Part shown: piece by piece, positions 1 to 45,319 of the stretch
How the letters are laid out: each line of letters opens with the position of its first letter
Position numbering within the stretch: the first letter of the stretch is position 1
Virus record (IMG/VR): IMGVR_UViG_3300025141_000191
Location: 1-45,319 of that record
Direction: 5' to 3' (one strand)
Origin: a virus
Length of the DNA: 45,319 bases
The notes under the pieces: model-generated
Seen by the model: only the letters and a program-made list of their open reading frames with translations
Told to the model about the DNA's origin: nothing
Database searches by the model: none
Translations under genes and position numbers: made by a program

Positions 1-461
1 CTATTGCGATATTCTCCGCTGAAGCAAAAGCCGATCTTCCACTTAAGAATATCGGCTTTTGTTATTCCTCGCGAATATAAATACTTTTGTGCATATAACC
101 CTGTTGCTGGGATTTTGTTAGAGCTAAGGCTCACAAACTCTTCCGGAAGATCTATCTTTGTCGTGTCTTTTTCAGGGCCTCGTTCCACAAATAAGTCAGC
201 AAATCTTTCAAGATCTGTCCGGTTCGATATTCCGTCCCATTTCTGTAATTGCAGATAAGTACCAAAACGCCTAATAACACGCCTAATATTGCGACCATGA
301 TAATCACAAATCCAACATTTAAAAACATTCTTATCGATATTAATAGAGAATTTACGTTTGTGATGATTACATGACGGACACCTAAATAGTAATTCACTAC
401 CTTTGTCCGCATAATTTCCAAATGCCTCATAAAGGATCTTCTTTGCTTCTCTTTTGTTCAT
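1..461 (-). CDS. DNA primase, N-terminal part (runs off left edge)
   Basis: The frame opens at ATG 461..459 and stays open to the window edge, so only the first 153 residues are present and no stop is seen. Residues 28-52 form a zinc ribbon, CPSC (Cys28, Cys31) and CWIC (Cys49, Cys52), followed by DYHG and a basic helix. This is the arrangement in the DNA-binding zinc domain of DnaG/T4 gp61-type primases, which make RNA primers for lagging-strand synthesis. The rest looks like the linker into the catalytic TOPRIM region, which would lie outside the window. A GAGGG stretch just upstream of the ATG is a good ribosome binding site. The gene has its own sigma70-like promoter directly upstream, separating it from the structural genes. 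The primase assignment rests on the zinc ribbon and its position; another CHC2-type zinc-ribbon replication protein is possible. A 279-nt open frame overlapping it (152-430) is a shadow. Confidence 0.82.
   Translation of the reverse strand, partial: MNKREAKKILYEAFGNYADKGSELLFRCPSCNHHKRKFSINIDKNVFKCWICDYHGRNIRRVIRRFGTYLQLQKWDGISNRTDLERFADLFVERGPEKDTTKIDLPEEFVSLSSNKIPATGLYAQKYLYSRGITKADILKWKIGFCFSGEYRN
25..61. repeat. Perfect 11-bp inverted repeat inside primase gene
   Basis: CAAAAGCCGAT at 25-35 and ATCGGCTTTTG at 51-61 are exact reverse complements separated by 15 nt. The element lies within the primase frame (about residues 134-146) and could fold into a stem-loop in mRNA or single-stranded DNA. 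The A and T tracts belong to the stem and no long U run follows, so it is not a standard terminator. Function unknown. Confidence 0.7.
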
Positions 462-475
462 GTGCCCTCATAAAG

Positions 476-504
476 AGTTTAACATAAAATCATGCCGTAG
501 TCAA
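476..504 (-). promoter_or_regulatory. sigma70-type extended -10 promoter for primase
   Basis: Reading the minus strand, the -35 box TTGACT (504..499), a 17-bp spacer and the -10 box TAAACT (481..476) are visible. A TGT immediately precedes the -10 box, giving an extended -10 element. Initiation would fall near 470, only about 8-10 nt before the primase ATG at 461, so the leader is very short. It lies directly after the terminator at 505-532, and its architecture matches the promoter at 1135-1163. It is probably used by unmodified host RNA polymerase early in infection. Confidence 0.65.
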
Positions 505-532
505 GAAAAACAGCCCCGGAGGGCTGTTTTAT
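505..532 (-). terminator. Intrinsic (rho-independent) terminator
   Basis: On the minus strand CAGCCC, a TCCG loop and GGGCTG form a GC-rich stem (511-526), extended by flanking A/T pairs and followed by TTTTTC. It starts directly after the stop codon of the 30-aa peptide gene. The T-rich flanks on both sides could make it bidirectional. It ends the FKBP/basic-peptide unit and probably any read-through from the long structural block. Confidence 0.85.
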
Positions 533-624
533 TAACGTCTTTTACGAAGTCTTCTATTGCGACGGCGCTTCGAGCCTAGCTTTCTGCGGCGGCGCGCTTT
601 AGAGTGGGGAGCCTTTCTACTCAT
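532..624 (-). CDS. 30-aa Arg/Lys-rich peptide
   Basis: A short frame opens at ATG 624..622 and stops at TAA 534..532, encoding 30 residues, 13 Arg and 5 Lys, with no acidic residue. It begins MSRKAPHSKARRRRK and ends LRKRR. It overlaps the last 8 nt of the FKBP gene (ATGAGTAG contains its start and the FKBP stop), which suggests translational coupling, and an intrinsic terminator follows immediately. Arg is encoded by several different codons (AGA, CGC, CGT), which argues against a simple nucleotide repeat. Such a peptide would bind nucleic acid or another polyanion; a protamine-like DNA-condensing role or an RNA/ribosome-binding role are possibilities, but no family is recognised. The start codon lies in the 12-bp palindrome at 622-633. 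It is judged real from position, coupling, composition and terminator placement. Confidence 0.68.
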   Translation of the reverse strand: MSRKAPHSKARRRRKLGSKRRRNRRLRKRR

Positions 625-1099
625 CGGCCGATGGGGCCTCTGGGGTTGACAACTCTGGATTTGGTTCAGTTCCATAATTTGTCACTAGCTCAATTTCAAA
701 ATTAAGCTCCTTTCCGGCAAGGGGGTGGTTCATATCTAGAGTGGCTATCTCTTCGCTTTGATCAACTTCCGTGATGCGCGCAACAAACGGGCCCGTTGGG
801 CCGTTTCCGCGGATCATTCCACCCACCTCAATATCTATATCTCCAAACTCTTGAAGAGGTACTTTCCTTGTCGCCTCCGAGCGATGAGGGCCATAGGCCT
901 CTTCGGGGGCTACCGTAATGGTTTTCTTTTCTCCGTGTGACATGCCCACGACTGCTGCGCTAAAGCCGGCGATCATACGTCGGTCGCCAACTGTAAAGCT
1001 CAGCGGGGCTTCTCGGGACCACGAATTATCAAATTCGGTTCCATCATTGAAGGTTCCTTTATAATGCACTTGAACGTTGTGCCCAACTTCTACTTTCAT
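617..1099 (-). CDS. SlyD-like FKBP-type peptidyl-prolyl isomerase
   Basis: This 160-residue protein is a probable cytoplasmic peptidyl-prolyl cis-trans isomerase and chaperone. The FKBP fold is split as in SlyD: strands at residues 1-70 (VHYKG at 11-15, GTEFDNS at 20-26, MIAGF at 42-46, AYGP at 68-71), a chaperone-like insert at about 72-122, then the closing strand with the family signature NHPLAGKELNFEI (124-136). Expected active-site positions are Tyr13, Phe23, Asp24, Ile43, Phe46 (where many FKBPs have Trp) and Tyr69. The acidic tail after residue 142 lacks the His/Cys-rich metal-binding tail of E. coli SlyD. A strong AGGAG sits 6 nt before the ATG. It has its own promoter (1135-1163) and is coupled to the basic-peptide gene. 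FKBPs are unusual in phage genomes; folding of large virion proteins is a plausible but unproven role. Confidence 0.92.
   Translation of the reverse strand: MKVEVGHNVQVHYKGTFNDGTEFDNSWSREAPLSFTVGDRRMIAGFSAAVVGMSHGEKKTITVAPEEAYGPHRSEATRKVPLQEFGDIDIEVGGMIRGNGPTGPFVARITEVDQSEEIATLDMNHPLAGKELNFEIELVTNYGTEPNPELSTPEAPSADE
622..633. repeat. 12-bp perfect palindrome over a start codon
   Basis: CATCGGCCGATG reads the same on both strands and contains the ATG of the 30-aa peptide gene. It has no loop, so an mRNA hairpin is unlikely. It could be chance, or a protein-binding site. Confidence 0.45.
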
Positions 1100-1104
1100 T
1101 TTTT

Positions 1105-1109
1105 CTCCT
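1105..1109 (-). promoter_or_regulatory. Ribosome binding site of the FKBP gene
   Basis: AGGAG on the minus strand is separated by an A-rich 5-6 nt spacer from the ATG at 1099..1097. It fixes the FKBP start. Confidence 0.75.
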
Positions 1110-1134
1110 ATTTGTAATGAAAAGACTCACATAA

Positions 1135-1163
1135 AAGATAACACAGACAATAAGCTGTGTCAA
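1135..1163 (-). promoter_or_regulatory. sigma70-type extended -10 promoter for FKBP unit
   Basis: On the minus strand a perfect -35 TTGACA (1163..1158), a 17-bp spacer and -10 TATCTT (1140..1135) preceded by TGT are seen. Transcription would start near 1128, giving a leader of about 30 nt before the FKBP ATG. The same spacing and extended -10 occur in front of the primase. It lies in the 90-nt gap after the small membrane-protein gene, so the FKBP and peptide genes can be expressed apart from the structural genes upstream. Confidence 0.75.
1141..1160. promoter_or_regulatory. Operator-like inverted repeat in the FKBP promoter
   Basis: ACACAG (1141-1146) and CTGTGT (1155-1160) are perfect inverted arms with an 8-nt centre. 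The dyad fills the promoter spacer and touches the -35 box, as expected for a repressor or activator site. No regulator gene is identified. Confidence 0.45.
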
Positions 1164-1189
1164 GTTTTATTTCTTTGTTTTTTGGTATT

Positions 1190-1474
1190 TTAACCCGATA
1201 TCTTCACCCATGCTGACCAAAGTATGGGAACCGCGAGCCAGTGCAAGCACAGAAGCCACGCAACTGGAATTCCAGTATAAAAAATCGGGTTAATGTGTTT
1301 TCCCATTAATGCAAACAATACCGGAAATAAGATATCTTCTATTATTTCCCATCCCACAATTATAATAACTAACGCAACGCCATGTTCCTTTAGGGTGTCT
1401 AAAAGAACTTGAGGTCTTAAATGAGTTAGCTTGTGGGCGATTCGCTCTTTAATCCAGTTCCACATTCTTCTCAA
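1190..1474 (-). CDS. Small membrane protein, two hydrophobic segments
   Basis: This 94-residue protein has an amphipathic basic N-terminus (residues 1-24), then two hydrophobic stretches at about 32-57 and 67-90, with a short loop containing MGKHINP between them. It therefore looks like an inner-membrane hairpin. Two starts are possible: TTG at 1474, which has AGGAG 6 nt upstream, and ATG at 1465 (residue 4), whose distance from that site is long; the TTG start is preferred. It overlaps the end of the resolvase gene by 26 nt (17 nt with the ATG), so translation is probably coupled. Size and topology would fit a holin or other lysis-related protein, but no endolysin gene is adjacent and no family is recognised, so the function is unassigned. 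Confidence 0.7.
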   Translation of the reverse strand: MRRMWNWIKERIAHKLTHLRPQVLLDTLKEHGVALVIIIVGWEIIEDILFPVLFALMGKHINPIFYTGIPVAWLLCLHWLAVPILWSAWVKISG

Positions 1475-2015
1475 CTATCTCTCCTGCTTTCGCAACGATA
1501 ATGGCATCAGCACGATCGTACGATTCTGGTTTTGGGTTTCCAAATTTGGTATACTCAATATGGAAGGCCGGCTCATTATCGACAAGGTGTTTTAAGACGA
1601 CCTCCTTGGCCTTCTCTCCTCTTGGGATGCGTATGCCGGCCTTCTTGCGGGCAGAGGATGCAGAAATGTATTGTGGCTCAATCTCAAACAATTCATATAT
1701 AAGCCACGACACGATCCCATTAAAAGTCATTAATGCTGAAAGCGTTTTTGCTGATGATTTTCCTCTCATAAACATGTGTAAGGGCTGTTCAATATAAATA
1801 TGCTGAATCGGATGTGGTGACTCTCCCCAGCCGCCAGAATCTTGATCCAGTTGATAATTTTCAAATAAATCTTCAATAAAATTCTTTATAATGCCCGCCT
1901 TATTAAAGATACCTTTGTGTTTTCTTAAGTCTACGGAGCTATAATGCAATAATTGACCATCGCCAACCACCGCAAACCCAGTAATACTAGTTGAAATATC
2001 TATTCCTAAAACCAC
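1449..2015 (-). CDS. RuvC-like Holliday junction resolvase
   Basis: This 188-residue protein has the RNase H-like fold signature of RuvC-type resolvases, which cut four-way DNA junctions using two metal ions. The first strand MVLGIDIS carries Asp6. The second acidic residue is Glu76 in IYIEQP. The C-terminal helix YDRADAIIVA carries Asp167 and Asp170. The spacing and order match the D/E/D(D) catalytic set of this superfamily. The start is a GTG at 2015, with AGGAC about 7 nt upstream, so the first strand is complete. It lies 8 nt after the last structural gene. T4 uses the unrelated endonuclease VII (gp49) for the same job of debranching DNA before packaging; a RuvC-like enzyme at the end of a late block could replace it. 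Subfamily is not resolved. Confidence 0.85.
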   Translation of the reverse strand: MVLGIDISTSITGFAVVGDGQLLHYSSVDLRKHKGIFNKAGIIKNFIEDLFENYQLDQDSGGWGESPHPIQHIYIEQPLHMFMRGKSSAKTLSALMTFNGIVSWLIYELFEIEPQYISASSARKKAGIRIPRGEKAKEVVLKHLVDNEPAFHIEYTKFGNPKPESYDRADAIIVAKAGEIVEKNVELD

Positions 2016-2023
2016 AAATTGTC

Positions 2024-3310
2024 CTATATATCCATTTTTAATTTAAACGATAAATCTTTATCTTCTTCTTTTAAGATGGGCACTGGCAACGTAGCAATGC
2101 CAATTAAATTTCTGTCTTTATCATACACTGTAACCTTTGAAATGTATACTTGTCTTTTAAAACTTTCTTCATAGCCCGGAAAACTGGAACTGCGTGTATT
2201 CTTAATAAGGCGCGCGGGATTTTCCTCGAATGCGTGAGAGGAAGTAAAGTGAATCTGGTCTTGGTTGTACTTCAAAAACGTGGGGTTGTTAGAATAATTG
2301 GCGGCGCCGCGCTTAGCATGAGCATACAAAGTAATTACTTGGGTGGCAGTCGTCCCCTCAAAGCTTAAACCAAAGGAGGCTCTTTCAAACCTAGCGGCCG
2401 CTGTCGACATTTGAATACCATCGCGACAGCCTGCGCCCCAGTAAATCCAGCGGCCATAATCGGCCGTGGCGCCGCCTGAACCCGTAAGACCCATGGTGTC
2501 GGCTGTCAGCTGCCACGAACCGGTTAAAAGTACAAACCCTTCATTATATAAAATAACTCCAGCTACAGAACCAGAGCCGGTGGAGCCGGCGGGACCAATT
2601 TGGATAAGTTCTCCGTTTTCTTTTGGATCGGCCAACTCTGCTGCTATTGATCCTGTATAATACCACTTCAGGGACACAGTTCCCGGCTTAATCTTGCTAC
2701 CGTAAAAAATAGAAGGAATTTGAATAAGATTCAACCTTTGTGTATCCTTGTTTCCATAGTGTGAAACGGGAAGATGATGTGTGCTCAGCACCCCATACAA
2801 AGAGAGCATGTTCCTTAGCGAATAATATTGCATGTTATGGGTGCAAGTTTTCTTGGCAGTTTGATTGTTTCTAGACTTAGAGGAACCAGAAGCGCGCTGA
2901 ATAAAGGTGCGTCGAATGGTTGTTTCTTGCGGATAACTACTTGTTATCTTGTTTCCGTATGCAAATTCGTTTTCATAGCTTTCTCCATCATACGCTCCTG
3001 TAACGCTAAGGCTCACTCTTGTGCTGTTTTTTGACAAGTAGGGGTATATTAGAGGGTTGGCGCCCCATGATGAAGTCGTTTCTAGACTAGAGCCGGGCAA
3101 ACGATCGATGTTATATTCATAAAGATTCGCTCTTCCGGTCTTGGTCATGTAAACGTTACCGGGACTAGCAGAAGCGGACTGAAACTGTCCTAATTGGCGG
3201 CCGCGATCGTTGTAATATATCTGGGCTTTTTCAATAAAAAACTCACACCGAGGGTGAGCTTTTAGAGTGTTAATACGAATATCGTTTTTGCCGAACTTAC
3301 GGTAAGGCAT
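2024..3310 (-). CDS. Virion structural protein, paralogue of next gene upstream
   Basis: This 428-residue protein is beta- and Gly/Ser-rich and has no named domain. It is a diverged paralogue of the 363-aa product encoded immediately upstream (3312-4403). Shared landmarks are a central segment (PSIFYGSKIKPGTVSLKW here), a Gly-rich hairpin ending VAGVILYNEGFVLLTGSW, and a C-terminal domain (about 336-428) with NYSNNPTFLK, VYISKVTVYDKDRNLIGIA and a final FKLKMDI. From memory such proteins occur in the tail-structure regions of marine T4-like phages, but their role is unknown to me. It begins 1 nt after the paralogue and is the last structural gene of the block. A location in the tail, baseplate or fibre is inferred from context only. 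Confidence 0.75.
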   Translation of the reverse strand: MPYRKFGKNDIRINTLKAHPRCEFFIEKAQIYYNDRGRQLGQFQSASASPGNVYMTKTGRANLYEYNIDRLPGSSLETTSSWGANPLIYPYLSKNSTRVSLSVTGAYDGESYENEFAYGNKITSSYPQETTIRRTFIQRASGSSKSRNNQTAKKTCTHNMQYYSLRNMLSLYGVLSTHHLPVSHYGNKDTQRLNLIQIPSIFYGSKIKPGTVSLKWYYTGSIAAELADPKENGELIQIGPAGSTGSGSVAGVILYNEGFVLLTGSWQLTADTMGLTGSGGATADYGRWIYWGAGCRDGIQMSTAAARFERASFGLSFEGTTATQVITLYAHAKRGAANYSNNPTFLKYNQDQIHFTSSHAFEENPARLIKNTRSSSFPGYEESFKRQVYISKVTVYDKDRNLIGIATLPVPILKEEDKDLSFKLKMDI

Positions 3311-3311
3311 T

Positions 3312-4403
3312 TTAGTAATCCAATCTGACTCTGATTACCAATTCGTTATCAATACTCTTTCGGAGGGGCTCAGATAATTTAGCAACAGCCAACAGTTCAT
3401 TCTGTTGGTTGTACAACCCTACCGTTGTCACATAGGCTATGGGAGGATCGGAAGCCACATTTTTAACTCTAATTTTGCTATCTTTCAAATATGTTGGATT
3501 CGAACTATAGTTAAATTTATTTGTAGGGGCTCTACAGAAATAAATTGTTGAGTTAATTTCAGTAGTATTGTTGAAGCTAATATTTTTAATTCTGTGACGT
3601 AATCCGTCAATGGTACCAGATATTGACGCGGACTGCATCGCTTGCTTGGTATTGTATGTGGTTGCGGTGCCAGGGCTGGGTCTTGTAATTTTATAGAAAT
3701 CCCTCGTAGGTCGCGTTGTGCCCGTAATCTGAAAGATTGATGAGCTTAGGACCACAACGCCCGCCTGATAGAACACTGCGCCGTATCCGGGTTGGGCCGG
3801 ACCCAAATCGGAGCGATAAAGAATTCCGTAGTCTCCGCCGTCTCCGCTCGCTACACCATCACCATTTACTCTGGCATCTCGATCAGTCAAAGTCATGGCT
3901 TTACTTCCAAAAGGATCTGCCCATGAACCGCTGCCGAGAGTGATACTAAAGGTGTTCTTCTTGATTTCATCTTTCACTAAAAGCCTAGACAAAGTGAGGA
4001 TAAACACATCTTTCATTTGTCCTTGCAGATCTAATTTTAAATCGTTCTCAAAAGGCCTTACCACTCCAGTTGAGCCAGAATATCCCAAAAGAACCTGTGC
4101 AAACTCATTGTACATGTTGTTCTTCTTGGACATCATGGCTACGGCAGAAGATGAAAGGTTAGACTTTGACGACATACCAAAAGTAGCATCAAACAGATGG
4201 TTGGCCGACGAACTTAGAACTGGGTAGTCGTATACTGACTGAAACATTCCGTGCGTATAGTTCTTTACATTTGTGTCATTCGGGAATGTGCCATAGGTTC
4301 CACTTAAAATCGTGCCCGAACAAGGTATAACCTCGTGCAGCATTGTTCTTGTCGTGGTGGTGTCCGTGGCCGGGTTTATTGTTTCATAACTTTTAACTGG
4401 CAT
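3312..4403 (-). CDS. Virion structural protein, tandem paralogue
   Basis: This 363-residue product is the partner of the 428-aa protein downstream. Corresponding motifs are LSRLLVKDEIKKNTFSITLG in the middle, GYGAVFYQAGVVVLSSSIF after a Gly/Asp-rich stretch, and a C-terminal domain at about 295-363 (NYSSNPTYLK, AYVTTVGLYNQQNELLAVAK, ending IRVRLDY). The N-terminal third differs between the two copies, as expected if they share a core but contact different partners. It lies 13 nt after the 327-aa gene and 1 nt before its paralogue, so cotranscription is very likely. No enzymatic motif is seen. Role: probable tail or fibre component, unproven. Confidence 0.75.
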   Translation of the reverse strand: MPVKSYETINPATDTTTTRTMLHEVIPCSGTILSGTYGTFPNDTNVKNYTHGMFQSVYDYPVLSSSANHLFDATFGMSSKSNLSSSAVAMMSKKNNMYNEFAQVLLGYSGSTGVVRPFENDLKLDLQGQMKDVFILTLSRLLVKDEIKKNTFSITLGSGSWADPFGSKAMTLTDRDARVNGDGVASGDGGDYGILYRSDLGPAQPGYGAVFYQAGVVVLSSSIFQITGTTRPTRDFYKITRPSPGTATTYNTKQAMQSASISGTIDGLRHRIKNISFNNTTEINSTIYFCRAPTNKFNYSSNPTYLKDSKIRVKNVASDPPIAYVTTVGLYNQQNELLAVAKLSEPLRKSIDNELVIRVRLDY

Positions 4404-4416
4404 TAATTTACTCCAT

Positions 4417-5400
4417 TTATTCCTTTTGCGTTATTCGAATTGCAATTTGTTCGGTGATTCCGGTCGATCCCACAATCTTAACTGTGGTGTCTATATAGCT
4501 ATAGGTGCCCGCACAGCCTGCGATAGTTTGGGCTGTTTTGCCATGTCTTTTATAGTCAGCAGTCGACAAAACTTTCACATCAAAATTCAAGGCCGTCACC
4601 GATGCTCGGGGGCCCGCAATTGCTGAAGTGTCCGTGTCAGGAATTTTGTCCATTGTGCGCTTAAAGACATTATTATTAAGTGATTTCACGCGGGCGGCCG
4701 AATGATTACGCAAAATGGAATCTCTAATTGCAGGAAGATTGTTTTTAAGCCTCATTTGAATCTGAGCAGTGCCGGAGCCGCCGTTATTATTGAAATGATC
4801 GCCCGATCGGGGGCCTAATACATTATTTATAAATCGAGTATCCACATAGACATCAAAACTTGATTCTTGGAGACCTTGTGCAACGACGTATGTGCTTTTA
4901 TTGGCTGCAGTTGCTGCCATGGTAGAGTTGTTAAGGCCGGTTTCCAGCAACAGGTGCGTGCCATTCTGCTGGCCGGCTTGTAGAACTTTTCTATCACCGC
5001 CGGATGTAGCTCCCCCAAAGCCGGCAATCAAAGCGTTCGCAGTAGAGCCGTCGTTTACCGCCAAATAATAAATCTTTTTTTGTGGCAACAACGTGTTGGC
5101 TACCTTTCCGTTAATCACCATTTGGGGCATATACAATAAATTAGAATTCGCATATGTTATCAATCCATTATTAATTGAGGAATTCTGGGTAGTCGCCTGC
5201 ATAACCGGAGTCTGCAATATTTTTAAATCGTAATATGCGCTTCCCGAGGCATTGTTTTTATCATATAGCTTGTAATCAATCTCGTCATCACCAAGAGCAA
5301 ACTTAACAATTCTAAAATTACCCGTAGCCATACGTCGGCGGCCGCGCTCCGTAAGAACTGCGTCTAAAATAATATCACCTGAGTTGTCTAATAAAGCCAT
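4417..5400 (-). CDS. Tail fibre-like structural protein, tandem paralogue (327 aa)
   Basis: The N-terminus (residues 10-45) reads IILDAVLTERGRRRMATG then FALGDDEIDY. This recalls the particle-attachment segment of some phage tail fibres, in which LT..G...la precedes a KxALGDG motif, although the similarity is by eye. The neighbouring 364-aa product has the same segment, and both share a C-terminal domain beginning GPR.SV.ALN (263 onward here) with YIDTT. The middle is Asn/Gly-rich and differs. The gene follows a 76-nt gap with a possible promoter and a perfect palindrome, so it may have extra expression control. Attachment of a fibre or decoration protein to the baseplate is inferred, not shown. 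Confidence 0.7.
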   Translation of the reverse strand: MALLDNSGDIILDAVLTERGRRRMATGNFRIVKFALGDDEIDYKLYDKNNASGSAYYDLKILQTPVMQATTQNSSINNGLITYANSNLLYMPQMVINGKVANTLLPQKKIYYLAVNDGSTANALIAGFGGATSGGDRKVLQAGQQNGTHLLLETGLNNSTMAATAANKSTYVVAQGLQESSFDVYVDTRFINNVLGPRSGDHFNNNGGSGTAQIQMRLKNNLPAIRDSILRNHSAARVKSLNNNVFKRTMDKIPDTDTSAIAGPRASVTALNFDVKVLSTADYKRHGKTAQTIAGCAGTYSYIDTTVKIVGSTGITEQIAIRITQKE

Positions 5401-5431
5401 TAATTTACCTCTTCAATAAAATAATTAGTAA

Positions 5432-5445
5432 TTTTTGTACAAAAA
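5432..5445. repeat. 14-bp perfect palindrome in an intergenic gap
   Basis: TTTTTGTACAAAAA is self-complementary and lies just downstream of the candidate -10 box at 5447-5452, near the expected start of transcription. That position would suit an operator, but no binding protein is known. Confidence 0.4.
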
Positions 5446-5446
5446 G

Positions 5447-5475
5447 AGTATACCATACCAATTATTTCTTTTTAA
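5447..5475 (-). promoter_or_regulatory. Candidate promoter internal to the structural block
   Basis: On the minus strand TATACT (5452..5447), preceded by TGG (extended -10), lies 17 bp from a weak -35 TTAAAA (5475..5470). It sits in the 76-nt gap between the two tail fibre-like genes, one of the longest gaps in an otherwise packed block. The -35 match is poor, so the call depends on the -10 element and the location. Confidence 0.4.
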
Positions 5476-5476
5476 A

Positions 5477-6571
5477 TTATGCTCCTGAATACCTGATTAT
5501 GCGCAAGGGCACTTGGAGTCTGGAGTTTGTAGTGCCTCCATATATATAAATAGTCGTATCTATATAATCGAACTTACTAGATGGCAATTCACTGAAAACA
5601 ATTTTGTCGATTTCTCCAAACTTCTTATATCGGAAGTCGCGGGTGCCGCTTGAGTTGATTTTCAATTCATTATCCACCACCACATTCAACGCCACAACGG
5701 AACCCCTCGGACCCTTAAGGGCAGAAAGATTAGTGACAGAGGAGACCCCCTCCTCATCATAAAGTAGATTAGGAATGGCCGCGGCCACATACGTAGCAAA
5801 GGAAGCAAACTCATTCTCTAAAGAAATTGGCACAACCTCCTGTAACGTTTCAAAATTGATTTGGGCTGTGCGATTGCTGGATCCAATTGCCTGAGCTGGA
5901 CCTTTAAATTTAGATGTGATTTTGGCGGTTGCAATTTGTGAAATAATTCGATTATCTGCATTAATGAAAAAATCTCTATCCAATAAAAACTTTTTCAGAA
6001 TATAATCTCGACGAGTTTGTAAAGTTGGTATTGGATCAATGCCACCTTCTGTGGGTGGTATATCTTGATTTATGCCGCTTTCAATCACAATTTTACAATT
6101 TTCTAAATTGCTGCTTTCTAAGAACTTGAACCCACTTATGGTGCGAAGTTTTTGAGTTGTCTCCGAATTAACTGAAACATAATAAACATAATCTTTTTTG
6201 GTGGGGGATATCCCTAATTTTTCATTTAAAACTAATTCCGGCAAATATTCAATATGGGCATGAATATCTGGCTCCATCGCGGCGATCTCCGTGTCTGTTA
6301 AATATAGAACCCCGGAATCATATGAATTGAGGCCGTACTGTATATTTTTAAGACGATCCCCGTATGCCTCTAAAGAGTATGTATTCAACAGGGCCGGCCG
6401 ATATGAGTCGCTTGTAGATGCCGACAAAGCATTGAACAGAGAGTAGTCTATTTCGTCGTCTCCTAATGAAAATTTGGAAACCTTAAGCTTGCCCCTTGCG
6501 AGAAGCTTGCGGCCCTTTTCGGTCAATATCGCATTGATTACAATAGAATCGGTTGTTTTAAGAAATGCCAT
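5477..6571 (-). CDS. Tail fibre-like structural protein, tandem paralogue (364 aa)
   Basis: The N-terminal module (residues 9-46) reads IVINAILTEKGRKLLARG and then KFSLGDDEIDYSLF, nearly the same as in the 327-aa neighbour and related in pattern to the start of the 499-aa protein further upstream. The C-terminal domain, from about residue 287 (GPRGSVVALN) to the end with FDYIDTTIYIYGG, also aligns with the neighbour. The intervening region is longer and charged. It starts 3 nt after the 1006-aa gene. The pair is best explained by tandem duplication followed by divergence of the central part. No catalytic motif is seen; a baseplate-attached fibre or decoration role is inferred. Confidence 0.7.
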   Translation of the reverse strand: MAFLKTTDSIVINAILTEKGRKLLARGKLKVSKFSLGDDEIDYSLFNALSASTSDSYRPALLNTYSLEAYGDRLKNIQYGLNSYDSGVLYLTDTEIAAMEPDIHAHIEYLPELVLNEKLGISPTKKDYVYYVSVNSETTQKLRTISGFKFLESSNLENCKIVIESGINQDIPPTEGGIDPIPTLQTRRDYILKKFLLDRDFFINADNRIISQIATAKITSKFKGPAQAIGSSNRTAQINFETLQEVVPISLENEFASFATYVAAAIPNLLYDEEGVSSVTNLSALKGPRGSVVALNVVVDNELKINSSGTRDFRYKKFGEIDKIVFSELPSSKFDYIDTTIYIYGGTTNSRLQVPLRIIRYSGA

Positions 6572-6574
6572 ATT

Positions 6575-9500
6575 TTAACTCTCCTCCTCGGGTGTTGGCG
6601 GCAAGAGGGTCTCCGTTACTGAAGTTCGATCTTCTCGGTGCAGGTTGTATCTAACATTGAGATCTAATTTCTTGCCGGTCTTTTTGGATGTGAGGCGAAT
6701 TTTAAATCGGCGGCCCCATACCTTGTGGTCAACTAATCCTACCACAAGATTATCTAGTTGTGAACCAGCAGTTTTTTCAAAATCAACATTTGATGAATCA
6801 AAAGAAGTATGAACAGCAGTCGGGGCCAACTGTAGCAGTTTTTTAAATGTCTCTGTGGTTTCGTTATGTCGATCTGGGACGAAATCAGCCGAATTTAGTT
6901 CATCAAACAAGGAATAAACATATCCGCCGTCGTCTACTAACTCCGCTATTATAATTGGAGATACTGGTCCGGGCATTCTATTTTCGTTCAGGAGCCTCAA
7001 AAGATAATAATACGGTGTATTTGTGGAAATCTTGTCGGCAGCGACATAATTACCAAAATTAAACTCATTGTCGTCGGGTATTCTTAAGTCTATTGTGCTG
7101 GCTAACTTGTTGTCAAAACTATTAAACGATGTCGGCTTCTGAGTAGTCTTATATATCTCCACATACCGAGCGGGGGATTCTGACCACTGGGTGATATTTT
7201 CTGTCTCAAACATACAACGTGAATGAAGATAGTCGAGCTTTAACTGGTTATCTTCGCTACTGATTGTGATTGGCCACGGTCTTTCACAAAAGCTTTCTGC
7301 AGCAATATCAAACCCAATTCGTTTGCTATCGTCAATAAACTGGAACGGTATCGCACTCAAAGAATTGGGAGGACTATCGAGTACTTTCAAAGTTTTTGAA
7401 AAAAGAGGCACCTCTATTATTTTTATACAAGGCTCTATAAATAAGTGATAATCAGCCAATTGGGGCCATCTAGATATGTCCTGTTGAGCTGTGGACCATG
7501 TGTTAAACTCTGAGAGAGAGGTGTATATTAGCCCTTCCGGATCTTTGGTGCCTGTGCTGCTAATAGTAAACAGTTGATCGGCATGCTCTAGGGTATCAGC
7601 ATTGTAAAACTGAAGGCAATAAAAATCTGGCCTGTCTGTTACGGGTGTTGCGTCCATAAAATCATTTCGATCGTGATCAAACACTGTGCCAATTTGTTTG
7701 GTGAGGCGCAAATCACCATAGCGATATTTATAACATAGCACCGATACATATGCATAGGCCTGATATGTATAATCTTTCCCATATTTGACTTGAGAATCGA
7801 TCAGTGACATCGTGTCCGGTGCCGTAGGTGCATTAAACATCCAAAATTTTTGAAGTATTTCTGGGCTGGAGGCGCCAGCAGTCGGAGTTCCAGCGGATTT
7901 TTCTATCTTATAGGCCACCACTCCCTGTTCTCTATATTCTGGGTTGATCAGGTGTGTCAGAATATCTCTCGTTACATCATCCGATAGATCAGGATCGCCG
8001 GTACTTCGTAAATCATATTCGTGCAATTGTTGGGTTAGCGGTCGCATGAGGTCCGAGAGATAATCTACGCTTCGATCCAGCGCTTGCAATAGATTTTGGT
8101 TATCAGAAAATCTATAAAGAGTGTTGTCACTATATGTTGACTTATGTTCGGGGCGGGACTGACCGATAAACACATAATTTTCGTTAAGAGTTGAATCGTG
8201 GGCATTGTGCGCATAGGTTAAAAATTTTAACCAATCAAAACTTTTCAAGGCCACCTGGCTTGTATCCGATATTCCTGTTGCGGTTGAATATTTTTCAATG
8301 GCATAATCGTGTGAGTTGAACGGAATATCTTCTATTAATCCCTCGTCCAAATCTTTAAGCAATTCTAAAAATTTAGCTGAGAAGTCTGCATGATAAATAA
8401 TATCGCGGACTTGGTTCCTCCATGGAGGCGCGAGGGTTGGACCATATACTCCATAGCCATCGTCAGGGAACATCTCAAAATCACCGATTGTATTAAATGC
8501 ACTATACCCCCACGTTTCTCCTTCGTCTGGCGTTATCTCGGAGCGCTCATTGACGTATCGATGTCTAGGAAAGGTAATGGAAATATTATACATATCTGTA
8601 AGTCTTTCTTCGTTAGTCTCGGTAACCACATCAGGCAGAATGAGGCGCCGATTAATCGCATCATTTTCCAGCGTTGAACTCTCTCCATATCCATCTTCTG
8701 CATGTGGATCAAAATACCATTGATCGAACATTATATTTTCTTGATAGGTGCTTACGGCTGTCGCTGTATCTTGTGTTTTGGGCGCCAATAGAAAGGATTC
8801 TCCGTAGTATTGATTTCGCTCTAAAGGCACCGTTTTGTACCAGTCCTCATAGGGAAGATAATACTGATATAATATCTCTTTTTGAGGCGACATATTGTCG
8901 CGTTCAAGGTCGGCCAACTCCCACATGTCTGTGGCGGGATCAATAAGCGGTGCATAATGTTCTACAAAGTCCCTCATCACATATGCATTGACAAGATTTC
9001 TTTCGTGTGTCATGTCTGCCCAATTTTGATATGCCTGGAGATAGCGGTTGTAGTCAAAATAATTGCTTCTAATATCGTAAATATCTGTTTCTTCGTTATC
9101 GGTTGCTTTCTTATACTTGGTTGAATAATAAGTAGTAAGGTTAAAAGCACACTGATAGTATACTCGGCTCGAGTCAATCAGGGGGGAATATAGTTCGTCG
9201 CCCCATGCACCTCCGCTAAAATACGTCTGCCAAAACTTGTCTCCTTTCGTGTTGTCAACATCTGCATAGAGGCGCACTGGAATTTTAAAATTGGGTACTA
9301 CTGTGTTGTTGTTTATTTTGGTCATCATCGCCGGATTAACTTCCAGCTTGTATATGAACTCGCTACTGGCTGGGTCGACTCTTAAATTAACCGTGTCGTA
9401 TCCTCTCAGATCGGCTTCGTCGTCGGCGGAGGCTACTTCCTCGAGGGCCAATTCATTAATTTCAATGGTAGCTGGTAGGACCTCTGCAGATTCTTCGGAT

Positions 9501-9595
9501 GTCGGGAGATCAACATACCAATAATTGCCCAGCGCGGTTCTGAGAGGATCCTGGTTCACCATTACATCGGTACGTACAAACTTATATGATGGCAT
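6575..9595 (-). CDS. Large structural protein with FnIII-like segments (1006 aa)
   Basis: This acidic, Tyr/Asp-rich protein has no catalytic motif. Two segments look like fibronectin type III strands: one near residues 590-640 (VKYGKDYTYQAYAYVSVL) and one near 800-890, containing YYYLLRLLNENRMPGPVSPI, the usual F/G-strand pattern of such domains. The C-terminus (about 935-1000) is basic and beta-rich, with RRFKIRLTSKKTGKKLDLNV. Its ATG overlaps the stop of the 583-aa gene by one base (TAATG), which favours coupled translation. Its place in the late block argues for a virion protein of the tail or baseplate periphery. FnIII-like folds are common in phage tail proteins, where they are thought to aid surface binding; that role is an inference here. 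Confidence 0.72.
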   Translation of the reverse strand: MPSYKFVRTDVMVNQDPLRTALGNYWYVDLPTSEESAEVLPATIEINELALEEVASADDEADLRGYDTVNLRVDPASSEFIYKLEVNPAMMTKINNNTVVPNFKIPVRLYADVDNTKGDKFWQTYFSGGAWGDELYSPLIDSSRVYYQCAFNLTTYYSTKYKKATDNEETDIYDIRSNYFDYNRYLQAYQNWADMTHERNLVNAYVMRDFVEHYAPLIDPATDMWELADLERDNMSPQKEILYQYYLPYEDWYKTVPLERNQYYGESFLLAPKTQDTATAVSTYQENIMFDQWYFDPHAEDGYGESSTLENDAINRRLILPDVVTETNEERLTDMYNISITFPRHRYVNERSEITPDEGETWGYSAFNTIGDFEMFPDDGYGVYGPTLAPPWRNQVRDIIYHADFSAKFLELLKDLDEGLIEDIPFNSHDYAIEKYSTATGISDTSQVALKSFDWLKFLTYAHNAHDSTLNENYVFIGQSRPEHKSTYSDNTLYRFSDNQNLLQALDRSVDYLSDLMRPLTQQLHEYDLRSTGDPDLSDDVTRDILTHLINPEYREQGVVAYKIEKSAGTPTAGASSPEILQKFWMFNAPTAPDTMSLIDSQVKYGKDYTYQAYAYVSVLCYKYRYGDLRLTKQIGTVFDHDRNDFMDATPVTDRPDFYCLQFYNADTLEHADQLFTISSTGTKDPEGLIYTSLSEFNTWSTAQQDISRWPQLADYHLFIEPCIKIIEVPLFSKTLKVLDSPPNSLSAIPFQFIDDSKRIGFDIAAESFCERPWPITISSEDNQLKLDYLHSRCMFETENITQWSESPARYVEIYKTTQKPTSFNSFDNKLASTIDLRIPDDNEFNFGNYVAADKISTNTPYYYLLRLLNENRMPGPVSPIIIAELVDDGGYVYSLFDELNSADFVPDRHNETTETFKKLLQLAPTAVHTSFDSSNVDFEKTAGSQLDNLVVGLVDHKVWGRRFKIRLTSKKTGKKLDLNVRYNLHREDRTSVTETLLPPTPEEES

Positions 9596-11346
9596 TAATA
9601 TGTCTCTCCCATAGAAGTCGATGGTGTGCTATCGGCTGAGGTTGATGTGGTGGGGCTCGAAGGTGGTGAGGCGGCTTGGTTGGTTGTCCCAACAATGGCG
9701 CTTAGAATTTGTGGCTTGATTTCGCGAGCAGCCTGCATTTTTGTTTTATATTCCCTTGGGAGGGTTTCTTCTACTATCTCAGACTCAATAAGGGCCGTGT
9801 AGAAATCCAAATATTCATTGGCTCGACCTATCGAAAGTTCGGTTGTCTCATAGCGGATCCCCAGTGCTTTGGTAAAAGCCAGACCGGAAGTGGAGCCGGC
9901 GCCCCCAGTTCCTGAAGCATATCCAGATCCATAAAGTACTATCGCAGGATCACGAAATTCCATGGTGACCGTGTCTTCTTCTACTTCGTAATAACCATGT
10001 TCCGCATGCGGCCATGGCATCTGAGCTATTTGGTCTCGGAAAAAGGCCGTTCCGGCCGGCGCATCGGTCTCCATCCAGCCACTTACGCCATCATCTTCGG
10101 TGACGTCACCTAAAAGATCGTAAGGTTCTCCAGCATACTCAGTCGCCGTCAGGCTCTTAAGAATGTAAGACTCGCCGTCGAGAGGTCCATAATAGTCATG
10201 AGTGAAAACGCCACCCAGTGACTTAAGCTTGGGTATCGTACCGAACGTGTAGGTGGCCGGTGCCTCGTTGTCTTCCTCGTCTTGGGGGCCACCATCTTCC
10301 TCGTTGTCGAATGTATCTCCCCCGGCAGAGCAGAGATCTTTCCAATAGTAACAACTCGTCCATCGCTGGCGGAACATATGTTTGCAGTAAAAAAGCGCTG
10401 TGTGGAGGGACTCGCGGCCATATACCTCATGCGCGCCCTCACTAACGAGCGCGGTGGTTATACCGCTCATGGCGTCAATACCGTATTTCCACGCATTTGT
10501 GTAATAATTCCTAAATGAGGGCCATGACCCAGCCTGGTTGTTGTCGGCCGTGGCGCTGATCATGGCGCGATGAGGACCATCGGTACCTCCAGTGAGACCA
10601 TCTGGAAGTTCGGCATGCCAAAGTTTTTGGCCGTACGGCCGGTCGTCGGGGGCAAGGAATCCATAGTATGCGCTTTCGGACGAATATCTAAATCGATCCT
10701 GCGTATCTAGAAACCCTACGTGATATTGAGAAACTGAATAGTCAACCCCATCATAAGTAACGTTGGCCGGCAATATATAAGTGTCCGGGTTGTCGCCGAG
10801 GACTGTTCTTGGAATTCCAATCATGGCCAACGTCATGCATTTTATTGTTGATTCGTAGGGCACGTCGGCGGCGAAGAGCGCACTGTGTTCATCGGATCCG
10901 TGGTCTTCCTCGAAGGCGCCCATGATGTCGAGTGTTCCGCCGAGAGAATATAATGATTTGTATAGACCATTGGGCGGAGCGGGCTCCACACCCTTAACTG
11001 CACTCTCTCCGTCGGGAGCCACCCAATAATATTCAACATCCATATGCTCGGTGAAGGTGTATTCGCCAGTGGCGGAGGTAGCGGCATGCCTCATTTTCGC
11101 TAGCTTTAGATCGTCCTCCATCGATAACATGAATTTTACATCCCACGGGCCGCCATTGAGCGATTCGAAAACCGCCAAATCATTAATGCCTAATGCCGCT
11201 AAAGGAGTATGGGACGAATCCATAACATATGTAAAATCTCCAGTGGTACCGCCACCGATATCGCCATAAGTCCTAGCGTAGCTACTTTCGGGGGTACCAA
11301 CGCCGCTTCCATCGTATTCACTAGTGTCCCACGGCTTACGTCCCAT
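9595..11346 (-). CDS. Structural protein of unknown function (583 aa)
   Basis: No family is recognised. The first 35 residues are Gly/Ser/Tyr-rich and probably flexible. The middle contains many aromatic and acidic residues and a Glu/Asp-rich insertion near residue 350 (NEEDGGPQDEEDNEAP). A helical stretch containing ELSIGRANEYLDFYTALIES lies near the end, followed by a low-complexity Ser/Thr/Pro tail from about residue 550. It is 1 nt from the upstream 198-aa gene and overlaps the downstream 1006-aa gene by 1 nt. Codon choice is more GC-rich than in the neighbouring wedge genes. Context makes a virion role likely. Confidence 0.68.
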   Translation of the reverse strand: MGRKPWDTSEYDGSGVGTPESSYARTYGDIGGGTTGDFTYVMDSSHTPLAALGINDLAVFESLNGGPWDVKFMLSMEDDLKLAKMRHAATSATGEYTFTEHMDVEYYWVAPDGESAVKGVEPAPPNGLYKSLYSLGGTLDIMGAFEEDHGSDEHSALFAADVPYESTIKCMTLAMIGIPRTVLGDNPDTYILPANVTYDGVDYSVSQYHVGFLDTQDRFRYSSESAYYGFLAPDDRPYGQKLWHAELPDGLTGGTDGPHRAMISATADNNQAGSWPSFRNYYTNAWKYGIDAMSGITTALVSEGAHEVYGRESLHTALFYCKHMFRQRWTSCYYWKDLCSAGGDTFDNEEDGGPQDEEDNEAPATYTFGTIPKLKSLGGVFTHDYYGPLDGESYILKSLTATEYAGEPYDLLGDVTEDDGVSGWMETDAPAGTAFFRDQIAQMPWPHAEHGYYEVEEDTVTMEFRDPAIVLYGSGYASGTGGAGSTSGLAFTKALGIRYETTELSIGRANEYLDFYTALIESEIVEETLPREYKTKMQAAREIKPQILSAIVGTTNQAASPPSSPTTSTSADSTPSTSMGETY

Positions 11347-11347
11347 T

Positions 11348-11944
11348 TTATACTCCCAATCTTTGTTGCGGTGAAATGTTTATCACCGATAATTTCGTCT
11401 CGCCTATTTGTTCGCCGGCACTCCGGTATGATACCATACATGAGACGCCAGTTTCGGCGACCGAATTCAAGGACGAAGCTGCTGGCTGGCCGGCGCTGTT
11501 GCCCATATTGGCATTAATTTCTGAAACTTGTTTGGCGCTAATATCTTCATCTAAATTATAGAAGGGATCCTCGGAATCTGGAAATTTGTCCGGAGCTTCA
11601 ACTTGGTGGCCGCTGGAATTGTTTATATCCGGATCTTGTATGTTGGGGTTATCAATTTCTTCAGAATTGTTGGCACTTGGTTCATCTTGAAAAGAAAAGT
11701 TTTCCCCCATATCTAAGACCGGGTCAACATTGGCTGCAATCAGAAATTCTATGCCTATTGTTGCGGCTGTCGTTTGCGAAACGGAACCGAGGCCCTGCAA
11801 ATCTAACAATCTCTGTGTTTTTTGTAGGCTCTTTTGTTCGCCGGTGCCGGTCAAAATTTGGCCCGACTCTGTTATTGTTACACTGGCCGCGTCGAGGCGA
11901 TCAGACCTTTTGGGGCCCCGTCTTCGTTTTTGAATTCTTGACAT
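11348..11944 (-). CDS. Hypothetical structural protein (198 aa)
   Basis: The protein starts with a basic patch (SRIQKRRRGPKRSDR, residues 2-16). It continues with a short segment containing TAATIGIEFLIAANVDPV, then an Asn/Asp/Glu/Pro-rich region (about 85-135) that looks disordered, and ends with a beta-like C-terminus (SCMVSYRSAGEQIGETKLSV). No family is recognised. It follows a 65-nt A/T-rich gap containing a 5-bp inverted repeat (ATCTA/TAGAT at 11992-12008) and the octamer TATAAAAT on the minus strand, resembling weakly a late phage promoter. It is placed between large structural genes and spaced 1 nt from the next. Confidence 0.62.
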   Translation of the reverse strand: MSRIQKRRRGPKRSDRLDAASVTITESGQILTGTGEQKSLQKTQRLLDLQGLGSVSQTTAATIGIEFLIAANVDPVLDMGENFSFQDEPSANNSEEIDNPNIQDPDINNSSGHQVEAPDKFPDSEDPFYNLDEDISAKQVSEINANMGNSAGQPAASSLNSVAETGVSCMVSYRSAGEQIGETKLSVINISPQQRLGV

Positions 11945-12009
11945 GCTCTCTTTCCTTGTTATTATAATTAGAATAAATTTAAAAAATAAACATCTACGAT
12001 TTTATAGAT

Positions 12010-15000
12010 TTAGCGCACTATAGCCAGATTGCGATAGTTATCCCACTCAAATGTGCCTGTGAAGGGGGCAGCGCTGAAAGCCCCTGTTGGTCCTTCTGGT
12101 CGGAAACTGAGCCAATTATCGAGCCCGGTTGAGTATGGGCCCTCGGCCAGTTCGCTGTCGATGTCTCGCTCTGGCTCTCCGCCGAAAAAGTCGGTGCCGC
12201 CGGCGCCATAGACGGCTTTTTTTGGAATCTCGATCATCAAACCATCGAGTATGCCGGCGAGTTCACCGCTGTGTTCGGGACTCCCCTCGTGTGTGGAGCC
12301 CAATAATTCATCTCTGGTGAAGGAATCCAAACGGACAATCTCACCGCCGGATCCGCCCGTGATACTGGGATATGTCAGACCTTCGGGGACAAACATTAGC
12401 CGAATTCCCTCTTCGTCAGTCCATCCGTCGACGCCGGGCCCAGCGGAATGATCCTCCCAGCCAATAACGCCATGGCGGAAGGTAGAATCTAATTCGCCCC
12501 AGTCAATTACAGTTGGAGTACGGCTAAACCTCGGATCCAGGATGCCGTAGGGATGAGGTGTCGCGAAGCCTATTGCCAACCAAGAGCCGTCACTGTTGTT
12601 AATATAGACCTTATATCTGTCGTTCGTGTGCGGGGGGCCCGACGAATTCCCAACAGTTAGATATATTTGATCGTCGTACAATGCAACAGGATGAACGCTA
12701 TCAGTAAAGCCTACAGTGTCATCTTCATATGCATTTAGTAAATAATTTCCATAGATAGGTTGATCGATTGGGATTCGATTGCTGAAAGAAAGATCCTCCA
12801 CGCATGAAGTTATATCCTCCCACGCGGTCTCTGAGGCTGGATCAACTCCGGCCATTTCGCATGCGCGATTAAATACGGGGCTCTCCTCATGGCCGAGATC
12901 ACAGAATTCTTCAAACCCCCCATCAAGACTAGATGGCTTCAAAAGTCTCAAATAAAGCTGATACCGGCAATTAAATTCTCGGAGGCTTTCAAGATTTCCT
13001 TCTTCTGGGGAAATTGTTTTTACAATTTTGAGGACGTCTGATTTAATAATTTCTCTAAGCTCCGCGTCTGAGTATCCTCCAGATTCCCAAGCATCTGATG
13101 CAGCAGTTTGATAAAGAAGTTCGCGCAATAAAACTGCAATAAGCGCTGCTCTCACCCACTGTTTTGAATCCCCTGTAGGGTATCTTTCAGCCATAGCGTC
13201 CACAAAAAACTGATTAAAATGGTTGGTGATATTATTGAAACTACAAAATTCTTCAGCAAAAAGATAATAGTCGTAAAAATGCAGGTATTGTTCTTTCACC
13301 CACGGATAGAATATTTCAGTATACCACCTTAAGGTGTGGTCTTCGACCTCAACAGTCATAAAATATGTGGTATTAGGATAACCACCATTGAGAGCCTCAA
13401 GGGCTCGTATACGATTGGCATCCTCTTTATATAGGGTATTGTAATAGGCTATATCGTCGTCCATCATGTCCTTGTACTGAAAACACATAAGCCTATATCC
13501 ATTACGTATACGTAGATTTCGATCTATGGCAAGATCCATGGGGTGGCCTGAGAGGTTATATTCATAGGTGGTTGTGGTGACGCCATCTTCTTCGGTGGTC
13601 ACTGCCATCTTTATGGACGGAGCGGCATATCCATAAAATAATAGGGTTTGCATATTCAGCGATTCATCACCACCGGCGCCATCATATCCGCCGGTACCCA
13701 CGTAGGCGTTCGGATCAACAGCCGTATCAACAGGCACATAGCTCAACCAAGAATAGCGCGGGGTGGCTCCCCGGGTGTAATTAATCAACGCGTCGGAATA
13801 GGTTGAGTGGCCGTCGCCGTCGGCATCAAATCGGGTCTCGCGTGCGCTGCACATTGGAATAAAATATCCCTTATTGTCGGCACCACCATCGAAGCCGGAA
13901 TTTGTCATGATACATGTGTCACTTCGGGGATAAATTGCACCTTGAGGGGCGTCTCTATCGGGTGTTATCTCGTGTTGGACCCACATATTTGTGCTAAATG
14001 TTGTTGTATTCTGGGTGTATTCACTGATTGCATCGGGGGCTGTGTCTGTATAATCGCCTACGCCGCTGTGACCTCCGTCGGCGTTTAGTCCCAATTCTAC
14101 TCTTCTCATGACGACGTTCTTGACAGGGAAATATTTATACGGTATTCTCATTCGGAAATACCTTCCCAGCAAGTTTAACCTAAACACATGAGAGATCAGC
14201 GACTGGGTTGAGAGGGCCTTTTCCCATTCAAACCACCAAGTCCCTTCGTTGCGTACGGCGATGTTAAGATTGATGTCGCTACCTTGAGCACCTGTCACCC
14301 AGTAATCATGAAGAAAAACATCTTGCCAGAACTTGGCCCCCGAGTCGGACGAAGAATTGCTCATCACATATGGATCAAAGAGATCCATCATTCCAGCGCC
14401 ACCATCACCGCCGCCATCATCACCTCTAAACAATTGCCACGCATCTCCACCGGGTGTGTCGACAATTCCTCGATGATATGCAATATATGCGGCTGTCTGG
14501 GCCCACTCTCTGATCTGAGTCTCTGTAAACCCAAGACCCAGCCAATAGTCCATACGAGATTGCATGCTCTCGAAAATATCATTATATAAGTCCATATAAT
14601 CACTGGTGACTCCCGTACCATAGCTCCACATGCCGTCGGGATCGGGGCCGCCTGTGTCGATTTGGTGTTCGAATGCCTGACGTGACATTTCAGCCCACAG
14701 GCTCGGTATAAAATCATCTCCAATGCGGTCAAAGGCTGCCCACGTTAAGGCTCCAGAACCATCGAGGGGTCCGGACGGATGCGGAGGGGTATACCAACCA
14801 GCAACCTTGGCGCGGTAGTCTGTTACTATGCCGACGCGGGCCAGTCTCTTTAGAACTCTTCTTTGCACTCCTATTCGCGTTGTAAGGGACGACAACAGGC
14901 TCAATAAATCTCTATAAAACCACCCCGAAGGAGTAGATGGGCCGCGGGGAGCGTAAGTTTGGCGATAAAGGGAAATCTGGGTTAAGAGATTGACATCTGT

Positions 15001-16446
15001 TGCATATAAATTTAGTATGTTTGATAATTTCTCAAGATTTTCCTTCAAGTCGTTATCTGCCTCTGCTCTAACAGAGTAGTGTCCCAAAAGTGAGTTAAAA
15101 GAATCTATAATCTCTGTTTGACCAACTGGGGTCTTTACATAATACTTTCCGTTTAAATTTTGAATTGGGACATCATCGTAGGGCTCATTGTTGTCGGCAT
15201 GCTCCCACAATTCCATATATTGAGTGGGGACCGTATTGTTTTCTAAAACGTGTTCATATGAAATATTACCAAAATAATTATTAAATAACGAGCGAGAAGA
15301 GTCATGCAAAAACTCATCCACTGCTCGTGTGGGGCGCTCATCGTCGTCAATGAGATCTACGTCAATTCCAATGGTACCAATAAAATAAGTATTATGTCTA
15401 TTCAAGCGGAACGTTGTGGTTCCGTCCAGCTGGTACGCAAACGACATTTTAATCCCACTGATTTGAACCAATTCGTTTCCTTCTTCATCGTAAACGTTTT
15501 GTATCCAAAATTCGGCGCCATATGGGTTCGCATCCGGGGTGGATGTGTCTGAATCCAAATCTGATTTTATCAACAAATCTCTTAAAGGGATTTTATAGTA
15601 TAGCTGCTGTACGTGATCGTCGGCGTCAGCGTGACTTGTCTCCGCGCCAGTAAAAAATGATAAGTAAAAGCCTATATGGGACCTTAACCAAGATTTTTTC
15701 ATGTTCACATAGCCATTCTCATAAGCCTCCCCAAAACGAAATTCAAGTTCTTCAGTGCCACCGGGATAATGCAGCATTTTTGTAGGCAAAAGATCACCAT
15801 ATTCTGTATATGCGCCCTCAACATCATATGTTGCAGTGTTGGCCCACGGACCGTCGGGACCCAATTCACCATAAAATAGATAGTGCCACACACAACCAGG
15901 ATCTTCAAGACCGGCGAGAATTTCATCTTTGCTCGCATAACGATATCCATAAGGATCTCCGCCGGCGAAGTACGCTTCGGAAGCTGTGGGCCAGCTTCCA
16001 TCCGCATTCAGGAATATGTGGTTGTGCCATTTGTCTGCGAATATCTGCTTTAGGCGGCCTATTATTATCTCGTACGATGGCGAGTCGGAACTAAAGTCGG
16101 ACCACCATCTCATTTCGCTAGCTGAAAATAATTCAAATAAATCCTTGAGGTAAAGATCCTTTTGGGTAATAGCCTCGTTTATACTTGGAACATTGTTTAT
16201 CCATCCGTAAAGACATAAATCTCCTAAGTATTCTTCAATATAGGCCGCAGGATCGTTTAATTCTTTAGATTTTGTAAGATTAATATTAAGAGTAACGTCA
16301 ATCATAAGATCATCACTACTCGCTGGGCCGGTAGCGCCGTCAGGATCATCTTCTCGATTTCTGACTGCAATATTACTAATAAAAACGCTAGGGAGATATT
16401 TTCCAAAAGCTCTATCTCCATTAAGGCTTAAGTTAATTTTTGACAT
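12010..16446 (-). CDS. Giant structural protein (1478 aa) with a Ca-binding-type loop
   Basis: No named family is recognised. The N-terminus (GKYLPSVFISNIAVRN near residue 15, then IDVTLNINLTKS near residue 50) has a beta-sandwich pattern. Much of the protein is rich in Asp, Tyr and Trp. At about residues 872-884 the sequence DADGDGHSTYSD has Asp at positions 1, 3, 5 and 12 and Gly at 6, as in an EF-hand or dockerin calcium loop. Several helical segments follow at about 1000-1200. It overlaps the upstream 499-aa gene by one base (TAATG). It is probably part of the tail or baseplate periphery. Structural Ca binding is inferred from the loop alone, which could be a chance Asp/Gly stretch in a protein rich in both. 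Confidence 0.72.
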   Translation of the reverse strand: MSKINLSLNGDRAFGKYLPSVFISNIAVRNREDDPDGATGPASSDDLMIDVTLNINLTKSKELNDPAAYIEEYLGDLCLYGWINNVPSINEAITQKDLYLKDLFELFSASEMRWWSDFSSDSPSYEIIIGRLKQIFADKWHNHIFLNADGSWPTASEAYFAGGDPYGYRYASKDEILAGLEDPGCVWHYLFYGELGPDGPWANTATYDVEGAYTEYGDLLPTKMLHYPGGTEELEFRFGEAYENGYVNMKKSWLRSHIGFYLSFFTGAETSHADADDHVQQLYYKIPLRDLLIKSDLDSDTSTPDANPYGAEFWIQNVYDEEGNELVQISGIKMSFAYQLDGTTTFRLNRHNTYFIGTIGIDVDLIDDDERPTRAVDEFLHDSSRSLFNNYFGNISYEHVLENNTVPTQYMELWEHADNNEPYDDVPIQNLNGKYYVKTPVGQTEIIDSFNSLLGHYSVRAEADNDLKENLEKLSNILNLYATDVNLLTQISLYRQTYAPRGPSTPSGWFYRDLLSLLSSLTTRIGVQRRVLKRLARVGIVTDYRAKVAGWYTPPHPSGPLDGSGALTWAAFDRIGDDFIPSLWAEMSRQAFEHQIDTGGPDPDGMWSYGTGVTSDYMDLYNDIFESMQSRMDYWLGLGFTETQIREWAQTAAYIAYHRGIVDTPGGDAWQLFRGDDGGGDGGAGMMDLFDPYVMSNSSSDSGAKFWQDVFLHDYWVTGAQGSDINLNIAVRNEGTWWFEWEKALSTQSLISHVFRLNLLGRYFRMRIPYKYFPVKNVVMRRVELGLNADGGHSGVGDYTDTAPDAISEYTQNTTTFSTNMWVQHEITPDRDAPQGAIYPRSDTCIMTNSGFDGGADNKGYFIPMCSARETRFDADGDGHSTYSDALINYTRGATPRYSWLSYVPVDTAVDPNAYVGTGGYDGAGGDESLNMQTLLFYGYAAPSIKMAVTTEEDGVTTTTYEYNLSGHPMDLAIDRNLRIRNGYRLMCFQYKDMMDDDIAYYNTLYKEDANRIRALEALNGGYPNTTYFMTVEVEDHTLRWYTEIFYPWVKEQYLHFYDYYLFAEEFCSFNNITNHFNQFFVDAMAERYPTGDSKQWVRAALIAVLLRELLYQTAASDAWESGGYSDAELREIIKSDVLKIVKTISPEEGNLESLREFNCRYQLYLRLLKPSSLDGGFEEFCDLGHEESPVFNRACEMAGVDPASETAWEDITSCVEDLSFSNRIPIDQPIYGNYLLNAYEDDTVGFTDSVHPVALYDDQIYLTVGNSSGPPHTNDRYKVYINNSDGSWLAIGFATPHPYGILDPRFSRTPTVIDWGELDSTFRHGVIGWEDHSAGPGVDGWTDEEGIRLMFVPEGLTYPSITGGSGGEIVRLDSFTRDELLGSTHEGSPEHSGELAGILDGLMIEIPKKAVYGAGGTDFFGGEPERDIDSELAEGPYSTGLDNWLSFRPEGPTGAFSAAPFTGTFEWDNYRNLAIVR

Positions 16447-17945
16447 TATTCAATTTCCTCTAAATCCTCACACAGGTCTTCGGTGTAGATTTCTTCATCA
16501 CCGGCTGCACAAATCTCTGGTACTGTAACTGAACCATAAATATCAAAATATTCAGGATCTGTTTCGTCCTCACATTCAAAATCGATATCAATATAATAGG
16601 ACTCTTTATTAAATATATTAGCACATTGACATCCAATTTTCTGGTTAATGCTATCGTCAGTTTGCACCTCAAACCAATATTCTACAGCATGTTGGTCAAT
16701 TTCTGTAGTATAATCTTCTACTGGGTTTGAATATTTCATAATTCCATCTATGATTTGGGGCGTTTTCTTCTCAAAATACTTGCGTGTCAAAATCATTGGG
16801 CCGTTAACGCAGCGCTTAATTCCGGGTGTTGTTGAATCTTTGCATTTGTATCCCGCGGGACACGCGCTTGTGCAGATATCTCCGGGCGAGACCATCTCCT
16901 CCGGATCAGAGGGTCCGATTGCGTCGATTTCAAAAACTTCAATTTCAAAATTTTCACTTAAAAGTTCAGTGTTTACTTCGCTTAAATATAAAACTAAATC
17001 ATCCGGCTCAAGCCTTAGCACATTCCCGTCAGCAAATTGTGCTGTTGATTCTACAACCGTTCGAACCTCTTCTGCAAAGATCGCACTTTCTGGCGTTGTT
17101 GCAACAACCTTATAATTCATTTCTACATCCAGCTGTGGAATTTCATATTCTCTGCTTGTGAAGGTGGTATCTGAGCCAATGTAGTACTGACGAGTATCCC
17201 TGCTAGAGATATGGGTTATTTCCCCTTGGCATGTGACCGCCTTCCAGGCCGGGGCCGCTTGGGTTGTTTCTCCTTCAAAATAGGCATCACCAATGCATGA
17301 ATCAAAACTAAAGACATCCGGATCGGGAACGTTCAATGTCGGATTAATGTCGAAATCAAACATCGAAGTAAATCGCATTTTATATACAAGGGTGAAGTAA
17401 TCGTCCTCATGGCTGCCAGAGCCCTCCCCAGCTGATACGGCGGCCTCGGCGGCTAAGACATCGGAGCCCGCAATCATCTCAGCAAAACTCTTTGTCGCGA
17501 ATCGATCGGTCCAATCCCGCATCCACACCCAGTCGACGTCGGAGGCTTTGGAGTAAGAGAGACCACCCTTGGCAAATTCTAGGATAGAGTCTTTCGTCCC
17601 CTCTGTGAAGCCGTAGAAGCTCGAGTCAGAAGGATCATGGCCATACCATGAATACCAACGGTACTCGTATCCGGCGTAAGAGTTATTCAAATCGGAAGGA
17701 GGGGACGAGTTTTCAATCTCATAGAAAAACGTGATACCCTCCAAATAAGAAGTTTCCTGCTTAATTCGAGTGTGGATTTCATTTTGTTTTTCAGTAAAAC
17801 CCGCATATTGGCTATCATATATGACCCCATTATCAAAAAAGGAATAATATGCCGGCTCAAGGCCGCCTATAGACAATTTGTATTTTCCGTAAGGAGTTAG
17901 TTGAAAATCTATAGCTTGTTCTTTTTTGTTAAGAAATTTTGCCAT
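16446..17945 (-). CDS. Structural protein with conserved N-module and Cys-rich C-terminus (499 aa)
   Basis: The N-terminal segment (residues 1-75) contains DFQLTPYGKYKLSIGGLEP and FDNGVIYDSQYAGFTEKQNE. It resembles in layout the LT..G....G module of the 327- and 364-aa proteins, suggesting a shared attachment device. The rest is acidic. At about 357-381 there is a compact cluster CTSACPAGYKCKDS...KRC, and the last 80 residues hold more cysteines (GCQCANIF, FECEDE, EICAAG, DLCED). Such spacing resembles small disulfide- or metal-stabilised modules; with virion proteins made in a reducing cytoplasm either is possible. It lies 12 nt after the 3602-aa gene. Function unknown; structural by context. 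Confidence 0.7.
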   Translation of the reverse strand: MAKFLNKKEQAIDFQLTPYGKYKLSIGGLEPAYYSFFDNGVIYDSQYAGFTEKQNEIHTRIKQETSYLEGITFFYEIENSSPPSDLNNSYAGYEYRWYSWYGHDPSDSSFYGFTEGTKDSILEFAKGGLSYSKASDVDWVWMRDWTDRFATKSFAEMIAGSDVLAAEAAVSAGEGSGSHEDDYFTLVYKMRFTSMFDFDINPTLNVPDPDVFSFDSCIGDAYFEGETTQAAPAWKAVTCQGEITHISSRDTRQYYIGSDTTFTSREYEIPQLDVEMNYKVVATTPESAIFAEEVRTVVESTAQFADGNVLRLEPDDLVLYLSEVNTELLSENFEIEVFEIDAIGPSDPEEMVSPGDICTSACPAGYKCKDSTTPGIKRCVNGPMILTRKYFEKKTPQIIDGIMKYSNPVEDYTTEIDQHAVEYWFEVQTDDSINQKIGCQCANIFNKESYYIDIDFECEDETDPEYFDIYGSVTVPEICAAGDEEIYTEDLCEDLEEIE

Positions 17946-17957
17946 TCTTGTTGCCCA

Positions 17958-20900
17958 TTATCCTTTTTTTGGTTTCTTGAGGAGTATATCCACGTCCATT
18001 TTAATTAGCTCTACGAACGATAAATAATCATAAGGCCAGTTATAGGCAATATCGTATTCTCGCTTTTGCTCCGGAGCAATATTGGTTATCTGAGTTGTGG
18101 CGCCACCGATCTGATCTGGTACCAAATCGTAATAATCAGTCTTAGCTCTCTGTTTGACTTTAAATACCATCCAACGCAAGTCTGAATTGTTGAGAACCTT
18201 TGCATTTATAAGTTCGTTATTTCCTAAATTATGATTAATAGAGCTATGTTGGAAACTTAATTTTCTGTAGTCTCTGGGTGCCAGATTTTGCCAAATATAA
18301 GATAAATCGTCTCTATCAAACTCATATTTAAATTCAAAAACATACATAGCCACAGGATCAACATTGGGGTTATTTACAAAATCAAATTGAGGTGGAAATA
18401 CATAATTTTCTATCGCTTGTCGCAACTTGCGAATTGAGGCGCCGGCAACTGATAACGAATCGCCCTCTCGTGTACCAATTTTATCTTTCATTGCGGCACG
18501 GAAGCGCTTCTTAGGAATAGAAATGAACTTCTTTTGCTTAAATCGGTAGGGTGACCCTATGCTGGCGGATGCCTCTCCGACTGTCCTGTGTGTTCCAATA
18601 TAGGGAATCGCCACGATTGCCTCTTTTACAACCATTTTTTCTTTCAATTCTCCTAATCTTGCGGAAGAGTTATCCCTTTCAAATCCACATAAAGTAGATA
18701 AAGATTTAACATGGCGATGAAGCCCCACACCATTGGCCGTTGCGCTCTTATCATAATTATTGTATACGCTATCTTCCAAAAGAACCTTATAGTGCGTTTT
18801 GAGCCATTGCTGGGGGATATCTCCAATCTCCATAAACACTCCGACCTCCGGTTGGTGGGGAATCGTGCCGAATTGGTGCCACATGCCTCGAGGAACAGAG
18901 GCAGATCCATAGATGGGAAGCGTGTAAGTTCCGCTAGCTTCACTAATTCCACGGAGGCCCTTGTCTGTGAAGTTTAGCATCGGGGTTTCCCATTTGGGCT
19001 TAATAATCCACTTTTTGCCCACTGATTTGTTTGTGTTAGATATGACATTCCCAAATTTGTCTGTTTTTTGCTCCAGGACTCTTTCTACACCGAACATGTT
19101 TAAGCACCCCGATACTTGCATGGAATTCACATTGATCCTAAATCCATCGTAAACCGAAGGGATAGTTTTATCCCCAAGGGGTGTGGCGCCCTGGAAATTG
19201 ATCTGAGACGCACTGAAGACTGGGATTAGCGTTGGCATCTTTGAGTCGGCGACTGCAGGGGCTGGTGTTGGGAAGCCAGCATCAAATCTCCAATAATAAG
19301 TCTTCGTCTCAGCTAACACTCTCTCAAGATCGTAAGGAATACTGGCGCTGGGTCTAAAAACTAAATCCACCCACGCTTCGCCGTTTTGATATGGTGGCGT
19401 GAAGGCTGGGTTGTGGCCATTAAAGCTATCTCGTGCGGCCCTATTCCACAGGTTGGATGCAGCTATAGAGCCAGTCGGGCGCCCGGCGCAGGATGGACCA
19501 AAAGCAGTCGGACGAGAGTACATGGTAAAGGTCTCTTTGAAGACGGTACTTCTTTGCGGGTCTTGAGGAATGGGATAACTATTCTGTGCTTTTGTGCCTT
19601 GGTTCGTAGTCGTTCTCGCTCCATGTTGGGTATAATAGGAATCATTACCAGTAGTACCAAAAGAATCATATTCTTCAGTATACAGTCTCTTTCCGTTGTG
19701 TGACCTTCGAAGTTTAACTCTGGCCATATATACTTCGCCTTTAGAGAACTTCAATTCATCCGTAACTGTTTTTGATTTAAGTTCGGTAAGTGTTGAACCT
19801 CGCAAGAAAAATTCTCCAGAAGCTCCAAAAAAGTTGCGGGCCATTTTCGTATAGACTCCATCACTCATGTTATCTATGGAGGCTGAGGGGGGATCTACTT
19901 TTTGGCCGGCCGGCGTTACAGCTTTGGCAAAGCTAAATTCTGTGTTTGACTCATTGTCAATAAACGAAAGTTGTGCCATATACTTTTGAGGCTCAATGAT
20001 CGTTTCAAATGGAAGCCTTACATCCCAGAAGCTACCACCAGAGAACCCAACATCGGCCGCAGTTGCTCTGGAGCCTGTTATTCCCAAGGCGTATGCGTAT
20101 GGGAGGGTCCCGGAGGCCGCGGCGCCACAACCATACTGTTTGCGCAATATCTTTGTGCCATCTAAGACAACCGGGTAATCGACCGCTAATCCCGACTTAA
20201 TTGAATTGTAAAGGATTCCGGGCGAGAACAGGGGATTAGTAAGAGGCTTGAGCATACCACCCACACTATTGAAAACATTCTTTCCATAATAATTCGAATT
20301 AATGTTTTTGATGGCAATGCTTTTTTGGAAAGATTTGGCCCATTGTTCCACCAACTGGACTGTTCTCTGGGCGGGGTAGAATCCCTTATATGGGTTGTAT
20401 TTAATGGCAGCGCTGCAGTTTAGTCGTATCTCTTTTGCGTTCAAAATAGTGGCAGCCTTGATTCCTAAAAACCCTTCCAAGAAGTCTGTGTTTGAAAAGT
20501 CTTTATAGAAATTCTTCTGAGAACTGCTATATTGTGTCCCGGGAATGCTAAATGTGTCAAATTTGGTTCTGTTGGCGATTCCATATTTCAGATAATCTTC
20601 CGCATTATCGCTAATTCTAAATTCCGGTATCACTGCATAACCGCGGGCTTTAAGTTTGATATCGGCAACATACGCATCATAATCGTTGAACCACGGATTT
20701 GAGCCAGACGGAGAAAAAACGGGCCTCTTGTTGACTACGTTAATGATTCCCGCTTGTGAGCCGGCTTCCCATTTGGCTTCGCCAGCCAAAGTCTTTACTT
20801 GGAGGCTACTGTTGAACGGGTTGCCTCCGATCGCTGATAATTGTCCACCATACCAACCACATGGTGCCTCGGGGCCTTGTGGAGAAGTCACCGAATACGG

Positions 20901-23900
20901 TGATCCTAAATCATGCTTGCGAGCGTAGAGGGCGCCCGGATACATGTTTTGGCCAGTTGAATTGTTTCCGGGCGCAGTAATATAGGCAAAGTAAGTGTTC
21001 TGAAGCTCGCCAGCTTTGGTATCATCCTTGTTGAAGTTGGCATTACTGGTGATGATGGAGGATCTTGTGAGAAAGTTTACTGGAGCATCCAGAACCCAGC
21101 TGCTCTGTTTGACATTAATTCCAAATGAGTTGTTAAACGTATCCCCAACTGTAATCCGATCGGTCAGCTTGTTTCGCCAAAATAAGTTATCATACCCATT
21201 TCTGCGCGCAGATCGAGATACCGCCTCATTGCGCATTGATGGAAAAATGTTCTGAGTGTACATAATCCAATTAAGTGTTGTGTTGCGACGAACAGAATTT
21301 TGAACTAACATACCCAATGGGGAATAAGAGTTTAAGGGGGAGAGTTTTGTTAGGTTATTCAATTCTGCACTATTGAAAAATATGCGCTGGTTAGTGTAGG
21401 TTATCTTGTATGTGGTTGGATAGCGACTTACACCAGTCGTCTGTGATGGTCTTCGGTGGGTCATATGGACCACCGAGGGGCGACCCTTAAAGGAAACCGG
21501 AGGCAAATCATACGTGGCTATTGGAGACTCTGGGCCGGCCATCGTGCTTATTTTGTTCGTTCGCTGTTCATTAATTAGAATTGGATGATCTGCTTGTCTG
21601 GTTCTGTTCCATGTCCATGAGTAGGTAGCACCACGTTTTGTAAGCAAGTTGTTTAGATAAAATGGCTTTTTGGCGGTGGGTACTGATGATATTAGCGTAG
21701 TGTTAAAGTACTTATTGTTGTTTTTGCCGGATCTTCCGGGATATCCCACAGTGTTGGTGGAGGCCGAAATCGGCTCATCTATAACCAAGTTTATGCGTCC
21801 GATTGGCTGATAGTATTTGTTGATCGTGGTTTGAGAGCGACTTACAAAATTAAAGAAGGGGATGAGGTTCGGTGTCACTGTTCGATACGGCATCAAATCA
21901 TAGTGTCGATTCTTTTGAAATCCGGAATAGCGCATATCGCTTGGGTCTTTGAGTGCTCGGTCAATCCACATGTATTGACGTGAGGCACGAGGGATTTGGT
22001 GTTGTACATATGCATTATCGTACACCATTTCGGTGACTGAACTATCTGTCAGGCTGGGGCGCTCTTTATTGTTTCGATGAATTTTGTGGAACCCGGGGAG
22101 CTGATCGTAGCTGGCTCCGGGACCGAAAATAGTATCTGTCTTAGATGCGTCATAAAGCGCTTGAGCCTCTTTCGACTCTAAAATTGAATTCCAAACTGCA
22201 ACATCGGCAAGTTGTCCTTCCCATGTTCTGTCGTCATTGTGGTTGTTGCCTATGTAGGCTTGTTGAGTAACGATGCCGTAATACGCGCCGGTAGCAGTAC
22301 CGGAGGCTAGTGAGGACACCACCTTTACCCCATTCACATAGAATACGGGCAGATTAGCAGAATCATTCGCATCATAAGCAACCATTATATGGGCCCATGT
22401 GTTTAAAGAAATTGCATTAATACCAGTTTTCCATCGAACCGTATTATTGCCGTTCCATTTTGCTTGGAAATTAACTGCATAGTCTGAATCTATTCTAAAG
22501 CTAATGTCTCCGGAGCCAAAATCAATAATTCGACCATTGCCCCCTTCGCCGGGGCCCGTGGGGTAAACCCATGCAGCAAACGTCATTTTTTGTGTTGAAC
22601 CGGATGCCGTATCATTTCCAATAATTGCATCCCAAGTTGCGGCAGAACCTATAACAGAGCGGTCGTTGGAGCCATCAAATGTACAGCTTCCAAGTTGAAT
22701 CATTTCGCTCGGATACAAAATACTACTGAAGCCCGGGCGATCTGAGGCCGCTGCGAAAGTGCCGTCGCGACCGTTCCCGCTGCTGTCTATCGCGTCTCCG
22801 CTTGCTGACATATTCGTGTTAAGACGCCACCACCCTTGTAAATATGGGGCGGAACGATAAATTTTAGCCTCCTCATATCCAACAAAAGGGTGCGTCAGGT
22901 TGTATGTCACCCTGTTCGCGTTCGACGGGAACGCTCTTGAGTCGCGGCCGAAACGAGCAGTATGGCGCGCCCAATGAGGAGACAGGCCATAATCTTTTCC
23001 ATGAATATCGAATATTCGCGAAGTAGATAGGGTCCCGCCTACCTTCTCTGAGATAGTGTAAGCCGGGGCTTGCCAAGGGCGCAGAACATTCAAATTGCGA
23101 TATGTGACACAGTTATAGGGGGAAAATTCGGACGCTCGGAAATCTAAGTATCCCACGGTCATTGTCTCTATTCCGCCGGGAGCAGAAAATCTATTTGTAA
23201 TGATTGTGTCGTTAGTGGTGTTGCTTAGGTAACTGGTATCATACTCATCTATAAACTTGAAGTGCTTCTCGGAAGTGCGTCGGCTGTCTAACAGTGTTCT
23301 TACATTTGTTGTGTGCCTAACTGTTGTCAATACACTAGGCAACACTGGCTGCTGTTCTATAAACTGGCGGGGGTTTGCAGAGGCACCAAAAGAGTGTAAA
23401 ACTTCATAATTATATCGATAGTTCCCCAGAGTTGTCTTGTTCGCAGAATTTAGAATGTTAATATTGCGAATATTAACGGGTCTCTTTGTCGTAAGATCGC
23501 GATACATGTTAGCTTTTTGATAGGGGGCGTAAGGGTATCCTCTTTCTCCCTTGGCGACCTTTAACCAAGAAGGGGGGTAGTCGGGCCCAACCATACCAAT
23601 AGCGCCTGGAATGCCGCTTGGGTGGTTGTTATTCGCGGTGCCGAGAAGAATGCGCCATGCTTCAGGCCTGTTTTTGGGCGAATCAGCACCATCGTTGAGA
23701 GGCACATGTCGCGATTGGAGACCTCCAACAACGGCATCTGTATAGGGGCCTTGCATTGGAACTTCCATTAGCTGTCCATATACGTCATTGTGCAGGTTCG
23801 TTAATTCAATTCCCATTTTGGTTCGCTGCTGGACATTCTTGTTATATCCAGTATCACAAGATGAACTAAAGATACTAAAGGGAAACCCCATGGTGGTCTT

Positions 23901-26900
23901 AACGTTTGAGTATCCCAAAGAATCTTCCCAGTCGCGGCCGTGCTGGATCTTTAAGACTCTTCTTTCCTTCTTCATTTGCTTTTTGGCCTCAGTCTCCTTG
24001 AGTCCCTTGGCTGGCTTAAAGTTGGTTACTTCCACAGCATCGGCCTTAAAAGCAACTAAAACATTTTCAGGAACGAACTTGCCACCAGCAGTATTTACGG
24101 GGCCGGCTGGACGCAAGGCATTCAAAGTATAATGAATATCCTTAGATGGCTGGAAATTTGAACCACCGTGGATTGCTTCTGGGCGCTTCACACTAAAGGG
24201 GGCCTCTCCCACAATACGGTGGTTTTTTGGCTTCAAGCGATTAAGCTTGTTGTAGTCATAGGTGGTACCGTCTATAAGACTCACCTTGAGTGGGCGCTTT
24301 GATGAGGAATAATGTGGCGCCGAGTTAACCACATCTCTAAATTTATTACGCTGGGCGTCTACTATCGCGTCCCCGGAAGAAATCTCTTTATCACTTCGAT
24401 TGGCTCGTTCAAACCAGTAAGCTACATTTTTATTGGTGGGGCGCGGGGAATCCGGAGTGGGCGATAGCAAATCTGCCGCAGATTCGATCCAAGATTCGTG
24501 ACCAACCATAACTGCTTCTGGTTCTGGCTTTTCATCATAAATAATCTTAAGTCGAGATTGGTACTTGTTTCTCTCTAATACATGACTTTCGACCAAGTTC
24601 ATCACATCGGGAACAAACTCTGCTGAAGCTGGCACCAATTGTGAAATTATTTCACTAATGGCGCTGTCGAACCATTTATAATAAGAAATATATTTTTCAA
24701 TTTCGGTAACCTTTGTTACTCTTTGGAAAAATGCATTGCGCAGCTTCTCCATTTCTTTATACTGCATTCTATATCGATTAACTGGGGCGCCGATCAGCGT
24801 GTGAAAGTCGGTTACTCCAGCCAAGAAATCTAACATTTCCTCAGAAATGGCATTGTAGATGCTTTTCTCAATGGAATATACATAATTGGGAACTATTTCT
24901 TCACGCCTTAAATTGGGAAACAGTACATCTTCATTAGAAAATGTCTGAATCATGTCCGAAGAAACTGCTTGTTCGGGATCTATAAATCTATAGGTATTTA
25001 TATCCTTTCTAATAACTGCTTTGTCGGATAAGGCACTAAATCCGGCGGCGCGGCCTGGATGCTTGTATCCTGTAATTCGGCCGGCCCAACCATAGTTGGA
25101 ACGATTTCGCACAGAACCGGAAGAAAAGTCTTGAACTTTAAATGTGCCGGCACCATTAGAGGAAGTTACATTGCCAAAATTCCAATCAAGTGCCAGAGTG
25201 TTTCGATTTAGAATATCTTGATTAAGAGTGCCACTAAGAGTGTCGGATCCGAGTCGACTCAGGGGCGAAATTGGGCTCATAGAACCAGAAATACCTGCAT
25301 TCTCAAAATCCAAAGCATGCTGTCTTAAATCTTCCGTTTCGAGATACCGGGTCCAAAATCTGAGTGATGACACTAACATATCACTTCGATGTTGAATTTC
25401 TCCAGTAACATTCTTTCTTTTTGCACCCACAAATAATCTCTTCCATGCACCAATGAGTTTTTGACCAACCGATGCATCGAGCGCCTGTTTCACTGAGAAT
25501 GTGTTGAAAGTCTCTTGAGTTATGGGATTTATCCCAGCAAAAACTAAGTCATACTTGGAGCCGGAAGTAAGTCGAGTAGCAAGCGGATAGGTTTGAGGTT
25601 TTACGCGCACGGATAAGTTCCACGGAGAGTTGTTATATACTTCCGGAAACACACTCGTTGTGAGGTTTAAGGTAACACCGGGTATGGACGACGACAATCT
25701 AAAATAGGCGTCTCGGGAGCCGGCTTTTGGTCTGACAACCTGTACGTTAAAGTTGGCATAATCTGCTGCAGCTGCCACATTGTTTAGGTTATCGCCGCGT
25801 ACTGCACCTGCGTTTTTATGATCAACTGTGACAGAGCCAAAAATTGAACATTGATTAAAGTTTGGAGTACGAACAAAAATGGTGTGTTCATTGTTATAAT
25901 ATGGAAAAATGACATTAGCTTCACAAGTAAAACCATACGGCCTCTGGAGAGAATTGCCGGGGATGGCTCCCACAGAATCGGTTTCGGTAGATAGGGCCTT
26001 CTGGTATATAACGGCCCGGGCGTGCTCTCTCACATTAAAGTTGGCGCACTTGTCTCGAAGCCTGTTAAGTTGTAAGTTGTTCTTAAGAACAAACTCTTCA
26101 TTGTTGGAATTTATGGTTAAGCGTAATAGCTTATCATCGACGTTGAAGCAGCGGAAAACATTCCTGATAGATCGTTCGGTACCTTTGCTCTTAAAAATAT
26201 CAGTTAAGTTATTGTAAAGATTGATATAAATTAAATTCTTGGTGTTATGTAAATCATTCTCAAAAAGCCTGTCGTTATTACGATTTAAGAACCTCTCCAT
26301 AACGGTTGCATCAATAAATATTTCTGGAGAATATAGGCCCAGCGATTGTGGCAAGTGTTTAGCAAAAGTTATGGGAGTAGCAGAAGCACTCGGATAACTC
26401 AATTGTCTTAACTTTGGAAGTTCCGCAATTTGTAGATATAACTTGTCGAAATATGCGCCCATAATATGAGAAATATACATTAAATCTGTGTTTTGTGTTT
26501 CGCCATATTGATCGAGAACCCATCCGGGAACTAGCGAGACTAAGGATGCGTTATTCCCATAGTCATACGACGAGCCCGTGGTCTCTAGATCTTTACCCAA
26601 ACTGAGCACTTTCGGGTGGTTAGGGTGGATAATTGGATCTTTATATTCTTTTATGGCTGCGTTACTGAGCACCATCGCCGAGCCTGTATTTCTAGAATCG
26701 CTCGAATATCCTTTCCACACCCCATTAGTTACTCGACCAGCATAATCCAAGACAATTCGATCGGTTGCCGTTTGGCCTGTAATTCCTTCGTTAAATTTAT
26801 AGTAGACGCCCAAGGTAGTGTTGGACGTGTCGCTATTTACTCCGCCGCGAACTTGACTAAACCATTTCTGCCCTATTTGCTTGGGCGTTCTTGCGGTTTT

Positions 26901-28766
26901 CCAATATCGAAATTCATCTATAGAACCGCTTAACTTGCCGGCGCCGGCTGACGCTACGGAGCCCGAGGGGGATGTGATGAGAGCACCAATTCTTGCCATG
27001 GCTCCCTTAGAGTTGAGTTGGGTTATCTTCGTATAGGTTTTATTGTATTTGGAGGCATAGTATATCGCCTTGATTTCATCAGCAGTGAGAATCTTATTCC
27101 AAATAGCAATATCAGCAAGGTTGCCCTCCCAAGCAGCATCTGCAGTCTGCTTGTTTCCTATATAACAATCACTGGCAGTAATCCCTCTCCAATCGCCTGT
27201 TGGGGTTGTGTCTTCCGTGATAGATTGCGCAATTCCATTAATATATAACACAGGATCGCTGCCCGGCGCCGAACCACCACCGCTATAACTAACTGCAACA
27301 TGTATCCATTCATTTAATGTAATAGTTGAGGTGGCAGTATGCCACCTTCCATTAGAGCCGCCGTCCCAATGGGTACGAAAATATAAGCGATTAGTATTGG
27401 ACGTGTAAAATTGGATTGCGCCGGTACCACCAAATTGTACGATACGGCCTTTGTCGCTGTCTCCGCCATGGCCAGTCTTGTAAATCCATGCCGAAATCGT
27501 CATTTGTGAAGTTCCGCCGGGTGCATTACCAATAATCGTATTCCAGTATTCGTGATCGCCAACATCGACTCCGTCGACTGCATCTCCACCAAATGTGTTA
27601 GAGTTTGCTTGAATATAGGATGTGGGAGTGGATACTGGTGAGGGGTAGCCCGGGCGAGCAGTGGCGGAATCAAACTTTCCAGTAACGCCCTTTCCGCTAG
27701 AGTCTGCACATTCTCCAGTACTGGAAACGTCAGTGTTTAATTTCCACCATCCTTGAAGATTATTGGCAGATGAATACTCATACGAAGCGGTCGTTGCTCT
27801 GAAGCTCGACGAAAGAGAGTATTTATTCCACGCATGCGCGTCGTTCTCTATTCCGTTAACATATAGTTTGGCGCCCAGAACACTTCCCGTGTTCAGCATT
27901 CGAATTGCATAGTGATTCCATGAGCCCGTGGAGGCTTGTAGTGCTGCTTTTCCTATGTTAATTGTATTCTTGTTAGTGACGGAGCCGGATTGTACCGTTA
28001 ACAAAAACGGCCGATCCTCGCCAGACGCCGTCATTTCAACCGTCAGGCGCCCATATTTAGCGCTAGACACTGCTTCGTTATTCCACCAATCAAAGATTAC
28101 TTGCTTGTGTGTCTTAGATCGCGGTAGATATCCTTTTTTAAGCCAAAATTCAATTGTTGTTCCATTATCAAAATTAGCCCGAAGATTTGAAGTACGTGTG
28201 CCTTTTCCATAAGTAGGCGGCAGGTTGCTGCTTTTATATGGATCTTCTTCGTAAACGTTTGAATCAGAGCGCTTATCGCTATATGCATTGGGCAACAAAC
28301 TCTTAAGTGAGAGATCTGTTGCACTTCCCGTGCCGGGGCCGCCCTTAAATTGAATATACTCTTGCGTGGTGGGGATACCATACCCATCGGTGCGGCCGCT
28401 AGTGGTATATGTGCCGGGAGAAATGGTTCCATAACCATTGGTCCGCGGATACCGACTGTCTAAGATATATTGCTCAATGTCCAAGCAGCCATTAAAAAAC
28501 TTATTTATCTCCGCATCTGAACCATCATATGGATAATAATCCAATATTCGACTCATTGCCGACTTGTAATATAAGCGAGCGGACCCAAATTTAGCAAAAT
28601 TTTCTGGATTGGAATAATCTACTTGCGGAACATACTGCTGCTGTCTCTTTTCGATTTGTTGCGCATTTGCAGCTGACTCAACCTCGTCAAAAGCCTCTTG
28701 TTGGGTTGTGTTACTTACATAATTTTCAGTTTTATTGCTAGCTTCAAATAGCTTTTTAATGCTCAT
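17958..28766 (-). CDS. Giant baseplate protein (3602 aa): gpI-like segment and LamG domains
   Basis: This is the longest gene in the window (10.8 kb). Residues about 198-318 and 588-636 form one LamG/concanavalin-like domain split by a second complete LamG (about 336-575). Residues about 750-870 look like the P2 gpI/T4 gp7-type wedge segment: ITFAKHLPQSLGLYSPEI and, near 850-868, LYNNLTDIFKSKGTERSIRN with the KGT..SIR motif. A concanavalin-like stretch may lie near 1045-1150. A third LamG (about 1975-2210) is paralogous to the nested one (LQGWW..NT at both starts, WEG.LAD.A.WN.IL at both ends). The C-terminal 1400 residues are unassigned. As in P2, where I follows W and J, it comes after gp25- and J-like genes. 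It probably bridges the baseplate core and the periphery; LamG domains may bind glycans on the host surface. Its start overlaps the upstream gene by 11 nt. Confidence 0.85.
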   Translation of the reverse strand: MSIKKLFEASNKTENYVSNTTQQEAFDEVESAANAQQIEKRQQQYVPQVDYSNPENFAKFGSARLYYKSAMSRILDYYPYDGSDAEINKFFNGCLDIEQYILDSRYPRTNGYGTISPGTYTTSGRTDGYGIPTTQEYIQFKGGPGTGSATDLSLKSLLPNAYSDKRSDSNVYEEDPYKSSNLPPTYGKGTRTSNLRANFDNGTTIEFWLKKGYLPRSKTHKQVIFDWWNNEAVSSAKYGRLTVEMTASGEDRPFLLTVQSGSVTNKNTINIGKAALQASTGSWNHYAIRMLNTGSVLGAKLYVNGIENDAHAWNKYSLSSSFRATTASYEYSSANNLQGWWKLNTDVSSTGECADSSGKGVTGKFDSATARPGYPSPVSTPTSYIQANSNTFGGDAVDGVDVGDHEYWNTIIGNAPGGTSQMTISAWIYKTGHGGDSDKGRIVQFGGTGAIQFYTSNTNRLYFRTHWDGGSNGRWHTATSTITLNEWIHVAVSYSGGGSAPGSDPVLYINGIAQSITEDTTPTGDWRGITASDCYIGNKQTADAAWEGNLADIAIWNKILTADEIKAIYYASKYNKTYTKITQLNSKGAMARIGALITSPSGSVASAGAGKLSGSIDEFRYWKTARTPKQIGQKWFSQVRGGVNSDTSNTTLGVYYKFNEGITGQTATDRIVLDYAGRVTNGVWKGYSSDSRNTGSAMVLSNAAIKEYKDPIIHPNHPKVLSLGKDLETTGSSYDYGNNASLVSLVPGWVLDQYGETQNTDLMYISHIMGAYFDKLYLQIAELPKLRQLSYPSASATPITFAKHLPQSLGLYSPEIFIDATVMERFLNRNNDRLFENDLHNTKNLIYINLYNNLTDIFKSKGTERSIRNVFRCFNVDDKLLRLTINSNNEEFVLKNNLQLNRLRDKCANFNVREHARAVIYQKALSTETDSVGAIPGNSLQRPYGFTCEANVIFPYYNNEHTIFVRTPNFNQCSIFGSVTVDHKNAGAVRGDNLNNVAAAADYANFNVQVVRPKAGSRDAYFRLSSSIPGVTLNLTTSVFPEVYNNSPWNLSVRVKPQTYPLATRLTSGSKYDLVFAGINPITQETFNTFSVKQALDASVGQKLIGAWKRLFVGAKRKNVTGEIQHRSDMLVSSLRFWTRYLETEDLRQHALDFENAGISGSMSPISPLSRLGSDTLSGTLNQDILNRNTLALDWNFGNVTSSNGAGTFKVQDFSSGSVRNRSNYGWAGRITGYKHPGRAAGFSALSDKAVIRKDINTYRFIDPEQAVSSDMIQTFSNEDVLFPNLRREEIVPNYVYSIEKSIYNAISEEMLDFLAGVTDFHTLIGAPVNRYRMQYKEMEKLRNAFFQRVTKVTEIEKYISYYKWFDSAISEIISQLVPASAEFVPDVMNLVESHVLERNKYQSRLKIIYDEKPEPEAVMVGHESWIESAADLLSPTPDSPRPTNKNVAYWFERANRSDKEISSGDAIVDAQRNKFRDVVNSAPHYSSSKRPLKVSLIDGTTYDYNKLNRLKPKNHRIVGEAPFSVKRPEAIHGGSNFQPSKDIHYTLNALRPAGPVNTAGGKFVPENVLVAFKADAVEVTNFKPAKGLKETEAKKQMKKERRVLKIQHGRDWEDSLGYSNVKTTMGFPFSIFSSSCDTGYNKNVQQRTKMGIELTNLHNDVYGQLMEVPMQGPYTDAVVGGLQSRHVPLNDGADSPKNRPEAWRILLGTANNNHPSGIPGAIGMVGPDYPPSWLKVAKGERGYPYAPYQKANMYRDLTTKRPVNIRNINILNSANKTTLGNYRYNYEVLHSFGASANPRQFIEQQPVLPSVLTTVRHTTNVRTLLDSRRTSEKHFKFIDEYDTSYLSNTTNDTIITNRFSAPGGIETMTVGYLDFRASEFSPYNCVTYRNLNVLRPWQAPAYTISEKVGGTLSTSRIFDIHGKDYGLSPHWARHTARFGRDSRAFPSNANRVTYNLTHPFVGYEEAKIYRSAPYLQGWWRLNTNMSASGDAIDSSGNGRDGTFAAASDRPGFSSILYPSEMIQLGSCTFDGSNDRSVIGSAATWDAIIGNDTASGSTQKMTFAAWVYPTGPGEGGNGRIIDFGSGDISFRIDSDYAVNFQAKWNGNNTVRWKTGINAISLNTWAHIMVAYDANDSANLPVFYVNGVKVVSSLASGTATGAYYGIVTQQAYIGNNHNDDRTWEGQLADVAVWNSILESKEAQALYDASKTDTIFGPGASYDQLPGFHKIHRNNKERPSLTDSSVTEMVYDNAYVQHQIPRASRQYMWIDRALKDPSDMRYSGFQKNRHYDLMPYRTVTPNLIPFFNFVSRSQTTINKYYQPIGRINLVIDEPISASTNTVGYPGRSGKNNNKYFNTTLISSVPTAKKPFYLNNLLTKRGATYSWTWNRTRQADHPILINEQRTNKISTMAGPESPIATYDLPPVSFKGRPSVVHMTHRRPSQTTGVSRYPTTYKITYTNQRIFFNSAELNNLTKLSPLNSYSPLGMLVQNSVRRNTTLNWIMYTQNIFPSMRNEAVSRSARRNGYDNLFWRNKLTDRITVGDTFNNSFGINVKQSSWVLDAPVNFLTRSSIITSNANFNKDDTKAGELQNTYFAYITAPGNNSTGQNMYPGALYARKHDLGSPYSVTSPQGPEAPCGWYGGQLSAIGGNPFNSSLQVKTLAGEAKWEAGSQAGIINVVNKRPVFSPSGSNPWFNDYDAYVADIKLKARGYAVIPEFRISDNAEDYLKYGIANRTKFDTFSIPGTQYSSSQKNFYKDFSNTDFLEGFLGIKAATILNAKEIRLNCSAAIKYNPYKGFYPAQRTVQLVEQWAKSFQKSIAIKNINSNYYGKNVFNSVGGMLKPLTNPLFSPGILYNSIKSGLAVDYPVVLDGTKILRKQYGCGAAASGTLPYAYALGITGSRATAADVGFSGGSFWDVRLPFETIIEPQKYMAQLSFIDNESNTEFSFAKAVTPAGQKVDPPSASIDNMSDGVYTKMARNFFGASGEFFLRGSTLTELKSKTVTDELKFSKGEVYMARVKLRRSHNGKRLYTEEYDSFGTTGNDSYYTQHGARTTTNQGTKAQNSYPIPQDPQRSTVFKETFTMYSRPTAFGPSCAGRPTGSIAASNLWNRAARDSFNGHNPAFTPPYQNGEAWVDLVFRPSASIPYDLERVLAETKTYYWRFDAGFPTPAPAVADSKMPTLIPVFSASQINFQGATPLGDKTIPSVYDGFRINVNSMQVSGCLNMFGVERVLEQKTDKFGNVISNTNKSVGKKWIIKPKWETPMLNFTDKGLRGISEASGTYTLPIYGSASVPRGMWHQFGTIPHQPEVGVFMEIGDIPQQWLKTHYKVLLEDSVYNNYDKSATANGVGLHRHVKSLSTLCGFERDNSSARLGELKEKMVVKEAIVAIPYIGTHRTVGEASASIGSPYRFKQKKFISIPKKRFRAAMKDKIGTREGDSLSVAGASIRKLRQAIENYVFPPQFDFVNNPNVDPVAMYVFEFKYEFDRDDLSYIWQNLAPRDYRKLSFQHSSINHNLGNNELINAKVLNNSDLRWMVFKVKQRAKTDYYDLVPDQIGGATTQITNIAPEQKREYDIAYNWPYDYLSFVELIKMDVDILLKKPKKG
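22139..22844 (-). other. LamG cassette 2 (residues about 1975-2210 of the 3602-aa protein)
   Basis: The cassette begins LQGWWRLNTN, has DSSGNGRDGTF and WAHIMVAYD, and ends TWEGQLADVAVWNSILESK. It interrupts a sequence that appears continuous on either side (YEEAKIYRSA before, FGPGASYDQLPGFHKIHRN after). It is the paralogue of the cassette at 27042-27761. Confidence 0.75.
27042..27761 (-). other. LamG cassette 1, nested in another LamG (residues about 336-575)
   Basis: The cassette begins LQGWWKLNTD, has DSSGKGVTGKF and WIHVAVSYSG, and ends AWEGNLADIAIWNKILTAD. The outer LamG has its WNHYAIRMLN..LYVNGIE strands before it (residues 283-307) and its closing SGSIDEFRYWKTARTPKQI strands (613-631) after it. 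Confidence 0.75.
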
Positions 28767-30723
28767 TCTTGTTCACTCTAAAATTAAATTCTTCCGTTTG
28801 TTCTTGCCATGAGCCCAATTCCGGATCATAGAATGCAAATTTGAATGTATACTCAAATCCGGGCTGTAGAATAGCCATGTCAAAGTTGAAGTAATTTCCA
28901 GATACATCATAGGATAACCCTGTTGCAAAGTCGCTACCTGTATTGTGGGGGATTACTTCTAGGTTGTCCATGGTACGGATAACACGATAAGAAGCGCTCA
29001 TAATTGTTGTTGAGAGCGGGTTGCTGTTTGCTTTTGTGTAAATGGTTGGATCCCAATATTTATCTCGAATATACAAATTAAATCTAGCATTCTGGCTGCG
29101 CAAATAAGAATTTTTCATATTAGTAATATTGAGGTAATAAACTGGCTCGCGCGCTGATTGGTGTGGTTTTAATACGTGCGGAGCAATTGTTCCTGTGAAG
29201 AAGCGGTTTGAGCCCCTGTACCATGCGTCGTAAATAGTGCTAATAGTTTTACCAGCAGATTTGGTAACACACACAGATGCCGTGTAAATACCGCGCTTGT
29301 AGTAGCCGCCCGTAATTGCAGTTCTCGTTTTTGATGCGCTTGATGCAAGCTTGGAGCCGGGAACATGCATCTGCAGTGGTGTCGAGAACGGCTTTGTGTT
29401 GTCTTTTGAGCCCGAATATAGGCTGACATAAAGCTTGCCTGTGCCAACAGAAGGTATGTTCCTCAAGCGCCCTCGTACATAGTTGTACAAATATAAGGTA
29501 TTTAAATTATCTCGGCCGGTGGCAACCGAGCTGCTAAAGTAGAAATCTCCACGGTCATCTTTGCGTACAGAATTCCAACGAGCCTCAATGCATGGGCGCT
29601 TAAAGAAGTATTGTGAGCCACGAGCGAAAAACCTCTTAGTATAGTAAGATTTCTTGGCGCCATTATAGTTTTTAATGACATTTGAATCGGCCGTCACTTG
29701 TGCCTTAGATGCGCTAGCCTCATAGCTTGCCGAAAGCCTAACTCCTACTCCGTATTTCTTAGTAGTACCAGCAGCCCAGCGCTCAACAAGCTTTGTGATG
29801 TCTATTTCAACATCTCCCAAACCAGAAGAAAACCTTTGTGTAAAGGTTAATCCTTTTTTGGAGGCGCCCGAGCGGCCGCCTGCCAGATAATCGCCACCAA
29901 CGTTCCTCCATGGGCCAACGCCAGAGCCGCTAGTAGTGGTGGACACTATCAATTCTGAATCTGTTAAGGTGGCATCACGGGCAGTGGCGGTGACCTTTCC
30001 GCCAATCTTGTTGGTTGTCTGCGTGGTTCCCACCGGGGACGATGCGGATGCCGCCGTAATGTTGGCGCTGCTAGACAGAACGGCTAACTTAAATCGGTTA
30101 GAGAATTCGGCAACGGTTGATAGTCCTTCGATGTTTACCTTTACTTCGTCTGGGGCAACGTTCGGGGCTGAGCCGCCGCCGTCGTAAAACCAAAAAGCAT
30201 ATTTCTTGCGATAAGAATCATATAAGGTAACGTATTTGCCCTGCAAATCAGCCGCCGTTGTTGTAACAAATTGTACCTTGCTCACCTCTTTGTCTCCGAG
30301 GTTTCCAGCATTTATCCAGTTAGAGCCGGTACCGTTTTTAGTTAAGTCGGAATAGTTTTCAAGATCAAGGCCGTCGCCCTCTTGCCAACTATGTGACACT
30401 GGCTGCACAACAAGCTTAAAATCGCGCGGTACTGTCTTCGACGACTTGGCGGAAAACAGGCGTAAATAAAATTTAACACTTCCGCTACCCGGTAAATTGC
30501 CTGCTGACCGGTCTGACGTAATTTTTGATACCGGAAAGTTCATAAGGACTCTCGATAATTCTTGAGAGGCCGTGGGGGGTGCGCTCTGGCGGCCGTAAAT
30601 AGAGTAAATCTCTAAGATATCGGCTTGGCCAGCATTAGATCCGGTACCCCTAGTTGATAAATTAGATTGATATGTGCTTACAATAGTATTGTCTGCATTT
30701 GCTTTATAGCGCTTGATTGCCAT
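28756..30723 (-). CDS. Structural protein with split DNRLRE-like domain (655 aa)
   Basis: Residues about 10-142 match the first part of a DNRLRE/CBM-like beta-sandwich (LSRVLMNFPVSKI, VKFYLRLFSA, then VSHSWQEGDG..NWINAG). Residues about 270-335 supply its usual end (WRNVGG, DVEIDITKLVERWAAGT, YGVGVRL). Between them, at about 146-265, lies an inserted module (LQGKYVTLYDSYRKKYAFWF, DEVKVNIEGLSTVAEF) resembling a beta module often repeated in phage and bacterial surface proteins. The C-terminal half is beta-rich and unassigned. It lies between the J-like gene (3 nt) and the 3602-aa gpI-like gene (11-nt overlap), so it is probably a baseplate wedge component. DNRLRE domains occur in secreted carbohydrate-associated proteins, so glycan contact is possible, but by eye only. 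Confidence 0.75.
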   Translation of the reverse strand: MAIKRYKANADNTIVSTYQSNLSTRGTGSNAGQADILEIYSIYGRQSAPPTASQELSRVLMNFPVSKITSDRSAGNLPGSGSVKFYLRLFSAKSSKTVPRDFKLVVQPVSHSWQEGDGLDLENYSDLTKNGTGSNWINAGNLGDKEVSKVQFVTTTAADLQGKYVTLYDSYRKKYAFWFYDGGGSAPNVAPDEVKVNIEGLSTVAEFSNRFKLAVLSSSANITAASASSPVGTTQTTNKIGGKVTATARDATLTDSELIVSTTTSGSGVGPWRNVGGDYLAGGRSGASKKGLTFTQRFSSGLGDVEIDITKLVERWAAGTTKKYGVGVRLSASYEASASKAQVTADSNVIKNYNGAKKSYYTKRFFARGSQYFFKRPCIEARWNSVRKDDRGDFYFSSSVATGRDNLNTLYLYNYVRGRLRNIPSVGTGKLYVSLYSGSKDNTKPFSTPLQMHVPGSKLASSASKTRTAITGGYYKRGIYTASVCVTKSAGKTISTIYDAWYRGSNRFFTGTIAPHVLKPHQSAREPVYYLNITNMKNSYLRSQNARFNLYIRDKYWDPTIYTKANSNPLSTTIMSASYRVIRTMDNLEVIPHNTGSDFATGLSYDVSGNYFNFDMAILQPGFEYTFKFAFYDPELGSWQEQTEEFNFRVNKNEH

Positions 30724-30726
30724 GGT

Positions 30727-32526
30727 TTATCGAGCCTTTCCTGTTATGTCGGTGGAGGGGTACTTAAGTTCAACAATCGCATTCTGTGGAATAATTAACT
30801 GATCGCCCGCGGGTGATAAATTACTATTAATGTCTATTGTTGCACTAGAATAATCAACGCCTGTCTTGCAATATACTCTTACTTTCAAAACATCCAAAAC
30901 TCCTGCTACGCCTCCAAGAATTTGATATACATCGCTGATTGAAAAGCTTTCTCCGATAAAAAACCCGCTTTCATATGAGCCAGCTAGTGCGTCAATACAA
31001 GCATCAATGGTGGAATATTTATCAGTGCCGGAGATTACTCTTATCGAGAATTCAATTCCCAAATTAATAATGTACGGATTTAAAATATCAATGGTATCAT
31101 TAATCATTCTATACTGATTAAGCCATGTTTTTAAATTATTTTTAATAGCTGCGTTTGTTTGTATAAGACTACCAAAGGGATCTTCTGATATCACATACAG
31201 ATTAAGATTTCTTTTTTGAGAATCCGGATCACGCTGGGCCGAGACTCTCTTAATGGAGCCAAATTTGGCCGGCATTCTATAGCACAAATTCTCATAATCT
31301 GCTTGGGTTACTGCTCGGTTTTGTGTCGGGAATGTGTCAAACACTCTCTGCTTTACTTCAGCCGAGTTTGGAATTGAAACTTCGCCCACTATTGGCACTT
31401 CGTTGTCCACTTCTAGTGATCCTTCCACTAAACTTACTTTTGAGGCATTTAGTTCATCTATACTTTTTCCGAAACTAAAGTGGGAGGTGTTTACTGTGGT
31501 GAGCTGACCTACTGCTAAGTTTGAGTTGCCGGGATTTGTCATGCGGCCTGTGACAATTAGAGTGGTATTCTGCGGTACGGTACCTAGGCTTTCGTTTTGG
31601 CTTAATCTCGTAGGGTCAAACGTTAAGGATGTGGTATATGTTTTTCCATATACATCCATGGCCACCGATTGCGGATCCGCTACTTCTAGTGTTGCATTTT
31701 CTTTTCCACTACCAAATTGCAAGTATGTGTCGCGAGTGTCTCTTTCAACTACAAACTTGCGAGATACCACATATGGCTTCAACACTGATGGAACATTGTC
31801 TTTCTTGTAGTTCATATTTGGAAGCTCTTTGTAGATCATATCTTGCGCCAAATACTCTACTTCGAAATATTCATTACCATCTGTATCAAAAACAGAAATA
31901 ATCTCTGAAAGGTTGGGGGTGGCCATTCTCACGCGAAGAAACTTCTGAAAGGCGCCAATCTTTACTCTGTCTGTGACAAACTGGCCCGAAACCACAGTTC
32001 CGAACGCTTTTATAGCATAGTGTGTTGGGGCGCCAGTCGTCGTATCGGTTCTTCCAACTGCTACAGTATTAGCTGGAGCGGCAAAATCTACATTTTCTAT
32101 TAGTGTATAACTTAAGCCCGTAGTTGAAGAAAACTGAGTGCCTCTTTTCAAGATGGGGATATAAGCCGTGTCGGGCCCAATGCCGGTTGTGCTGGCTGGT
32201 ACTAATATGAAAAGTGCCACGGGACCATATGTTGAGGGGCGACCGGTGTATTTGTAGCCCAAGGCGCGCCCATGGCGTAAGATGTTGTTAAATTGATATG
32301 CTGTATCTAAAAACGACTCATTGACATTATAGTCCAAATAAAACGATAATTGGTCTCCGACATAAGAAACCGCATCCACCATCAAAGAGGCAAAGGATGC
32401 TTCACTAAAATCTTGAAAAGAATCTGGGTATAGTCGCTCAGCCAATTCAAGAAGATCATCTCTAATTGAACTAAAGTCCCTACTAGTATAGTTGATGGGT
32501 ACTATTTTCTTTTGATTGTCGGCCAT
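30727..32526 (-). CDS. Baseplate wedge protein, gp6/protein J family
   Basis: This 599-residue protein is the baseplate wedge component corresponding to T4 gp6 and P2 J. The N-terminus has the family opening (INYTSRDFSSIRDDLLEL, residues 11-28), then FSEASFASLMVDAVSYVGDQ (about 40-59), LDTAYQFNNILRHGRALGY (about 74-92) and a beta domain starting at the P..RGTQFS stretch. The conserved J-like core is at about 385-450 (EVKQRVFDTFPTQNRAVTQA, DYENLCYR, FGSIKRVSAQRDPD). In T4, gp6 dimers with gp7 form the inner wedge and join it to the gp25 sheath initiator. Here it follows the gp25-like gene by 15 nt, the conserved order in contractile injection systems, behind a GGAAGGGG ribosome binding site. 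Confidence 0.95.
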   Translation of the reverse strand: MADNQKKIVPINYTSRDFSSIRDDLLELAERLYPDSFQDFSEASFASLMVDAVSYVGDQLSFYLDYNVNESFLDTAYQFNNILRHGRALGYKYTGRPSTYGPVALFILVPASTTGIGPDTAYIPILKRGTQFSSTTGLSYTLIENVDFAAPANTVAVGRTDTTTGAPTHYAIKAFGTVVSGQFVTDRVKIGAFQKFLRVRMATPNLSEIISVFDTDGNEYFEVEYLAQDMIYKELPNMNYKKDNVPSVLKPYVVSRKFVVERDTRDTYLQFGSGKENATLEVADPQSVAMDVYGKTYTTSLTFDPTRLSQNESLGTVPQNTTLIVTGRMTNPGNSNLAVGQLTTVNTSHFSFGKSIDELNASKVSLVEGSLEVDNEVPIVGEVSIPNSAEVKQRVFDTFPTQNRAVTQADYENLCYRMPAKFGSIKRVSAQRDPDSQKRNLNLYVISEDPFGSLIQTNAAIKNNLKTWLNQYRMINDTIDILNPYIINLGIEFSIRVISGTDKYSTIDACIDALAGSYESGFFIGESFSISDVYQILGGVAGVLDVLKVRVYCKTGVDYSSATIDINSNLSPAGDQLIIPQNAIVELKYPSTDITGKAR

Positions 32527-32541
32527 TTAGATTCCCCTTCC

Positions 32542-32916
32542 TTAAATAGTGATTTCTAACAAATCGCGTACGCCAATGCTCGGAATTGAATAAGTAAGCT
32601 GGATTCCCAAAGTATTTCTATCTATGTTGTCCGTGCTTCGATCAAATAGGATATCTTGAATAGTGACTACCGGGAGGTATAGGCTTACTTGTTCCCGTAT
32701 ATTATTTTCAATATCAACCAAAACGGAACTGTTATAATTTTCAAACAGATAGGTCTTTATGCCCACTCCGAATTCTGGTTCCATGACTCTTTCTCCGGGC
32801 GTCGTTAAAATTATCATTTTTAGATTTTGGGATATTAAAGTTTGAAAATCTTTAATCATCGTATATCCATCTACATCATTTCTGGTAATTGGTAATTTAA
32901 CTCCTAATGAGGCCAT
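32542..32916 (-). CDS. Baseplate wedge/sheath initiator, gp25-like
   Basis: This 124-residue protein belongs to the GPW/gp25 family (T4 gp25, P2 W), lysozyme-like in name only, which starts sheath assembly at the baseplate. The diagnostic segment is at residues 22-59: a helix (IKDFQTLISQNLKMIILT), then PGERVMEPEFGVGIKTYLFE, matching the family's ERvM.P.FG.gl...LFE. Length is close to the family norm of 100-140 residues. AGGA lies about 10 nt before the ATG. It follows the 2459-aa gene by 39 nt and precedes the gp6/J gene. Confidence 0.96.
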   Translation of the reverse strand: MASLGVKLPITRNDVDGYTMIKDFQTLISQNLKMIILTTPGERVMEPEFGVGIKTYLFENYNSSVLVDIENNIREQVSLYLPVVTIQDILFDRSTDNIDRNTLGIQLTYSIPSIGVRDLLEITI

Positions 32917-32955
32917 GTTTTTTTGTTCCTAAAATAAGTAGGCGTTTATTCACAT

Positions 32956-35900
32956 TTAATCACGCTTTGGGCACATCTTGCCGTTGGCATCATATGGATT
33001 ATCGCGGATCTTACGCTTTTGCCACCATGGCATTAACCCGGCAGCAGGACTTGGCATCATGCGTGCCTTGAGGTTTCGGAGCCAAATTGTTACCGGGTTG
33101 TCTCCCTTATCGAGCAAATCATCTCCGGGACGATAATCGCGTGAGTTATAATAAGTTCTAAAAAGTCTCTTGATGCGGGAGCGGCAGTTTCTCAACAATA
33201 TGCGATCCCAATTATCCCACTCAACAACAAAGAGACCGATGCCCTTGGAATCTTGACGATCACTATAGTGGGTCCAGCCTTCATTGCCCGAAACTCCTGA
33301 CTCATCTTTGTCAATCTTGGTAAATAACACTTTGATTGGGTCGTCACTGCCGCCGTTAAACATGTTATATAGCCACCCTCCTCCATCGGGAGGATCGTAA
33401 GTTTCCTCCCACACATCTTTTTTAATGAAGGCAAAGCTCCCGGGTTTCGCTTCAATAGCGGGACAGCGGATGGAGGTCCCGGGGTCGCCCGGGCCGTAGT
33501 TGTTGGGTTCGCCATTGTTTGACGTGCTTCCGAGCCAATCGTTCCGGGCGCCCTCATCCGCATACATGAGGCCCGGAACAAAAGAATATATACCATCGGT
33601 CATACTGCCCAAGAAGCCGCCGCCGGCCTTGACTTTTAAGGCCGTGTCATAATCGCCCTTTCCAACAGTAACTTCTCCAACCGAAGAAAGAAAGGCCATA
33701 TCGTTATACATTGCTAGCGTGGCCGTCACCTTTTTATAGGGGAATATGTAGCTCGTCATCAGCCTATATTGGGGATTCTGTTTAAGATTTTGTAAGAGGC
33801 AGTGAAGCAGCTTGCTGTTTGCTTCTAATTTTCGGAATTGTGCTACCTTAAGATCCAATGCGTCAATTTCCACAGAAGCAATCTCGGTCTTTCCACTATA
33901 TGTGTAATAAAAGTTGAGACCGTACCTTATCGGCATTTCTCCCCTAAAACCAACCATCTGGGGCTCAAGGCCATAGCCCTCATCGGTAGAGTAGATGGGC
34001 TCTACGCTTGAGGGGAACGCCTCAGTTAGTGTTAGATCGGAAGGCTTTGACTGAATTTGTTGTATGGCGAGATCTTGAGAAAATTTGTTACCATTGATAC
34101 TGATGTATTTCTCGATTGCAAACGGTTTTGAAGCGCCGCCGTCACTAGGTGCATCCCCTAGATCCGGGACGTCTCCGATCGGAATAGGGGTTTTCTCGGT
34201 AGTGGGTGAAGGAGCGCCCGTGGCGGAATCAAGGAGAGCATTTTGATAATTGGTAACCACCTCCACTGTGCTAACTTGTACAAGCTCTGCAACTGGTGTT
34301 AGTAAGTCTTGTACGACCTCTTCTGATTGGAATTCGCCGGCCACATATATCACATCTCCTGCTTCGTCAGTTTCTCCATGATAATATCCCACATATTCAT
34401 CTCCGCGCTCAAATCCATTTTCGGGATCTAGATCTTCATAAACCCTAAAGACGCCTCCGGATGTATAATAGGGCCCGGGCCATTCCGCACCGGTGGCCTC
34501 GGGATCGGGTGTATCTGGCGTCGGAAGACCACTTGGAACTTCTATGATGTTTGGGCCCAAAAATTTAAGTGAACTTCCGCCGCACTTATGTTGAAAGATG
34601 TAATAATCTAAGTCAAATATTTCTGGATTAAATCCTTCGGCTCTCATATTCATTACCATCTTTTCGCCCATAATGGTAAGCTCTCGATTAATTAATTTCT
34701 GAAGTAATAATTTTGCATGCTCTTCCACGGACTGCACCGCTTCGAGGCTCTTGGATTCTCTGTATCCCTCAAGAGTTTGAAACCAGCCCGCATCTCCCGC
34801 TTTTTTGGCTGCCCAAAGTCCTGGAATATTTTGCGTAACAGTCTCTCCGTCGCTATTCCTGAAAGTTCTCGATTCGTCTGTCATTCCCGGATGAGCGTAA
34901 TCGGTTTGAAGGTTATTAATTGCATCAAAAGCCCCCTGCAGGTGGCCTCCGGGAGGCGGGGTGGGCATCTCTCCGGCCTGCACCAGAAAGTTATAGCATT
35001 CAACGGATTGTTCCAGAAATGCGTACCAGAACTCATCATCTTTAAACACATTAAATGTTTCCCAGAGAGCCATCTGAACATCCCTAAAATCTTCTTCCAT
35101 TCTTTCCAAAATGTAGGCTGCGTAAATTGTGCTAAAATTTTCCGGGAATCTAGGCATGATCGCGGAAAAAGTTCCCATAGCCTTGAAAAAGTGAGTCGCA
35201 GCATAAACCCGAATAGATGCGAGAATCAACCCATACATAGATGTTTTAGCGGAGCGCGGCAAAATTCTTGAGAAGGGCACTTCACGAATGCATGTCAAAT
35301 CTTCGCCGAGGCGCGGATCCTCGGACATTGTGGGATAGACTCGATCCATAAACTCTTTTATCTCATCAAAATTAATAAGATCGGTTGTGTGTGGCTTACA
35401 CGGTGTTGTGTTGGGGAAGAACACGTTAATGAATCCCATCCAGCCATCATATTTAATAGGCTTCACATAAAGAGGGGGGCTTGTATAACGGCCGCCAAAC
35501 TTGGAAGGATCTAGATAGATAACCCGCGCGTCTTCTGGTTGGTCGCGCTCGGTGGCCAAAAATTGATCATAACTTATGCCCAAAATCATATCTTCGTTGG
35601 TAATACTGCGTGAGGCACCATCGGGGGTCTCTAGACCAAGATGTGGGCCGGCGGCTGCATATGCAATAAATTCGCCGTCAATATCAACACCGTATTCGAG
35701 ATCCGACGGCCGAAGCCAATCGTAGTCTGCGCCATATTTCCAGCCGGCTCGAAGTTTCCACTCGTCATTGGAGTCCTTGCCTCCGATTCGTGCACAAAAA
35801 TCTTTATAAAGTTCCGTCACCATGGTGTCGTAATCCGTCTTTAAGGCGGCGTCGGCAGTGGCGCCCAGCATGTCAGCTAAGAGATAAATTTGGGGCATAT

Positions 35901-38900
35901 ACGTTTTTGGTTCATCCATACAACTCGAAAATTGAGGATAATTAGCGCCATTTAGTCCTGTGTCATCTGGGTTCGGGAATTGATATATTCCTTGTCTTCT
36001 GACGGGGGATTGGTGAAATACGTCCAGAGTATCATCCACAGCTAAAAACTCGAATTCCCTACTTCTCAATATGTTGGGATCGTCGGAGTCCGAGTTGTCC
36101 GCGCATGCATTATTGACCACTTTTTGTTTCGAGTCCGTAAACCAGCCAGCAACAAGATTTACCAGTGCTTGGAGGGCCCACCCAACTACAGGAACCATTT
36201 CAATCCAGTTTGGAAGATCAACAATGTCTGCCTTCTCAAATTCATCACCGACATGCTCAGACAGAGGGCTGGCATAATCACAATCGAGATTGATTTTCTC
36301 TACGATTTGGACCCTCATGTTATCATCGAATCTATTAACCCATTTCTTTTTGTCTTCGTTGTATCCATAATCTGAAAAATAACAGCAAAGATCAAACCCA
36401 TAACTCCACCCGAAGGGTTCATATGCATTGCCGTCCGACGTGATAATATCGGCCATATCGTCGCCCATATTACTTCCTCTGCCACACCCTTTTCGTTGTC
36501 CTGCTGCGTTGTCTCGGAAATCAAGGGCAATGTCGGCGCCTTCTTTTTGATATTCACCGGCGCTACCGTCATATCGCCCCTTGCGCGGTTGGCGTGTGAC
36601 AAAAACGGCGCCTTTGCCATCCTCCCAATTCGGGTTTTCATATTCGGTGTCTGCGCGCAATTTGGTATTATAGCCGAAATCGGGAATACGAACCAAGTCC
36701 ACCCCTCCAGCCATTGCGCTAAAATCCATAGCCTTAAAGGTAACTGCAAATGTGGCGGCTCCCTCCATTTCATTATGGGAGTCAAATACTAAATTATTAG
36801 AAAGATCTGTTCCTCCTTGATTGGCGACGGAGCCTCCGCTCTCCATTCCCGGCGCACGGATTCGCTGATCACCCATGTCGCCGGCATTCATAAACTGCCT
36901 CATAAGCCACTCACCAACATAGTAAGGGAATTGGCCTTGCTGCTTCTGGAATCCCTTCTCGCGCTGAGCAAAGGACCAAAAGCCGGTTGCCGGCTGGCCG
37001 CCATTCTTTTCATTGGCGGCAAAATCCACGTACGACTTCATGTTAAAGCTCTTTCGGTGGTGGTTAGTGAGGGGGTTGCCCATAGTATCCGAAAGGACCA
37101 TGTTCATAAAGCCCCATGATTCATCGCCCGTTAGAAAGCCTCCGTTGCCCATCATATCCTTTCCATATTCTATCTTAAGGATATCCATATCACCACCTCT
37201 GACTGAACTAGCAACGGCCACCTGCGGGGGGCCCTCATATGGAATAAGTCCGTCGTCGCAGCCCGGCTGGCCTACAATATCTGGCATAAACTGTCGAGCG
37301 TACTGTTCTAATCCTTGTTCACTTAAGTTGGCGAGGTCTTCTAGGTCTTCCATCATCTCATCTCGCATATCGCAAAACATTTGATGACATTCTTCCTCTG
37401 TTGCTCTCCCGGCCAGCATACTGCATCGTAATGCCTTGAAGTTCTCAATCTGTTGAGGGGTTGCACAAAGACTTGGGTTTGCCGGCATTTCTGGGCCCCC
37501 TTCGGTCACAATCTCCCCCATAACTTCGCGGTATTCCATCGGCATTAAGTTACCAATATTAGCAAAAAAGCGAGAGATGGTTGACTTATTCGGGAGACTG
37601 GGTCTAAATTGCGGATATTCGTATGTGAGAATCTGTTCTGTGATCTCAATGAAATCGTCACTTGGGTTGCCTAAGAAGGCATTCACCAATTCTTCTCTAG
37701 TCACGGCCGCGGATAGATCTGCTCCGAATTGCATCGTTGTCTCAGGGTTGGCCATTGCCTCTGCCCCAAGGCCAAGCTGGGCCATAATGTCTTGAATCGT
37801 CAAGGCAACCTGCTCATCATCGGCGTCAGGGCCACAAATTGAATCCTTGATAATCTCTTTAAACTGTCTTCCATCGTTGGTGGCAATTGATTTGCCTATG
37901 TCGCCGGCGATACCAACGGCACTACAGAGCGCGTTTCCTAAAATTTCACAAATCTTTACCATAAGGTTAATCAACACTATGGCTATGATCTGTTTAATAA
38001 GAAATTTTACAGCGTCCCAGATTCCTTTGGTAATATCAGCCCAGCTGGAAAACCACTCGAAAGGGTTTTCCATGTGGATCCATTTGATTTCTTTCAAATT
38101 TCGACAAAATGGAAGACCAATTGATTTGATAAAATCATCAATGCCCGGGTTAAAAAGAGGGGGCATGGGACAATCAAGAAGCGCGATGATGGAGCCTACG
38201 ATCTCGGCGCCCGGGAACTTATTAAGCTCGTCCAATAAGGCCATAAAGTTCTCGCTATAAACTTCTAAGATGGCGCCCACGTATAAGTGTAGAATATCAT
38301 TAGCCGGCGGGTCTTGGGGAGTGGCACCGGGACCTAAATCATTTTGGGGCATTATGGTTCTATCTTCCTGAACTCCCCCTCCTCCGACTTGGTTGTTTGG
38401 GGTTAAGCCTGGGCCGCCTTGACCTTGATCTCGTTGCGATTTAGACCATGGCATAGCGCTGTAAACATCACCCGGCGCTTTTACGAACAATCCCCATGGC
38501 ATAAACTTGCCCTCATACTCGGTTCCTGGTTTGCCCGTGAAAGAATATTTGGTGGCGCCCCAAGCGGCATTAGCGGCTGGTCGCACTACTTCGGCGCCAC
38601 CGGTGCCATAGAATGGAGAGTCAGCCTCTCCCATCCCCCAGTCATCACTTTCCACCGCTGCGGCAACCTTATCTTCGATCTCTTTTCTCTTCTCTGGTGG
38701 CAGATTGTCCAAGAGGCTTGATAAGTTTTCAAGATTCATATTCTCTAGAGCACTTTTAACCAAGGTTCTCATGGCATCTTGGAAGTTCATCCCCTTCAAG
38801 AGACACTCAATAGCGCCGTTGAGAAGATCTAATAATCCACACCATTTAAGTCTTTGAAAGCCAAATTCCCACAAATCTCCCATGCGCTGCATAGCGGGGC

Positions 38901-40335
38901 CGTATTTTGTGGTCGATATCGCAACCATGGCGCACATACGCACAAAAGCTTGGTCCGATTGCGCCAGCTTTTTAAATGCCTGCATTTGGGCCATTCCATA
39001 AATTTCAGCAATATTAGCTTCTGTGAATTCCTCGTACCCAATCCCAAGGAGTGCGTCATCCCGTCGGGTTTCTTCGGCCTCGTCGCGACAAATAGATTTA
39101 CGCCATCGCCATGCGATGGCATCGCCCAGATTGAAAATATCATTTAAAATATCTTGACCTAAATCCTTGCCCTCGTTCTCCAAAGCGTTCGCCAGACAGC
39201 TTCCTATGGCTTCATCGCGATTTAAAGCATCTGCATAAGCGGCCCCATCGGTGTTCAAATAAACTGTGGGATATGTGTATTGGGAAATATACTCTTCCCA
39301 CGGAATCTGCTGTCGGGCTTGAATGGCCTGATCCATTTCATAAAGCTGGGCAAAATATGCTGTGGCTGTTGGGGAGTTCCAGCCCGGCTGGGTCTTTAAG
39401 TTTGCGCAAGTTCTCTTGTTGAAGTGAACTGGTTTATTTCCACACATCACGCTGTAAATTTTAAAATTGACCAATTCGTAATTGTGGAACTTAAACGACA
39501 GGCGCGTGACACGATCTTTGCCAAGATCGTCCCAGAAGTCCCCGGCCTTGCCAGCACCAAGGCCAGTAATTTGATAACCCTTGCCATGCAGAAAAGCTTC
39601 TAGGTTGTTACCCATTTGAGATAAGATACCGCCACCAAAACCAACATCTCCATAGGGCTCTAAATCAAAAAACGTCTCGTCCTCAAGGCGCTTCAGGGTA
39701 CCCTCACCTAATTGCTGGTACATGACTGAGAACCGGTAATAAAGATCTAAGGCTTTGCTCACCCTAATAAGCATTGTGCTAAGCAGATCTGCTTCCATCT
39801 CCACTTCAATGGTGCCCGGCTCATCTTCTCCGGAATCATCTTCTTCATCGGGGCCGGCCGGCGGAATATTGTTTAAGACGTCAAAGGGCACACCATATAA
39901 CAATTTGAGGCGGCTACCATTTTTGTCGCTTAACCAAAATTTTTCATGAATAAGTGCATCTTTAACTTTCTTTTTGGTTTCATCATCTATTAATTTGGGG
40001 CCGCCAACTTCTTGAGGGGCTGTCAACAGCATACTCTCTGCAACCTCATCTTCGAATTCAAGCCATTTTCCCTCAAGGGTGGCCGCGAACCGATCGTTCG
40101 ATACAGCCGTTGTAGACGGATAGGGGGTCACTTTTGTCATTTGAATGTGACATTTCTTTTGATTTAAGAATGGCTCATCGATATCCCGCTTCTTCCATGG
40201 CGGATTAATTGCCCGAGGGTTGGGGATACACGGAAGCTTACATGGGGCTGCCTTTTGTTGAATTAAATCATCGCAAACATCAATAAGTCCGTCGCGATCA
40301 AAATCTTGATATTTTAAATACTTAGAATCACCCAT
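32956..40335 (-). CDS. Giant virion protein of unknown function (2459 aa)
   Basis: No family is recognised. Residues 11-19 (DFDRDGLID) form a calcium-loop motif like those of thrombospondin type-3 repeats. A Glu/Asp-rich linker is at about 165-180. A mainly helical region spans about 370-830, with a hydrophobic stretch at about 772-805 (VKFLIKQIIAIVLINLMVKI). Gly/Pro-rich linkers (near 660-690) separate it from beta-rich parts. A Cys-containing helical segment (IENFKALRCSMLAGRATEEE) is near 980, and a Thr/Pro/Gly-rich stretch near 1960-2060. It lies between the spike-like gene (18 nt) and the gp25-like gene (39 nt), where other contractile tails have hub or wedge genes. Helical content and hydrophobic segment recall tape-measure proteins, but tape measures normally precede the hub and spike genes, so a baseplate role is as likely. 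Confidence 0.75.
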   Translation of the reverse strand: MGDSKYLKYQDFDRDGLIDVCDDLIQQKAAPCKLPCIPNPRAINPPWKKRDIDEPFLNQKKCHIQMTKVTPYPSTTAVSNDRFAATLEGKWLEFEDEVAESMLLTAPQEVGGPKLIDDETKKKVKDALIHEKFWLSDKNGSRLKLLYGVPFDVLNNIPPAGPDEEDDSGEDEPGTIEVEMEADLLSTMLIRVSKALDLYYRFSVMYQQLGEGTLKRLEDETFFDLEPYGDVGFGGGILSQMGNNLEAFLHGKGYQITGLGAGKAGDFWDDLGKDRVTRLSFKFHNYELVNFKIYSVMCGNKPVHFNKRTCANLKTQPGWNSPTATAYFAQLYEMDQAIQARQQIPWEEYISQYTYPTVYLNTDGAAYADALNRDEAIGSCLANALENEGKDLGQDILNDIFNLGDAIAWRWRKSICRDEAEETRRDDALLGIGYEEFTEANIAEIYGMAQMQAFKKLAQSDQAFVRMCAMVAISTTKYGPAMQRMGDLWEFGFQRLKWCGLLDLLNGAIECLLKGMNFQDAMRTLVKSALENMNLENLSSLLDNLPPEKRKEIEDKVAAAVESDDWGMGEADSPFYGTGGAEVVRPAANAAWGATKYSFTGKPGTEYEGKFMPWGLFVKAPGDVYSAMPWSKSQRDQGQGGPGLTPNNQVGGGGVQEDRTIMPQNDLGPGATPQDPPANDILHLYVGAILEVYSENFMALLDELNKFPGAEIVGSIIALLDCPMPPLFNPGIDDFIKSIGLPFCRNLKEIKWIHMENPFEWFSSWADITKGIWDAVKFLIKQIIAIVLINLMVKICEILGNALCSAVGIAGDIGKSIATNDGRQFKEIIKDSICGPDADDEQVALTIQDIMAQLGLGAEAMANPETTMQFGADLSAAVTREELVNAFLGNPSDDFIEITEQILTYEYPQFRPSLPNKSTISRFFANIGNLMPMEYREVMGEIVTEGGPEMPANPSLCATPQQIENFKALRCSMLAGRATEEECHQMFCDMRDEMMEDLEDLANLSEQGLEQYARQFMPDIVGQPGCDDGLIPYEGPPQVAVASSVRGGDMDILKIEYGKDMMGNGGFLTGDESWGFMNMVLSDTMGNPLTNHHRKSFNMKSYVDFAANEKNGGQPATGFWSFAQREKGFQKQQGQFPYYVGEWLMRQFMNAGDMGDQRIRAPGMESGGSVANQGGTDLSNNLVFDSHNEMEGAATFAVTFKAMDFSAMAGGVDLVRIPDFGYNTKLRADTEYENPNWEDGKGAVFVTRQPRKGRYDGSAGEYQKEGADIALDFRDNAAGQRKGCGRGSNMGDDMADIITSDGNAYEPFGWSYGFDLCCYFSDYGYNEDKKKWVNRFDDNMRVQIVEKINLDCDYASPLSEHVGDEFEKADIVDLPNWIEMVPVVGWALQALVNLVAGWFTDSKQKVVNNACADNSDSDDPNILRSREFEFLAVDDTLDVFHQSPVRRQGIYQFPNPDDTGLNGANYPQFSSCMDEPKTYMPQIYLLADMLGATADAALKTDYDTMVTELYKDFCARIGGKDSNDEWKLRAGWKYGADYDWLRPSDLEYGVDIDGEFIAYAAAGPHLGLETPDGASRSITNEDMILGISYDQFLATERDQPEDARVIYLDPSKFGGRYTSPPLYVKPIKYDGWMGFINVFFPNTTPCKPHTTDLINFDEIKEFMDRVYPTMSEDPRLGEDLTCIREVPFSRILPRSAKTSMYGLILASIRVYAATHFFKAMGTFSAIMPRFPENFSTIYAAYILERMEEDFRDVQMALWETFNVFKDDEFWYAFLEQSVECYNFLVQAGEMPTPPPGGHLQGAFDAINNLQTDYAHPGMTDESRTFRNSDGETVTQNIPGLWAAKKAGDAGWFQTLEGYRESKSLEAVQSVEEHAKLLLQKLINRELTIMGEKMVMNMRAEGFNPEIFDLDYYIFQHKCGGSSLKFLGPNIIEVPSGLPTPDTPDPEATGAEWPGPYYTSGGVFRVYEDLDPENGFERGDEYVGYYHGETDEAGDVIYVAGEFQSEEVVQDLLTPVAELVQVSTVEVVTNYQNALLDSATGAPSPTTEKTPIPIGDVPDLGDAPSDGGASKPFAIEKYISINGNKFSQDLAIQQIQSKPSDLTLTEAFPSSVEPIYSTDEGYGLEPQMVGFRGEMPIRYGLNFYYTYSGKTEIASVEIDALDLKVAQFRKLEANSKLLHCLLQNLKQNPQYRLMTSYIFPYKKVTATLAMYNDMAFLSSVGEVTVGKGDYDTALKVKAGGGFLGSMTDGIYSFVPGLMYADEGARNDWLGSTSNNGEPNNYGPGDPGTSIRCPAIEAKPGSFAFIKKDVWEETYDPPDGGGWLYNMFNGGSDDPIKVLFTKIDKDESGVSGNEGWTHYSDRQDSKGIGLFVVEWDNWDRILLRNCRSRIKRLFRTYYNSRDYRPGDDLLDKGDNPVTIWLRNLKARMMPSPAAGLMPWWQKRKIRDNPYDANGKMCPKRD

Positions 40336-40353
40336 GTATTCTTATTTCCTTTG

Positions 40354-41370
40354 TTATGTTGTCCATACGTTAGGACTTAATATATATCGCGGTGCGTGAT
40401 GTGTTACATAGTTCTGTTCCCACATCGTACCCTTCACTCGCGATGACCACAGAGCCTGCAGCACGAAAGTCAAGGCTCCTTGGCCGGCGACTGGGCCGGC
40501 GGTTGCAACCCAGGGCCTAAGAGCATCAACAGAGTTGATGGCATTGTATCCCGTCTGTATGAGGGCCAAATTATAGACAGCTGACCAAATAGTGCCGATG
40601 AAACTATACAACTCCCTTAAGGCAATCACAACGTTGTGGCCCTTGGGTATGGGCTGCAGGTATGCAATCTGATCCCATGGGTTCTTTATGCCGCCATAAG
40701 TCACATGAGCATCGCTATAGTTTCCGGCTATCAATTGAATTGTGGGACCTATCGGAGTCGGACCGCCGCGTGAGTTTGGCTCGCCATGCTTGCCAACCCC
40801 CTGAATACTGTCGCCACGTCCCGTAACAATTTTTAAACTATTATTGGCAAAAAGGCGAACATCATCCGCTTTAATTCCCACCGCCGAACCAATATAGCCC
40901 AGACTTTTTGTGGGCCGGCCGGGAACACCCGAAGCGAGGCCCATATTTTTATCCATATCTGTTAGTTGACTAATATACACGCGCGCGGCATCTACTGCAA
41001 ATAGGTTGCCGGCATATGTTCCAGGCTTGAGGCCTTTGCCGCCGCGGGCACCGGTGCCGCGACCAACAACCAAATCGATAGTGGCAGAAGGTATCCCTTG
41101 GGCGCCTTGTCCATCAACCAAAGTACTGGGGCGATCCGAGCCAAGAACAATCCACGAATCGTGATGCGCGATCACCGATGAGTTTGGTGCAATTTTAAAA
41201 TTTAATTCTTTAATGGGCACAATCGTGTGATAGAGTCCACTATTTTGTGGAATCATTTTAAGATTGCTAGGTTTCCCGGTATTCGATTTTGGTTTTATTT
41301 TCTCATTTACCGTGGGAACTTCGGGATCGGGGTTGACAAACGCTGGCGTCGTTTTACCAGTAAGTGACAT
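40354..41370 (-). CDS. Probable tail-spike/baseplate structural protein (338 aa)
   Basis: The first 45 residues are Pro/Lys-rich and look flexible. Residues about 70-240 carry short repeating beta strands (DSWIVLGSDRP, ATIDLVVGRGTG, ARVYISQLTD, SAVGIKADDVRLFANNSLKI, PTIQLIAGN). The strand pattern resembles the trimeric beta-helix needles of gp5/gpV-type tail spikes. A helical C-terminus (VVIALRELYSFIGTIWSAV) may trimerise it. From memory similar proteins occur in marine phage tail modules, without an assigned function. A clean AAGGAG ribosome binding site precedes the ATG. It lies between the OB-fold/M15 protein and the 2459-aa protein, so it may provide the needle that the former lacks; this is inferred from order and strand pattern. 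Confidence 0.65.
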   Translation of the reverse strand: MSLTGKTTPAFVNPDPEVPTVNEKIKPKSNTGKPSNLKMIPQNSGLYHTIVPIKELNFKIAPNSSVIAHHDSWIVLGSDRPSTLVDGQGAQGIPSATIDLVVGRGTGARGGKGLKPGTYAGNLFAVDAARVYISQLTDMDKNMGLASGVPGRPTKSLGYIGSAVGIKADDVRLFANNSLKIVTGRGDSIQGVGKHGEPNSRGGPTPIGPTIQLIAGNYSDAHVTYGGIKNPWDQIAYLQPIPKGHNVVIALRELYSFIGTIWSAVYNLALIQTGYNAINSVDALRPWVATAGPVAGQGALTFVLQALWSSRVKGTMWEQNYVTHHAPRYILSPNVWTT

Positions 41371-41456
41371 ATATTCTCCTTATGTCTATAAATATCAAAA
41401 AAAACGGTTTTTGTTAAATATACCTTAAAATACTTATAAATTATGTATCAAAAAAA

Positions 41457-42803
41457 TCAAGGTTCTGGGAATCTATTATCCACGCGGGTCACAGGCTTCT
41501 TATCTCGAACTGGGCCCTTGGGGCCCGTGGGGGGCGGATGTGGAGCCAGCGGCTTGTGTGTGGGCGCCGGAGGCGTGTTTACGAGCGGGGGCGTCCACAC
41601 CCCACTGCCAGTATGAGCTGTGGCGGTGCCGCTTGTGATTGAAGAAGCCGTTGTGAGTCCTTCTGAAAATTTGGCGGGGATTGTTACGTGCCAATGTTCG
41701 TTGTACCCGTCTCCGGCGACGTTTCGCTCCCAGTAGTGGCCACTTTTCTTCCAGCGCTCCTTTTTCTCAGCATGTATGGAGCCACCCAGATCTTCTATTG
41801 CAGTTTGTAGAGCAACCAATTGTTCGGCTTTTTTGAAGCCGGCTGTGGCAATGTCTACTGCCTTCCCGGCCGTGTGACCAAGGCCGCCTCCCTTTTGGCG
41901 CGACATGAAGTCAGAGACTGCCTTTGACCAGAGCGGGAGGGCGCTGGGATCAGTGCCGTAGCCTAAAAGTAGATCTTTCGTACCCCCCCACCAACCATAA
42001 TTGTTATTAAACTCGGCCACATCATCTTTCGCGATTTTCATCATTTGGAACGCCTGTTCTTTTATTGTGCGTACACCGCTAGTCACAGTAACCTCGGTAA
42101 TTATGGGGGCCCCTTTGGAGTCCACCTTGTTATTCAATACTGTCTCCAAGGCTGTTAAAAACTCTATTTGTCCTTTATAAAAGTTAAGGCTGTCCTTGGC
42201 AGATACTACTACCTTAAGAGTTGTCAATTTGTAAATTGTGTCCGTCGATGCTTCTTCAAACTTATAAAAATCTTTGACTAAATTATTGCACTTAAGATCT
42301 GAGACCATGGTTGCGGCCGATGCATTTCGAGCCACAAGGCGAATAAATTTTCCCACCTGTAAATCATAAGAAAATACGTTCTTTTTTAATTCAACCTCGA
42401 CAATATCTCCAGGGCCGACAGACGTATAGTGGCCATTCAGGCTTCCTAATTGAATAAAATCTGTATGTTGTGCAATTGCTGATAATGCCTCTGGCGCGTT
42501 AGCGTCAGCGACCGAAAGAGCACACGGGTCTGGTAGAAACATGTGTGGCGAATGATCACCAAGAATTCTCGCTTTAAACTTGTTTTTAAGCCCTTTTCCC
42601 ATAGTTGGGCCTGTGTAGGGGCTACCATACCCTTCGGCCTCCACATCAGTAAGAGCCGTGGTTGGAGTTAGGCAAATTGCTATAAACCTATTGGTGCCAC
42701 CATAAGCATCAAAGTCCAGCCCGTCTCTCATAGATTCTTTTAACAAATCCAGAGCTTCGCTGTTGCTAGCGAAATCACTCCAATCTAAAAATCTCTTAGT
42801 CAT
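41457..42803 (-). CDS. Tail-tip OB-fold protein with M15-type peptidase domain
   Basis: The 448-residue product probably cuts peptidoglycan cross-links at the tail tip. Residues about 75-160 look like an OB-fold as in gp5/gpV spikes (FKARILGDHSPHMF, VGPGDIVEVEL, GKFIRLVARN). Residues about 236-376 match M15 (VanY/VanX-type) peptidases: VTSGVRT..EQ at 240-250, GHTAGKAVDI with His310 and Asp317, and EHWHV with Glu369 and His372. The H-x6-D and E-x2-H spacing equals the zinc ligands and catalytic acid of VanX. The last 50 residues are Pro-rich. In T4 gp5 an OB-fold is joined to a lysozyme; here a peptidase takes that place. It overlaps the upstream 99-aa gene by 8 nt. D-Ala-D-Ala carboxypeptidase or endopeptidase activity cannot be told apart. 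Confidence 0.85.
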   Translation of the reverse strand: MTKRFLDWSDFASNSEALDLLKESMRDGLDFDAYGGTNRFIAICLTPTTALTDVEAEGYGSPYTGPTMGKGLKNKFKARILGDHSPHMFLPDPCALSVADANAPEALSAIAQHTDFIQLGSLNGHYTSVGPGDIVEVELKKNVFSYDLQVGKFIRLVARNASAATMVSDLKCNNLVKDFYKFEEASTDTIYKLTTLKVVVSAKDSLNFYKGQIEFLTALETVLNNKVDSKGAPIITEVTVTSGVRTIKEQAFQMMKIAKDDVAEFNNNYGWWGGTKDLLLGYGTDPSALPLWSKAVSDFMSRQKGGGLGHTAGKAVDIATAGFKKAEQLVALQTAIEDLGGSIHAEKKERWKKSGHYWERNVAGDGYNEHWHVTIPAKFSEGLTTASSITSGTATAHTGSGVWTPPLVNTPPAPTHKPLAPHPPPTGPKGPVRDKKPVTRVDNRFPEP

Positions 42804-43095
42804 TCTGGGCGGTGTCCTGAATTAAATCAAACAAATTGTCTTTGTCGTCTTGCGATAATTCAAAGGAGGCTTCCGCATTCTTCTGTTTAATGTTTATAAG
42901 CTTGACTAATTGTTCATTTGAGCGCTGCATTGTCTCTATGTGCTTTGCAGCCACAGGGCTCAGGCTACGATTGTTTTCAGAGTCCGAGGCAATCTGATTT
43001 GCTATCTCATTTAGAAACTCACGAGCCATTTTTCGATCGTTTCGAATGTTATCGAGAGCTTCTCCAACTAAGGTATTCAAATCATCTTTACTCAT
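42796..43095 (-). CDS. Small helical protein coupled to the sigma factor gene (99 aa)
   Basis: No family is recognised. The protein is charged and almost wholly helical, with a coiled-coil-like stretch (HIETMQRSNEQLVKLINIKQ at about 53-72) and an acidic C-terminus (ELSQDDKDNLFDLIQDTAQ). The ATG at 43095 overlaps the sigma factor stop as ATGA, a classic coupling arrangement, and is preferred over a TTG 18 nt upstream. It overlaps the OB/M15 gene by 8 nt. In T4 a co-activator (gp33) works with gp55; the position would suit such a partner, but no sequence similarity to gp33 is visible. A structural or packaging protein is equally possible. Confidence 0.75.
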   Translation of the reverse strand: MSKDDLNTLVGEALDNIRNDRKMAREFLNEIANQIASDSENNRSLSPVAAKHIETMQRSNEQLVKLINIKQKNAEASFELSQDDKDNLFDLIQDTAQND

Positions 43096-43808
43096 ACGTC
43101 GCCATTCTCCCAACTAGTCTTAAAAACTCCATATTTTTTCCTAAACTTCTTTAAAGAATTAACAATTTGTTTTGTGTTTAATCCGGTTATCTCTCGCAAG
43201 TATAGGTAAATAGCCTTTTTGTTAAAAATTTCAATATCCTCCTTCGACTCAAAAAGAATATTTATGGCTTTATAGACTCTCAAGTCGTTCTCTTTCATTT
43301 GAGATGAGTCCCAAGATTTCAATTCGTCATAAAATGAATTCCAAAATTCCTCTTCTTCGCGATCGGAGACATAAGATTTTTCTGTCGAAAGATATTGCTC
43401 TTCATATTTTTTCGCAATATTGTCATAATCGACTTCTCTCCGTTGGCGTTTCTGTTGTTTCTTTACTTTGTGAATAAACCAATTCTTAGTTATGACTGAA
43501 AAATAAGAAAAGGCCTTAGAGCCCTTACTTTGGTCATATTTGTCCAATATGGTCATTAACCATATTTTGCACTCGTCTCGCAAATAATCTATGTTGGGCA
43601 AGTTGTTAAATTTGTAAGTATAAACAATCTTGTCCACCATTTCATTAAATGCAGGTTGGATATATTTTACGTAAAGCTCTGTTTTTTCTTGCTTGCAGCC
43701 TGATTTGGCATATCTTACAATGGCATCTTCATGCACTTGAGTAAAATAATGATTTTTACGACGCTTCGATTTCCTCTTCTTGAGGGGCGCCTTCTTGATT
43801 TGTGTCAT
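43092..43808 (-). CDS. gp55-like late RNA polymerase sigma factor
   Basis: This probable sigma factor redirects host RNA polymerase to late phage promoters. The ATG at 43808 gives 238 residues; a longer frame from 43877 would overlap the upstream gene by 122 nt and is disfavoured. After a Lys/Arg-rich N-terminus, residues about 75-125 match the region-2 core of T4 gp55: YLRDECKIWLMTILDKYDQS, then AFSYFSVITKNWFIHKVKKQ and a basic run. Acidic linkers follow (DREEEEFWNSFYDEL). The last 55 residues (KAIYLYLREITGLNTKQIVN, SLKKFRKKYGVF) look like a helix-turn-helix, whereas T4 gp55 is shorter and ends with a sliding-clamp-binding tail. Its gene lies just before the tail genes it would control. The upstream membrane protein gene still overlaps it by 53 nt. 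Confidence 0.82.
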   Translation of the reverse strand: MTQIKKAPLKKRKSKRRKNHYFTQVHEDAIVRYAKSGCKQEKTELYVKYIQPAFNEMVDKIVYTYKFNNLPNIDYLRDECKIWLMTILDKYDQSKGSKAFSYFSVITKNWFIHKVKKQQKRQRREVDYDNIAKKYEEQYLSTEKSYVSDREEEEFWNSFYDELKSWDSSQMKENDLRVYKAINILFESKEDIEIFNKKAIYLYLREITGLNTKQIVNSLKKFRKKYGVFKTSWENGDV

Positions 43809-44100
43809 ATGATTCTTCTTCTGTAAGTGAGTATATGTACTCAAAAGTCTCAAGTTGTTCATTGAACGACACCGCATGTTCCATTAAACCTTGCAATGTT
43901 TGATCTCCATAAAACATCTCTAACTCGTATACTTCTTTTGCGTGTGTGGCGAAAGCATTAACCATGTCTTGCAGATCTCCCAGTTCTTCAGAAACTGACA
44001 AGAGTTGCACTATTGCTGACCTCGCATACACAAAGACGACCACATTGAAAACCAAGGAGAGCATTCCCACACACAATAATATTATTTCTAGCTTACTCAT
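43756..44100 (-). CDS. Single-pass membrane protein with acidic tail (114 aa)
   Basis: A hydrophobic helix at residues 4-27 (LEIILLCVGMLSLVFNVVVF) should anchor the protein in the inner membrane. A helical segment with a coiled-coil look follows (LLSVSEELGDLQDMVNAF) and the C-terminus is strongly acidic (TNQEGAPQEEEIEAS). No family is recognised. It overlaps the zinc-ribbon gene by 8 nt upstream and the sigma factor gene by 53 nt downstream, so the set is very probably coexpressed. Confidence 0.78.
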   Translation of the reverse strand: MSKLEIILLCVGMLSLVFNVVVFVYARSAIVQLLSVSEELGDLQDMVNAFATHAKEVYELEMFYGDQTLQGLMEHAVSFNEQLETFEYIYSLTEEESYDTNQEGAPQEEEIEAS

Positions 44101-44344
44101 GCTCTTCTTTCCTAGCTTCTTTCTTCAAATCTTCTAAAATTTCTTTGTTATCTTCAATATATTTTTTAGTCATCGTTCCTGCTTGTTCAGTCTTTTTTCT
44201 TTTCTTGGAGACTATCGGCTTTGTAAGAAGTTTTTGAATGTTGTCTTCTCCACATAAGATACATTCTTCCTGTTTGTCTTTCCAAGAATGTATTGCGATA
44301 AATTCCTTTTCACAATCATCGCATTTGTAGCGATATCGTGGCAT
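44093..44344 (-). CDS. FmdB-type zinc ribbon protein (83 aa)
   Basis: The N-terminus MPRYRYKCDDCEKEF with Cys8/Cys11 and a second pair CILC (Cys28/Cys31) gives the zinc ribbon of the FmdB/CxxC-CxxC regulatory family. A Lys/Glu-rich helical tail follows (residues 50-83). These small proteins occur in many bacteria and large phages and are presumed to bind nucleic acid or protein; the exact role is unknown. It starts on the last base of the upstream stop (TAATG) and overlaps the membrane protein gene by 8 nt. Confidence 0.85.
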   Translation of the reverse strand: MPRYRYKCDDCEKEFIAIHSWKDKQEECILCGEDNIQKLLTKPIVSKKRKKTEQAGTMTKKYIEDNKEILEDLKKEARKEEHE

Positions 44345-44574
44345 TATCTCACCATCTTGGTGAGGTCTTCTTCTGAAATTGGTTCACTGTTGGATAATCT
44401 AACAGTTGGAGGGTTAAGCACCACCAACCCATCTTCTCCATCAGCTAATTCAAAACCTTTCAATATTGGAACAATATCAAGCTCATTGAGCAATGATTCT
44501 TGAAGGGCCATCATCACAGCACCGAGGGCCTGATTTGATAACTTAAATTGTTGCAATTGACTTTCTTCACTCAT
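44344..44574 (-). CDS. Hypothetical protein (76 aa)
   Basis: The protein has a helical N-terminus (QALGAVMMALQESLLNEL), a hydrophobic middle (ELADGEDGLVVLNPPTVRL) and an acidic end. No family is recognised. AAGGAG lies at the end of the upstream dehydrogenase gene, giving a good ribosome binding site for the ATG 1 nt after that gene's stop. It is coupled to the zinc-ribbon gene by TAATG. Confidence 0.75.
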   Translation of the reverse strand: MSEESQLQQFKLSNQALGAVMMALQESLLNELDIVPILKGFELADGEDGLVVLNPPTVRLSNSEPISEEDLTKMVR

Positions 44575-44575
44575 T

Positions 44576-45319
44576 TTATTCTCCTTTCTTGGACACAGCG
44601 TCCTTAATGTTTAACCAGTCGTGATTCTTTCTCACTTCTAGATTTTTATTCCAAGCTGCTTTTAACAAAAGCGGTTGGACTTCCTTTGTTTCAAAATATT
44701 TTATAAACGCGTTGATATCTTTGGGGAAACATTTTCCTCCAAAGCCGTAACTGCCATCGTGACCTGGGACATCAATGTGTGAGTTGCCAATTCGACCATC
44801 AGTTAAAAATCCGGACATAATATCTTTCCAGTTTAAGGCGTCATGGTGAGCAACTTGTCTCATTTCATTCATAAAAGAGACTTTTGTGGCAAAAAAGCAG
44901 TTGCACATGTATTTTATAAACTCGGCCGACTTGGTATCGGTCTTAATAATTTGTGTTATAGGGAATCTATCTCGATACAATCCCTCTACTCGGGCGCATA
45001 ATGCCGGGGATCCACCCAACACGATTCGAGAAGCATTAATGAACTCTATCCTTGCAGCGCGCTCAGTCAAAAACTCAGGATTAAATACAATATTCAAGTT
45101 GGGATAGCGTTCAATATATGTCTGCGTAGTGCCGGGCACAATTGTAGATTTTAAAATAATAATATTGTCGCGTCGTCGGTTGATGGAACTTATTTCTTCC
45201 ATGACCCCATCCAAGATGTCAAGACTTATAGTACCATCAGATGTGGACTCCATGGGCGTGGGGACTCCAACAAAAATAAATTCGCTATCATTAATAACCT
45301 TATCTAAAGGATCCACGGC
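44576..45319 (-). CDS. UDP-glucose/GDP-mannose dehydrogenase family, partial at right edge
   Basis: The frame is open to the window edge, so the N-terminal Rossmann glycine motif lies outside. Residue numbers here count from the GTG at 45316. Family motifs are in order: FVGVPTPM (15-22), LKSTIVPGTT (55-64), FNPEFLTERAA (78-88), KYMCNCFFATKVSFMNEM (135-152) and GFGGKCFPKD (191-200), whose Cys196 is the catalytic thiol for the two-step NAD-dependent oxidation of a sugar nucleotide to the uronic acid. Only 50 residues follow the Cys motif, so the usual C-terminal nucleotide-sugar-binding domain is absent. The stop is followed within 1 nt by the next ATG with its ribosome binding site, which argues against a sequencing frameshift. 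Substrate unknown; a role in modifying host or phage glycans is plausible. Confidence 0.9.
   Translation of the reverse strand, partial: AVDPLDKVINDSEFIFVGVPTPMESTSDGTISLDILDGVMEEISSINRRRDNIIILKSTIVPGTTQTYIERYPNLNIVFNPEFLTERAARIEFINASRIVLGGSPALCARVEGLYRDRFPITQIIKTDTKSAEFIKYMCNCFFATKVSFMNEMRQVAHHDALNWKDIMSGFLTDGRIGNSHIDVPGHDGSYGFGGKCFPKDINAFIKYFETKEVQPLLLKAAWNKNLEVRKNHDWLNIKDAVSKKGE

Follow-up and report, generated by a model that had tools for sequence, protein, structure and literature searches.

A conserved arginine-rich microprotein of about 30 residues at different loci of uncultivated phages, with a possible role in RNA or ribosome binding

The window, which is the whole analysed stretch of 45,319 nt from the virus record IMGVR_UViG_3300025141_000191, carried a short basic frame on its minus strand, between the genes for an FKBP-type peptidyl-prolyl isomerase and a DnaG-type primase (Table 1). 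The product, MSRKAPHSKARRRRKLGSKRRRNRRLRKRR, contained 13 arginine and 5 lysine residues (18 of 30 basic) and no aspartate or glutamate. Its ATG lay inside ATGAGTAG, giving an 8-nt overlap (617–624) with the FKBP stop, and a terminator-like hairpin began 1–2 nt past the TAA. The first-pass annotation was thus borne out in what it had said of the composition, of the overlap and of a terminator following directly. The hairpin had an energy of −16 to −20 kcal/mol, which no shuffle equalled (z −5 to −7). It was missed by a simple terminator scan of the window, apparently since the stem takes up most of the U run, and it was absent at the orthologous locus of a related contig, L018. The promoter-like site upstream of FKBP had the same hexamers and spacing in L018, and sites similar to that of the primase unit were present upstream of the primase in L001–L003. 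With an extended sigma-70-like site before FKBP, another before the primase and the hairpin after the peptide, the genes for FKBP and the peptide resemble, in the window, a two-gene unit that has a promoter and a terminator of its own. A Shine-Dalgarno sequence at good spacing was absent before the peptide start in the window, and its translation is probably coupled to that of FKBP, whose gene overlaps it from upstream.

Table 1. Features of the peptide locus in the window.
Feature	Position	Strand	Basis
Basic microprotein gene, 30 aa, MSRKAPHSKARRRRKLGSKRRRNRRLRKRR	532–624	−	Stop TAA 532–534; frame, orthologue, profile
FKBP-type peptidyl-prolyl isomerase, 160 aa	617–1099	−	Pfam FKBP_C, E 4.4e-23
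Intrinsic-terminator-like hairpin	507–530	−	10-bp stem, 4-nt loop, U-rich 3' side
Sigma-70-type promoter-like site TTGACA-17-TATCTT, upstream of FKBP	1135–1163	−	Promoter scan
Promoter-like site TTGACT-17-TAAACT for the primase unit	476–504	−	Promoter scan
DnaG-type primase, N-terminal part, runs off the window	3–461	−	PHROG_47 DNA primase, E 3.7e-14
RuvC-like Holliday junction resolvase	1449–2015	−	PHROG_159/827, E ~1e-9

Elsewhere on the minus strand of the window, two ORFs of 3602 aa (17958–28766) and 2459 aa (32956–40335) probably encode virion or tail proteins. Within the primase gene, a +1 frame (152–430, minus strand) was open for about 100 codons, as it was in about 28 primase relatives (e.g., L011–L037), the median being 101 open codons against 66 expected from synonymous codon shuffles. 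Its product would contain a membrane-like segment (VGFVIIxVAxLGVLLGVLV). As the single-sequence p values were mostly 0.05–0.15 and the frame was closed in more distant relatives, we take it as no more than a hint that a gene overlaps here. Many related FKBP genes (L012, L013, L014, L016, L018, L019, L020 and L024) had a conserved extension of about 40 aa at the C-terminus (MKKAELLEVAKxxGLxVNTRTTKAQIIxAL) resembling an SAP/HeH-type domain, which the FKBP of the window lacked. A GIY-YIG homing endonuclease-like ORF of 210 aa (CGIYMIRNKKNNKVYIGSSNDI...RRW) was located between FKBP and primase in L040/L041 (-583..50), where it overlapped the primase start; a similar ORF preceded the primase in L044. 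Other very lysine-rich stretches, with a net basic count as high as 24 of 30, occurred in open frames after the primase in L060, L061, L062 and L090; they looked like low-complexity repeats and did not share the motif of the peptide family described below.

The coding nature of the frame was evident from L018 (IMG/VR contig 3300030419_006925, also contained in our set as L091/L102/L111), in which the orthologue MSRKAPHSKARRRRKLGSKRRRNRRLRKKK was found at 4880–4972, again between FKBP and primase. The two peptides were identical in 28 of 30 residues, the differences being two R-to-K exchanges in the last two residues, while the genes shared only 63 of 93 bases (68% nucleotide identity). Nineteen codons were synonymously changed, including swaps between AGA and CGN that need two changes, and the Nei–Gojobori method gave a pS of 0.92 versus a pN of 0.14. 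The neighbouring proteins were 51% (FKBP), 63% (TM), 68% (primase) and 80% (RuvC) identical. Recent transfer as the cause of the peptide identity was excluded, since the synonymous sites were saturated. Saturated synonymous sites together with retained amino acids indicate purifying selection on the amino-acid sequence, and pN was lower than pS in 317 of the 319 pairs compared across the wider family. The frame is a true gene under strong purifying selection and is missing from the family libraries; the first-pass annotation had considered it short enough to escape gene callers. What the peptide does, we infer.

Two other readings of the frame were weighed against these data. A chance open frame without function would fit its shortness and the missing well-spaced Shine-Dalgarno in the window; the saturated synonymous change at 28/30 identity, and 28 further homologous genes, mostly with good Shine-Dalgarno sites, are against it, and the comparison with L018 and the family leave it practically no credibility. 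Alternatively, the many arginine codons right before the hairpin could suggest a codon-dependent leader, acting by arginine attenuation or ribosome stalling before the terminator. However, AGA and CGN swap freely in the orthologue with the amino acids kept, and the hairpin is missing in L018. Selection thus acts on the peptide rather than on its codons, and a leader, largely refuted, is very improbable.

The family was delineated with protein, pattern and profile searches. With the peptide as protein query against the whole records of 37 related phages, matches were obtained in G005 (70% identity, E 3e-6) and G013 (66%, E 2e-4), at unrelated loci, and neither phage had the peptide beside FKBP. 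Degenerate DNA scans of IMG/VR, with patterns built from the peptides found, retrieved 2, 12 and 26 contigs. Protein and pattern searches together yielded 28 different IMG/VR contigs beyond the window, or about 29 uncultivated phage sequences overall. The members were about 29–33 aa long, all started with Met-Ser, nearly all had a K/R-rich tail, and the consensus was MS[RYF][KR]xPH[RS]KFRRRRK[LMV]GSx[KR]Rx[NK]R[RK]..KKK. The search patterns themselves fixed columns K9, R11–14, K15 and a few more, whose constancy is therefore no proof of invariance. Residues that a pattern did not require agreed nonetheless: hits of pattern B had the Met-Ser start and nearly all had H7 and F10, and hits of pattern A had G17, S18 and R21. 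The family as defined here has a length of 29–33 aa, the motif MS[RYFH][KR]xP..K.[RS]RRRK.GS..R and a single copy per phage, and the peptide conforms to this definition. In a profile search of 13 carrier records including the window, each had one strong match over a background of E about 0.02–1, and one record had an additional, very weak partial match. The window peptide, itself part of the profile, matched with E 2.8e-13, and family members scored 74–79 bits versus at most 35 for their own shuffles. Most copies outside the FKBP setting were preceded by good Shine-Dalgarno sites such as AAAGGAGA.

Relatives outside these phage sequences were not detected in Pfam, NCBIfam, PHROGs, PADLOC or PDB (stray matches with E > 1 only), and the motif KFRRRRK was not found in the literature searched. 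A pattern scan of cellular genome contigs returned chance frames only. A cellular origin found no support in 398 Pseudomonadota and 299 Bacillota genomes either, where the profile matched weakly twice, both times inside long frames, and no plausible homologue was seen; the true hosts may lie outside these phyla. A tblastn search against INPHARED gave no match, the basic query probably having been masked as low complexity. Whole-record profile searches of five GenBank phage records (two cultured, three metagenomic) were negative, and in a DNA search of cultured phages only the tRNA matched. Judged by its sequences, the family is a previously unlisted group of phage microproteins found at different loci across phages.

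The genes around the copies, judged by eye save for some that were searched, fell into four settings. In setting A (L108, L115, L119 and L122–L137), a gp32-like single-stranded DNA-binding protein, a RecA-like recombinase, small genes and often a tRNA-Leu(UAA) were followed by the peptide and a 5'-3' exonuclease. In setting B (L109/L117, L112, L113, L114, L120 and L121), the peptide preceded a cytidylyltransferase-like gene, with tmRNA or tRNA in the region. In setting C (L116 and L118), it followed a SpoU methylase and lay 5–6 nt before a tRNA-Gln. Setting D, the order FKBP-peptide-primase, was that of the window and L018. Most members adjoined replication, nucleotidyl-transfer or tRNA genes. 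The first-pass annotation had proposed a partnership with FKBP, to be checked by searching related phages for a short basic frame beside that gene. When relatives with FKBP next to the primase were searched, only L018 had the peptide, and at least 12 such loci did not. The pairing is thus not conserved, the proposed partnership was not supported, and the association with FKBP is incidental.

A tRNA gene lay within 40 nt of 13 of the 28 copies, versus 8 of 197 other ORFs (>=100 aa) at the same loci; the loci are partly related and the counts hence not independent, although settings A and C are separate. The spacing was 14–24 nt after tRNA-Leu in the former and 5–6 nt before tRNA-Gln in the latter. 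A tmRNA with the tag ANNN(L/N)HFEQRLAA was located near the peptide gene in L109 (1762–2097), L112, L113 and L120. Ribosomal protein bS21 (PF01165) exceeded the Pfam cut-off in 19 of 41 records of these phages and their relatives, including the peptide carriers G013, G055 and G056; further bS21 genes were present in G007, G020, G023, G036, G037 and others. tRNA genes are frequently inserted in phages. Given such insertions, and the relatedness of many among the 13 loci, the adjacency could be hitchhiking.

Known small basic proteins were compared as control sequences with the family profile, each being scored against its own shuffles. The profile scores of bL34, bL35, bL36, bS22, bTHX, bL37, eL41, bS21, bL20, bL32, bL33, bS20 and protamine were all within those of the shuffles. 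By eye, bS21 had seemed promising. Phage bS21 and the peptide are both small basic proteins of uncultivated phages and occur together in G013, G055 and G056; phage-encoded bS21 has been described before (PMC6375957, Mizuno et al. 2019; PMC9723584, Chen et al. 2022). However, a set of 18 bS21 tails, of which 17 came from the present phages or their relatives, behaved like shuffles (median p 0.31). Whereas bS21 has about 65–80 aa and a defined Pfam profile, the peptide has 29–33 aa, PF01165 did not match it in the window, and no family member matched in Pfam. As far as tested, the two are unrelated in sequence, and their coexistence in one phage argues that the peptide is not a truncated replacement.

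The protein bS22 has about 30 residues, nearly all of them basic, and binds the small ribosomal subunit. It resembles the peptide in size and strong basicity. An actinobacterial bS22, used as positive control, strongly matched NCBIfam NF047430 and Pfam PF08213 (AURKAIP1-COX24 C-terminal domain), whereas the phage peptides matched neither above the cut-off, and bS22 scored within its shuffles against the family profile (p 0.13). Likewise, bTHX, bL37, eL41 and bL34 are very basic, short and devoid of a globular core, like the peptide, but none exceeded its own shuffles and no PDB chain matched the profile. In these profile, shuffle and library searches, no sequence relation of the peptide to known ribosomal proteins was detected.

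The first-pass annotation had suggested a DNA-condensing or an RNA- or ribosome-binding peptide. A protamine-like condensing agent packaged in the virion would account for the 18 basic residues and the lack of acidic ones, and protamines (salmine type, baculovirus p6.9) are likewise arginine-rich, non-acidic and short. They lack, however, the fixed P-H-x-K-F...GS motif, and a generic condensing agent would not need the conserved non-basic residues (P6, H7, F10, G17 and S18). A salmine-like protamine scored no better than its own shuffles. The settings of the peptide were not structural: in the roughly 3 kb around the copies read, none of the genes was recognised as encoding a head or packaging function. 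Many close relatives in which the neighbouring genes are similar also lack the peptide. We consider this half of the suggestion improbable, while a role at nucleic acids or the ribosome stands as the best guess.

An arginine-rich RNA-binding regulator of a phage transcript, either an antiterminator of the lambda N type or an autoregulatory binder, would suit the arginine-rich helix-like segment. Lambda N was also the best of 16 control proteins relative to its own shuffles (p 0.004, about 0.06 when corrected for 16 tests). Yet the peptide has no N-like C-terminal region, 30 aa leave no space for a part binding NusA or RNA polymerase, no Rfam match was found near the peptide gene in the window, and the settings differ widely. 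Such a regulator seems unlikely to us, if somewhat less so than a protamine.

The genomic neighbours gp32, RecA, 5'-3' exonuclease, primase and RuvC equally suggest a role at DNA. The peptide might be a DNA-binding accessory of phage replication or recombination, coating or bridging DNA, or aiding gp32, RecA and the exonuclease, or the primase and RuvC. Most peptide loci were indeed of the gp32-RecA-...-peptide-5'-3' exonuclease type, and the copies of the window and L018 sit between RuvC/FKBP and primase. In contrast, the cultured phages Microcystis phage Mel-JY01 and Flavobacterium immuto have the same cluster with the exonuclease directly after RecA and no peptide, and other members are located away from replication genes, near a cytidylyltransferase, a SpoU methylase or tRNAs. 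In view of the nearby replication genes, we give this alternative a minor share of our confidence.

A predicted model of the peptide consisted of an extended arm and a helix (residues 9–29) with a mean pLDDT of 88, which carries low weight for a basic chain of 30 aa. An arm and an arginine-rich helix, in which P, H, F, G and S stand constant among the basic residues, suggest that the peptide contacts a nucleic acid specifically and does not simply neutralise charge. The closeness of its gene to those for tRNAs, SpoU methylase, tmRNA and bS21 shifts the balance towards RNA or the ribosome. As the most likely reading we hypothesize, with roughly even confidence for and against, that the family is a virus-specific RNA- or ribosome-binding microprotein. 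Residues 1–8 would form a short extended arm with the conserved P-H motif, followed by a helical arginine-rich region (K9-F-RRRRK-(L/M/V)-GS-xxR...). The peptide would bind structured RNA, our best guess being ribosomal RNA, as small ribosomal proteins without a globular core do, and once bound may tune ribosomes or RNA in favour of phage translation during infection. A narrower version, which we regard as doubtful though conceivable, is a phage-only ribosomal protein of 30 aa that has no cellular counterpart and would enter host ribosomes during infection, acting together with bS21 and the phage tRNAs to favour phage translation. There are precedents for phage proteins at the ribosome. Phage bS21, whose expression comes late in infection (PMC9723584), is incorporated into ribosomes (PMC6375957), and the 50S subunit is bound by the phage protein PhiKZ014 (PMC10914614).

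The novelty lies in a family absent from the searched libraries, since phage-encoded small proteins related to translation are already known. It illustrates that very short, strongly conserved phage genes escape libraries and standard searches through length limits and low-complexity filtering. A clear motif is now available to find more such genes, and the length of the peptide allows direct synthesis and testing. If the peptide proved to bind ribosomes, phages would have a component for taking over translation that does not descend from a known host ribosomal protein; proof of a virus-only ribosomal protein would make the family categorically new.
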